Assembly (NCBI GenBank): GCA_002224055.1 | Contig: AZLU01000087.1 | Span: 1 to 64,000, forward strand | Direction of reading: 5' to 3' | Source of the DNA: Pezizomycotina sp. ARF18 | Lineage: Eukaryota; Ascomycota | DNA length: 64,000 bases | In this document: positions 1 through 64,000 of the stretch, piece by piece | How the letters are laid out: each line of letters begins with the position of its first letter | How positions within the stretch are numbered: position 1 is the stretch's first letter | Position numbers and translations under genes: made by a program | Notes under the pieces: generated by a model | What the model was told of the DNA's origin: nothing | The model's input: only the letters and a program-made list of their open reading frames with translations | The model's database searches: none

Positions 1-13
1 TTTATTTTCTCCC

Positions 14-839
14 TCAAGAGACGGCTGCATCTAAGACGTCGGATTTCAACCTGAGCATTTGCGCCTCCCTCATAGCTAGCAACTGCCTTAATATGTCTAT
101 CTCAGCCTCAGGTAGGTTCTGGGTGCTAGTTTGCACTCCGAATTCTCTTCCGGATCTTCCCAATTAGGAACGCAGAGCGTGACAAGATGTCCCTCAAACC
201 ACGGTCGGTCGACGAGGTGGTGTTCGTAGACAATGCGGAGATTTCTCCAAGCCGGGAACCCAATCCTTCATCTTGTGATTTTTGGACTCTCCAATGCAGT
301 GCCTTCAGGCTAGGGGCTACGAGCATTTCGGCAAGAGCGCAGAGCTCTGCTTGATAAGCTGAGCGGGTACCGCCATCACTCCCGGCTCTGCGTCCTTCGG
401 CTCTGCGTCATCCGGCTCTGGTTCGTCTCGTCGACCCATCGTAGTCGGAGTGTAGAAGAATGATATCACTTTCTCCAAAAACTTCTGGCTTCCTTACTGA
501 GGTCGATGACGTTCTCCTTTGCTTCCCGTTTGTGTGGCTCACGTTAGCGTTTGGAACCTCCAAGAGATTGGGGGTGGGGACGGCCGGGTTAGGCAAACCA
601 GTGGCATTCGCTTCTTGGGTTGTGGATGAATCGAGAAGCCATAATTTGAAGCCTCCGTCGCACGCCCTCATAAGAAACCCGGATTGCGAGCATACGATGA
701 CTTTATGAACGTCGAAGGTACGGTCGCCAAACTTAATCAGCAGGTCCGAGAACTTCTCCGTGCTTTCATCCCCGCATGCCGCAGGTAGATTGGTCGTATT
801 TTGCATCTTCGAATTCGAGGCAGGGTTGCGCGAAGGCAA
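14..839 (-). pseudogene. BTB/POZ-domain gene copy 1, broken
   Basis: From the ATG at 839 the reading frame gives a BTB core at about residues 29-65 (KFSDLLIKFGDRTFDVHKV, then IVCSQSGF and CDGGFK). Family members have an intron directly after this F-K. Here a relic remains at about 548-644: the branch-like GCTAAC is present but the GT donor and AG acceptor are lost. Family exon-2 sequence (EAKENVIDL, then HSDYDG) follows, with frame changes. An in-frame TGA at 408-410 lies in a short repeated segment built on GACGCAGAGCCG. The same frame then reopens with the family motif A.LCALAEMLVAPSLKAL and TDRGLRD (to 126), and after another shift NLPEAEIDILRQLLAM leads to a stop at 14-16. BTB proteins generally act as dimerising adaptors, often for cullin-3 ligases; this copy cannot make a full protein as it stands. 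Confidence 0.75.
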
Positions 840-2725
840 GCGGGGGCGTTCATGCTAGCTAGTCGTGAAAGTCGTGGGGTGTATTTCCAGTCGTGATACA
901 GGTGGTGATGTGGATGATGAGAAGGTCGATGGAGTTTTGAGGGGAAGAGTCTGGGAGGGGGGATCGATCCTTTTTATGGGAGCTTTAGTAATGCAGGGGG
1001 AAAGAAAAAAAAAATTAAAAAATAATAATAGTAATAATAAAATAAATAACGTGAAAAGAAGTCGATGACCAGAAATAAATATAAACAAAATATAAACAAA
1101 ATATAAACAATAAAATATAAGTAAATATTTTTGTGCGCAATGACGATCGATACAAAGTAAAGTAAAGCACGTGAGATTGGCCCATGTAGACAACTGTAGA
1201 TTAGTTTGAAAGTGAGCATTAAGAACATCTCATTATTGCAGGAGAGACGTGATGATCAAATAAGACATCATTCGTACGTGAAAGGCTGGTAGAAATGACG
1301 TCAAATGGCTTGCTATTACGAACTCGATATACTTAGCAGCTGTTAAAGCTTGTCTGCTGCTGTGCAAAAAGTGTACACGTTAGTGGAAGTTGAAGCGGCT
1401 GGCCACTGGTAGGCTTTACACAGATCTCGGGTCTTGGATATCTACGATGATGCGAAACTAGTATGCTGAGAAATAAAATGGAATGAAGAAAATCTCTATT
1501 CCCAACATATAGATGCGATACGCTCAGCAGACCTTGTTAAGGTGGTGTTTGAATTGTTCTGTGTAGATATTACCCCCCCCCCCCACCGGCGTTACTCAAT
1601 TTACAATATGATACTTCAAGGATCCAACAAATTTTCTTTCAACCTCTGCTCGCACCGTTATTACTAGACTTACTCGGGTATACATTCGTGATAGTAGGTA
1701 TACATGTGACGAAACTAAAGAATAGAAAGTAGTCTATAATTTTATTGACATCACGAGAGTACAACGCCCTAACCGTTTACTTAGGATGATATACCACCAT
1801 GTTTATTCCGCGGCCACCTTAACACCCTCACGATATATCCTTTATGCCAAAATCGTGTTGCTTTGACCCGAGGGTTATCCGCCCGTATAATGAGAGTCGG
1901 TGCGCGGAGATTGAGGGGCACTGTCCTGTCGTCTGCGGTCGGAGCAGTTGTCAGAGGATTAAGTGACCCTCGAATATCTAAACGTCCCAAGGATTAGAAA
2001 GGGGCTACTACGATCACATGGAGCTGTATCTTCGGCAAATCTTGGAGCCTTTCGATAGAGCGGAAATCGCGTTTTCTTTCTTTCTTTCCTTTTTACGAAA
2101 AATGGATAATCGCTTTTGATGATCGACTGCTCTAGAAAAAGAACTAGGGGTGCGGATCTTGAAAACTCGCATTACAGGTCACCCGTAGGCGCTATGGATC
2201 TTGGCGTAGTCTATCGTTTGCTCAGCTTATCCTAGGACGTGTTGGGCTCACTAACATCTCATTTACAAGGGCATACCTGGTGGGCTATGACGGCGCTTAG
2301 TTTGAAGGCCGTTTTTGCAGGATTGAAGTCCCATGCTGAACTTTGCAACTGAAGGAGAATCTATATCCCTGCTAAAGATATTTGTACCATGCTGAAATGT
2401 GCGACCTGAGAAATCTTTTTTCCTGTTGAAGATATTTTCCAGGGGATTATGAGATAGATGTGTTGATTGCGAACAATTAAGCGTCTAGATTTCAAAAAAC
2501 GACCTTACGCGCTTTCTAAACTGTCCTGGTTTCAGTGCGAAAGGCTTTATATGAATGCAACTCGACATTTATACAAGGCTTCCATGACGCCACTTTGATT
2601 GGTGGAGAAGCAGTGACCTAACCATGTATTAGTATTGCCCTCTATAGCACGCCTGCAGGCCCGGGGTTCTTTCAAGTTGTTAGCTATCGCAACGGTAGGG
2701 TAGACAAAGGTCATTTGCATCAGAA
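840..2725. other. Intergenic, small repeats only
   Basis: I see no gene here. The stretch holds an AT-rich segment with three tandem copies of an 11-bp unit AAAATATAAAC (about 1,076-1,110), a run of 12 C at 1,573-1,584, and two adjacent degenerate copies of a 56-bp unit beginning CATGCTGAA (2,332-2,387 and 2,388-2,438). Hydrophobic open frames on the minus strand at about 974-1,228 are translations of T-rich low-complexity DNA. Confidence 0.5.
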
Positions 2726-3624
2726 TTAATTCTCCCTAACCCATGCCTTCCGACTGATAACCTGGGAGTTTAGTTCCGTCTTTAACGACCGATTCTCTTT
2801 CCTGTGACTGATAATAGCATTTTTGCCATCTCTGTTGTTGTTTTGCTCTGTGCTCAGCGCACGCTCAAGATCGGAACGCGTCCCCTCCTGGCAGTGAGAT
2901 CGTTTCCTTAAGAATATCGATGAGAGCATCGGGTGGTCGTTGAGAATATCGGGACAAGATTTATCGCCCCACGCCGAAGGTGTTTTAGGATAAGGGTAAT
3001 GTTCAGCGTATATCTTCGCCACGGCATCCCGTAACCCTCGATCACTGGACGGAGTGCTGGAGTAAATTTCGCGGGATAATATCTCTAAACTTGAAATCCA
3101 ACCTGAAATTGTCGATCGCCGAAACTTTTCGACAGCGAGAGCTTTGAGGCCGGTATCATGAACTTATCCGCAAAGCGTAAATTCTAACGTTACGGCTGAG
3201 ACTGCATATCTTGTTGAGCATCTTGAGGCATCAGCATGCATCGATATTATGTATCTTGGCTTCGTCGCCGTCGATAGGCTCATTGTCCAGTGGACGTCGC
3301 TATAATCGCCTGTATACAAGAAGACACCATTTGCTCAACTAAGCCCTCATCTTCATCCGTAGTTTCAATGACGTTTTCTTGTGCTTCTACATTAGAAAGA
3401 TTTCATACTATTAGCTTGATAATGGAGTAAGTATTGTGGAATAATTCTTTATCGGCAATGCATACCTTGAAACGACTTTCGCAGGCTGTTAAGAAGAATT
3501 TCGACCATGAACATACGATGACCTTGTGAACGTCAACGTCTTCTTGCCGCACTTGATCTGAAGATCGGAGAACTTTGAAAATGTGAACATCCTCGATATG
3601 GCTGATGGGATATTTTTGCCACAC
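2726..3624 (-). pseudogene. BTB/POZ-domain gene copy 2, broken
   Basis: The N-terminal frame starts at 3,624 and holds the second half of the BTB exon-1 signature, VDVHKVIVCSWSKFF followed by ACESRFK. The intron after F-K is readable: donor GTATGC at 3,465 and acceptor CTAATGTAG ending at 3,387 (79 bp), with GCTAATAG inside. Exon 2 begins AAGCACAAGAAAACG, one base short of the family GAAGC start, and gives EAQENVIE, then FLYTGDYSD after a shift. The middle (3,020-3,250) keeps shreds of the ADKF-P..K.L motif in shifting frames. The last 98 residues (3,022-2,726) are open and coiled-coil-like, with DLERALSTEQNN and KENRSLKTELNS. Several frame changes make it a pseudogene. Neighbouring copy 3 lies on the same strand. 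Confidence 0.7.
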
Positions 3625-4179
3625 ATCGGAAAGGGTTTGTATCGTTCGTGGATCCTTTCCTACAAGCGCTCAAAATGCGATACCACTCAGTGGCCCGTAA
3701 GAGATTCGATCACTGGCAGGTTATATATCTGGTAGAGGATATTGAAATCCGCAGAGTCGCCTAATTATTAGAATGAAAAGAGAAAGAATATTATCAATAA
3801 TGACGAACTTCCAATGTCAATCAAAATTTTCCACGTCCTTTATTGAGATTAAATACAGATTCGGGGATTGGGACGAAAATAATATCATTGCATGAGAAAC
3901 GCGACATAGAAGACCATTATTCTCAAAAAAAAACTAAAGTCTTGTTATATAAGCAATCTGATTGAGAAAACAAAATTTGGTTTAAAATGGCTTTGTATTG
4001 GCCCTTATACGCATGGAGGACGGAAAATTTGGTGAAGGGTTAATGATACCGCGCTAATTTTAAACCCAATAGAACAGTTCTGTAGTCCTTCCACCTCGTC
4101 GCCAAATACCCTTTGTCGAAATTGCTCTCGTTAAAATCCACATAGTGTTTGAAAAATACGTGGCAGTTCGCATCTGTCC

Positions 4180-4985
4180 GTGTTCCATCTAAGCGCCCGC
4201 CACCTCCCCCCTTTGCTTGCTTTGCTGATTTTAGGTCGTCGATTTTTTCGTAAGGTCATTATCCGGCTGCGAGCTTTACCTAACTCGGCTTCTAGTTCAT
4301 TACATTTGCCTCTTTTACAGATAGTGTTTCTTGAAGTATATCGGTTCTCGCTTCGGGAAGACCTGCGAGAGCCTTTTCATACGCTTCTAAATCTAGGTCC
4401 TTAGACTCTGTTCGCGACGCACGCCGCAACAAGCAGGTCTCGTAATCCCCTGTCACTCTGCGGAGTAGTAGTGTAGACCGCAAGCATGAGCATTGGATCC
4501 CTTCACCCGAAACGCGGATCTGCGCCATGAATTTCTGGCGAGCGAGATGCTTGAGGTCCCGAATTATGTATTTCTGCCCAAGCGTAAACGGCGCTATGAA
4601 CCAGTTGGCTACGACACGTATTTATAGCTATCGTACCTACCCTCAAGCTTGATCGGGTCGTAGTCACCTTCGTAGAAGTAGGCGATTATTCTTTCCAGAA
4701 TTTTGGGATCTTCGTCTTCCAGTGTTATGATGTTGTCGTGCTTCCTGCATGGGTTCATAATATTAGAGATAGCGCTTTATACGATCCCCAAAGCTCATCT
4801 ATAGCCGACGAATGAAAGTTGCAATAACCTTGAAAGGCCCGCTGCTGCCTTCATGAAGAAACTCAGACTGTGAGCAGACGAACAACCTTGTGGGACGTTG
4901 AATGTGCGTTCCCCGCGTTTTATTCTCAGGTCGGAAAACTGTCCTGATCTTTTCAAAGCGGCCACCCAGGGGGGATTCTAGGACT
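4180..4985 (-). pseudogene. BTB/POZ-domain gene copy 3, broken
   Basis: Exon 1 (about 4,972-4,829) reads SGQFSDLRIKRGERTFNV, then a degraded version of the HKAIVCSQS.FF stretch with FFMKAAAG. A donor GTTATT sits at 4,828 right after TTCAAG, and the acceptor ATGCAG ends at 4,745 (84-bp intron). Exon 2 starts GAAGC and after one shift gives NIITLEDEDPKILERII and AYFYEGDYDPIKLEGR, the family's second BTB half. The C-terminal part contains LAGLPEARTDILQETL and, in another frame, ELEAELGKARSRIMTL toward 4,180. It is homologous to the other copies through the whole length but needs several shifts, so it is not a working gene as written. Confidence 0.7.
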
Positions 4986-6275
4986 TGACATCCTTTCGAA
5001 TTATTACGACGGTTGAATCTCGCGAATAATTTTGGATGTGGTCTCTATAGAGCATTGATGAAAAGAGGGGGAAAAGATGCGGGGTGCTTGAGTTCTGTTA
5101 TACGTTTACAAGATAGTAGAGGCGCTTATCTTAACGCACGTGTTCAATGCAGAACGAAACGAGGACCAGTACCCTGCCTAACATGACATCTGGTAGCCAT
5201 AAATAGCATATGATTTGAACCGTCCAGCACATCGCGGTTAGTGGTGCGAAATGCTGCCAATGAAATTGGAGACTTCCCGCACTATACGTTCGCTTTGGAT
5301 AAAGCCCGCTAGTGAACAGCTAAGATGCGAATATAGACAAAGCGAAACGCCGGGAATATCGTGAATGAAACAATTTCTTGGATAACGTAGTATATCTTAA
5401 CAATAAAGCGCCTGGTTCCTTTGGGTTCAGACGCACTAGCGAGGGCGATTAACCGCTAGCTTCCCCACAGTTATATCAGCGAACGTCTAGACACACATGT
5501 AGTTGGTTTTCGGCGTATACCATTCACACATATGTACAAGCCAATATCATGAAGCTCGACAAAGGGCCAGAACATAACTCAAACTATTTGCAATGCTAAC
5601 GCACATTGCGGGTGCTTATACTTGGTCGTGGATAGGGTGATGATGCTCTGAAATTTCACTTTGACTCGATAGAGCCCGAAAATACAAAACAGAGGGACTC
5701 ATCTCCTTTCGACCGTTGTCTTATCGAACTTGACAAGAATGAAAGAGGCTTGATCTTTGATCTGTATGATTTAGTGGCTCCCAGATACAGCCCCTGTTTT
5801 GTGCTTTATTTACAGAAGGAATGTGTTTACGTAAATGAATGTAGATGTCATGTTGTTTCTTCAGCGCGGCTACGTTAATCCGAGTTCTTGATGTGAAATG
5901 GAGCAATGTGAGTTACAGCCTCTGGCTGAGGGAGTGAAATGGTGTCCAAATCTAATCTCATAACAGCAAAATTTTTTTCGTTCAGAAAGGTTTCGAATCT
6001 AGATTTATTTCCTCGGACTTCGAGTAACCGTGATCGCGGAAGCTGTAAGCGGATATCCAGGACTCGACTCGAATCCGGATATCCTAATAGGGTACGTCTC
6101 GGGGGCACAGTGTTCCAAAAAGTCTTGGTGTCGGGGAATCGCCCTCCGCTGTCCGCTTGTCTTACAGCCTCGATTTGGTACATTCAGCCTCAAACTGGGG
6201 ACTACTAATAGCGTAGTCCTCTCTAGAAGGCGAACGTTCCTCCGATTCTTCCACGTAAGATTGTGACCGCTGTTT
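4986..6275. other. Intergenic, no supported gene
   Basis: Short open frames occur on both strands (for example 5,875-6,183 minus and 5,939-6,208 plus), but they overlap each other and show no recognisable motif. The right-hand end may belong to the relic described at 6,276-6,692. Confidence 0.35.
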
Positions 6276-6692
6276 CTACGGCGTAAATCTACCGTATCTT
6301 GACCGCGCTTCCGCTGCTGGATAAACAAGGAATATGTTCCTTCGGTATGCCAGCTTCTTCGAGCTCTGAATAGAGATCTTTCTGTTTCTCTGAGTTATAC
6401 TTTCGTAGGGAAGTATTTCGCGCAAATTGAACGACAGATTTCCTGTTAATCCGCCCATATTGGATTTTTAGTGCGTTGTCAGCCTCGTTTTCGAATTCCG
6501 TCAAATCCTCACCCGTTCGGAAAATCTGGGACAAGCCGTACAGCGAACAGCACCAGGCCGTTTTCTTGTAAACCTACCAACATTTTGTTCCATTTCAAAT
6601 CGTATTTCAATAACGCCTGGAGTGAGGCCGAGCTCTTCTCTGATCTTTGATGCTCTGGAGTGTTTAGTCAGTCGCTGCCCTTTGGTGGTCAT
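6276..6692 (-). pseudogene. Unrecognised hypothetical gene relic
   Basis: Two successive minus-strand frames look protein-like. One starts at the ATG at 6,692 (MTTKGQRLTKHSRASKI, then GVIEIRFEMEQNVG). The second is offset and open from 6,534 to 6,289 (IFRTGEDLTEFENEADNA, then SELEEAGIPKEHIPCL). Charged, helix-prone composition argues for former coding sequence. A GTAGGT donor-like site near 6,580 and a GTCCCAG acceptor just before IFRTG could mark an intron, but the phases do not match. No family is recognised and no function is proposed. Confidence 0.3.
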
Positions 6693-8426
6693 CGTGTTCT
6701 AATATCGCGCAATGCAATCTTAGTCTACAATGTCACCTGTTATTGTTTCTTCAATCCCAATTCTTAGAAATTGAAGGAGCCTCTTTGTTTATATAGGTTT
6801 CGCAGAGTGAGAAATAACGACCAATGAGCGTTTAAGCCATCTGCGATGTTGCAAAGCCTCTAGCAATGTGGGGTGCTCCCTCAATAATCGACTTGTGTGC
6901 ACGAGGCTGCGAACCTTTCAGTTAGAAGGTTACTTTTTTCGTCAGAACTACGTGTCCTGCAGATGCGGGAGAATTGAATGAGGGAGGCTTTCGGTGGGAT
7001 GTTATCGTATCTATATACCCTAATTTACGTTTTCTCTTCATCTGCTATGACAACCATCCTATCTTGACGTGAGACAAGCTCAACGCCAGCGTTAACTTCT
7101 CAGGTTGTTGACGTGGAGATTCCATCACGAACGAGATAGTTGATGACGATAGAAGGGCACAAGTAGCACTGGTATAAGAGTCATAGCTCCCGTGAAACGC
7201 GCGAACTGGCTAGCTCAGCATCTCACGACGTCGGCAAAATCAGCGATGTGCAATCTGGCAGATACCCATTTGTAATCATGTCTAAATAAATCGGTTTATA
7301 TATCTTCACGGTATATTACTTAATCCTTTCTTTGTTCGTTTGACAACGAAGCTCCCTTCAAGTAACCTCGCGCTGTTATCTTGTGCTTGTTCGAATGGGG
7401 ATTAACTCGGCAGCGGTCGTTAACGACACCATATAGATGTCTCACGGCCACTGGCGATGGGTACGACAACCAGTAATACAATGCATCTGTAACTACCAGG
7501 ATCTTCCTAGGTTCATCTGGGCAAAGATATCTTTGACTCCTAGCTATCTGCATGCCGGCCACCATTCTTGGAACTACTTGAGTCGCATGGGACCAGGCGG
7601 TATCTCGGAACCACGGACTACATGCGCGTACAACAAAGAAAGGATTTGACGAGAGAAGGATTCATCAATTGCTCTATGGGCCAGCGTATAGGACCTGAGC
7701 CCAGACGGAACGCAAGGCTGGCAACTGAATGATTATGCATTCATGGACTGTGCAACCGTGCACGGTATCAAGAGGGGAAGGTAAAAGATGATATGCTGAA
7801 TCATAGCCAAGTCGACCAATCATAGGATTTTTGAATGCACTGAGATGCTATTCGTTGCTAAGCGGCTTCAGGCAGAGCAAGAGGATTGCGTCGTGTTTTA
7901 CATTCTAAGCAATTACCACAGTACCTAACGGTGGGAACACTCTCTGAGTCGGCTTTCTGCGTGATTTATCCCGGCTTTTTACATGTCGTGAAGGAAGCAA
8001 ACTATAGCTAAGGAGTTATAGACACTTCGGAATGATCCGGGAAAGGCTATGGATTATGGGCTTGCTACATTATCTTTCTTCCAAGCTTCGAATGATTACG
8101 TTGAGGTAATATTGTTGAAATTCCTACGCGAATTGGAAGATAGACTAAACCGAAGATGTCGTCATGATGGATCTATCTGCGAGTCTTTCGTACAAAGTAG
8201 AATGGCTATTTACATAACCTTTCTAATTTATGGAGTACAGACTAGAAATATGCACATTGAAAACTTGTTGAAATGCTGGTGTATTACAGTTAGGCATTTA
8301 TTATGATTCCGCTGTATTGGATTAATTTGATATGTAGAGTGACTCCTATAGATTTTTGTATTAAATCTTAATACATTTAGCTGCCCTTATTACCCTTGGA
8401 AGAGCATGGAATAAGCAAATCCATTA
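6693..8426. other. Intergenic, no supported gene
   Basis: About 1.7 kb without any frame that carries a recognisable domain. Opposed frames at 7,320-7,565 (minus) and 7,437-7,649 (plus) overlap and are probably chance. Nothing else is seen. Confidence 0.35.
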
Positions 8427-9462
8427 ATGGTCAAAGCAGTAACAAACTACGCCATTGCGTGGTCCATTGAGATCTTGCTTGATAATAATTTGCAAATTTG
8501 GCGGAAGAGCAGAAAGAACACGAGGGTGTGGCATATATCTCACCATGGACTGATTGTTCACAGCATTCGCCCAGACACCTTGGCTTCTGTGATTCCTACG
8601 ACGTCTTCAGGAGCCCTACTCGTCAAGAATGACCTACATACTCATCCACAAATCTCAGCTCTTCGCGCCAGTGGGCTCTTCTCAGACATGGAGATTAGAT
8701 GCGGCAATACGTCTTTCAGAGTCCACCGCGCCATCGTCTGCCCGCAGTCCAAATTTTTCATGAAAGCTTTTCAGGGCCTCAAAGTTAGTGTCGTACGCTT
8801 CTCCACCTTTATATTCTCTGCATTGCTAAACCCAAATAACTTCGTCCAGGAGGAAAAGTTCGGCGTCATCGAGATTCACGTATGACCCAGAAATTGTCGC
8901 GCGCATGATAGCGTATTTCTACGATATTCGATTACGGTGATAGCGCCAAAAATAAAGACGAAATGTGCAAAGAAAGCCACCTGATGAACCGACTCTTCAA
9001 AGCACAGCTTGTAAACGTTGCGGTCTACGCGCTCGCGAGAAATACACGGCGCCCGAACTCAAAGATCTCGCTATCAAAAGTCAATGCTAAGGTATCGATG
9101 GTCACGCAGGGATTCATGGACTGCCTGAGATACTTCATGCAATATATACCCGACTACGCACCAGGACAATGAGCCTCCGCGACATTATAGTCTCGATTTT
9201 TGTTGACCACGCTATCCGCCAAAGAGATTCCGCAGGGGATTGCTACGAGGTCTTGAAGCATCTTCAAGAAGCAAACATCGATATCCTGGAAGCGATGCTA
9301 GTAAAAATCGATGAGATAACCACTGGGTCTAGCAAGAGGCTCGAGAAGGCAGAGAAAGCTTTGGAGGAGGCCACGAGCAAGAGAAAGCAGTTGAATGCGA
9401 GAATGTTCGCTGAAGAACGATCTAGATACCACCAGGAACAGGACGAAAAAACGGAGCCGTAA
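8427..9462 (+). pseudogene. BTB/POZ-domain gene copy 4, slightly broken
   Basis: Exon 1 carries a well-kept BTB signature, ASGLFSDMEIRCGNTSFRV then HRAIVCPQSKFFMKAF, ending GLK at 8,783. The true start is uncertain: the frame is open from 8,427 but the family usually begins 20-40 residues before the core. A 66-bp intron (8,784-8,849) has donor GTTAGT, branch-like GCTAAAC and acceptor TCCAG. Exon 2 starts GAGGAAAAG (EEKFGVIEIH) and then shifts frame. The frames NRLFKAQLVNVAVYALA (from 8,963) and SLRDIIVSIFVDHAI (from 9,169) give the rest, including LQEANIDILEAMLVKI and a C-terminal coiled coil rich in Glu and Lys, ending in TEP. Only a few shifts separate it from an intact gene of the family. 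Confidence 0.75.
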
Positions 9463-9918
9463 ACCCCGGCTTGCTACCGTTGGCTAAACAGAGGGGCTAA
9501 GGCAAAATTGAACGAAGATTAACCAATCTCTGGGTCACTATATCCTTGGATATGAATCTCATTGTAACCTGAATATTCGTTGTTAAGGGACGACACTGTG
9601 TACTACACGAGTACGTCGAGGTACCCCTTACTATCCTAGTCAACGATATCTCATCGCGATTATCGCGCATTTAACGCAGCTAGCAGTCTCATATATCTGA
9701 GATTATTTTCCAGCAAAGCTTGAGGAAGCGGTGTCTTGTATTGTCTCGTTTTTTGTTTCAAAAAAAAAAAAAAAAAGAAAAGAAAATTGGCATAAGGTTT
9801 GGGTTGCTAGTAACAACCGGGAGTTAGCAATTAACTTCTGACTAATCACTTGCATAAAACAACCCGGGTCTCATCCCACAGGAGGTTAGGAACCGCTATA
9901 TCCTCCAGGTATATCACG
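9463..9918. other. Intergenic with A-rich tract
   Basis: Holds an A-rich run at about 9,759-9,785 directly between copies 4 and 5. No gene or clear signal is otherwise visible. Confidence 0.4.
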
Positions 9919-10640
9919 ATGTCGTCCTATAAAGTTCCTCCGGCCTCTCCTCCCTCGCGACTCCTCAAGTTCTCCGACCTCCAGATCCACTGCTGCGGTC
10001 GCATCTTCAAAGTTCACAAGGCCATCGTCTGCCCTCAATCCGCCTTCTTCATGATGGCATGTGACGGACCCTTCAAAGGAAGCCGCTACAAACACCGTCG
10101 AACTCCGCGGCGAGGACGCCAGCCACCGTCGAGAAAATGATTCAGTACTTCTACGAGTTCAACTACGAGGACCGTTGCGACATTACCGAAACGCTTAACG
10201 AGGAGAACATCACCGCGTCCGTCTCACGCATGTCGCCGTGTATGCGCTTGCGGAGAAGTGCCTGGCGACCGAACTGAAGGACTGTGCGGCGGGGAAGTTG
10301 CTACCTGGTCAAGATGTGGACTGTTGGGTCGGAGCCGTACCGCAGGTTCTGAAAGAGGTCTACAGCTCGACCCCGCAGAGCGATCGAAAGCTCAGGGATA
10401 TGATCGTTACAGCGATTTGTGGGAAAGGCCGGGGTTAGCTTCGACGGGGCGGAGATGGGTGACGTTTTGAGCGACTTCCGGAGGCGTGCTTGATATCTTG
10501 AAAGCGCCGTGAGCTTGGGGAAGCCGGCGCCCGGCCTGAACGTCCTGTTCGACAAGCTCAGCGAGACGATCAGCTCATTCAACAGAGACGAGGAGGAGTA
10601 TAAGGAAAGGACAACGGAGCTCGAGATCGCGGAAGGGTGA
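9919..10640 (+). pseudogene. BTB/POZ-domain gene copy 5, intronless and broken
   Basis: From the ATG at 9,919 the frame gives LLKFSDLQIHCCGRIFKV, HKAIVCPQSAFFMMAC and DGPFK. In most relatives an intron of 62-116 bp follows this F-K. Here the sequence runs straight from TTCAAA into GGAAGCC, the family exon-2 start (EAATNTVEL), with one extra base, so the intron is missing cleanly. One further base shift follows before VEKMIQYFYEFNYEDRC. Later frames give VAVYALAEKCLATELKD, QVLKEVYSSTPQSDRKL, SDFPEACLDILK and a C-terminal segment LFDKLSETISSFNRDEEE ending at TGA 10,638-10,640. The exonic sequence is fairly GC-rich and the losses are small indels, so decay looks recent. Confidence 0.75.
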
Positions 10641-12003
10641 AGATCCTGCCTAAGAGTAAGCTCAAGGTCGAAAATCCCAGGCCCTCGCCCGTTAAAAAGA
10701 AGGCCGGGGCTATATTCGGTGGATAGAAATGAATTAAGGAAAGCAGGGGTTTGAGGATATGCACTAGGGATTAACATCAGGGGATCAAAAATATGGACTC
10801 GGAGCTAAACCGGATGCTTAGGATAGAATAACTAGATACGAATTGATACCCTCCAGACACCGTTCAGAATAGCTATCAACTCTGTCTCCGTAGCCATAGC
10901 GGAATATATCAGAAATTGAACAAGAATCTAAATGTTTTGGCCCTATGAAAATGGCCTTTCATGTCTAGGAAACCTTACCCCAACTTATGTTAACTAACAC
11001 ATCACCTGTTCAATAAAAGTCAAGCTGGTTGAAGAAGGTACAAATCAAGACGGTGAGGTGATACCAGCGCAGAGGTTTACGGTGATCCAGGAGATAAGCC
11101 TCAAGGGGAGGGAAGAGATGCTCTAATCTACTAATATGTAAACCATTAGTAGTCAATTAGTACCGCTTCGGATTGCTTATATTCACTGGAAACATAGTCC
11201 CAGTAACGTAAAGTATCTAAAATAGTCCAGACCTCGCTTTATGCATCAAGATCACGAAAGCCGCCCTTGACAAAGATCGGTACATTGATATGGAAGAATA
11301 GTAGTAAAAATACTTTTTAATACTTTTTTGCTTCTGTATAGCTACGGTGGAATGATATGCTGTTTTCTCGGTTGCTGCAAAAAAATGATATGAATCCGAA
11401 TGGTATCGTGATCGTGACTTCATGAAACAACAGCTGGGTGCGAAACGTATCCCAAAATTGAACATCTAGAGATAGAATGAATGTTTGAAGAAAAGCAAGA
11501 AGAAGAACTTATACCTTTCCTGCTCGAGAGACCTTTTCAACTTAATTTCCCTTTCCCTTTTTCGTTGCTCCGTTCAACCTACGTAAACTTTGTGTGAAAG
11601 CCATTTCCTGCAATTCAACCTCTCGATGTCGCGTATACTCGCTTCATATGCCATTTCTATCTCCGTCCGTGGTTTCCATGCCCCACGTTTATCCCACTTA
11701 TACCGCCAGCGGGACTTCGACAACTCTCGCAGCACGGTTCATAGACTGTTCTCCCGCCATCAACGTAGACGTTATACTCCTTACCACATGTAAGCAGAAC
11801 CCCGACTCTGCTTTATTGATCATGCTGTCAATGCTCCACTTCGTCGTTTGGTCCATCTGCAATTGATTCCTAGACAACTCCGGAGACCCTTCGGTATCAT
11901 CGCGTCCTCGGGAAATCGTACCTCCGGATAGCCCGCGGTTATGGCTGCATCCATCGCCGCCGCTTCCTCCATACTTAAAACTACCGGATCCTCTGTCAGC
12001 CTC
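10641..12003. other. Intergenic, no supported gene
   Basis: No convincing gene. Overlapping frames at 11,590-11,866 (plus) and 11,698-12,053 (minus) show no motif; part of the minus-strand frame may be the far C-terminal extension of BTB copy 6. Confidence 0.35.
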
Positions 12004-13086
12004 GCCTCGCCGCACTCAGTCTGAAAGACAAATTCGCGAAAGTTTGTTCCCAACTCCTCTTCTCATCTTCTAGCTGCACCTTTTCTAACCGCAGACCTCT
12101 TTCTCCACTATTATCTCGTTATTTTCCTGCCTTAGATTTTCATTCTGCGTGATTTGATCTTCGCTTTGCCGTTTTAATCTGACGTTCTCATCCGTTAACG
12201 TCCTATTTTCATTCCTTAATCTTCTATTCTCAGTCGTTAAACCGTCGATTTGTCGTCTGTAACCGCGTTCGTTCCGCCTCAACCAAGCTCTTCGCTGTCG
12301 TCTCGTTCTCCAACGCTTGCGACAGGTTATCGATGTTATTCCGTAAATTCCACGATAGTACACTCCTTCCCGCTTAATAACTCCTTCAACACATCAACAT
12401 GTGCATCCGGTACCTGTTCCATCGCCTTATCCAAATCCTTCATCAGTTCCATACCCCTCAACGCACATTTGTACCAAACTGTTCCGTAATGTCCTATCGC
12501 TTCCGGGCGTAGAATTGTAAACAGCGTCTACAACCTCGTTCACTCCGTGCTTCCAATTATCCGACAACCAGCACGAGAATTTCTGCGCGCGGCGGATTTT
12601 AGGTGCGGGATGAGGTACTTTCCCTATGGCGTACATCGCGACGTTCGTGAGGACGGCTTGGAGGGTGAGGTGTTTGAGGGAATTACTCCCGTCGGGTAGG
12701 CATGGCCCGGGGGAGAGGACCTCGTTTATGCCGTCGTCGTAGTCGCCGTGGTAGAGGAACGTTACCATGCGTCCAATGTCGTCGGGGTCGTCTTCTTGGA
12801 GGGTTACGACGCCTGTCGATGCTTCCTATATATGTAACGTGGTCAGAACACCTGTGCTCATTCGGTAGGGAGAGAGGAAACAATCGCCGAATCATCGGGG
12901 TATAGAGGGAAAAGATTTTCGAAAGCAGGATTGGGAAATACCATGAACTTGCTCTCGACCATGCGGCAAAGTAGTCGGACTGCGTGCACACGACGGCTCG
13001 GTGAAGGTTAAAGTCTGATCGCCGCAGATTATCCGGAAGTCGGAGTACTTCTCCGAGTTTTCCAGGGCAGCTATGCCCGCGAACAT
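12004..13086 (-). pseudogene. BTB/POZ-domain gene copy 6, broken
   Basis: The ATG at 13,086 opens FAGIAALENSEKYSDFRI then ICGDQT. One base is missing there, because the offset frame continues HRAVVCTQSDYFA. A 116-bp intron (12,826-12,941; donor GTATTT, acceptor CTATATATAG) leads to exon 2 starting GAAGC, giving EASTGVVTLQEDDPDDI, RMVTFLYHGDYDDGINEV, LTNVAMYAIGK, VVDAVYNSTPGSDRTLR and after a shift VPDAHVDVLKELL. The C-terminus (12,363-12,085) is a strong coiled coil (GLTTENRRLRNENRTL, then NENLRQENNEIIV), and further heptad-like sequence runs to about 12,004. Frameshifts in exon 1 and before the coiled coil break it. Compared with copy 10, the domain order is the same. Confidence 0.75.
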
Positions 13087-14908
13087 GATGGCTCCTATTA
13101 TCTCCCGCGACTCGATTGTAATGATAGACATAAACCGGCGGATGGCTCTCGAGAATGTTTTAAGGATTCTTTCGAATCGTAGTTGGTGTTTCATGGCAAC
13201 GTGGGGAGAAATCTAGAAAAATAATATCGTAATGCTGTAAAACAAAGTGAATGGAAGGTTTTGTTGGATGGATTGGATTCCAACACCCCCTCCTTCGCTC
13301 TTAGGCCTTTCTCTTAGCTCGAGCCTCGAAGCCTCGCGGCACTTGTACTTTTGCCTAAGACAACGGGGCGAACAACAAACACATGAAAGCGTATTGGATG
13401 GGGCTACCACTGCAGACGGGGTCACAAGATTCGGTATGATTCGCGGGAGCTAAGGAGAAGCCAACGCCGAAAGCCAAAAAGTAGGGTAATCGAAAGGGAA
13501 TATACTTGTATATTTGTCCACGAACTTTGCGCACGATTTGTGGCCGATCGCACGAGGCATTTTTTTTCTTTTTTGCGGTTATTGATACGATCGTATTTTA
13601 TGAATCCTTAAACCACGTTAACCCTAGTTTAGCTGTACTCTACTGTACCACTGCTTTTTTTCCTACGTCTGCCGCATCCATCGCAGCCTCGTTCCTAGCC
13701 AATTCGAAATCGATTTGGGTGATAAATCGGCGGTGCAACGTGGTCGAAGGGCTCGAAGCGATCCGGAACGCCTCGGTAAGGGAAATCCTGATCGAATTAG
13801 AAATTGCCAATCCGTCCGGAGATAAATGGGCGAATAAGCGGGCCAATAATCATCAATGGCGAGCTGGACGATCGCGATAGGTTTCCTTGGTCTCCGTCAC
13901 CTTTCGGATGGCTGAAAGCATCGCAGATATTATTTATGGTCCTTTTCGATCTCATGACCCGGATATTGTGAGTAACTTGAATGTCGGATAACCGCGCGTT
14001 ACTTTGCGAGGCGTCTGCTCAGAGTTTCAGTCTTTGAGAAGGAGACGGAGGAAGGCTTCGGCAAATATTGCAGTGACCTGAGGTGAACCCCGTAGCAAAC
14101 GGATTCCTGCCAGTATACGACCCACTATAGGTAACACTCCCGAGGTTTCTCATTTGATAGGGAAATCCGCAGGTAAAAGCCATCGCAATCGCAGAGGCCT
14201 CCCGAAAGATCTTGGAACAACGAATTGAAAGTCTATTCGAAAACGGCACTAAAAATCCGCCGGTGAACATCTATCGTTATGAAAATCACCAACAAGAAAC
14301 TGAGATTTATCGGTTTATATAAATCGACTTCATCTTAATATTCCCTGAGCTTGAGAGAGAGGGAATGACATATTGGCTAGGTTCATACCTATGTCTATGT
14401 TGAAGTTATCATATTCAACCCTCGGGGTTGGCACACTGCCTACTACAGCCAGTTATAAAACCGCGCGAATCGCGGGTCAGTATCAAAATTCAATACCAGC
14501 CAGTCACAAAACACGGGCCCACGGCCGCGCTGCCGGCAACACCGCAAATGGATTGGTGACTCCGTCGTATTTTCGGGGAAGCGTGAGACCTTGTACCATA
14601 CCTCACAGCGTTACATGGCCTAGGATTGTGATATAATCCCCTCATCCCACCACCGCATTGCTTTATCGAACTCTGTGCGGCTCCGCAGTATCCCGGGTTC
14701 TTTGTCAAGGGTTCGGTCAACGGTTTTACATCACGAGAAAAAGAAGGAAAAAAGTCTTTTCAGCCACCTCTTGTCCCCGCCTGACAGCCTGGCGTCATGA
14801 TCATGACAAGATTTTCTGAGACCCTTATAAGGACGGATACACCATACCACATGTTGAAGCAAACAAATAGTCTCTACAATCTTTATTACGATCACAGTCC
14901 AAAGCAAG
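13087..14908. other. Intergenic, possible coding scraps
   Basis: No complete gene. Two plus-strand scraps look protein-like. One is at about 13,650-13,880 (NVVEGLEAIRNASVREI, then LIELEIANPSGDK). The other is at about 14,160-14,325 (VKAIAIAEASRKILEQRI). They could be remnants of one helical protein, but no family is recognised. Confidence 0.25.
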
Positions 14909-15671
14909 ATGCCGTCTCTACGAAAAACGTACCGCAAACACAAACCCAAGCTCACGAAGCCGGAATCGCGTCCAATTTCTCCAATCTCTCTTCCCCGCAC
15001 CCGTTTGGTGACGTATATCCCACCAGAGCTCATCGAAACCGACATCTACCCGGTCGCACCTCAGCCGACGAAGCCGCTCGTCAGCACGCCAGTATTATCT
15101 CTCCCGGTAGATTTATTTCTCGCTATCGATTCCTTCCTCAGTGAAGCGGACCACCAATGCCTCCGGATGACATGCAAGGCGCTACGGTCGTGCCTACCCA
15201 CCCAAGCGCAGCTACACCCTCAATTAACGCCGTTCCGACCGTACCTAACACGACTTCTTGCCCCCGAAAAAGCAAACCGAACCCGATGGCGGCACCAGTG
15301 CGAACTGCAAGACTTTATTTGTCGCCTCATGCCACCGGATGCGTACGACCAACTCCGCGCCGTCGCAGAAATTAAAACCCTGGAGACACTTGAGGCAGCG
15401 GTCCTGGAAAAAGGACAAGTCGATGGGTCCCTGCTTGTGTTGCGGCACGACCAATTCTCCTGCGGGAAATTACATTAGCAAGTTCGTCTGTGCACCGTGC
15501 TGGATAACCCTTAGCCGGTGGAGTCATTGCGACGGGTGCACGGACGAGGCGAGCGTCTTTAGCGTCGGTGGCGGCCGCTATATTAGGATGGCAGCCGCTG
15601 GTAGATCCCCCAATAATCTGCGCGAATGTTGCATTAAAAAAAAAAAAAACGAGCGGATGAGTGGAGTCTAA
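14909..15671 (+). pseudogene. F-box protein gene, frameshifted
   Basis: The frame from the ATG at 14,909 gives 189 residues with a clear F-box at about 61-96 (LSLPVDLFLAIDSFL, then CLRMTCKALRSCL). F-box domains bind Skp1 and recruit substrates to SCF ubiquitin ligases. A helical stretch follows. The frame then runs into a stop at 15,476-15,478, but an overlapping frame carries on with a cysteine-rich C-terminus (CLCCGTTNSPAGNYIS, CAPCW, CDGCTDEA) to 15,671. The C-x2-C pairs resemble the zinc-binding tail common in fungal F-box proteins. A single frameshift near 15,430 would explain both halves, so this is either a fresh pseudogene or a base error. The start was chosen because it is the first ATG of the long frame. 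Confidence 0.7.
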
Positions 15672-16038
15672 TCAAAGCACCCTGACCGGAAATCCGCACG
15701 GCTAGGGAAACAATAATCGATCATGAATATACTTGTAAATAATCCTGAACCTCAATAGAAAAGTATTTAGCGCTGCCATAAACGTTCCCAGACCCCATAA
15801 AATGACCTGGCATGAGCACCAGTGCCCCTCCTCGCAATGATATCCGAGAATTCACGTTCATAACCTGAGGATTCAACAGAACCCGCCTTCAGGAATGCCT
15901 TGCGACTCTATCTCTGACATCCACTACTGCAGGACTCGCTGTCATGAAGCGGATTCCGGCAAACATATAACCAATCAACACACAAAAGGTGGTGTCCGAA
16001 TAACATCACGAATCCAGAAAACGCCACTTTACGCCATC

Positions 16039-16278
16039 ATGTTAAAAATTTTTTTTCTTTTCGTTTGTCTTTCGCACGTCGTCGTCCCCTCTAACGTAAA
16101 ATTTATTTACACATCCCAGTCCTCCGTCGCCCAATCTTTCTCGGTTGAGGTGGAAGTGCCGAGTGTGCCGAGCCATGCAGGGGAAAAGTTTTATATGGTT
16201 TTGTCAACCGTATTCCGCCTAGATCGACCGTTAGCCGCGAGTCGCTCGTACAAAAACAAGTCCACCACAGACGAATGA
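16039..16278 (+). CDS. Possible small secreted protein
   Basis: A 79-residue frame from the ATG at 16,039 begins with a typical signal-peptide-like segment (MLKIFFLFVCLSHVVVPS): a Lys, a hydrophobic core and a small-residue end. The mature part has no cysteine and no recognisable domain. The frame is open further upstream to 15,895, but that extension would hide the hydrophobic segment internally. It stands alone between an F-box relic and a rhodopsin-like gene. Short frames of this length also arise by chance, so it is a weak call. Confidence 0.25.
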   Translation: MLKIFFLFVCLSHVVVPSNVKFIYTSQSSVAQSFSVEVEVPSVPSHAGEKFYMVLSTVFRLDRPLAASRSYKNKSTTDE

Positions 16279-16646
16279 GGACAAACATGAGAGAAGAATG
16301 GTATTATTTGCGGAGACTTCATTTTAACGTAACGCCTTAACATGAAATTTGCCGAGACATGAAAATGTTCACTAGGGAACGACCTAACCAGGACTAAAGT
16401 GACATCGTTAGGGCGCTAATGTTTAGCTTACTAGTTTGCGTAGTGGGTCTTTGTGCGAGTATATCTCGGAGGAAATTGATTTATATCGTAATATAAGGAG
16501 AAAAACGAAGTATATAGAGAGAGTCCTTGGACCTTTAGCGTAGAAAACTCCTTTCCCCTGGTAGAGGTTTCTGGTCTTCGTCTAGAGAACGTTATCACAT
16601 ATTCCCAAATCTCAGCAATGAATAATATCCAAAATGGTCAACGAAA
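16279..16646. other. Upstream region of the 7-TM gene
   Basis: AT-rich leader with no gene; presumably includes the promoter of the rhodopsin-like gene that starts at 16,647. No definite TATA element was picked out. Confidence 0.3.
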
Positions 16647-17766
16647 ATGGTGGACTTATTAGCAGATGGCTATCCATTCATAGTGAGTATCCCAACCCCT
16701 GCATCGATATATTGGACGCGTAAGCTGTTCATGAGATCCAAGTGCTAACTCTAATCCCTAGGCCTTCGAATGGACAATCTTCTCCATCGTAACAATCCTC
16801 GTCATAATCCGCCTCTACGTCCAACTCCGCTTCCGCTACCGCCCCTGGCGCGAGGACTTCGTCATCGCAGCATGGCTCATGTACCTCGAAGAAACCGTCG
16901 GCGGCTCCCTCATGAACGGCTGGAACCTCTACAACGTCAAGCTCCAACTAAGCGACGATTTCACATGGACCCAACACCAAGTCACCGCCCTCTTAAAGGC
17001 CCGTTTCATCGGTAGCCTTTTCTAAAAGCAGATATTATACTGCTGCAAGGCGGCCCTGCTATGCTTCTACATGGACTTAGTTCGGCACCGCGGAAAGATA
17101 TGGTGGGCGATAATCGTCAGTTGGGTCTGGGTAGTCGCGGGTATGATATACCAGATCCTGACGATACTGCTATCGTGCCTGCCCGTCTACCGTAACTGTA
17201 CGTACTCCGAGCTCTGCAATAATACTTACGGCGGCCTATCTACGAAATTAGACATGGGCTCGTACGCGATACACGTGTTCACGGACGTGCTAGTGTACCT
17301 CCTCCCCTTCTTGATCCTCGCGCAGCTGCGCAACGTAACGCCTCAACAAAAGAAAGGGATATACTTCATGTTCGCCCTCGGCTTCTTCAATAGCATGTCA
17401 GCGGTCGTGATGACGATATTTCAGGTTAGGTTCAATAGCGATACGGTTATGACTGACCTTCATTTCAATTACGCTATGAAGTTTATTATTCCGTTCCAGG
17501 CGGGGACAGCGGTGGCGATAATTTGCATGCCATATTTGAGGAGGTTGAAGCTCGGAACGAGAGCGAAGGATCTCAGGCTAGAGTTAAACACGGGTAATAT
17601 CACCGTGCATGTCAAGGCTGCTGGCGCTAGTGATGATGTTGAGGCTGGGCTGGGATACTCGGAGACCACGAGCAGTAGTGAGCCTGTTAGGAAGGGATAC
17701 GACTCGGAACCGGGGAAGTCGGAACCGACGGTTGTAGCTATCGAAGAGAAGCATCACGCTATGTGA
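16647..17766 (+). pseudogene. Fungal rhodopsin-like (SAT4-type) 7-TM protein, one internal stop
   Basis: A short first exon (16,647-16,682, MVDLLADGYPFI) is followed by a 79-bp intron with donor GTGAGT, branch GCTAACT and acceptor CCCTAG (ends 16,761). Exon 2 reads FEWTIFSIVTILVIIRLYV (TM1), then WREDFVIAAWLMYLE (TM2), and continues through TM3 to TM7 (WWAIIVSWVWVVAGMIYQIL, HVFTDVLVYLLPFLILAQL, MKFIIPFQAGTAVAIICM) and a charged cytoplasmic tail ending EEKHHAM. The layout and the W-R-E-D-x-x-I-A-A-W motif fit the fungal integral-membrane rhodopsin-like family. These are not photoreceptors in most cases and their function is poorly known. The only flaw seen is TAA at 17,023-17,025 inside TM3; the frame is open on both sides. 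It may be a young pseudogene or a base error. Confidence 0.75.
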
Positions 17767-19397
17767 ATTGATGATATACCATCATTTTAGTACCTATCCT
17801 TAATAACACAATATAAGGAATTTCAAGAACTTCAAGGACTGTCTACGAAACTCAACTATGGAATGAACCTCTAAGAAGTGTCGTTCCCCGTGCAAATCCT
17901 TATTCGATTTATACATGTATCTTGGATATGCGAAGCTGTTGGACGCTCAGTTTTATGCAATTGCAATCATATCGTGCTTTGCCTGGTTTTGGGGTTAAAG
18001 CTCGAAAGACGTTAAGGTTTGCAAATTTGGTAGTTAGAAACTAGCACATAGACGCTTATACATAAAATGACCATTCTTTTTCCGTATCATTCCGCGAACT
18101 ACCTCACAAGAATAAACCTCTACGCTTACGAACAATCGAAGAATAATATACTCCTTCCATCGGCCGTAATTCCACGATATTCATGCTGGTCAGCTCGGTT
18201 AGAATAAATAGGCTCGCCCAATACTTGAAAATGGCATTATTTGACCCCTATTTCGTGGAATATTTCGATTTCTCATTCTAACATGAAGGTTCCTATCGCG
18301 GCGCTACTTTACAACTTTGCCAGGCCACAATAAATGTAGATGATTCGAAAAATTCCAGATGATTCAATATGTACTCCACATATTATCTATGTATCACAGC
18401 ATATTCTGAAACTTCCTTCTCAAACGGTAAATTTCTAGCTCCACGTGGGACCGCCTCATGCTTGGTGAAGCAATGGGTGTTCTAGGTGAGGCGATTGGAG
18501 GCCTATCTCGGAGGGGCTACCACATCCTCAAAGTTTCCATTGTAGTTATTCTGCGATATCGTACTGTCTTTCGGCACTAGAAACTGGCCTTTTAACTTAT
18601 TACTTCTCCCTGTACCGGTTATTAATACATTGGCAGGATACCTACTATGTAGGCAAATGGACGTCCATAAACTGGCATGGAGATTAAGTCCTAGACAGCA
18701 ATGAAGCTCCGTTGGGTGCGGCGAGGTTTAGATGTTCTAGTGAGTGCTAGGCTACTAGCTAGTAGTAGTATTCAATCTAGACACGTCGTAAAAGACCCCA
18801 CCCGCCAAAGCTCTCCGACATGGGACCAGCCCAGAACACGATACTGTTCAAGTTGTTTAGCACCGATTGCCAACCTGTCTACTTATTATTTCTCTTGTGT
18901 CTTTTTAGCGGATCGCGGAGGCAAATTGACTTACGGAAGAGTAGAGCTTCTACCATGGGTCAGATATAACCAAGACGGATACCATGATCGCACGAAGAGC
19001 GAATTCTTTGTAGCTATGAAACATTGCAGGAAATAGCTAGCGTGAATTTATAGTTGTCGGTTTTATATAAAATGTAGTGAGCGGTGTAGACCCGACAAAG
19101 CTAGCGACGAAAGTAACGAAATATTACCTTGACGGCTTCGGAAATCTTCGAGCTGACCACTTGTTGACGTTCCTATCCCAGAAATAACACATCTCTATAA
19201 CCTACTTTCTTCAATCACTAGAACTCCCTACTGCTTATGACATTTTATAAATAGCCACTCTAGAGATCCCTCCATACTAAACCCTTGAGATTTCCTAGAG
19301 AAAGGCCCCGCAAAGAATTATCAATATTTGGATGATAACAGCTATATCAGGTTCCCGACGTTATACGACATCTCGGCCTCCCGATCATCACAGTTTA
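17767..19397. other. Intergenic, no supported gene
   Basis: About 1.6 kb of AT-rich sequence. A frame at 18,701-19,036 has no recognisable content. No repeats stand out. Confidence 0.35.
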
Positions 19398-20249
19398 TCA
19401 TGACAGAGCTTTTAGCCCCTCCGACATGCCGGATACATACGTTTCCCAGGGTTTACATCACTTCTGGCGTCTCGAATCTTCACCGACTTCGTCATAAAAT
19501 GCGATGGGGAGATATTCTACGTTCACAAGGCAATTCTGTGCTCGCAATCGGATTTCTTTAATGCGCTTTGTCGTTCAAGGTAAGAGCCCAGCCGGGAACC
19601 TTTAGTTAAAGAATTGATATACGTTTCATGAGTTTGCAATAATATCCACCTCTAACACGCTTCACGCTACCATATAGGAGGCAGAGGAATCCGTAGTTGA
19701 TTTGGTCGAAGAACAGCAGGAGCAAATTTCCATGGAGCTCGATTATTTCTACACCCACAATTACGTCGATATGATCAGCGACAAATGCAATTCGGAATGC
19801 CGAATCTGCACAGTGAGGGCACAATTTCTAAATACCGCAATGTACGCACTCGGGGACAGGCTAATAATCCCCGGATTGAAGAAGCTAGTAATGCGTAAAT
19901 TCGCGACCCATCCACCGGATATGTGGCTCCCGGGAAAGACCGAGGTCCTTCGTGGGTATATTCAACAATCCCTACAAGCGATAAGGGCCTTCGAGGGATC
20001 ATTCTTAGCGTATGTGTCGAGCACGAGGAGGCGCTGCAGCAGGATGCGGAGTACTTAAAGGCGCTCGAAGAGATTCATGAGACTCATATCGATACCTTAA
20101 AGGCGCGGCGCGCGGACGGAGATAAGAAGATGGCCGCGCTGAGGCTTCAGGCAGACCAGTACGAAGATCTATCAGCGGACTTTTATGTACTCGAGGATCG
20201 GCTTTTTGAAACTACTATGGATTACTGGGAGTTAATCAGAGGGATCTAG
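19398..20249 (+). pseudogene. BTB/POZ-domain gene copy 7, nearly intact
   Basis: The likely start is the ATG at 19,398; a shift precedes the BTB core, which reads SRIFTDFVIKCDGEIFYV, then HKAILCSQSDFFNALC. The intron is canonical at 19,580-19,677 (98 bp, donor GTAAGA, branch CTAACAC, acceptor CATATAG). Exon 2 (EAEESVVDLVEEQQEQI, then DYFYTHNYVDM) is open through AQFLNTAMYALGDRLIIP and KTEVLRG. After a shift near 19,955 the next frame continues VYSTIPTSDKGLRGIILS, IHETHIDTLKARRADGD and a coiled coil (LQADQYEDLSADFYVL) to the stop at 20,249. With only about two shifts it is among the best-kept members of the family. Confidence 0.75.
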
Positions 20250-20990
20250 AAATTGCCGCATTCAGCAAAAATGGTTCTTTACGATGGTCAGTCACTCATT
20301 CAGTACCGTATTACAAGACGATGAGCACTGGAAGTTGCCATATTATTGCACAAACTAGCCTCAGTATAGCAGAGGGCTCATCCGCAACACACTTGGCGGG
20401 AGATATTTGAAAGACTAGGCAAGCTTTCAAAATATGTTCACACTAGAGTCTACTTACGGTAGGTTCACTATTGGAATTTTACACATATACGGCTTATACT
20501 TTATACGAACTTCGGATTAAGAGGCAAAGCCCCCATGTAATGGAAGGCTCAAACCTTTGCCGACCGCTGATTTGAAGCCTGACACCTCTGGGATGGTCTC
20601 AAGTATTAAAATCGCCTCTCTTCTGATCTTGGTCTGAGAAGCGTGGTAAAACGAAGGGGAAAAAAGACGATGAGTGACACAGAGAAGAAAAAAACAAACA
20701 AAAAAACAAACAAACAAACAGTTGGAGCTAGAAAGTATTTATATTTCTTAGAAATGAATCTATCAAGAAAAAAAAAGAAATGGGCATTCTTAAGAAACAT
20801 TATCATTATTTAAATCTTAATCGCCAACAAACACTGGAGGATGCAATCACATTGTAAAGATATCAAGGAATTCCTCTTATCGCCCTGATAATCAATACTT
20901 CATCCAAAGTAAAAGCAGAGAGCGTGTTACTTACAGAATATACACCACTCCTTGTCTTCAAGGCAAACTGAGAGAGGGATATCTCCAAGT
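20250..20990. other. Intergenic, A-rich low complexity
   Basis: Contains A-rich runs with repeated CAAA units at about 20,685-20,720. The T-rich complement gives misleading hydrophobic frames. No gene seen. Confidence 0.4.
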
Positions 20991-22091
20991 ATGAGCTTTG
21001 CAGAACGTCCTGCAGGTCAGTTTGCCATAACGTACACTAGAGAGCCAGATGTTACGATCATTTGTAAAAAGTACATGTTCAAAATATCGAAGGGGGTGGT
21101 TTGCTCGCAATCGGAATATCTCAGGACGTCATGCAGGGCGGTTTGAAGGCATTTGATTCTAAATGACTTTAACTTTTGGAGCCTGTATCTAATAGTGACT
21201 GCAACACAAGGAAACATACACACATATGATCGAACTGCAGAACGATGACCCGGTGGTCATCAGAATGGTTGCCAAATTTTACACTGGGGCTACTACGACG
21301 AGATGGACTATGGGCAAGATGACGTCGAGATGCCGGAAGTATTGCGTGGCCAGGTTCTCAATGTGGGAGTATACGGGGTGGCGGGCAAGCTCTTCATCCC
21401 AGACCTCAAGTTCCTTGCCGCCCGAAAGTTTGCACACCAGCCAGCTGATTGTTGGATATATGGAGCTGGCGAAGTGCTCTAGGAGATCTACACGACCACG
21501 TTCGAAAGCGATTGAACTTTGAGGAAGCTCATGATTGATATTTGTGTTAAGTACGAGCCGACTTTGGCTTTCAAAGCCTGTGTCGGACGTGAAGCGCTTT
21601 TATCTTTCAACACTGGATATTTCACCACTCTCGAATCCGTTCCACTCGCTCAAATCCGCATTTTGAAGCCCCAGAATATAGAGAAAGGGCGAAAGCTGTC
21701 GGTAATGAAGGCAATGATGGACAGCGAGAGGGAATCCTCAGATACAGATTTAGCAAGACTTACGACAATGTATAACGACTTAAAAAACGACGGTCACCAA
21801 CTGAATAATTATATCGCCTCCGCGTCCGTGAATTTCTCTCTATACACCTATGCTCGCCAGCTACAAATAGGTGCGGGAAGGCATTCTTTAGGTAATAGCG
21901 ATGTCAGCTTACGCATAAGCTCGTATCGCGACCACAAGTCAACAGCAGCTCGACAGAAACCTACGCCAAGAATATCAATATTGTTTCCACCTCTGACGAA
22001 GTGGAAGGTCAAGAAGTTATCAATGAGTGTAGGAAAAAAAGAAGAAAATTTGGAAAAGGAGAAGTGGAAAGGAATGGAAATGGAGAAGTGA
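20991..22091 (+). pseudogene. BTB/POZ-like gene copy 8, broken
   Basis: From the ATG at 20,991 the frame reads MSFAERPAGQFAIT, then PDVTIICKKYMFKISKGV and VCSQSEYLRTSC. This is a divergent BTB core shared with copy 9 (ISKGVVC instead of VHKAIVC). Exon 1 would end at 21,148, where the donor is GC rather than GT (GCATTT); the acceptor CACAAG ends at 21,210. Exon 2 gives ETYTHMIELQNDDPVVI then, shifted, GWGYYDEMDYGQDD-like sequence, GVAGKLFIPDLKFLAARKF and IYGAGEVL, a TAG, and EIYTTTFESD. The last frame (21,519-22,091) is open for 190 residues with CVGREALLSFNTGYF and VPLAQIRILKPQNIEKG, followed by a long Lys- and Glu-rich end. It is not functional as written. Confidence 0.7.
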
Positions 22092-23680
22092 GGGGAATTA
22101 TTTACAATGGAGTCTGAGCCACCAGCAAAAACAATAAGTGCTCATACTTGAAATGTTCTTAAATAGGTACTTCTTAGGTTATGATCAGGAATCTGGCTTT
22201 TCAACCGGTAACTCTTATGATTATTTTTCTGTAATACTTCCGAGTCAATACTCGTGAGACTAAGAGTATTATGTTGGGGGGGTTTCACATGGAAATATCA
22301 CAGGAAGAGGTTTTTCTATTTCCATTTTTATTAAAATACAATATTTCTCATCGCTGTTGTAATTTCAAGGAATTAATGACCACGGGCTCGAGGGTCGGGA
22401 GATTGGATAAATTTGAGGCCACTGAGCGATTATATAATAATCGAACCTGAATATTAATATCATGATTCTCTGGTAGGAAGCTTCCACGCGACGATAAACC
22501 TGTCATGAAGGAGTTTAAAACATTTAAATACTCGTGTATGTTCCATTAGAGAGAAATAGGACATACTCAGGTAACCGCTGGAGAGGCGAGGAAAAAAAGG
22601 TAGATTTTGAATAACACGCACTTGATTCTATATTCTTCCACGTAGCGTGGTATACATTTTAACAAGAGAGGAACACTTTTATTTCTTCATCAAATATTCC
22701 AAATAAAGTCTTAGAAGCGCTCCGAAGTTTTAACATCTACATACTGTGAGGAGCATCTCTTTAAAAATTTTGTGACTCTAGGGGCCTTGCTCGGGGGCTC
22801 ATAGAAGCTGGTAGGGGTGTACGGACAAATTACAGAACGAGCAATATCACTCGAGTTGCGTACAAGTCACTCGAGTTGCGTACAAGTCACTCCAAATTGT
22901 AAGACTTAAACATGTTCGATCTTCATAGACACCGTCAGAATATGGCACAGAGGAGGACCTTGAAATATCATTTGAATCCTTCTTTTCTGTAAAGAGCCTA
23001 TCAGTACCGTGGTCCATATAGCACAATTTTGAATACCAAAACACAGATACAAGATCTAGCCCACTGTGTTAGTGTTGTAGTGAATCATATCTATACGGTA
23101 CTATTACGATAAAGGCTGGGCAGAAGCATAAAATCCCGAGTACGACACTAGAGTCGTCTCTATTTACGATTCACCGAAAGTATATGTAGGATCTACTCCA
23201 CCTTTTAGAGGTTTCCCACATAACATGAGATCTTGACATAGTTTCCTTCGATATTTGATTCGTTCTATACATTTAGAAGCAATATCCAATGCAACAAAGA
23301 CGCGCTTGATCCAATACCTCGATTCCAATATTACCTACATAAGCGCCATAACCAGGCTCTAACTCCGAGGATGAAGACTACTAGGGCGGCTAATTAATTC
23401 GAATTAAACACTAAAAAAAAAAAAAAAAAAAAATCGACGGGATTTGGAAAAACAAGGTACTGAGAATATATTGTTCGGGACTATATGAAAATCAAATGCG
23501 CATTGCGAACGTCCATTGGGCAAACAAACAACCATACAGAGAAACATCAAATCTTGGAACGGTCTACGCAATCACCTGTCAAAGCCAACCTAAAAGCACG
23601 GTAGAGAAAGAACAGTGAAGTTAATCGCTTTGTTTATCGCGATATCGTGTCGGTGTACCTGCCTCCCACTGAGAACAACG
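22092..23680. other. Intergenic, AT-rich
   Basis: No gene is supported. The stretch includes a 20-bp tandem repeat (listed separately) and an A run at about 23,413-23,432. Confidence 0.4.
22847..22892. repeat. 20-bp tandem repeat, 2.3 copies
   Basis: The unit TCACTCGAGTTGCGTACAAG occurs perfectly twice (22,847-22,866 and 22,867-22,886), followed by the first six bases of a third copy. Confidence 0.9.
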
Positions 23681-24547
23681 ATGGCTTCCATTTTGCCAGA
23701 TTTCCCGCCGGCATGCAACGGTATCACCACAACAGAGACCCAGAATTGATTATAACTTGCAAGGGGTACAGGTTCCAAGTTGCCAAAAACGTTGTTTGTC
23801 TCAAATCCGAGTTTTTCCGCATGGCATGTGAATGCGATTTCAAGGTAATCACTTCTACCCCGCTACTAGTAACATATATATTGGGCATGATCAAACAGCA
23901 ATAAAAGGAGTGGTATTCTGATCTGATCGAGATAGAGAATGAGGATCCGATTATTATAAAGAAGCTTATCGAGTTCATCTTTACGAGGATTATGACGACT
24001 TGGATTATGACCCGGATAAGACTGGTTTGCCCAACGTCTTTCGTGCGAGCTAACGAGTGTTGGCTATATGCTGCTGGCGACAAATTTTTCGTGCCAGACA
24101 TCAAAACCTTGCCATTCGAAAGTTCGGAGAGTTGCCTATCGAGAAGTGGGTATACGGGGCCGGTGAGGTCTTGGAACAAATCTACACGACGACTCCAACA
24201 GTGATAAAGGGCTTAGAGCTCTCATGGTGGAGATTTACACAGACAACGAGGCAGTTCTTTCTTTCAATAAGCATTACTTATCAGTGCTCGGCCAGATTCC
24301 TGAGGCGCATGTCGATATACTCCTAGCGCAGAATGAAGCTAAGAAACGAAATATTTCGGCGTTGAATAACGATTTCCAGACCCACTACAACAATATTATT
24401 AACAAACTCAACGAAATTGAAGCCTCTCGCAACAGGCTGACGGAGGAGAATGAAAGGTTGAAAGAACACTTGTGTCAGGTGAGGTTACGCCGTTCCACCC
24501 AGGACCATCGGCTTACGAAACAAGCTCGACGGAATTCTTTCGCCTGA
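23681..24547 (+). pseudogene. BTB/POZ-like gene copy 9, broken
   Basis: The probable start is the ATG at 23,681, after which a shift leads into RFPAGMQRYHHNRDPELI, then ITCKGYRFQVAKNVVC and LKSEFFRMACECDFK, the same divergent BTB subtype as copy 8. The intron at 23,845-23,907 (63 bp, donor GTAATC, acceptor AAAAG) precedes EWYSDLIEIENEDPIIIKK. Shifting frames then give YEDYDDLDYDPD-type acidic sequence, AAGDKFFVPDIKTL, PIEKWVYGAGEVLEQIY and, from about 24,224, an open frame with FNKHYLSVLGQIPEAHV, DILLAQNEA and a coiled coil (LNEIEASRNRLTEENERL) to the stop at 24,547. Copies 8 and 9 form a pair in tandem on the plus strand. Confidence 0.72.
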
Positions 24548-25422
24548 CGGATACACCATCCCCACTTATACACTTACGATGCTCGAATAGCAATCCACTA
24601 GCAAGCGAATTTTCACCGACATGATGGATATTCGGCAAAGGCTATGAAATTATGGATTCGAATTAACCTAAATACATAGGTCAAGATCTGGCCGGCAAGT
24701 GGTTGATTTTGGAACACATAAAAGAGAACGTATTCAAATATTATTTACCACGAGAATTGAACCGTTGGGGCGGCATAAACTACCCACGAACACTTGGGCA
24801 CTTGTATATAGAGCAATTAAAATAGGTTTCTTTGCTTGGGTTAGCTAGATTTTAATTTTACCATCAGTTCTTACGGTATGAGACAGTGAACACAACGAAC
24901 TTTGCAACTTGACGATTCACTGGGGGTCGGATTGTAAAATCAAGTATCAAATGATTAATATATTTAATTTTTAACCTTTAGAATGGTCTTCGAGCCGAAA
25001 ATAGTTTGCCATGATTTGCTATGGCGTAAGAAAGACATCCTAAAGCTAACTTAAGGTAAACATACTTGATGATTATAACAATGTGACAGAACTGCGTCTG
25101 TCACCTACTAGTGACTGATGGGATCGAAGGGATTTTGGTCAATCTTTACGATCCCGTGTAAATTTAAATATTCCATGCGACGGAGGTAACCCGGGCTATG
25201 CTTTACAGGCCCAGAAAGATCGACTTTGTTATAGCATGAGCAAAGTGCCAAAAAGAAAGACATATACACCGAAGATTTGCCTAAAGCCTCGGCTCAGTGC
25301 CTTGTCCGCAGTGACAGCAGCGAAGCACCGCGTGTCCCTCCTCCCAGTCGCTCTCGCTCTCATCGATAAATATATGTAATCACTCCTGCAGTGCCTGCAG
25401 CGACCATAGTTGACTTTGCCAA
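24548..25422. other. Intergenic, no supported gene
   Basis: AT-rich sequence between convergent BTB copies 9 and 10. Probably holds their 3-prime untranslated regions. No other feature seen. Confidence 0.35.
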
Positions 25423-26373
25423 TCAAAATCTCCCAAGCCTCCAAATCGCCTTCGTTCGTATCCACCTATCAGACATCCTCTCCAGATCTTCGTTTTCTGA
25501 CCTTAACCGTTCCATAGCTTCTCGCAAGGAATGCATCAGAATTCTCAATCGGTCTTGCTTCGCTTCATGTAAACAAATATCCTCTTCGAGCGTGCGGTTC
25601 TTCTCGTCAACTTGCTCCACCCTCGACTTCCAGTACTCCGTGTCCGACCTCTCTTGCAGAAGTGCGGCCTCCTTGACGCTGAGCATCTCCTTCAGGACAT
25701 CTACATGAGCCTCCGGGACTTCTTGCAGAGCTTCGGCGACCTCCTTGCAGCTGTGACCGAACAGACAGCACGCGGCGACGATGACATTTCGGAGGGCACG
25801 ATCGCTGGAAGGAGTCGTGCTATAGGTCGTCCGTAGGATTTCGGTGAGGCCTTCCTGCCATGAATACGGCGGATGAGACTGGAACTTATTGATCGCGAGG
25901 TCCTTGAGCTTGGTGATGATGTACTTGTCACCGAGAGCGTATACTTGCGCGTTGATGAGCTGCGAGGCGACCGTGGAGCTTTCGAGTCCGGAGAAGCCGA
26001 CCTCGGTAGTTGACGGCGGGGCGTCACTGTAATCTGCCAAGTAGAAAAAGTTAATCATCCTTGCGACGTTCTCCGGATCGTCTTCCTGCAGGTCGATAAC
26101 TCCGGACGTTGCCTCCTGTGGGCAATGGTGCAGTAAAGTTAGCGCTGATAATTACCCGTTAGATCCAGCAAATGACCGCGGCAGAAAGACTTCGTGCGAT
26201 ACTCATACCTGGAAGTTCCCATCGGCGATGCGGGCGAAGTACTCGCTCTGCGTGCAGATCACGGCGCGATGGACTTTGAAGGTTTCGCCGTGGCAGATGA
26301 CCTGTAGGTCGGAGTACTTCTCAGACTCCCTCAGGGACGCGACAGCGTTCGTGATTGGATTGTTCGGCTCCAT
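25423..26373 (-). CDS. Intact two-exon BTB/POZ-domain protein (copy 10)
   Basis: This is the only family member that is open throughout. Exon 1 (26,373-26,209, 55 codons) starts MEPNNPITNAVASL and carries SEKYSDLQVICHGETFKV, HRAVICTQSEYFARIA and ends DGNFQ. The 93-bp intron (26,208-26,116) has donor GTATGA, branch GCTAACT and acceptor CCCACAG, phase 0. Exon 2 (26,115-25,423) adds EATSGVIDLQEDDPENV, RMINFFYLADYSDAP, LINAQVYALGDKYIITKLK, LRTTYSTTPSSDRALRN, VPEAHVDVLKEMLSVKEAAL and a coiled coil (ERLRSENEDLERMSDRW), for 285 residues. BTB domains dimerise and often recruit cullin-3 ligases or act in scaffolds; the coiled coil suggests oligomerisation. The substrate is unknown. It is divergent to copy 11 across a 328-bp shared spacer. 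Confidence 0.88.
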
Positions 26374-26701
26374 TGACGCAGAGAATTGAAAGAGCTCAGT
26401 GGTACGAAGCGTTAAAATGTGATAATGGTAGGTAGAATCGAGGAGGCGAAATCAGGATGGAGAGGTTGGTGATGGATTGATGGCCGTTGAGCAGGAAAAC
26501 TGAAGGTCTGAGTTGGTTGATGAGGTGAAGCAGTTGGCGACGATGACTGGCGATTTATTTTTTATTTTATTTATTTATTTATTTATTTATTATTTATTTA
26601 TTTATCTATTAGGTTTCTTTTTCCTTCCACAAAACAACCTCCACCAGACCCCCGACGCCAACCGATCAACTAATCAACCTCTCTCGATATACTCAGGAGA
26701 A
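26374..26701. promoter_or_regulatory. Shared spacer of two divergent BTB genes with an (ATTT)n tract
   Basis: The 328-bp gap between the start codons of copy 10 (minus) and copy 11 (plus) must hold both promoters. It contains an ATTT microsatellite at about 26,553-26,610. No further element is identified by eye. Confidence 0.5.
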
Positions 26702-27579
26702 ATGTCGAGACCAAAGCTATCCTTCGTCGAAATCGTCAACCGCAAAGTCGAGATCATCTGCGGCGACCGCAAGTTCCTCGTCAGTCGAGCGGCGCTGTGT
26801 CGAGACTCCGACTCCCCCCCCCATATTGAATAGCGACTTCAAGGTATCCGTCACATACCACCGTTCCTTCACCATCTACGAACTACAATCGACTGAGGTT
26901 ACAATTGTACAGGAAGGGAACTCCGACAGCGTCGAGCTGAACGATGGCAACCCGAGGATGTCGCCCGCATGGTGACTTCATCAAATACGGACTCTACGAC
27001 GATAAAGTTGAACCCTTCGAAGACGGCGGAACGAACTTCGTACAGATGCGGCTGATCAACGTTTCCATGTACGCGCTCTGAGAGAAGTACATCAATGCGA
27101 GGCTCAAGGAGACGGCGATGACGAAGTTCGAGACGTATCCCATCGGCGTTTGGTACGATGGCATTGCGAAGATAATTCAAGCGATTTGTACGAGCACACC
27201 GGATACCGACCGTGGGATTTGAGCGTCGCTGGTCAAAGCCATCGTGTCGAACTGTTGCGATCCGAACACAGAGAATAACCTTGACGAAAGCGAGTTGAAG
27301 GATGTTCTCGAGGACTTCCCGGAGGCGCACGTGGATATCCTGAAGGAGAAACTGGCGAGGAGCAACGATAAGTCTACTACGCTTGAAACGCGCATGAAGA
27401 GCCTAATCTTTGCTGGGAAGAACTTGATGGCGGAATCGGAGAAGTTGAAGGAGGCCAATAAGTAGCAGAGCACGCGAATCGAAACGCTTAATAACACAGT
27501 TAGGTCGTTGCACGGCGAGATTGGCGGCAAAAAAAGTCCAGAGCGCGTTTCTCCAGCGCCACAGGTCGTATCTCTTTGA
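26702..27579 (+). pseudogene. BTB/POZ-domain gene copy 11, broken
   Basis: The ATG at 26,702 opens SRPKLSFVEIVNRKVEII, then CGDRKFLVSRAALC, after which an indel beside a run of eight C spoils the QSEFF segment. The NSDFK end and the donor GTATCC (intron 26,844-26,912, 69 bp, acceptor TGTACAG) are still in place. Exon 2 begins GAAGGGAAC (EGNSDSVELND) and continues after a shift as FIKYGLYDDKVEPFEDG, MRLINVSMYAL, TGA, EKYINARLKETAMTKF, IIQAICTSTPDTDRGI, TGA, and then the open frame DFPEAHVDILKEKLA with a coiled coil (NLMAESEKLKEANK). Later sequence ends near TGA 27,577-27,579. It has at least two stops and two shifts. Confidence 0.72.
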
Positions 27580-28685
27580 TTACTATTTGGACATGTTGAC
27601 TATAGTGATTATTTGGACAGCTGTACTTGTCACAGCATACTGCGCATGTTTCCTAAGGTCCCGCATAGATGATTTGGGTCCTCTTATTATAGGGACCAGG
27701 ATGCGAAGGTGGTGGTAGACTTTAGGTCATGCTGCTTCGCTATCTTTATACGTATCTTTATCACTAGCAAAATAGTAAAAAGCTCGCGGTACTCGATTAG
27801 TTACTACGAGTGGACTAGTTGGTCTTAGACAGCCTTGGATTTAGAGAAACCGCACGCAATTCTATTTTCAACTTAGGTTTTTGATATTTAATCTAAGACT
27901 GCCCTAGAAACGATTCATGATCATCTCGATGTGTATGATATCCTGTGCAAACCTTCGTACCAGCGAATTCATTCTATGTTAAGGCCTTCATCAATGGCAC
28001 ATTCTACAAAACCCCGAATCGAGTATGAGTCTGCAATATTCTTCCTGTGATTCCATGACTCTGGCTCTAGAATGTTGGAGAATGCTGGTAACCTCTTCAA
28101 TATTACTGCCAGGTAGAAAATCTTCAGAATTATCACATCAATCTTCTCCTTCGTGACCTTAAAGCATAAGCAACTCTCAAATTTGCGGCGGAATGAAAGA
28201 CCATGGTAAGTAAATTAACAGCAGAACGACAAAAGATAGCTAATATGAACGTTGAAATAAAGCTCGCCACAAAAAGTCTAGGCTTCTTATTACAAGCTTC
28301 CGGAGAAATGATTTAGAGATACAATGGCTGAGACTATCCGTCGCTTCGGCTCGGGGCACTCTATTTAATCCTAGCCATGCATGTGTATCGAAAAACATCA
28401 AGGGCAAAATAAAGCAACCTTTGACGAAGAAGGCAATGCATTCCACACGTTATACGAACGCCAGTCCTTAATTCTCTTTACAATAAGTACGGGCGGAACA
28501 AGGTACTTATATGATCACGGTATAAAGGCGACCCTCTACCAATCCTTTTTATTCATTTTACCATTTACTTGTATTCAAAAGTTTATCTCTCCTTGTTGGG
28601 TGTCGAATTCAAAGGCCTTTTCCGTTCGAGAAGGAATAAGCCAGAAAAACTTATATTCAACCAGTAGCAAACACAAATATATTTT
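27580..28685. other. Intergenic, no supported gene
   Basis: A frame at 27,521-27,718 overlaps the end of BTB copy 11 and encodes one hydrophobic segment (LTIVIIWTAVLVTAYCACF), possibly a chance frame. The remainder has nothing recognisable. Confidence 0.3.
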
Positions 28686-29306
28686 GGAGACTGCCAGGAC
28701 ATGAAACTGGGATTTAACGGAGCAAACTTCACGGACATGCATAGCTTGATTACCACCGTAGTCAGCGCGCAATTCATAAATATTTCTATTTATGCGATAG
28801 CGGATAAGTATCCACTCCGAGTCCCCGGCCTGAAGCAACCCGCAGTCAGCAAGCTTTCTGCTCACGATCCGAGTGTCTGGATCTCCAAAGCTGGAGGAAT
28901 GATTGAAGGCATTTACAGCGGTACCCCGGATACGATAGTGCTATGCGAGACCTAATAGCAGCTTATCTGCGCACAATACGAACAGATGCTTGCGTATGAC
29001 CAAGAATTCGCCGCCGTTTGAGCGACCTCCCTTTGGCGAAAGTTAACATCTTAACCGCCGAGCTTAAGCTCAAGGAGAACCAGATCGACGCTATGAAGAA
29101 CGTCACCGTTTTTGTACGATAGTATGTCTACGGAGAAGATGCAGCTCGAAAGGGAACTCATCGACGCCACCCTCGATGCCAGTAGGCTACAGGACGAAAA
29201 GAAGAAGTTGAAGAAGAAGCTCCAGCAATATGAGAGCCGCCGACTTGGACGCTTTTGGTTCTTTGATTTGGAAACCTGGATCGAAAACACGAAGCAGTCC
29301 GTTTAA
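28686..29306 (+). pseudogene. BTB/POZ-domain gene copy 12, 5-prime truncated
   Basis: Only the part downstream of the BTB core is present. It begins near 28,686 with NGANFTDMHSLITTV, then VSAQFINISIYAIADKY and VPGLKQPAVSKLSAHDPS, GGMIEGIYSGTPDT, a shift, MRDLIAAYL-like sequence, and LPLAKVNILTAELKLKENQ. The end is a coiled coil (DEKKKLKKKLQQYESRRL) that stops at 29,306. Exon 1 and the first half of exon 2 are absent upstream. It marks the right-hand edge of the BTB cluster. Confidence 0.7.
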
Positions 29307-30430
29307 AACAGGGTTCACTGCTTCTCCAAAATATCAGGCACGAGTATTCGAGAACAACACCAAGACCGCTGTATTTCGAATTGGTTTTAAGATATGCTAC
29401 GACTACTAATACCTAAAATGCGAGCGATGATCGCAGAGGGGCTATATCATCACAAATTACACAACTTGCAGGCGCGCACTATCTTGCGTATTCTTTTATT
29501 TTGATTTCCTCGCTTAGCTTTTTAGCTGTCCTGACGTTAAATGGCTATGGCCTTATACTAGTACTGGCTCGAGATTTGCTCGTATTTCTCACACTGAATC
29601 CATTACCTTTATTTTTTTTTCATTTTCTCCCCTTTTCACTTTTTTGTTGCAAAGAATCCAGCTCATGTAATTAGCAAATACAATCACAATACCTCCTACA
29701 CAATAGTTGCTTAATCGGCTCGGTCATTAGGCCCGGAAAAGCTGTCTCACGGCCAATAGATTATATTGTGCTGCCTGGGAAGGCAGATACTGATTTTTTC
29801 AATCCCCCCCATACGCCACCACGTCGCAGTTAGAATTCACCGATAATTCGAGGTTCGGGACGCTTAGGAGGAATCTATGGTGGCTGGGAGGACCATTGTT
29901 CAAGGGATTCGCCCAAAAAAAAAAAAAAAATGAATGAATGAAGGGAAAAAAGCAAAAAAATGAACCTCTGAATCTCATTCCTGTAAACATGAAAGAGGGT
30001 ATCTCTACTGTAGATACTGCGAAGAGCCTCAGCGTTCCGAAAGTTGTTTACTGGAGCGGTTCCTCTCCAAACCTACCGCAGCTGCATAGCTAAAAACTAT
30101 CTGAGAAGAATCTCATATCTGGCGGGCGTTATTTATCACGCTTCATGGCTATGTCTTTGATGGTCTATAGTTAAAGAAAGGCCAATGATGTAATTTACCT
30201 GCGCGGAACGAGAGTATATTCATCGATGAGATATCTCTATTTTTAGAAATTTTTTTACCGAAAAGCACTTCAGCGCTGCCAAGTATCCCCGCTGGCTGAG
30301 TAATCCTCGCCTCATATCCATATAAGATCCAAAAGTGAGACTCCGCGGACGCATAAAATCAGTGCGAACTCTCCTCCGAGTCGAATCAAAACTATATATC
30401 ACAATATAAACCACTTGCCATATTATCACG
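29307..30430. other. Intergenic, AT-rich
   Basis: No gene. An A run at about 29,915-29,930 and several T-rich runs. Likely carries the promoter of the F-box relic at its right end. Confidence 0.35.
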
Positions 30431-31040
30431 ATGCTTTCTGTTCTCCCAACTGAAATCCTACGGAATGTATTCATCTATGTGGATTTTCTCGGCCTCACTA
30501 TGAGCATCCCGCTGGTCTGCGACGCTTCCGGGCGATTGCCAAGACGGTAAACGCGTACCCCGCAGAGTCACCGGAGAAACCCTTCACCCTTCACCCTATA
30601 TTCTCGAGTATCCGAATAATGTGGAGCCGTACATTCCCCCTCGTGCCCAACTGGCCCTCTACCGGACGATATCAAAGCTGTCGGCATCTTTTTCCGGGTA
30701 CCTCTCGCCTAATACCATCGAGAAGACCCGATTCCTGTCTGAAAATGCCACCCTACCGTCCTGCGGTCTGGCTTACACGGAGGTGCACTGGAGGAGGATT
30801 CGACGACGAGTTGGGTGTCCGGAGAGTCGCTAACGGTAAAGGAGTTGTTAGACGAGATATTGAACGGTGTGTGTATTACGGGGGTTCAGTTTGCGGACCA
30901 GGTCGCTACCCGCCCGGAATTGATTGGCCGTTCGGGGAGGACTTGGCGCCTGTTAAAATGCTAACGGTGGACCCCAGCGACGATGAAATTATGCTCGGGT
31001 GCTTCAAGGGGGTTTTTAAAGTGAGCGCGGTTTCGTAGCA
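30431..31040 (+). pseudogene. F-box protein gene relic
   Basis: From the ATG at 30,431: MLSVLPTEILRNVFIYVD, then FLGLTMSIPLVC, a good F-box start (LP-x-EI-L-x-x-I/V-F, then IPLVC). An immediate shift moves the next helix (RFRAIAKTVNAY) to another frame. Following frames are protein-like: EPYIPPRAQLALYRTISKL and SGYLSPNTIEKTRFLSEN, then GESLTVKELLDEILNGV and TGVQFADQVATRPEL. Several shifts break it. F-box proteins bind Skp1 in SCF ubiquitin ligases. This copy is unlike the F-box gene at 14.9 kb outside the domain. Confidence 0.6.
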
Positions 31041-32400
31041 TTAGTAGCACCTACGATTAATTACGTCTGCAGCTCTTGAACGCGAGATCCAGCATACTTC
31101 AAGACGTACACTTTCGAACTGACCAGTCACCAGGATCAATGTCCGTAGAAAAAAGAAAAATAAATAGACCGTTGTTTTGGGCATGGTAATGTTAAAGGTA
31201 GCAAGTTACTCAACTACCTCGAATACTGACGCTCTTATTGCCTCATATATGGTGCGAAAGCCTAGAGTTCTACGAGTAAACTTTTTCGTGTGCGAGTGTT
31301 TAAGATTCAGGTTTTTTCTCCTATCTCTTGACACTGTCTTCAGAGCCCGGGTTATACTCTAAACCTCGTAGGGTCAGAACTTAAAGTTCAGCGGAGATGA
31401 ATTAATGGCGAGAGCTTTGGAGGGAACTTTTTTATGATTCTTCCATGATTGATTTATCAGCTGTGTTGACTCGGATTCGACGACCCAGCGGGTCCACTAA
31501 CTTAAATCAATCCTCGCCGCACCTAACGCCTCCCAACCACTGTTTGAACGCTCCCATAATCGGGCAAAGTATATGAGCGCGTTGGACATCTCCGTTGTCT
31601 ATGTTGCCTTCAAGGCCTCTCTAGCGGCTTCAACCGAGCTGGCAAGTGTTCTCCAAACCCACAAGCTAATAATTTGGTATATTCATGAGCGTAAACTGTA
31701 AGAATTTCCATAACTTTCTCCAGCGTAATAAAAATCAATATTTCATGGGTTTCAGCCCACAGCGTCGATAATTATAATCCAAATAGACTCCGGCGAGTGA
31801 TTATCAAGGCATAGGCGATAGCTTGGAATGGCTCCTCAAAATTTGTATAGGCTCAAGAGGCTGGTCAGGAATTCGGCCTAGACTCAATATCAGCACCCAA
31901 TGATTCGAGACTAGTAGTGGCAGCCTCGACCTTTTGCCCTTACTTAGCAGCTCCTTAGCGTGCCACTGGTGGGAACGGTCAATGATCTCGAAATTAGAGG
32001 AAATGAAGGCGGTGTTCGATCAGTAGGCTTGACAAAAAGTGGGTTCAATGTGACCGATAGATAATAGAAGTCTCAACAAAACCTAACTCAAGTCTAACGC
32101 TGTAGTGGCGTTACAATCATCCATCTTCATCTTTGGCTCACGCCCTTTAGTGGATTTACCTAGCCTAAACCTGCTCCGAAAAGTGAAAGGGCAGATGGAA
32201 AACTACACATGTGTACTCTTGGTGATTTTAACGACAACGAACATGACCAGGACTAGTGAGATTTATCGAGTTTTTGTTTCGAGAAACGTTTTGATCATAG
32301 CGTACCTACGCGGCCAGCGGCCGCAAACGCCGAGGTTGACATACCGGAGACCTGCCGAATTTCCACAATTTCACCCCGGAGGCGACCAATGCAACAGAAT
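31041..32400. other. Intergenic, no supported gene
   Basis: No gene is recognised. A possible beginning of a longer relic preceding the first isolated tail at 32,401 was sought and not found. Confidence 0.35.
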
Positions 32401-32505
32401 CCCCCCCTGGACCTTGACGGCGGCGTCCAATGTCATTGGAAAATTCGAAAGGATAGCCCCGAGATTCCGCATCTACCGTCACCGCCGCAGGCCTGCACAG
32501 CCTAA
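32401..32505 (+). pseudogene. Isolated C-terminal tail of the MCR family (tail 1)
   Basis: One open frame of 34 codons to TAA at 32,503-32,505 reads PPLDLDGGVQCHWKIRK then DSPEIPHLPSPPQ. This is the complete tail module with no frame break, but no M-C-R head is found in the 1 kb before it. It is either a truncated unit or the last exon of one. Confidence 0.65.
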
Positions 32506-33095
32506 CTGGATTACGCTTCAACTAACAGATGGCAGTAAACATTTCAATCATCCAGCTTTTTGGTCATTTTGGGTCTTTACCGATATTTTTTTTTTTCAAG
32601 TTTGATTCTTGTTTACATTTCTGCGTACTTAGTCGGAGTCATAGATATATATATATATCTAGATATTCTTCACTTTCAACAAGTTGCAATTTTACAGCAA
32701 TAAACATTCGAAGTCCGTTACTTTAGTTGTTTATGCGGAGATAAATTTTGACCTAGAGGCATGCGCTTGTAGTGTGCGAATCCAATAAACCGAATCCTCG
32801 TTCACATCTTCTTATTCTCGTTGTCACTCAAAAATATTGGCGTACATACTACATTAACTGTGGCCGCGACCATTGTAACGGTTTACGACAACTCATGAGC
32901 GAATTTTACGGAACCTCAACCGGAGTCAAATATGCGCAATGGTTGTGACCTTTTTTGCGACTAGTAACGGTGTTCATGACGAATCTACGGCTACAGCGTG
33001 GGTCGTTCGTGCCGGCGGCCGCCTCGGCCGATCAGTATTTCGTAGCCTGCCCATTTCCCGCAGTTTGACCTCCAGGGGCAGCCAGTACAATAAAT

Positions 33096-33197
33096 TCCTC
33101 CTTGGGCCTTGATGGACTTCAATATCGATGGAGAATCCGGAAGGTAGGCCTGAAATCCCCTGTCTGCCATTGCAACCGCGGCCGCCGGACAACTTGA
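33096..33197 (+). pseudogene. Isolated C-terminal tail of the MCR family (tail 2)
   Basis: Reads SLGLDGLQYRWRIRKVG; the adjacent frame keeps GRPEIPCLPLQP. The module is the same as tail 1 with one shift. No cysteine-rich head upstream. Confidence 0.6.
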
Positions 33198-33502
33198 AGC
33201 CTCACTTTAGAATTCTGCAATTGAGAGCGTTTCAAGGCCCTTTTCTGTCTCCGTTCCTATTTCCCCCTGAATTACATCTATATCGGCTAACCCATCCGAG
33301 CCCTTCTTTACTGGAATTAGAAAAAAAAAGAAAAGAAAGAAAGGCGCCCCAAAAGCTCTCGACTAATACTAGATATAATTATCTTCAAAAGAGGATGTGT
33401 AAAATATCTGGTTATTTTTAGTGTCCGCGGGACTGAGATATACCACACGCTATCTCATGTGATCGGGCGAGCTGCCGAAACCCTATCTGCCAGCCGCATC
33501 AA

Positions 33503-33600
33503 GGCCCTCCTTTAGTCTTCGATGGCCTCCAATGGTAGACGGAAAATTCGAAAGCTTATCCGGAAATCCTGGATCTTCTCTACCTCCAGCTGGCGTGTGG
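33503..33600 (+). pseudogene. Isolated C-terminal tail of the MCR family (tail 3)
   Basis: Reads GPPLVFDGLQW, a TAG, then ENSKAYPEILDLLYLQ. The PPL.(F)DGLQW and PEI..L signatures match the other tails. No head upstream. Confidence 0.55.
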
Positions 33601-34020
33601 CCAGTGCGGGAGGAACGTGACTTAAATGGGGTATTTTTACAGTAACTGAAGAATAATGGTAGTAAACACTGCTGTCAGCTCGTCAGCAATTTTGGATCTT
33701 TCTTATGAGATTTTCTTTTCTTGCCTTTCCGAGGTTGTGGGGTTCTTATATCGCATATACCGCCCTTGTTCTATAATATAAATACAGTACCTGAAGACTA
33801 TGGATTTTCCAACGAATAATCATTCAAATATCTGATCTTACGGGAACAAGCTCGATATGAGAAGTACAAAAGACACGAAGAATATATCCCATATCGAGTA
33901 ACCTTGAACGCTTTTCTATATGATTTTCAGGTTCAAAACACAAGTTCGAAATTTTGCACCCTGCTCGACTGCATGATGATAAGAACCGCTTTCCGACCTC
34001 ACTTATGCCCCTTTTCTGGA

Positions 34021-34138
34021 GCACCACATCAACATCAAATCAATATTCCTTCTAAAGAACGTATAGAAGAAATGTCGCTACAAAACCCGAAAGTATAGTC
34101 CCGAGATCCCCCTCTACCGTTACCACCAGATAAACTAG
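34021..34138 (+). pseudogene. Isolated C-terminal tail of the MCR family (tail 4)
   Basis: Weaker match: CRYKTRKYSPEIPLYRYHQ in one frame ending TAG at 34,136-34,138, corresponding to the ...W.I.K...PEIP.LP part. The PPLD part is eroded. Confidence 0.4.
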
Positions 34139-34971
34139 CGATATTATGAGCTCCTGTGGGAAATTCTCGTAAGAAAGGGGTAGCCAGGGTTCCGCAACAG
34201 CCGTTGATGTCCAGACCCGAGCCCGGCAAAGAATGACTATGCCTCGGTCGACAGAGGTAACGTTTACCTAGGAGCATCCTCAAAGATAATCAAACCCCGC
34301 CCGTTGCGAGTAAACCGCCTTCACGCATTACTTCCCAATCTGAAACAATTCTAGCCCGATCCTCCAAATTGTCCTTGAATCCAAAAAGTACATGTTGGCA
34401 TAATCGTCAAGCTGGTTAAGGATGCCGCTACATGCCGGTCTACATAGTAATCCTAGGGATATAGAGGATGTACATGTCACATGGAGAGAAATGTAGAAAT
34501 AGCAGCACGTGTTACAACTCCTAGCTAGTTCCTAACTATTTTCTTCACAAGTCTTCCGGTTTTTGATTTTCAAAATTAATTCCGGAGTTGTTCCAAGAGT
34601 TCAAACCCAAGGTTTAAATAAGGCTCCACATATCATAAAGCCTTCCTACTCAATCATTTGTCGGGCCATTTACGCTTTAGTTTCAGTGTAAAATTTTCAA
34701 AATTTAATCCTGTAACACCATGCCGGATCAAGTCGTCAAACTAAATTCGACAAGCGCGAGCTCGAGAGGCGTACAAACTCTACTGGGATTTCCCCATGAT
34801 AAATAGCGGCAATGTACTACTACTACTACTACTACCAAACCTCTTTCCATCTTCTCAAGCGCTATATCTATATATCCCATCCACCTCTTCTCTATTTGTA
34901 GGGACAAAAAAACATTTAGGAAAGCTAGGCCGAGAATACTTTTAAAACGGATTTACACGATACAGAAAAAA

Positions 34972-35487
34972 ATGTGTAGGGACGTTTGGGTATTCTTTCC
35001 TGCCCCAGAACCGAGCCAGATCCTCAAAATATTATACGCATCGTCCAAACCCGATAGACTGCGGAAGAAGAGTCTGTATCCACCGCCGGAATAAGCTAGA
35101 GGACCTAAACTTTCTAGGCACCCGACTAAGACGTTGAGGACGAGGACTGGATCTACTACGCTGACTGCAACTGCGAATACTGCGATCAGCTGAGCCGCAT
35201 TATCAGCCAGCTCAGAAGGGTGCCGGAGAACTCACAAAGGAAGTTTGGAATTTTCGGGCGGCTAGTGACTGCATTCATTGAGATACCTACGCCAGCAGCG
35301 GCCTCAAATGTTTAGACGTCGAACTCGCATATATACAACGACTTCGTCCATTTAGGCAAATTCCTGCCAATGAATACCAGTACAGCTGGACCCTCCTCTA
35401 GACATCAACGGTGTAGAATGCCGATGGAAGATTCCAAAGGTGGCACCTTTAATATCTTCTCACCGGCCCAGTTCTATGGCGGCGTGA
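34972..35487 (+). pseudogene. MCR-family unit A, broken
   Basis: The ATG at 34,972 gives MCRDVWVFFPAPEPSQ; an offset frame carries the family EPDPQNI-like segment. The central module DEDWIYYADCNCEYC then DQLSRIISQLRRVPEN is clear (compare C-D-C-E-Y-C in unit G). The tail PPLDINGVECRWKIPKVA is in another frame and ends at TGA 35,485-35,487. Several shifts and stops intervene. The role is unknown; the paired cysteines suggest metal binding, which is inference. Confidence 0.6.
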
Positions 35488-35694
35488 AGATAAGCACTCT
35501 TCGAAGAAAAGAAGACCGTCGGCATTACTTTTATCCATTATCCCGCTTTGTCACTTCGTGACGTTTTTTCTTTTTGCTACTTTTTCTTATTCTTCTTACA
35601 GAAGATTTTCCGTCTGTCCTGTTGCATCGTTCGCTCTTCTCAATCTCCAATAAAGTTTAGAATCTATATTTCTTTTCCAATTCTCATATAATTC

Positions 35695-35940
35695 TTAATA
35701 ACTACTTGATATCCCCGGGGTTTCTGCCTCAGCGCCAACTATTTTCCTGAACAAACCGAAACCACTGGCAGCCACGTCGGTGGAAAAGCTAATCGAGACT
35801 TCAGGCGTGTCCCGCTCATACTTCTCTGTGATTCTTGTAATAAAGTTTGCTAATTCATAGCCTGTTAAAACAAGCTCCTTGAAACTTAAAAGAGTCGTTA
35901 CTGAGCTAGATGCAGTGTATACCCCCAACGTTGGAAGCAT
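35695..35940 (-). CDS. Unrecognised short ORF inside the array
   Basis: An 81-residue minus-strand frame (MLPTLGVYTASSSVTT, then VLTGYELANFITRITEKY, DVAASGFGLFRKIVG) has balanced, protein-like composition and lies opposite to units A and B. No family is recognised and no intron signals were identified. It could be a chance frame or one exon of an unrelated gene. Confidence 0.25.
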   Translation of the reverse strand: MLPTLGVYTASSSVTTLLSFKELVLTGYELANFITRITEKYERDTPEVSISFSTDVAASGFGLFRKIVGAEAETPGISSSY

Positions 35941-36460
35941 TTAAGTATAAGTCACTCTCAATCATCAGTTAACTTCAACAAAGCTTTGCATTAGTGTATG
36001 TTTTGGCCTGTGAATACTTAGCGTAGGGATATACGCCGCCACATCAGATAACTGTGGTAACGAAAGCACATTGAGGATCGAGTTCAAGAACTAATCCCAG
36101 AGTACATATTTGCTTGAAGGCGGCTAATTGAAGTTACTCAAGGGCATCATTGCAGACTTGTCCAAAATATGTGTCCTCAAGTCAACTTGAGTAGATTTGC
36201 TGGCTTATCGAGGGCATGTGAATATTCTTGCGTTATAATCAATCTTGTGAAGTCTATACAGAGCGAGAGAATTTGAAGGCAAGTTGCTTTCAGAGAGATA
36301 TGAAAAGCACCAGGTTACATGCTAGCTTGAGCTTGGAACTTGGAAGGCTTCCTGAAATGGAGTTTACGTGCAGTCCCAAAGAAGATCTCAGTCAAGTTTG
36401 AAAATAGTACAAGTATCTCTGGTTGATGTTAATAAACAGGGCTCTTCGAGCTTTTATTAA

Positions 36461-36530
36461 TCTTTCCTTCCTTCCTTCCTCTTTTCCTTTCCTTTCCTTT
36501 TTTTTTTTTTTTTTCTTTTTTTTTTTCTTT
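36461..36530. repeat. Polypyrimidine tract before unit B
   Basis: Almost pure C/T tract with repeated TTCC units followed by long T runs. Comparable tracts follow units C (about 38,822-38,880) and D (about 40,404-40,470), so it seems to be part of the duplicated spacer. Confidence 0.7.
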
Positions 36531-36592
36531 GCCAAAAATAAGATTTTTTTCCTGAAAGAAGCTGCTCTGACGATCCAAGAACACACTTACAG

Positions 36593-37089
36593 ATGTGCCG
36601 ACACGTTCGAATATTCTCACTTGTCCAGGGGATGAAGCGGATCCTCAAAATATTGCGCGCCTCGTGGTGCATCATGTGGACTGTCAACTGCCTGATCGCC
36701 ACCACAACCTCTTAAGGGTGTATTCTACATGGAACGCGATGTTTATACGCAGAGACCACTACCGACGTACTACATCCACTGCGACTGCGAAGATTGCGAT
36801 CGGCTGCGCCGCCTTATAGCTGATCTGAGCAGAGCCTTGACAAAGCTAGCGGTCACGCTGACCGAAGAGGCTTCGGATCGTCGTACGATTATTCCGGAAT
36901 ATATGACCGACCTGCGTGAGCTGCGGCCAATTTTGTTTCGCAGCAGCGATTTACGCACTATACAAGGCCCACTGAGTTCAAGGAATTTAACACCAAAAGA
37001 CCCCCAGTGTACCAGATCCTCCCTGGATATCGATGGTCTCGTATGTAAATGGTTATCGAAAAGGAGGAGCCCAATATCCTGGCGCTAGC
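36593..37089 (+). pseudogene. MCR-family unit B, broken
   Basis: The ATG at 36,593 gives MCRHVRIFS; a shift later the family segment NILTCPGDEADPQNIARL appears. From about 36,729 an open frame runs TYYIHCDCEDCDRLRRLI, then ADLSRALTKLAVTLTEEA, to SSLDIDGLVCKWLSKRR near 37,080, covering both the CDC-x2-C module and the start of the tail. The second half is well kept; only the head is shifted. Confidence 0.65.
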
Positions 37090-37900
37090 GTCAAGAGAAA
37101 CCTAGATACGCTTTTCTTGTTTGTGTTACAAGGACCGAATCAGCGTCAGCAATCTCATCGAGGTTACACTCATATTAACAAAGACGTAGCTTGCCTTTCT
37201 ATATTTATGACCGTCTCATCCGTTGTACAATTTTTCTTTAAAAAGTAACGACCGAAAGAAGAAGAAAAAGCAAAAGAAAATGATCAATTCATGGACGAGA
37301 TTTATATAATGCACCCGTCATAGCTGTGACATTTATAATAACGCCCTGATAAAATACTTCATATTGTTAATTTGTTTAGTCTCCGGCAATCACTTTTTCA
37401 AACAGCAATATGCTATAGTACTGACCATAAACTATAAGATGATACTCAAAAACAGTCCAATAGTGACAAACTTGATCATTAGTTTGTAATTTTAAATATT
37501 CGTTCGTTATCGATATAGACCTTACTCAAGCTAGATAGAATGCATGTAGTTACCTGTCCCTCGCTGAAAAAACCGGGAAACATAGCAGAACGGAAACCTA
37601 ATCTTGTCGCATCATAATTTCGTGTATAAAATGATTCTGTTGATGACCATTCTTATTGTAAATATATATAGATATATATTTAGCGGGTCGGGAAAGTAGA
37701 ATTGAAATATTAAAGATCGAAAATTTATAATTGCTTAATTAATTTTGAAAGGAAATTGTGAAAATTGAAATCTATTCAGATTTCACATCCCCAAACCCAA
37801 AACATCAGGATGCAAAAGCGGATATATGTACGAAATACTCAATTTGAACAATACCAAAGCATATTATTTTGTAGTATGAGCTCTATCGGAAACCGAGAGT

Positions 37901-37908
37901 TATATAAG
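37901..37908 (+). promoter_or_regulatory. TATA-like box upstream of unit C
   Basis: TATATAAG lies 159 bp before the unit C start codon, at nearly the same distance as TATAAAA before units D (150 bp) and F (167 bp). Confidence 0.4.
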
Positions 37909-38059
37909 TGCTCAATTTAACAAACCGTACAGTTACCAAATTGAAATAACTTAATATCTCAATCACTTTTCCAATATCGCCTTTTCTACATAGCCATTTC
38001 TAGCAACTAATTTTGGTCCATCTTTCAACATATCTTAGAATATAAGGATTCGCAAAAGT

Positions 38060-38576
38060 ATGTGTAGACATCTAACGATATATCTTTCCTGTCCGAAGAC
38101 TCCGTCATAGTTCAAAACACAGCTCAGGGGTCGAACGGAGACTAGTTGCATGCAACTGTCGCTAGATTGTACAACTGGTAGAGATCCATTTTCTCGGCAC
38201 TAGGGACCTATTGCCGAAACTCACACGGCGATATATTACTCCCCTGCTATTTCGAGTATTGCTACAACCTACGCTATATGATAGCCGCTTCCAAAGAGCG
38301 GTAAGAGAGTTGCGTAACTCCGAAAACCCAGACCGCCGTGTGGGAATATTGGGAATATTCCTGCGGCTTTACAACAGATTCATCGAAAACTTGACAGCAC
38401 CAAGAGGCTCCCATACCTACAAGTATAAGGATACACTTGCAACGCCATCTTCTGCGATTTCGTGCGGAGGGGAGCCAATCCACCACGACCCTCCGCTGGA
38501 CGTCAATGGCGTCAAGTATCAGTGGACCATCAACAAGAAGAGTGCTGAGATCCCAGAGCTGCCGCTGCCACAATAG
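38060..38576 (+). pseudogene. MCR-family unit C, broken
   Basis: The ATG at 38,060 gives MCRHLTIYLSCPKTPS followed by a stop. Offset frames hold IAETHTAIYYSP and the eroded C-Y-F-E-Y-C-Y-N-L counterpart of the CDC-x2-C module. From 38,211 an open frame ends with HHDPPLDVNGVKYQWTINK then SAEIPELPLPQ and TAA at 38,574-38,576, a perfect tail. Confidence 0.65.
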
Positions 38577-39155
38577 AGTAAGTTGGCGCTTGAGAATATT
38601 CTATAGGCGCTCTTCAATCATGCTTCTTGCTGCATTTGTTTCCTCGTAGGATTTCCTTTGTGCTTAAATCTGTTAGCTCCATTTTGTCTGTAGAATCCAA
38701 GTTGGCTTATTCTAGTAGCATAAAAATAAAAGGGTCGCTTTCGAGACGTCACACTCCGTATTGATTGCATTTGTTTTATATATCAGCTACAAAGCGCGTT
38801 TGCTCACTTAATCTTGTGTAGTGCTTTCCTTTCTTTCTTTCTTCCTCTCTTTTTTCCTTTTCTTTTTTCTTTTTCTTTCAATTTATTCCAAAATTTTTTT
38901 GTTCGGTCAAACCTTACAGCGCGCACGTTGCCCCGCAATCATCGATACCAACAAATTAATCGCGATAGCCGCCTCTCGTCTCTTTCGCCTCCAAATCTTT
39001 CGCAGATAATGATCAGTAGATTGTAAAAAACCCCTTCCCCATCTGCCCATTACTACACTTCCTAGCCACGCAAACACCAATCCGCAGAGCTTAAGGCGGT
39101 AGATTGTGGAAGAAGGCCCTCAAGGTCGTTTCACCAGCAAAACATATTTTGCTTT

Positions 39156-39179
39156 AAAAAAAAAAAAAAAAAAAAAAAA
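39156..39179. repeat. Run of 24 A between units C and D
   Basis: Uninterrupted A homopolymer, 24 bases. Could be a microsatellite or the tail of an unrecognised retroposed fragment. Confidence 0.85.
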
Positions 39180-39509
39180 CGTGTTGTGTAATAAATAGCA
39201 GTATTAGGATCCTCTGGATGTAATAAAAAAAAAGATAAATGCTAGATTCGAATCCGAATTTGAAATTAGCTCTCTTGAGGGTTAAAATGGATAGTGGGAA
39301 GTTGAAGTTGTTCATCCCGAGGTGTTACATCAACCTGGAATATGAAGCATTGCAGTATAATGTAAATTTATGTGCTAATATTCCAGGTAAAATAGTACTC
39401 AAAGCAAAAGAATACGTGAGGATGAGTTTGGACAAGGGCTTGCTCATGGAAGTCGTTCAAGCTTGACTTTTGAAGAACTGTCAAGCAATACCTCAACAGA
39501 ATTCACGAT

Positions 39510-39516
39510 TATAAAA
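39510..39516 (+). promoter_or_regulatory. TATA-like box upstream of unit D
   Basis: TATAAAA lies 150 bp before the unit D start in a block similar to that before units E and F (a gene-proximal TTAACAG/CTCAACAG motif, then the box, then ATATT.CATAAC). Confidence 0.45.
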
Positions 39517-39659
39517 TGGTATATTCCATAACTCTACCTCCGCAATTTAACTATTTTTCTCATCTCTTCTAAGTCTGACCAGCAATATACTAACACATTC
39601 CCTCACAACTGAGAAACGGAAAAATTTCTAATCATCCCTCAACGAATTACTTTCGAAAG

Positions 39660-40197
39660 ATGTGTAGGCTCGTATCAATATACCTTCGCTGTCCCAGGGA
39701 CTGCACCAATTCTGAAGACATAGCTCGCTATACCGAACATACGGCCAGGGACAATGGGTGCCGCTCAGGAAGGGCAGGATGCGCGAGGCAAGGCTGGTGA
39801 AGATTTACTATATCGGCACTCGAGATCTATTCGCCGAAACACATTCAGATATGTATTTCTTCCCTGCGACTGCCAACTCTGTGTCGACCTACGGGCTGTT
39901 GTGGATCGCGTCCATCGCGCGGCAAAGAGACTTGCCAATCAATGGTTAGACGAATTTGGAGACGCCTGAAAGACCATGAAAATCTTTTCGCTATATTTCT
40001 CCGAATATCTACGGGACTCAGACGAGCAGCTCCGTGGTTTAAGGGCATAAGGGTCTATCGTGAATAGGAGACTTTCAGCCGTTTGCAGTGGAACGAACTC
40101 CGAGACATAATGACCCCCGCTGGACGTCAATGGCGTCAAATATCACTGGACTATAAACAAGGATACTCCTGAGATCCCAGAACTGCCGCTGCCATAA
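39660..40197 (+). pseudogene. MCR-family unit D, broken
   Basis: The ATG at 39,660 opens MCRLVSIYLRCPRDC, then TNSEDIARYTEHTARDNG and CRSGRAGCARQGW, the longest clean head after unit G. After a shift, VKIYYIGTRDLFAETHS is seen, and in a third frame FLPCDCQLCVDLRAVVDRV. The tail DPPLDVNGVKYHWTINK then PEIPELPLP ends at TAA 40,195-40,197. Two or three shifts separate it from an intact unit. Confidence 0.68.
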
Positions 40198-41188
40198 TAA
40201 ATTGATCAGACACTTGAAGGTATCCCTGTAAGTTTACTTTCTAGCTTTCCATCTATTATTTCTTTTTCTTCTCGTTTAGGCTTATAACTACTTCATGTTT
40301 ATTCGGAAATCTCCAGGCACTTAGTAACTAATTACCTCTCTCCTTTGTAGGGCCCACAATATGAATTTTCTTGTTTTTCGCAACTATATTACACACTGTT
40401 ACTTTCTTTTTTCTCCTTTTTTACTATAATTCTTCCAAACCTTCCTCTTTTTCTTTCTTTTTGGGTCATTCAAAGGATCGGGACTCACAGCGCGTACATT
40501 TCCCGCAACCCTTAGTATCCTTCTAGATACAAAATAGCGCCCTTTGTTGTCGTTCTAAGGATAACAATGCCTGGATCTAATGGACTGATTATCCTCTAGA
40601 GTACAGCAGGTGAATAGCCAGAGCTTGAACTGCAAGCTCGTGAAGAAATCCCTCTCCCGTATCTCTAAATACACAAAGAAGATAGTTTATAATATTTTGA
40701 TAACCAGTTGCGTCGCGATCTTACAAACATAAAATGTGAACAGCGAAATGTAATATTGAAATTTTTTTTATTTAAATCCATCAAGATGTCGGAAGGAAAT
40801 TTTTCATGGGGAATGATCTCTGCCGATTAAAAAGAAAGTCATATTGTGAGAAGTGAAAGGTCGGGTATTTATTCCAGGAATATCAAAAGCAAATTGCTAC
40901 AACTGAATCCTGATTTCACTAGCCGAATAGCGAGGTGTCAAAGGGAATTGTCCGTAAGACATTATTCAAGTTGAATATCGGCACAAACTCATGAGCCATA
41001 GCTTAACAGGATTCGCAATTGTAAAAGCGTATAGTATATTGCATAACTCATACACTTTACCTGATTATTAATCTCTATCAACTCATCGTGCTCCCCTTCA
41101 GAGCTACATTGGTTATCCTAATTCATTCCTCTATTAATTCACAAAGCCAAAACCCTCCCAATCGCCAACCACAAAGCAGTTGCCGAAC

Positions 41189-41769
41189 ATGTGCAGGATC
41201 TTGACGATGTATCTTCGTTGCCCTAAAGACTGCGACAACACTGCGGAGATAGCTCGCTACTCTCAATATAGAGCCCATGGTATCATGCCAAGCAAGAAGC
41301 GGTAGTTGTACGCGGGTGCGACCGGTAGCGATTCACTACATTGGTGCCGAGACCTGTTCGCCAAAATTCATTCACATATGTATTTTCTCCCATGTTATAA
41401 TTGCGTATACTGCTATAACTTACAGCCTTTATAGGCCGCTATCGGCAAGCGATACCGCACCTGCCTCCCGTGGCCTTGGAGGCAGGAATCGACGAGGCCA
41501 TCCAGTGCGAGGGCCATGGGTACTTTCGTACAACTCTTCACAAGATTTTAAATCAGGTGGTGCAGAGGCTTCCTGAGTTGCGTGGTGCAAGGCGGTATTT
41601 TAGCATCCGCGAATTTTTGGAATTTCCTCCCGAAGAAATTCCGGTACACCACGATCCTCCATTGGACATAAATGGTGTCAAATATCGATACACTATAAAA
41701 AAGCCTGAGGATGACCCGGGGATTCCAGATCTGCCACGCCCACACCAACTTCCTGCATCGCAGCCATAA
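41189..41769 (+). pseudogene. MCR-family unit E, broken
   Basis: The ATG at 41,189 gives MCRILTMYLRCPKDCDN then TAEIARYSQYRAHG and a TAG. The same frame later shows RDLFAKIHSHMYFLPC and YNCVYCYNLQ, the CDC-x2-C counterpart with one Cys replaced. The last frame (41,470-41,769) is open and ends in VHHDPPLDINGVKYRYTIKK then PEDDPGIPDLPRP. A stop and shifts in the middle break the unit. Confidence 0.65.
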
Positions 41770-42333
41770 ATACGCTTTCTGATACGTATTTGGGGCAAAG
41801 TTATCGACCATTTTGTAGCTGAAAAACCGAAATTTACTTTCGAATAGAAGTATTTAATATCAATGTATTTATAATGCTGATTTATTGCACAAGCTGTTCT
41901 CTATATTAAGGCGCGGAACTTATCCAAGTAATGCTGATTTTTCATGGATACCAATTTCCAATTCTAACGCTCTATATTTATGTAGATAGCGTACTAGACC
42001 AACTCGAGAGGACAGATGCGCCTAGATTCCGTGCTCCGTTCAGCTCATTAAACACACTACCAAGAAATAACTGACCTCCTAGCCACATATGAAAGGACCT
42101 TTATCAACAATTTCAAATTCCGATTTATCTATATCCGGATTTTGAAGGAAATCGTTGGAACCGGTACATTACGTACACGTTATACCTACCCAAGCAACAA
42201 GGCGAAATCAAACATAGGTGTGCATATAATACACGCCTCTGACTTTTGAAGTTGGGTAGCTTGTTCATTGTACTTCGCATAAACTTGAATAACCATGAGA
42301 TTCATAAGGCTATGGCTTAACGGACCTTCCGGG

Positions 42334-42340
42334 TATAAAA
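42334..42340 (+). promoter_or_regulatory. TATA-like box upstream of unit F
   Basis: TATAAAA lies 167 bp before the unit F start codon within a block resembling those of units D and E (GGCTTAACGG, then the box, then GCATATTG). Confidence 0.4.
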
Positions 42341-42500
42341 TCTATAGGGGCCTGCATATTGTTGTCCACTTCACTGTCCCTTTTTGTTAACTTTTTCCTC
42401 TCTTCAAAAGTCTAGAAGTAATACCCGAATCCGCGTCCCCATACATCCCAAGAAATAACATTTCTCATCGACCCCCCGAGTCACCGAATTACTTTTAATT

Positions 42501-43037
42501 ATGTGTCGATACCTCAAGATGTATTTGTTCTGTCCTCAGAACGGCGAAAGCACTCAAGACATAGCTCGCTACGTTGAACAGCATTACATTCAGAAAACCT
42601 GCGATTGTGCTTATTCTAAATTAGAAGAGGTTTAATACGTTGGGATTCGTGATCTACTCGCTGAGACTCATAGCAGGATGTATTACCCTCCTTGCTATTG
42701 CGAAGACTGCCAAGGCCTACGTGCTTTGGTGACCAGCTACCAGGAGGCCCTAGGTCAAACGCCCGCAATGCTCCCAGGCGGCCAGGCCATCAAAATCTTC
42801 GCTGACCATTTTACAAACTGGCTGCGATCTTTAGATGAGCGACATCCTGCAATGATCGTCCAAGGACTTATAGGAAGCTGTATCAGTTCCGACCACTTCC
42901 CACGTCTCCAAGTCAGCATGATCCTCCGCGGGATGCAAACGGTGTTAAAATATCACTGGACAATAAAGAAGCCTGAGAACAAGCCTGAGATCCCTGAACT
43001 GCCCGAACCATCTCTATACCAGAGACATCAAATCTAG
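42501..43037 (+). pseudogene. MCR-family unit F, one internal stop
   Basis: A single frame of 178 codons from the ATG at 42,501 to 43,037 is interrupted only by TAA at codon 45 (42,633-42,635). It shows the full pattern: MCRYLKMYLFCPQNG (C2, C11), STQDIARYVEQHYIQ, CDC at 34-36, GIRDLLAETHSRMYY at 48-62, and C-Y-C-E-D-C at 65-70, then a helical middle and a tail KYHWTIKKPENKPEIPEL. Comparison with units D and E suggests codon 45 was CAA, so a single C-to-T change in a CpA context could have made the stop. Just before the tail, a pair of compensating shifts hides QHDPPRDANGV. Confidence 0.7.
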
Positions 43038-43391
43038 TCTTATTTCATAATACGCACGTATAATAAAACTGTCATTAGTATTCTCCTCATAAGAATTGCT
43101 TGTATCGATCAATCTATAATCGATGTTATCAAGAACGTACTCGCGACGCAAGCTTAGCACAATCGCCGGGCTAGATATCAAGGACGAATCTCACTCAGGA
43201 GGACAACTACCAGGACCCTTAAAGCTGCACACAGCCCATTGATCATGTTATCAAGAAATCATTGAATCTCCTGTATACTCTTAGATAATTTATACGAGGC
43301 GTTCGGTCTAAGTCGTGATGCTCTAATTTAGACGCTTAAGAAGTTTACTTGTCAACTTCCCATGAAGCTGCTACCCCTGTGCTGCCCATAT

Positions 43392-43802
43392 TTAAAAGAT
43401 TCTCGGAATGTGAAACCTTTTTTCGAACATCGGAAGCTTTGAGAAAGTTGGAATGAGGATGTGATACTTGGAGATCACTCTTGAGTTGGCCCGCTTCTCG
43501 TCTTCAGTAATATCAAGCAGAGTGAGCTTGAAGTTGGTGAAGCCACCAACTTCGTGCCTTGAAATGCTGGCTCTGATACACGAATTTTGGAGCGACTGGC
43601 TGCCCTTCACAAATTATAGTACTTTGAACTGATGAATCAGTCGAACTTGAGCTTTTACGCGAAATCTCAGTAGCATTATTGAATGGTCCTCCAAAGATAT
43701 ATACCTCTTTAAGAGGCCCACCTTTCCCACAATTACAAAGTTTGCCATCTTGAAAATTGAAAAGTCCAGAATTGCTCTTCTAGGATACTTACGAACATTC
43801 AA
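43392..43802 (-). pseudogene. Unrecognised minus-strand gene, divergent to unit G
   Basis: From the ATG at 43,802 one frame reads MNVRKYPRRAILDFSIF, then MLLRFRVKAQVRLIHQF and KVL, meets TAA at 43,614-43,616, and carries on in the same frame with GSQSLQNSCIRASISR and FKLTLLDITEDEKRANSR to 43,392. The composition is protein-like on both sides of the single stop. It starts only 41 bp from unit G and is transcribed away from it. No family is recognised. Confidence 0.3.
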
Positions 43803-43843
43803 AGAGATCTGTTATAAAACTCACTTTAAACCTAACACGGAAG

Positions 43844-44431
43844 ATGTGCCGATACGCGACGATTTACCTAGCGTGCCCAAGCGGGGAGGCCGATATAAAC
43901 GACATTGCCCGGATCCACATTACCCCAACCCTTGAATGTTCCTGTATTCGTTACGGAAAAATGGAGGCGCTCTGGATAGGTAGTCAGTACCTTTGGGCCG
44001 AGGACGAACATTACAAGTACTACTTGCATTGCGATTGCGAGTATTGTATTGACTTACAAGAAGTCACTGGTCGCCTCCGAGTCAGAGAGCCCGAGCCGGG
44101 TGAGCGAAGAATAGAACAACCCGCACCTCCGTGTGGAGGACCGTGACGCTCGCCGCTCGAGACAGACTTTCAATGATCGAACGAGCCCCAACCTAAGAGC
44201 CACGCGGGAATTAAACGATTTTTTCCGGTCACTTCGACATCGCCGACACAGGGTACACGCAGAACGATGATTACGAGAATTGTGGGAGTTTCAAGTCTTA
44301 GAGGATTTCCTGCAGGACCTCCAGAACACCATGATCCTGCACTGGACTTGGAAGGAGGCTTAAAATGCCACTGGAAGGTGCCCAAGAGACCGCGGACTTC
44401 AATTTGCCAGCACCGACCAGAGAAGCGCTGA
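43844..44431 (+). CDS. MCR-family unit G, best-kept head (cysteine-rich, unknown function)
   Basis: The frame from the ATG at 43,844 is open for 100 residues and shows the cleanest version of the head: MCRYATIYLACPSGEA (C2, C11), DINDIARIHITPTLE, CSC (32-34), WIGSQYLWAEDEHYKYY, HCDCEYC with Cys 63, 65 and 68, then DLQEVTGRLRV and a stop at 44,144-44,146. The tail PEHHDPALDLEGGLKCHW then KVPKRP lies further on in another frame and ends at TGA 44,429-44,431. A donor-like G|GTGAGC near 44,099 could remove the stop by splicing but no matching acceptor was proved. TATAAAA sits at 43,813-43,819. The cysteine pairs suggest a small metal-binding domain; this is inference. Confidence 0.55.
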
Positions 44432-44758
44432 CCAGAGCTTAGCACTTCCGGGAGCTCATTCATTAAGAGATGGGTATGCCTCGATAAATTTATATACGAC
44501 TATAACTCATCTACACTCGGGGACTCGCTTTGGGGAGTCTCAAGTTAAGCTCGTTCTTGCGTGCCTATCCACAATGCGTTTAATTTTTCTTGTGGCTCTT
44601 CCTTTTTGATGGCTGCTACTAGATTTAGATTTAGGTCAACCAATGCCAGCGACATTTACAAATAAGAAAGGTAGTAAATGCAAAAAGCCAGTTGAAGAAT
44701 ACGTGATTTTAAGCCATTAGATCCCAGTGTAATCCTCCCATCTACGTACCCCCGCCGT
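44432..44758. other. Intergenic spacer
   Basis: Spacer between unit G and the convergent epimerase relic; no feature seen. Confidence 0.35.
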
Positions 44759-45734
44759 TCATCTGCACCATCCTCTGCTCGTCCACCATTCCTTGTACTC
44801 TCTAACACACCCAACAACACCCCCGGTACTTCCCTTCATTCCCAAACTTTGAGCAACCTTGGTGTCGAACCCCACGGGCCAGCTCCCCACAATCCTCTGC
44901 ACTTCAACGTCCCTCTCCTCCTTGACAAAACTCAACAAATCCTTCCCGCCAACCTCTACGATAGCGTCCAGAATTTCTTGCACTGACACCGTAATACCCG
45001 GCATATTAACCTGCCTTACGTGCTTCCGCAATTTTCCGGTGTCCATCTCCATCGCGACTACCAGATTCTTTATCAAAGTATCTGGGGAGCAAATCCACGC
45101 TCTCAAGTCTCTGCTCACTGGCAACGTAGTCTTTATGCCATTAAATGGTTCCCGAATAATGCCGCTTAGAAACGCAGACGCGGCGGGGCTTGGCTCTCCC
45201 GGTCGGACTACGACGGTCGGGAAACGAAGGATTACCGCATCCACGAGGCCCTTCTTGTATAATCGTTTAGAATGTACTCCATAACCATCTTCCCACATCC
45301 GTAACTGCTCAACGGCCGCGGAATACATCTTCGCCGACGAGGTCCGGTAGCGGTTGTCCGTAGACGGCCCGTGCTGCTCGCGTAACTATCTTATACCCTG
45401 CTGAGGAAGGGCATCGAGTAAACGGCGAGTAGAGTCAATGTTTACAGATAATCCTAACACATGTTACTTTCGGATTGCGCAGACATGATACCATGTAACA
45501 CAAAGATGACATCCGGTACGGGTGCGAAAAGCGGTGATAGCTCGGAAGTTAAAAGATCGCATTGCACAGTCTTGAGATTCGCAGGGTACGGCGCCGGATA
45601 AGCGGTCGGAGATAAAGGGGTCGAGGAGACACTATATCGGCGAGCAGCAAAGAATGCTGCGGGTGGTGAGTGAGAAGCTCGCGGGTTAAGTGTTGCCCCA
45701 CAAGCCCGGAGGCTCCGGTTATCAAGATATGCAT
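44759..45734 (-). pseudogene. NAD-dependent epimerase/dehydratase (extended SDR), broken
   Basis: The ATG at 45,734 gives MHILITGASGLVGQHL, the N-terminal Rossmann G-x2-G-x2-G fingerprint at residues 7-13. The frame shifts near 45,615 and the next one gives NLKTVQCDLLTSELSPLF then PDVIFVLHGIMSAQSE. A further shift leads, after YGPSTDN-like sequence, to the open 189-residue frame (45,328-44,759) with LVDAVILRFPTVVVRPGEP, SAFLSGIIREPFNGIKT, LRAWICSPDTLIKNLVVAM and VNMPGITVSVQEILDAI. This is the substrate-domain pattern of the DenD-like sugar-acid dehydrogenase branch. A clean Y-x3-K catalytic pair is not visible. As written it is inactive. Confidence 0.7.
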
Positions 45735-46937
45735 GGCGACAAATAATTGTTAAGCAATTGATTGCGGTTGTTGAGAGCATATAACATCAGACCGCGAAAG
45801 GGGAGGTCGGCAGATTTTATAACGAAGAAAAAAGCCTCGACCAGGTTTCACTTTCTACCAGGATCATTGGTGACCGTTGAATGGGGACGGTTGCCAGCGG
45901 GAGTTCGCAATTCAATAGCGGGGCTAGGCCGCCACGCGACCGTGGGGCCTATGGCTCGTCAGCAACCCCACTACGTCCTCGTCTCGGGGGTCATCGTCGC
46001 TAAGAAGACTCACAGTATATCCATGGCCTCTTCAGAGAATAAATCCCAGACCGTCGAATACCGTTATGACAAAAGCTCGTCTCGAGGATATCAAATGCTG
46101 GGCATAATTAGGTTGTAACCTGGGCGAAGAGAAGTGGAACTCACAACCAACTTTCCAATATGAATTAGCTTCTAATTTAGCTGTTTTAATGTAACTTAAG
46201 TCTCGTCACGGGGATATTTTCAAGGGTATTGAGCAAATAATTTTAAACTGTAAGGATATTAGTACGGTTTATCAGGATAACATCTGGCCGATGGTGTCAA
46301 CGGAAATACATTCCTCGGGTATCAGTTCCAGACCGAAAATTGCGAAAGCAAAAAGTTAAGTATTGGCTGCTAGCCGCGAAAATTTACAATTCGTGAACCA
46401 CTACGTTTCTCAGTCCAGTCTTAGTATAGTGAAGATGTATATCCCCGTATTCCTTCCACTCTTTCTATTCTACGAACCGGTTGTCAAGTCACCAGACTGC
46501 TTCATATTATTCAACCTTGATTTCCTGGTCACCCTGTGAAACGTAAACATTAGACAAGGGGTTACGAAGAAATGTTTTAGATTTAGGTTATCTGACGTCT
46601 GGTTGTATCGCCAAGCCGTTTTTACCAAACTGTTGAAATGGCTGATTGGAGCGGCCATCACACGAACCGTCGGTGGCTTACCTTCGCCGAGGCCCTCTCG
46701 TGTTTCCGGGGGTTTGGGTCTCAAATAAAGGCTATGGTGGAATACGAGACGCATGCCATCGTTTAAGGGACTTTAGTTCTTTTTAAGTACGAAACGCCCG
46801 CGAGATTTCCAGAAATTTTCTATGATGATGTCAACATTTCTTCTCCACTTCATATTAGATTTAGCTATCACGTATGTGCTGCGGGTTCCAGTTGTGAAGC
46901 ATTTTCTACAGCGATTTCTATCAACCTCGTAGCTCAC
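45735..46937. other. Intergenic, no supported gene
   Basis: Frames at 45,762-46,118 (plus) and 46,470-46,991 (minus) show no recognisable domain. The right end leads into the second rhodopsin-like gene. Confidence 0.3.
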
Positions 46938-48016
46938 ATGGCCGTACAACCTGCGGCTGCTATCGTAAGTTACGCAGTTATCTCCTTTCATTTCTTTTTT
47001 TTTTTTCCTCTTTTTTTTAATATTTGCATTTGCTGATGGTTTGCTAGGCCGTTGACTTTATTTCCTCACCTTTACGCTCTTACTTCTAATACTTCGGCTC
47101 TGCATACCCGAACAATCACGCCCCGAACATTCTCATCGTTACCGCATGGCTGTCCTTCCTTGTCAACTGCCTGGTCGATGCTCTCACTTTTAGAACGGGC
47201 CTCTGGGATCCTTCTATTAAATTTTCCAAGTCCATACCGGATTTGGAATCGGTAATACAGCCCTCTTCCGAAGTTACGTTCGTGTTGAAATTACTATACG
47301 CCGCGACGCCCTTCTTCCCGCTCTGTCAATACAGCGTAAAGTTGGTATTCTGCTTGTGGTACCTAAAGTTGTTTCCGAAAGATTTCAGAAAATTAAGAAC
47401 AATATTATGGGCCACGATATTCCTCGTAGTTGCGGGGTTTGCGGGGTTGTAGGGATGATGATGTTCTGGTGTCTCCCGGTACCGAGAAATTGGACGCAAG
47501 ACAAATCAGCGAGGTGCTTGGGCTGGGCGGCGTTGAGCCGTTACTTTTTCGCCATCGCCATGACGATAACAACAGACATTCTCATTTACGCTCTTCCATT
47601 TTTCCTATTACCCTCTATCCTAAAATCAACCACCTCCGCCCGCCGCCGGCGATTGAAACATGCTATTTTCTTATTCGCTCTCGGTTCTTAAACTTGGCGT
47701 GTACATCTGGTCGTATAGCTTCATCGGCGCTCATATCCTCTGCGCCCGTTTCTGCATATGGAACGCGGCGGAACAAGCGAGCGCGTTAATCGCGGCATGC
47801 TGCTTACCACTAGGCGGCTTGTGGAGGGGGAAACTTCGGAAAATAAAACAGCAAAAGCGGCAAGATGTAAAGGAAACAGGCTGTCACGCATGGAACTGCC
47901 ACGAACACGCTACAATAGAGAGGGGGACTACCCGTGAAACTAGCGTTGCGAAGTGGAACGACGCAACGGATGCAGATACCACAACTGTAGGAGAGGAAAC
48001 CGCCTTACCGGTCTAG
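46938..48016 (+). pseudogene. Second fungal rhodopsin-like (SAT4-type) 7-TM gene, broken
   Basis: A likely first exon of only nine codons (46,938-46,964, MAVQPAAAI) ends at donor GTAAGT; the acceptor TTTGCTAG ends at 47,047, giving AVDFISS. This mirrors the short first exon of the paralogue at 16.6 kb. An early stop and shift follow, then NHAPNILIVTAWLSFLV, FPLCQYSVKLVFCLWYL, ILWATIFLVVAGFAG, and in the next frame FWCLPVPRNWTQDKSARC, FFAIAMTITTDILIYALPF and HAIFLFALGS. A third frame gives LKLGVYIWSYSFIGAHIL, NAAEQASALIAACCLPLGG and a basic tail to 48,016. The helices and the C-x-P-V-x-x-N-W loop fit the family. It carries about two frameshifts and one stop. Confidence 0.68.
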
Positions 48017-49158
48017 CGGCACCTAGAACAGTGCTACCACGAGCCATAATGAACTATCCCCGGCCAGGGAGCGGTATCGGAAGCTCGCGAAGATCGAATT
48101 TATCTGCATTTTATCACCCCGACGTCGAGGTTCTATCCGATCTTACTCGGAGGAGACAGTAGGTTCATCGAGGCGCAGTGCTATGATACAAGGTGGCAGT
48201 TTTTGGGAGAAGCTAAAGATAAAGAGGAGAAGTAGTCACATTACCAATGCGACGAATAATACCGTCAATACGTTCGGAAGACGATAGAAAAGCTTGAGAT
48301 ATTAATACTCCTTGAAACATTCTGTCACGATGGCCCACCGTAAAGCATACATAGTATTCCAAGAAAATTAAAGGGGAAGTTTGTCTTTGCAACGTAGGTT
48401 TTTTTGGATCCGCATTAAAACTATTTATTGTATTCTAGTCAGGTTGATGTATCTGTCGTTCTATATATATGCATATTCATTAGCTACGGTGTTAGGGGCC
48501 GAGCTTGGGGCAATCTTTTGTAAATTAGGGCGGGCCGAAGTCGCTTGAACCGGATTTGATTGAGGCAATGCCAGTACAGCGATCTCCAGACTCGCCTTGG
48601 GTATTACCCATCTGCACCTTAGCCCGTCTTCTAGAACAAGTGGGGGTATAAAGGTATCGGCGCGCTGTGCTCATCAAATCCAGGGAAGGAACCGACGTGA
48701 GTGATGCTCACAGGGGGATGTCTGCCATGATGGGTTCTGCCCATAGAGGTATCTGTAAACCCCATTGAGCCCGGTCAAGAGTACTTGCAAGGATGTTGGC
48801 GGAAGCCCGGACCATCTAGGTCTTCTCTCGCCCTTGCGACGCCGTGGAAGCCGAGGGGTACGATTATTCTCGCGGACTCGGCGTACTATGGCCTACAGTC
48901 TCCTACAGTACTCGCAGTCGCAACGAACGTAGTAGATATAGAAATGGTCCTCGGCCCATTTGTACTAGCAGCCTAGCCAGCGTACTTACGGAACCAGGAT
49001 TGCCCTACAGCGTAGTTGGTTGCATGGGACCGTGATGACTATAGCTCGAGATACATTTCTCAGATCTTCGCGTTCGCCACTGGGACAGGTGAAGTATCCG
49101 TTACGTTCCTACATCTTAAATTGTAGTCAGTAATGCTATCTAGGATTTAAAAGTGTGT
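48017..49158. other. Intergenic, left flank of the retroelement
   Basis: Unique-looking sequence of ordinary base composition, in contrast to the element that follows. Frames at 48,785-49,035 have no recognisable content. CpA and TpG are common here. Confidence 0.35.
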
Positions 49159-49163
49159 TCATT
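49159..49163. repeat. Target-site duplication, left copy
   Basis: TCATT directly before the left LTR, identical to TCATT directly after the right LTR (59,106-59,110). Confidence 0.85.
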
Positions 49164-49344
49164 TGTTGTTGATGAAAAGGTTATGTAGCAGAATCTATCT
49201 CACCAAGTGATTCTCCTCTTATTGAGTAAGGAAAACGGGGTAAGGTAAGATATATATATCCTTAGTAAAGATATAAATTGACTCTAAGTCTTTACCGAGG
49301 TTATTACCCGGCTAGTTAAGGCCTTAAACGTCCTCACTCTAACA
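49164..49344 (-). repeat. Left LTR (3-prime LTR of the minus-strand element)
   Basis: 181 bp, begins TGTTGTTGATG and ends TCTAACA. Its outer (left) part keeps G and C where the other LTR has A and T; its inner part is RIP-altered. Confidence 0.85.
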
Positions 49345-52300
49345 ATACTCCGGCTCGGGCATAGCCTCTGCCGGGCGAAGATTTAGTAAGAAAGATCTAT
49401 TCCTTTATTATATAAATCACTAAGTAATATATAAAGCTATTATTCCGCTAGATATTAAGGCTCTGCTAGTTATATAGTACTAAGCCTTAGGAACTCTTAG
49501 CTAGATTCTTAGCTTTTAATTCCCTCTATTCTCTTTATCCTTAATTAGTAAGACTTAATTAGTATAGATATAATATTTTAAGGAAATAGTATTCCTTTAT
49601 TCCGTTTTATAGAGCTACTATACTTTAAGCGAGGATCTATCCCTTTATTAAATAAGAGAATAAATAATTTACTATATATAAATACGTACGGAGATTTATC
49701 TTACGCGTTAAGCGCTTTCCTTTAATATAAGATCTTATTTAGATTATTTATCTAAGGCTCTTTAGCTTTATATATTAAAGTAATAATATATATAGTAAAG
49801 GAGTAGTAAATTCCTTTAGTAAGAATATATATAGGATTATATACGTAGTAACGTTACTATAAATAGCCGAATACGGCTATATATAGGTATAGTTACGCTT
49901 ATCCGTTCTAATCTAAAGTTTAATAAGTAGTAATAATTAGTATAGATACGATATACGCTAAGCGTATAATAGTAATAACTAATAATAAAGTAAACGAATT
50001 AGGAGAGTATAAAATAAAATAGCCTTATAGAAGAGGCCTAGATTAATCTATAAAGCTTAAAGAGTAAGGAACGACGAGATTTAGTAAGTAAGAGGGAATA
50101 AAGAAGAAAGGATATATTTACGCGTTCCTCTTTTCCTTAATTTCTTTTTTCTTCTTCTCGTATTTTCCTCTATATTAGAGGAGATCTATTAATTTTATTA
50201 CCTCTTAGCTCTATAAACGAAGCTTTTTACTTATCTTCTTAGATTTTAAACATTATATCTATATCCTCTATTAATATAGTAAATACGCGTAGGTCTAACT
50301 TTCCTTATAATCTAAAGTATAGGATTAGTAAGAGACGTATATATCGATATCTTACTTCCTTACTATCTAGTCGCGAGAAATTTCTGAAGCTTATTCTAGT
50401 GCGCTAGCTAACTATAGTCCTATAAGGACCTAGAGATTATGAGACCGTCTTTAATAACGATCTATCGTTCTCTAGTAAATCTATAGAGGTTATTAGTAAC
50501 CTTATAGCTAGTACCTATAGTCCCCGGTCTAGATCGCTTACCGCAGTAAACGCGCCCGTTTAGGGAACGTTCTAAAGTATAAAGATATTCTTAAGATAAT
50601 AAGATACGGAAAGGTAGCTAGATACGGCTATATCCCTTACCGACGTAAGAGTATAATATATTAGATAAGTAAAGAGCGTAGGAATTAGACTCCTATATCG
50701 AAGTTAGCCTTCTTTAACTATAGGTAACGTTATCCGTCTTTACTTAGGATATAAAGAAGATCTATATATATTACCTAGCTATCGGTAATAGTACGACTAT
50801 AAAAAACTAGTAGGAAACTATTATTATAAGTACTTCTCTTAGTTTCTATATTCTTAGAATTATCTAGTTTATTTATAAATCTTATACTAACTAAGCATAT
50901 ATAGTATCGCTAGAGGGTATCCTAAATACTATCCCTAAGCTAATATAATTAAAGCTTAGTTAGAGGATACTAATTAGGATTTTAACGATAAAAATACCGA
51001 GCTATATTAGGTTAATACTCCTTTTACCCCCTTACCGATAGTACTATTATCGATTAGCTACTTCTCCCTAATAACTTTACTAAGCCTAATTAGTAGTATA
51101 ACGCTATCTCTACGGGCTTAGGGACTATAGGGAGAAAAACTAGTATAACTAGGAGATCTACCGGTATTATTACTAGGCTTAGTAAAACCGGTACTATAAG
51201 TAAGCCCGGTAAAACTAGTACTACCGATACCGGAGGTAAGACTCCTAAGGTAATTAGAGGGACTAGAGATATAAGAAGATATTAATAACTAATATTATCG
51301 ATAAAAGTACTAGTATAACTACTACTAGTAGCGGTACTATAGGTACTAGTAGTAGAAGCGGAATTACTATAGGTAGCGCTATAGTAAGTACTAATAGTAG
51401 TAATAAAGCTATTACTACTAGTAAAACTAGTAACTAAGAAGTTATTATTATTGGAGTTAAGCGCGTTAGTCCTAATTAATAGCCGGATTCCGTAGCTAAG
51501 AGGCTAAAGAGAGAGGGTCTAGCCTCTAGTTTTAGTATTCCTCTTAGTTTTAGTAATAGCGGTTATTATTTATAATAGGTAAAGCGACCTTTACTAACTA
51601 TATTAATTTTCTATTTCTAAAGCTAGGATAGACTCTACCTTAGGTAAATCGATAAAAACTTATTTAAAGTTCCTCGCTACTTTAACCTAGTAGTAGAACG
51701 AAATTTTCTACTAAAACGCTAAAAAGTAGCTTCTTACTCTATTAAATCTTAAGGACTTTATTACTAATATAGCTTAGCCTAGGTTCCTACGCCTTTAAAA
51801 AATACTAAGATTAGTAAGGCTACTTTTATTAAGGAAGCCGAAAAAGAAAATAGAGCTAGTAGTAGATTCAGTTCTTAAGACGAGCCTAAATAAAGACGTT
51901 TATCCTAGATAAATATTAAACTTCCCGATTAGAGTATTCGCCCTATCTCTAATTACTATAATAAGTTATAGACTCTCGCTATATACCTTAACGTAGTTAC
52001 TAAGTTCTAGACTAATATTCTTACTCTTATAGGATTTATATTAACGCCTTCTTTAATAGTAACTAACTTATCCCCGAATAGTTAGCTAAGATTAGATAAT
52101 TTCTCTTCTAGTATAAGATATAGATTTTTAAAATATATCTTCTCTCTATAAATACCGTAAGTATTTACCTATCCTACTAAGTAAGCTAAGGGTTCGCCGA
52201 TACTAACTAGTCTAAATAGAGAAGCTACCTCTATTATCTAATTTTATATCTATTAAGGATATAGTTAAGCTATTATAAGGTCTAGATAAGGTTTATAAAT

Positions 52301-55300
52301 ATCTCTTTTATTAGCCTTGTTTTATCTTTTACTAATATTAACTTCTTTCTTAGTTTATAATATAATTTTTAATAGACGTCCTATTATATTTTATCCCTAG
52401 TATCGTAGAGGGTTCTAAAAATATTAACTAGTTTATTATAATAAGGGATCTATTACTAGAACCTAAAGTTACTTAATATAGTAGCTAAACTTCTTAAGGT
52501 TATAGTAACCTACGGGACTAACTATCTATCATATTAAGTTTTATTAACGAAGTACTTATTAACGAGAATAGTATTATTAATAAGGAACGAGTACGTCTAG
52601 CTATAGCTCTATTAAAGAAGAATAAAGTTAAAGAGCTCTATTAACTATACTATATAGCTCTTTATCCTTTAGATAACGCTTTATAGCTCTATTTTAGAAG
52701 TATTAGGCAATTATTAATCGTAATAGAGGAGCCTTTATTAGTTAAGCCCTTAGAGCCTTTTAATAACTTTTTATACTACTCGTATCTAGATTTCTCTAAT
52801 AGACTCGTAAAAAGCTAAAAGTCTTAGTTTAGTTTTTAAGAAGAAGAGTAAAGAGTACCTAAACGAACAGTTAGCCTTCTTAACCTTATAAGGCCTAAGA
52901 ATAGGGAAGGCTCTAGTACTACTTATCCTATTACGATAGTATTAGCGGTAGATCTATTAAAGTTATCTCTATAATAAGTAGACACTACTACTACTAGTAG
53001 TATCTTTAACAGTATAAATTAGAGAGGTTTATCTATAAAGAAGATAGTTCTTACCTTATTAAGGGTTAACGTACGCCTCGTTAGATAGGTATTCTACTAC
53101 TCTTTTTTAATTAATAAGGTAATCCCCCTATAATTCTCTTAAAGAAGGGAGATTAATAAATCTAGTAACCTTTACCTAAAGGTATTAGTAGGTCTCTTAA
53201 TAGGGAAACTAATCTTTTAAGTAGAGTATAGTCCTTAGTTAGAGGAGAAGAAGGTAGAGAGGATAATAATATTTTTTAATCCGTCTCCGCTAAGGTTATA
53301 GTATTAGATAAGGAGGAAATATCTATAAGTACTAGTAATAAGGGTACTATTTTTATTTTTAATATATATTTTACTAACTCTCTACTACTAAGCCTTAAAG
53401 CTTTAATTTTTTTCTATTTTACTTTATAAATAGGTTTTATTTTTTAATTATAATAGCTCGGCTAGCTCCGGCTTATTTAAGTAATAGTAAATAATAGTTT
53501 TAGGAACGTTTTTAGTCTTAGTAAGTTTATATATTTTTTAAATACTATTAGGTAGAGAGATTTTATAAATATATCTACTACTATCTTACTAATTCTTTTA
53601 TAAGTAAGGTTAAATTTTCTTATCTATATAATCTCGGAGTAAAATAATTTAAATCCTAAGCTTTATCCTTTATTAATTACTAGGGTTTTTTATTGAGTAA
53701 TAGCTACTTAATTATCCTCCTATAGAGTTAATAGTTCGTATAATCTTAGTACTAACTTATATCCTTAGTAGAGCTAATTTAATTAGGATCTTTCTTAGCT
53801 ATATATATCTTCTATTACTTAATTAGCTACGATTACTTCTACTATCGTACTAATATAGTAATAACCTTTTAAAGTACGCTTTTCTATATAATAATACTAT
53901 TATAGAGGTTTTAGGTAAATCCTATTATTAATCTTCTTAGGTAGTTGGTAAATAGCTTTCTCTCTAATTAGTATTAGAAAGCCTTCTAGAAAGAAGGTAC
54001 TCCTATTATATATAATACCTAAATTAGGGTTATTCGCTAGATAGCTATACGTATAATATATCGTATCTTAGTATCCTTTATTAGAGAATATTCTAGTAAT
54101 ATCTATACTAATCGACTATATACGAAAGCGAGATTAGGTCTTATTCTTAGGGCTAAGTAGGAGATATATTTTATCCTTTATAGATCTAGAGAGCTTCTTT
54201 ATTAAGTTTAGCTAGATTTTCCTTTTCTTTATATACTCTTTTCTAGATAAAGCTAAGTACTATTAGGGTTTATATCGCTTTAATAATATCTCTATACCCT
54301 AATCTTAAATAATTTCTTTATATACGAGGTCTAATCTAATCTTAATATATATTTATCCTACTCTAGTAAGCTTAATTCCTAGGAATTTCTTAGCTTACCT
54401 AGATCCTTTACTTTATATTTTTCTATTAGTACCTTCTTAATACTCTTTTAATTAGTTTAAGATTTAATAAAAAAAATAATAAATCGTCGATATATATTAT
54501 AATTATTATATCTTTACTAATATATAAGCTCTTATTATTTTTTAATTTAGTAAGCTTAATTAAGAAGTTATTTAAAATAAGAGTCTATATAGTTCTTTAT
54601 TCTAAAGTTTAAGTACTTAGTAAAGGCTATATAAGCTTTTAATAGAAGAAGAGCAACGGTTTTACTTAGCTTTAATATCTATGATCTTTATATGATCTTC
54701 TACCTTCTAGTAAGATAAAGTTAAAAAACGTAGTCTTAAAGTCTACTTAGTAATATATAAATTATAATAGGCTACAGTACTAGTAGTACCTTTATTATTT
54801 CTAGGTTAATAACTAGGGTAGGTTTTAGTATAATATATACTATACTCTACTTAAATCCTCTATTACTAGTCTTACTTTATATAATCTATTAGGTTTCCTT
54901 ATAAATACTTAAGTACCTATAACCTTCTAACTAAGTAGTACTTTATCTACTTTTTAAAGATCTTATTTTTAGCGAAGCTATTAACCTCTATTAATATAGT
55001 CTTAAGCTATTTTTCTTTCTCAAATATCTTTATAGCTTTAGTTAAAAGACTTTAGAGCGCCCGTAAGGATTCTTCTTATGTTTTCTAATATTTTCTTAAT
55101 TTTTATTTATAAAGAACTTTTTTTTCTTATAGAAGTCTATAGATTAATAGTAAATATAATTTCTTAAACTATATTAAATCTACTAATTTTTATCTTCTTT
55201 TACTATTCTAAGCGCGTTCTACCTTTAAAGGTTTCTTTAATAACTATTCTAAGCTCTAAAGAACGCTCTCTAAGCTTATAATTTATTTTAAAATTCTCTT

Positions 55301-58300
55301 AGAATTTTTAAAAGCCTTCCCCGCTCTTACTTTAAAGGGGGAAAAATTTCTTATAACTCGTAAAATATAACTACTTAAAAATAGAGTTAAGATAACTAGG
55401 TATCTTAGTCTTTTCTAATAAGGTTTATTTACCTACCTCTTAGCATTTCTTAGGAGGTAGTTCTTACGTATTACCTCTAGCTAATCTCGTTCGTCTTTTT
55501 TACTAACCTTATATTTAGTTATCGACTTAGAAAGATATAATTTTAATAAGGATTAGTTAACTATCTTTAATACCGTAATATTTCCTTTTCTTATTGTAGT
55601 ACATCTTTCTTTTTACTAAGGTAGGTTAGTATAGAAGGGTATTTTTTAGAATCCTTAAACTAGATATAATACTCGTTTCTTATAAGGAAAAGCTATTAAA
55701 GTATAATAATATCTCTTACTACTTATATAGATTAAGATTTAAATCCTATACTCGGTAGAGTTTTTTTTTATATAGTCTATAAAGATACCCTTATAGGCTT
55801 TTAGCTTACTAAGTACTTTTTTTAAGCTAATACTTTTCTTAGGCGGTATAATAGCGTATATACGCTACTAAAGATATAGAAAAATTCTTATATATTAGCT
55901 TAGTTCTCTATAACCTTTATAGGAGAGTTATTAGCCTTTACTACTTAGCTTTTTAATACCTTTAGGGTTATTCTATAGTAGGGTAGTAATTTTTTATATA
56001 AACTACTACTAACATAAGCCTTAGCCTAGAACGTCTCTTAGAAGACTAGACTTAATAAGTATAATCTAGCTATATTTTAAATAGTTCTAAGAGCTCTTTC
56101 TACTCTTCTATTCTACTTATAAAGATAAGCGTAAGTATTCTAACGAAATACTCTTTTAACTATAGTAAGCTATTATATCTCTTTAATAAACTTAAAGCTC
56201 TATTAAGCCTTATCTAATAATATTTTCTTTCTTTTTTTACTTATTTAAAAAAGTAGATAAGTCCTATCGCGAAAGCCGCTCTATCTTTAAAATATATACT
56301 AAGTATACCCTAAATAATTATCTACTATAATTATTAAGTATTTAGATAATATTAAAGAAGATTAATCTTCTCCCTAAATCTACTGTAAGTAGGCTATTTC
56401 CTACGGTCTATTAATATCTATATATAAAAGTTTTAAGGGTTTTAAGTAGCTCTCTAATTACCTATCCTTTATTTAAAAATAGAGTTATTTACTAAGATAT
56501 AGTTTTGTATTAAGCTACTATAGTATTTTAATTAATATCTTTTATCTATTCCTAATCCTCTTATTTTCTTAATTTTAAGGATCTTAATAATAGCCTCTAG
56601 ATATAGAATCTAATTGTAATAAGTTTATTAACTTTTTAATAGACGATATTATTTATTACTAATTAATATATTAGAAAGATTTTAATAGATTATAAAATCT
56701 ATTAGGGTTAAGTTAGTAAAGTAACTATATTAAGCCTAGGCTTACTAGTTTTAATTACTTTAATATTAATTAGATATAAGTTATATTATCGTCTATCTCT
56801 TAAGATCATAATTAGTTTTTTCTTATACTAAATTAGGTATTTAGATTTATAATCCTTTTAGTTTCTAGAAAACCTAAGTTAAAGTTTTTCTCTATAACCT
56901 CTATAAACTTATTAGGTTTACTATAAGGTTAGAAGCATATAAGTATTTAAGATAGTAAACGTCTTGTTATATATTTAAGTTTACTTACTATATCCGATAG
57001 TATTAATATATAAGTTATAGCTATATAAATTAGCCTTAGTTTAGAAACTTATTATATATTATAAAGACCGATTTAGTATTAAAGATATAGTCTATTATAC
57101 TAAAATTAATATATACTTTACTCTTCTTATCTTAAGCTTTAAACTAAATATATTATTTAGTACTAGTAAGTACCTATAATATCGTTTAATAATAACCTTA
57201 CCGTAAAGTAAGCGTTAACTAGTTATTATTATTATTATTAATATAACTTTTCTTTATAGTAGTTACTATAGCCTTCTATTAGATTTACCTTATTTTTTTA
57301 AATATTCCTTAAATTTTCTTATTTATAACAGTTAATATATTATAGCTAGTCTTTTATAGAAGCTATACTTACCGCTATAAAAATCCGCTAGTCTTTATAG
57401 AGAACTATTCCCTATTAACTATACTTCTTACCTCTATTCTTACTACTAATATATTAGTCTTAATAGACTTTACTCTTAGCTAATTATTAAGATCTCTAAC
57501 GCCTTACGCTTATTATTACTAGAGTTAGTAATAGCCTTATATTAGAATCTTATTATTCTTATCTAGTTACTATTATTATTAGTAAGTTATTCTTACTAAT
57601 AGAGTAATCAAGTTAATATTCTTATACTTAAAAGTATTAACTTAAAGTATTTTCTTATTTTCTTAATATTAAGGATATAATCCTTACTAGCCTTAGTAGC
57701 CTTTATATAGCTATTAGACTAATAGAGTTTACCTAAGTTCTAATCTCCTAGTTGTAGCCTTACTAAGTACTTTAAGGATCTAGACTTTAATATCTCTCCT
57801 TAAAAATTTACTATCTAGATTATCTTATCTCTCTAAATATCGTAATACTTTAAAAAAATTAACGATAAGGCTATAGGTATCGCCTTTAGACTTAACCTTT
57901 ATATTTATAAGCGGGAGATAAGGCTTATTATAACCGAGAGTCTACCTTCTAGAACTTATTCTTAAGATATTTTTAGGCGCGGTAAAGGGCTTTTACCTTA
58001 ATCTATAACTATAAATAAAGAGATACTTCCTTAATCCTAAGGTAACTATATTCTTTATAAGTTCCTAGTTCTATAATTCCTTCTTATTATTATTTTAGTA
58101 ATAGTACTAAGGAGGGCTACTAAGCGTCTACTAGATAGTTTTCTTCTTATTAATCCGGTATTTAGCCCTACTATCGTTAAGCCTGTTAATCTAGGAAAAG
58201 CTATATACCTTAGGTCTAACCGAGGGTAGTTTCTCTTTAGAGGCTTTAGCCTTTACTAATAAATATTCCTACGAGCTAACCTCTAAAACTTAAGTTTATC

Positions 58301-58923
58301 TATAAGGTTATATTTCTTATCGGGGTATCTATTTTTTCGGTCGTACTCTTGGTTATTCTTACCGCCCTAAGGGTAGCCGTTACTTATATTACGGGAGAGG
58401 AATAGTACTAGTAGGGGGTAAAATTTCTTACTAAGAGCTACGATCGTTTTCGTATAGTATTTAGTATTTAAGATAAACTTACTAAGTATATACCTTTTTC
58501 TTTTTAGTTTTAAAGTAGTCTATAAGAGACTAGACTAGTTAAAATAGTTTTTCCTATTTTAAGCGAGGATAGAACTACTAGTTTTAGACGAGGTTATAGG
58601 ACGATATTATCTCTTATTAGATTTAAATCCGCTACCGCGCTTCTTATTAGTTATCCTTAGTAATAAAGAACCGATTTTAGTAAGTGATGCTAGGATTCTA
58701 TAGAGTCTATAAGAAAGAAATATAGGCCTATAGAGTTTTAGTAAATTTCGTATAGGGTAAGCGAATTTTCTATATAGAGCTAGGTAAGGTAAAACTTTAT
58801 AGATTCTATAAGGAGTAAGGATTAAATTTTAGTAATAATAATATCTATCGGAAATAAATAATATCCTCTAATAGATTATGGCTCGGTTTATTCTAAGTTA
58901 TAGAGTTACTAAGACTTTTAATC

Positions 58924-59105
58924 TATTATTAATAAAAGGTTATATAGGTAGAATCTATCTTATTAAGTAATTCTCCTCTTATTAAGTAAGGAAAAGCGGG
59001 GTAAGGTGAGATATATATATATCCTTAATAAAGATATAAATTGACTCTAAGTCTTTACCGAGGTTATTGCCCGGCCAGTTGAGGCCTTGAACGTCCTCAC
59101 CAACA
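58924..59105 (-). repeat. Right LTR (5-prime LTR of the minus-strand element)
   Basis: 182 bp, aligns to the left LTR over its whole length, ends CACCAACA. Here the right (outer) part is unaltered and the left (inner) part is RIP-altered. Confidence 0.85.
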
Positions 59106-59110
59106 TCATT
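59106..59110. repeat. Target-site duplication, right copy
   Basis: TCATT directly after the right LTR, matching 49,159-49,163. Confidence 0.85.
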
Positions 59111-59998
59111 ATTGCTATCTTGGACTTTTGAGCTTTGATTATGTTTATTCTAGAGGGACTAGATTTCTTAAGCAAACCTATTAGGGAGCGTTGAGCTGGA
59201 TTTAAGGAGCCGAAGAGACACTGGCAAATCAGATACATCCTCATTAGCTACAAGTTTAGGTGCCTTTCATTTACAAAATTTAATAATATTTGGGAAAATG
59301 TGGAAATTGGTTCCATAGCTACGGTGAAGTAACACACGAACCGATGGTGCTTTTGCTTTGTACCATAGTTTCGTCAAAATATTAATGTTTTTGTCAACAT
59401 CGAGGCCGTTCGATCGTTTTCAAGTTTATGGAGACGGGATTAAATTCCTAATGTTTCTTTTTTTTTTTTTTTTTTGACTCTTGACCTTCGAGCAAACAAT
59501 CGCGATTCGAAAAAGGCTCGCTCGATTTGAGTATATTCTAGTACAGCTAGGTCAATAGTTACCCAACAATCAATAAAAATAATTTGTAGAGTAATTACTC
59601 TACAAATAAGATGCCAGCCCAGTGCCTAGATTCAAAATTTTGGTGTATTCAGCGATTAGCAGTTTATAGGCTTCCCCTTACAGTCCCTACAGGTCTTTTT
59701 GACGCTTTGATTGCGCTGGGGGCTCAAGAATCCATATTTACGCTTCAAGGTTCAGATAAATTGTCCTCCTTTACCTCGCTTGAGTACAGCAAGGAGAAAT
59801 AATATTTGAATGTTCGACACACAAACTGCAAATATATCATCAATTCTAAGTTCAACTCCAAGGTAGACCGGTTTCTTAACCTCAATCACTTCGCTGGCCG
59901 GAGGTTTATCAACTATAGGATTGCTACTATAAAACAACAATCTAGTATATGTGTAGGACAAATGAATATATGAGAAAAGAACAAAGCAATGAGTTCGA
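59111..59998. other. Intergenic, right flank of the retroelement
   Basis: Ordinary sequence with a T run at about 59,458-59,475. Normal CpA and TpG content resumes at once after the LTR. No gene recognised. Confidence 0.4.
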
Positions 59999-60632
59999 TT
60001 AAGCTAACGTCCCGAGTGTAGAATACTCATTCAACCTTAATGAGCTAGGAATTTGGAATATACGGCAAGGTGGTGAAATCCGATGTGGACTTAGGTATGA
60101 CCAATGAGCCTTCAGCCCTTTGGAGCCTTCCAGCTCAAGCGGGGCCTTTAGCTTTACTGGGGCAAAGTCTTCAGCAAATGGACGAAGTTCCAATGCATGC
60201 CGAATGTTAACGGGTCTTCGTGTCCCCGTGTTCTCTGAGTGTTGTGAAGATACTGGAAGAATTCATTTAGGCCGGATCTCAGGATTAGCATCCGTGCAGG
60301 TATACATCCGCCTCTCTTTTTCATGGCGGGGTGTAAGTTGAAAGTTGTTCCCAAAGGTTCGCCCCCTTAAAGTAACTCGTTGTGCAACAGCCTTTAACTG
60401 TTGACAGTAGTGACAATCGCACGGGAGATAGTACTTATAAATGTGGTCCTCTGCCCACACGAATTGCTGTCCAATACAGTGGACCTCCACATGTTTGATT
60501 CTGGAGCATGGCTGCTCCGGGCCGAGTTTTTGTGTTGGCATGGCTCTACCGGGGCCATTACGCTGCGGGCGATATTGTCCGGGATTTCTCGGACTCTGGG
60601 CAAGCCAGGTAGACTCCAAGGTCGTAGCACAT
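59999..60632 (-). pseudogene. MCR-family unit H, inverted outlier, broken
   Basis: The ATG at 60,632 gives MCYDLGVYLACPESE (C2, C11), then a shift; an adjacent frame holds EIPDNIARSV. The central part is open and clear: HVEVHCIGQQFVWAEDHIY, then YYLPCDCHYCQQLKAVAQRV, matching units B, D and G. The tail APLELEGSKGLKAHWSYLS lies in a further frame (60,193-59,999). It sits 15.6 kb to the right of unit G, in the opposite orientation, with the retroelement between them. Confidence 0.65.
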
Positions 60633-61624
60633 GCGGGTCTTTGGTTTTTTTAATGCCTAGTTCTATAAAATTTTGGAGGTATGGTGTGTCGTCCAGGAGG
60701 AGCTAGGGTATGGGCTGAACAGCGGACCGATACGATCCGATATGTATGACCTCTCATTTTTATGCTGTCTCATTTCGACATTCATTTTCAACGCAAAAAT
60801 TAAGACTCGAGTTTGAAATATAATCAAAGATTCGCTCTAATATAAATCGACTAACATCTAGCCAAAAGATATTCTTTCTCTGGCCTACTAAACACCTTTA
60901 TCCCCCAACTTAGCAACTACACGTTGGGCTCAAGTTCTAGTAACGGTACTCAATATATTAACCTGGATTGTGCTGTGGCTGAAGGAAATTGATCCATTTT
61001 CCCTTAGTAGATTCACGAAAGTTCTCGAAGGATCAAGGACGATTGGAAATAGAAATTAAACAATGGCGTTATGCCGGTATAGAGCTGGTAGTACAAAGGC
61101 CCAGGTCTTTGTTGCGGCTCTCAAGACGCTGCGGACGGTATAGTGGCGGGGGACAGCCATTACCCCCGACCAAGCCCCCGGCGGCAGTCAGCCCACTGTT
61201 TGCCAAAGGACACCGAATGAAGTGATACTGCCATTCACGACTAATAATGTTAGATATTTCAAATTGCTCCACTATGAAAGACCACTGAAAAATACAGATA
61301 GAATTGAATTCGCTTTCAGGGCTATAAGACATCATGAAAACCCACAATACAGCTTATTCTCTTGTGACGTGTTTTCGTTGTTAGATGCCGTATGTATTTC
61401 AATTTTTTTGGCCTCCAGTCTATTTCCTGGAGGATCTGAGGTGGAAATCAAAAATAGGAATCCATCGAATTGCTAGTTCAGTGATACCTCCTATTCAATT
61501 TCGAAGGGGAACGAATAAAAAATTACCGTTAAAACTATATATTGCTTAACAGGTACGAAATAAAATAGCCATTTCCGTGGGTCATACTAAGAAAACAGCG
61601 GCGCGGAAAGTATACTATGAGCAC
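60633..61624. other. Intergenic, no supported gene
   Basis: A GC-rich patch at about 61,120-61,200 lies in otherwise AT-rich sequence; no motif is recognised in its frames. Confidence 0.3.
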
Positions 61625-62785
61625 TTAAAACCTCTTCCTTTTACGCGCCGGAGCCTCTGGAGTACTCTCTTTCTGCTTTTTACCACACTCCTTCCTCGTA
61701 TTGGTATCCTCCTTCTTATCATCGTTCTTATACTTCCCTTTCTCACCCTTATACTCTTCCTTATCATCCTCCTTCTTCTTCTCCAAGACAAGCGAGTATC
61801 CTCTCTTCTCATCGACAATTGCCTTCTCCTGCCTGAGATACTTTTCCAACTCGCTCGCAGCGTCGATGAGTTGGTAGATGTAGAGAGTCCAGTCGCCGTT
61901 AATCTTAGTAACTTGCAGCCTGATGTTCTTCACGATACGGCGAACGATGTTGTTGAAGGCGACCAAGCGCTTCGTGGCCTGCTTGTTGACTTCGTCTAGG
62001 CGCTTATTGCGTTTCTTCAAGGCTTTGTTAGCGAGCGTGATTGCCGACACGAGGCTGATAACGTTACTGTTGCTGGCAGCAGGGTTGTTTGGGAAAGCCG
62101 GGCTCACGACGATCGAAGGGACGTTTGGAGAGGTTGATTGTTGCGAGTTTGCAGCGTTGGTAATCTGAGAGCGTGTTTGTTTGTTAGCGGCAAGAAAAAT
62201 AAGTATTACAGAGAAAATTCGGTGGAACTATTGAACAAACCAATGCACCAGAAATTGCTTATAACTCCCCTCGGCAAGCGATGCCTCAGACTCAGGGCGG
62301 ACCGGAGCCGTGGCTTCCTTCCACGCTGCTTTCCTCGTCTTAATCACCTTTTCAACAGCGGCCCATGCCTTGATGTACTCCCTGCAGCGAGCTTCGGCGG
62401 CCGCGAATCTCTCTCCCGTGTTGATGGCCTGTTCCGGATCGAAGAACTGTGGTAGGGTGTTAACCGTTGCCCCTCCACGGTTCTTTACGTCCGATAAGAG
62501 ACTCGTCGGTAATCTTACCCAGATCGTCCAACTCGTCTTCGTCGTCAAATTTCAGCTCATGGAGCATGCGCCCGACGAAGACACCCGTACTTTCACCCAC
62601 TTGCAGCTCGTAGGGAGATACCTGCGGCTTGCAAGGAGATTTGGACTTCTTTAGTTGGTTCTAACCCCAGATATCAAACATTCATCAGCAAACTTGGAAT
62701 ATAGAAACATCGGACCATTATAAAGCTCCAGCAGCTCGTAATCCAGAACATAGGTGGTTTAGAGATGTTAACAGAGCCTTACCAT
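61625..62785 (-). CDS. Multi-exon Lys-rich coiled-coil protein, unknown function
   Basis: The ATG at 62,785 is followed at once by a donor (GTAAGG); the 122-bp intron (62,661-62,782, acceptor GGGGTTAG) leads to NQLKKSKSPCKPQVSPYE, FDDEDELDDLG. A second candidate intron of 72 bp (62,447-62,518, GTAAGA...CCACAG) or a one-base shift joins this to NTLPQFFDPEQAINTGERF and AAAEARCREYIKAWAAVEK, ending YKQFL at 62,249. A third intron (62,165-62,248, 84 bp, branch GCTAACA) is in phase 0 and joins ITNAANSQQSTSP, LANKALKKRNKRLDEVNKQ and a Lys/Glu-rich end with the basic motif RKRKRF, which looks like a nuclear-localisation signal. A start at 62,871 (MDNKLANTNKSSKYQL) is possible. The family is not recognised. 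It appears single-copy in the window. Confidence 0.6.
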
Positions 62786-64000
62786 CTTGAGGACTTTTCG
62801 TCCTAAAGTTGAACGGTTTTGGGAAGTTGATATTTGCTAGATTTGTTTGTGTTTGCAAGTTTGTTATCCATTGAAGGCCGAGAAATTCTTTGATAAAAAT
62901 TTTTTTACTAATTCTTTCTTTTTTTTTTTTCGAAATTCCACCAGAATATCAGTCAGGACTTCAGCTAAATAGGCCAAAATACAGTAATAATATTAAATAC
63001 AGGAATTTGATGAGAGACAAGTTCACGTTATTACTTGAGTATTTCGTATTACAATAGAGATTATCTATTGGTGTTTCGTCTTCGTATGTACTGGGTTCGA
63101 ATATTCCATTATCTGCTCACAAAATCGGTTTCAAGTATCTGGTATCACCAAACCGTAAATAATGCATTCGAATACCACAAGGACTTGTCTACGAGTATCA
63201 TGTATTCTAGAACCATTCCTACATCCCCATCAAACATCACTTCTGCAGCTCGTTTATTGCATGTCGTCGCGAAACAGCAAATATCCGTCTCGCCAAGTCG
63301 GCAAACAATATTATTGTTTAGGGGTATAAACTCTCATAACCTGCCTACTGTGGAATGTCCTTCCGGGCTTTACTGGGCACTCGAAGTATAAATTGCCCAT
63401 CCTTCCACTCTTTTATTTCTCGTTTTTCACCATTGTCTTCCTATGGTTTATCTTTCAACAATGGGGCCTGCTTGCTATGTGTGCTCTCCTAGACATACGT
63501 CTTCTGTTTGAAGATAAAAGACGCCGAGTAGATAAGCGGATCAAGCTGTAACTTATACTTTCCCCCAATTGCATCTAAAGTTAAACAGTGCTTCAGTAAG
63601 TAATCCCCTTCGTAACGCTAAAACTATATATTTGACACAATCTGCGATAAATATAGAAAAAATCTCAGGATGTAATTTCTCTTAATATCAAGCTCAACAA
63701 AATGAGTTGATCCTATAAAATATCAAAGGATCAAATGATATTACCCTCTTCAAATTCTGATCTTCTAACCTAAGATATATAAACATCGAAACACTCTTCA
63801 AATAAGCAATGTCACTCTATCGATTCGAATCCTTTCCTAACTGTATAAATGTATTTCCTAGATTATTGAAACGATTAACCGAGGATGCGATAATTTGCGG
63901 GGGTTGGAGAACTCCTCGCGGAATTCTTCGGGGAGGATGCGGGAGTTTATTAAGGTGCGGAACTAGATCGCTTTGCCTCACAGCCGATTATCCTGAGAAG
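62786..64000. other. Intergenic to window end; possible partial ORF at the edge
   Basis: No confident gene. A plus-strand frame from the ATG at 63,809 (MSLYRFESFPNCINVF) stays open to the window edge (64 codons), and another frame in the same stretch ends near a GTGCGG donor-like site; both are too short to judge. Confidence 0.25.

What the first reader, a model, noticed from the sequence alone, without database searches (positions are those of the whole stretch)
32401..44431. Tandem array of an unrecognised cysteine-rich gene family (M-C-R ... C-D-C-x2-C ... PPLD.(N/D)G...W.I.K...PEIP)
Seven head-to-tail units with spacings of 1.3-1.6 kb share an M-C-R start, a second Cys at residue 11 followed by Pro, D/E-IAR near residue 20-23, a C-x-C pair, an (R/W)DL(F/L/W)AE-H segment, C-D-C-x2-C, and a conserved C-terminal tail. 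Seven or eight Cys plus a His could form one or two small metal sites. I cannot match it to any family I know, and it is amplified locally, as is typical for lineage-specific fast-evolving genes.
Basis: partly seen in the sequence, partly recalled or inferred. Interest (0 to 1): 0.85.

Follow-up and report, generated by a model that had tools for sequence, protein, structure and literature searches.

The report
Graveyard of a cysteine-rich fungal gene family
A row of broken copies of an unrecognised small cysteine-rich protein gene lies in a decaying stretch of what looks like a fungal chromosome: the family was once real and kept by selection, but no intact copy was found here, so it is an ordinary relic of a possibly undescribed family.

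Summary
The repeats are real, and more numerous than reported. Eleven units on the + strand (32.3-44.4 kb) and two on the - strand outside the finding (49.1-48.6 and 60.6-60.3 kb) share parts of a head (MCR...CP...IAR), core (IG.RDL.AE...YY..C.C..C..L) and tail (PPLD.NG...W.I.K...PEIP.LP).

They were protein-coding. In the fitted frame pN<pS in 54 of 54 copy pairs, against 22 and 4 of 54 in the shifted frames; nucleotide-only alignments show a third-position excess (mismatches 209/166/307).

None is intact. A frameshift-aware fit finds 2-10 stops or frameshifts in each of nine copies with head and core; 16 of 16 simulated intact copies gave none. A neighbouring BTB-type gene is open over both exons, so assembly noise is unlikely.

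Pfam, NCBIfam, PHROGs and PDB sequences, three viral-contig scans and one prokaryotic-genome scan gave no credible relative. Fungal genomes could not be searched.

Best reading: a dead tandem cluster of an intracellular, probably zinc-stabilised protein, between a partly decayed BTB cluster and a RIP-type AT-rich block. Both structure models were too poor to use.

The parts
32303..32484 (+). U0: middle/tail relic (tail PPLDLDGG...)
   Evidence: 1 frameshift called
32817..33172 (+). U1: core + tail relic, head not found
   Evidence: 8 lesions leave-one-out, 2 in the fit
33395..33577 (+). U2: head close to tail, core not recognised, in-frame stops; weak
   Evidence: head; tail; leave-one-out score 66
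34067..34132 (+). U2b: short tail relic; weak
   Evidence: 58-base DNA match to U0 tail at 77.6%; leave-one-out score 67, no lesion called
34972..35439 (+). U3: head, core and tail, broken
   Evidence: 6 lesions
36593..37093 (+). U4: head, core and tail, broken
   Evidence: 10 lesions
38060..38570 (+). U5: head, core and tail, broken
   Evidence: 8 lesions; 82% DNA identity with U6 over 104 bases at the tail
39660..40194 (+). U6: head, core and tail, broken
   Evidence: 6 lesions
41189..41751 (+). U7: head, core and tail, broken; 116-codon open piece 41419-41766
   Evidence: 5 lesions; open piece
42501..43034 (+). U8: head, core and tail; stop at 42633, frame changes near 42863 and 42951
   Evidence: 3 lesions
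43844..44431 (+). U9: best preserved; head + core open 43844-44143, then two frame changes before the tail
   Evidence: 2 lesions; end of the tail frame 44431
48563..49113 (-). U10: extra copy outside the finding, three in-frame stops plus three frame changes
   Evidence: 6 lesions
60323..60632 (-). U11: extra copy outside the finding, head and core in different frames; tail not recognised by tblastn
   Evidence: 5 lesions leave-one-out, 2 in the fit
25423..26373 (-). control, not part of the family: BTB-type gene open over both exons around one GT-AG intron
   Evidence: junction read by eye; exon 1 similar to the BTB pieces; its exon-2 frame has no Pfam match of its own
49151..59100 (.). context, not part of the family: AT-rich block with RIP-type indices, bounded by direct repeats 49151-49337 and 58911-59100 (86% identical)

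Best explanation
This is a dead (pseudogenised) tandem cluster of a formerly protein-coding family of about 170-190 residues in what looks like a filamentous ascomycete. Shown: shared head, core and tail in 13 full or partial units; past purifying selection; lesions in every copy that has head and core. Inferred: the family grew by repeated local duplication of units of about 1.3-1.6 kb, and the copies diverged for a long time under selection (silent differences near saturation). Selection was then lost at this locus and the copies decayed by small indels and stops, as in ordinary birth-and-death evolution near a mutated mobile-element block. The living protein was most likely intracellular: the head starts MCR with no obvious hydrophobic signal (seen by eye, no predictor run). 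Its invariant C2, C11, C65 and C70 (with C36 and C67) probably held one zinc ion in a small hairpin/helix fold, followed by a helical linker and a proline-rich tail that bound a partner. That last mechanism is inference.
For: Family and units. Coding past: pN<pS in 54 of 54 pairs in the fitted frame against 22 of 54 and 4 of 54 in the two shifted frames; third-position excess, 209/166/307 mismatches over 697/695/670 columns, in 10 nucleotide-only alignments of 8 region pairs, chi-square 52.7 (the pairs share copies, so the p-value is only a guide). Broken: leave-one-out lesions U3 6, U4 10, U5 8, U6 6, U7 5, U8 3, U9 2, U10 6, U11 5, against 0 in 16 of 16 simulated intact copies. Not assembly noise: the BTB-type gene at 26373-25423 reads open over both exons, and the rhodopsin-like frame 17026-17763 is open for 246 codons. 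Not RIP inside the array: TpA/ApT 0.82-1.01 and (CpA+TpG)/(ApC+GpT) 1.02-1.23 over 32-46 kb, against 1.67-1.95 and 0.04-0.06 over 50-58 kb.
Against: U9 has only two frame changes, both in the variable middle. Eleven one-intron GT-YAG models would leave U9 open; shuffled sequence gives a mean of 9.1 such models and none of the eleven has both a canonical donor and a branch site, so this neither supports nor excludes a spliced U9. Intron models were enumerated for U9 only. The codon alignment was fitted to the protein profile and leans towards conservation; one search was added for that reason, but its codon positions still come from the same fit. No transcript data. Zinc binding and fold are not supported by the two poor models.
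Confidence: 0.8

Rival explanations
1. A mostly dead array with one live gene: U9 (or U8) is still expressed, U9 through an intron in the variable middle.
For: U9 head and core are one open frame of 100 codons; the fit needs several in-frame insertions in the U9 middle; GT-AG models exist.
Against: Such models are about as frequent in shuffled sequence (mean 9.1 against 11) and none has both a canonical donor and a branch site; part of the U9 middle aligns to other copies' middle in a different frame; U8's stop lies inside a stretch where U8 is three residues shorter than U9, not longer.
Confidence: 0.12
2. Assembly indel errors make intact genes look broken.
For: Most lesions in the fit are frame changes (44 of 52 listed); the neighbouring D-erythronate-dehydrogenase-like gene also changes frame several times.
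Against: The BTB-type gene is open over both exons and the rhodopsin-like frame is open for 246 codons in the same window; in-frame stops occur as well (U1, U2, U5, U6, U8 and three in U10); in U0, U2 and U2b whole parts are not recognised.
Confidence: 0.05
3. A non-coding repeat or mobile-element piece with accidental open frames.
For: Multi-copy, near a mutated AT-rich block.
Against: Frame-specific constraint. No repeated element ends were found around the units: at a minimum length of 40, one direct family (the U5/U6 tail) and one low-complexity inverted pair. DNA similarity hardly reaches beyond the reading frames, except short flanks upstream of U6, U7 and U8.
Confidence: 0.03

Closest known systems
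Small fungal Cys proteins that begin 'MC' with a second Cys about ten residues on and later CxC/CxxC pairs (recalled from memory; no database entry or call)
   Same: MC start, C11, later C-x-C and C-x2-C, no obvious signal peptide (recalled resemblance)
   Different: C-P instead of the recalled C-G-H after the second Cys; I do not recall the PPLD..W.I.K..PEIP tail in them; not tested
Fungal birth-and-death tandem gene clusters (general kind, recalled)
   Same: Local head-to-tail copies, strong divergence, decay, near a mutated AT-rich block
   Different: Here each copy with head and core is broken
BTB/POZ-type cluster in the same window (PF00651: E 2.8e-06 on 8415-8882, and E 0.0014, just under the cut-off, on 411-854)
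   Same: Neighbouring local amplification; similar pieces lie in different frames in some copies
   Different: No sequence relation seen; at least one BTB-type copy is still open over both exons

Membership tests
Any Pfam-A / NCBIfam / PHROGs family | Match above the curated cut-off, or at a clearly significant E-value, with a conserved piece | tested here: not met
   Pfam: 7 of 10 pieces without a match at E up to 10; best DUF4240 at E 0.0012, 19.5 bits against a cut-off of 27, on a U8 stretch that includes the frame-shifted part. NCBIfam: 3 of 8 family pieces with weak matches, E 0.027-0.18, 11.6-13.9 bits against cut-offs of 162-428. PHROGs: 2 of 8 pieces with weak matches, best E 0.18.
Protein family with a solved structure | Sequence match to a PDB chain | tested here: not met
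   U9 head/core best E 2.1; core profile best 1.3; tail profile best 3.2
Zinc-binding small domain (treble-clef or knuckle type) | Four clustered Cys/His in a confident fold | tested here: inconclusive
   Cys conserved but model mean pLDDT 39.6, pTM 0.27
Functional protein-coding gene | Open frame from start to stop, with or without introns | tested here: not met
   0 of 13 units has head, core and tail in one open frame; a spliced U9 is not excluded
Formerly protein-coding family | Frame-specific constraint between copies | tested here: met
Small fungal MC-start Cys proteins (recalled) | Sequence similarity to named members | not testable with these tools
   No fungal protein or genome collection available; no whole genome is held for the window

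The most novel reading that the evidence does not exclude
An undescribed fungal family of intracellular Cys-rich proteins (MC-x8-C-P head, IG.RDL.AE...C-x-C-x2-C core, PPLDxNG..W.I.K..PEIP tail), with living members in related fungi, that was amplified and then lost wholesale at this locus while a neighbouring BTB cluster also decayed.
Probability: 0.4. Interest if true: 0.45.

Novelty: new member of a known kind. Interest (0 to 1): 0.3.

Why it matters
It shows that an apparent orphan gene cluster, read by eye as living, is a pseudogene array whose sequence still records long purifying selection. The head, core and tail motifs given here could be used to find intact relatives in fungal proteomes and to name the family. 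The mode of array growth and decay is ordinary.

Tried and rejected
Non-coding repeat: rejected on frame-specific constraint. RIP as the cause of decay inside the array: rejected on dinucleotide indices. Introns: U8's stop lies inside a stretch where U8 is not longer than U9, which leaves no room for one; for U9 an intron is only not excluded; the other copies were not tested with intron models. DUF4240 hit: rejected (below cut-off, includes a shifted frame). Other weak profile hits on family pieces, all treated as chance: ARTD15_N 0.11 and DUF1882 0.048; xylose dehydrogenase 0.027, ATP synthase delta 0.075, MqnC 0.086 and three sigma factors 0.09-0.18; an HNH family 0.18 and phrog_3221 0.42. 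Block dN/dS: of 19 block pairs two were set with the wrong offset (U9-U10 and U10-U11; the second shows pN above pS) and are dropped; the other 17 of 17 have pN below pS. Structure: two models of very low confidence, not searched further; a 16-row alignment made to improve the first was misaligned and not used. Relatives: three viral-contig scans (core, tail, head; 175, 86 and 2 pattern matches) and one genome-contig scan (core; 33 pattern matches) confirmed no relative. Papers: six searches were answered and listed ten papers in all; only the listings were seen, no paper was opened, and by titles and abstract starts none describes this family. Correction: an earlier count said that the rhodopsin-like gene 16700-17763 is intact. 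It is open only from 17026; upstream an in-frame TAA shows, so it is not claimed as an intact gene.
Full report
What the window is. No whole genome is held for it, and no tRNA (ARAGORN) or Rfam family was found. The gene at 26373-25423 has a GT-AG intron (junction read by eye). A fungal rhodopsin domain (PF20684, E 2.1e-13) lies at 17026-17763, and BTB/POZ matches lie in 8415-8882 (E 2.8e-06) and 411-854 (E 0.0014, just under the cut-off). The block 50-58 kb has GC 0.24-0.32, TpA/ApT 1.67-1.95 and (CpA+TpG)/(ApC+GpT) 0.04-0.06, which by established knowledge is the mark of repeat-induced point mutation in filamentous ascomycetes. The species is unknown to me.

The observation. Scanning for MC(R/K) starts and for core and tail motifs, and tblastn of pieces back to the window, gives 11 units on the + strand between 32.3 and 44.4 kb and two on the - strand at 49.1-48.6 and 60.6-60.3 kb (fits). 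The eight + strand starts are 1312-1621 bases apart. DNA identity between units is low: 57-62% over the longer aligned stretches, 66-78% over short stretches in the tails, and 82% for 104 bases at the U5 and U6 tails. Random DNA scores 33-43 on the family profile in 6 of 6 trials. Leave-one-out scores of the nine copies with head and core are 227-637; U0 and U1 score 189 and 123, and the relics U2 and U2b only 66 and 67, so those two are weak.

Was it coding? One search took 19 block pairs between copies. Two of them (U9-U10 and U10-U11 core) were set with the wrong offset and are not evidence; the second of these showed pN above pS. In the other 17 of 17 pN is below pS. One search pooled 54 unit pairs from the profile reading: pS 0.73 against pN 0.47, with pN<pS in 54 of 54 pairs in the fitted frame and in 22 of 54 and 4 of 54 in the two shifted frames. 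Because that alignment was fitted to protein, one search repeated the test on nucleotide-only alignments of eight region pairs (10 alignments): mismatches 209, 166 and 307 at codon positions 1, 2 and 3. The codon positions there still come from the fit, and the pairs share copies. I conclude that the family was under purifying selection for a long time.

Is it coding now? One search fitted each unit to an iterated profile allowing frameshifts and stops. One search repeated this leave-one-out and with controls: 16 of 16 simulated intact copies, at profile divergence and with one in-frame length change, gave 0 lesions, whereas U3-U11 gave 6, 10, 8, 6, 5, 3, 2, 6 and 5. Of the partial units U0 gave 1, U1 8, U2 1 and U2b 0 (too short to tell). 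U1 and U11 were fitted with 2 each but 8 and 5 leave-one-out, so single lesion positions are approximate. In U8 a stop falls in a stretch where U8 is three residues shorter than U9, which an intron does not explain. U9 is the best copy: head and core are open for 100 codons (43844-44143), then two frame changes come in the variable middle. Eleven one-intron models would open U9, but shuffled sequence offers 9.1 on average and none of the eleven has both a canonical donor and a branch site. Intron models were not enumerated for other copies.

Assembly quality. The BTB-type gene at 26373-25423 is open over both exons and the rhodopsin-like frame 17026-17763 is open for 246 codons, so indel noise at the density seen in the MCR units is unlikely. 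The rhodopsin gene is not wholly intact: an in-frame TAA lies just upstream. The D-erythronate-dehydrogenase-like gene at 45734-44762 (NF043036, E 9.5e-48 on the piece 45385-44762, below the full-length cut-off; PDB 2hrz, E 6.4e-24) changes frame several times, so decay seems regional.

What it may have done. In the fitted reading C2 (9/9), C11 (9/9), C65 (10/10) and C70 (10/10) are invariant and C36 (7/9) and C67 (8/10) nearly so, with Y61 10/10, L73 10/10 and G48 9/9 (profile numbering). I infer one zinc site made from the head pair and the C-x-C-x2-C, then a helical linker and a proline-rich partner-binding tail. The models that might have shown this were too poor: mean pLDDT 39.6 with 8 sequences and 49.9 with 6. 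Their low-confidence secondary structure (in U9 numbering strands 40-45, 49-53 and 58-60 before the C63-x-C65-x2-C68 motif and a helix 66-76; helices in the U7 linker) fits the idea but is not evidence for it.

Comparison. No credible match was found in Pfam-A, NCBIfam, PHROGs or PDB sequences, and no relative in viral or prokaryotic contigs. Neither contig collection is made of fungal genomes, so the family may well have intact and even annotated members in fungi. A resemblance to small fungal MC-start Cys proteins is recalled, not tested.

Verdict. A real former gene family, with no intact copy found in this window; an ordinary relic of birth-and-death evolution, of moderate interest as a handle on a possibly undescribed fungal family.

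Noticed in passing
38-28934, both strands: Twelve BTB-like loci (tblastn of the open gene's exons and two other pieces, E up to 0.01), some with similar pieces in different frames; one (26373-25423, -) is open over both exons.
   Followed up: partly
49151-59100: AT-rich block with extreme RIP-type indices bounded by 86% identical direct repeats of about 190 bases: perhaps a mutated LTR-type element, lying just upstream of U10.
   Followed up: partly
44762-45734, - strand: D-erythronate dehydrogenase-like gene (NF043036, E 9.5e-48 on one piece) with several frame changes: a probable pseudogene.
   Followed up: partly
16770-17763 and 47090-48013, + strand: Two fungal rhodopsin-domain (PF20684) genes or relics: the first has a long open frame with an in-frame stop upstream; the second matches only weakly (E 0.00068, below cut-off) and lies in overlapping frames.
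   Followed up: no
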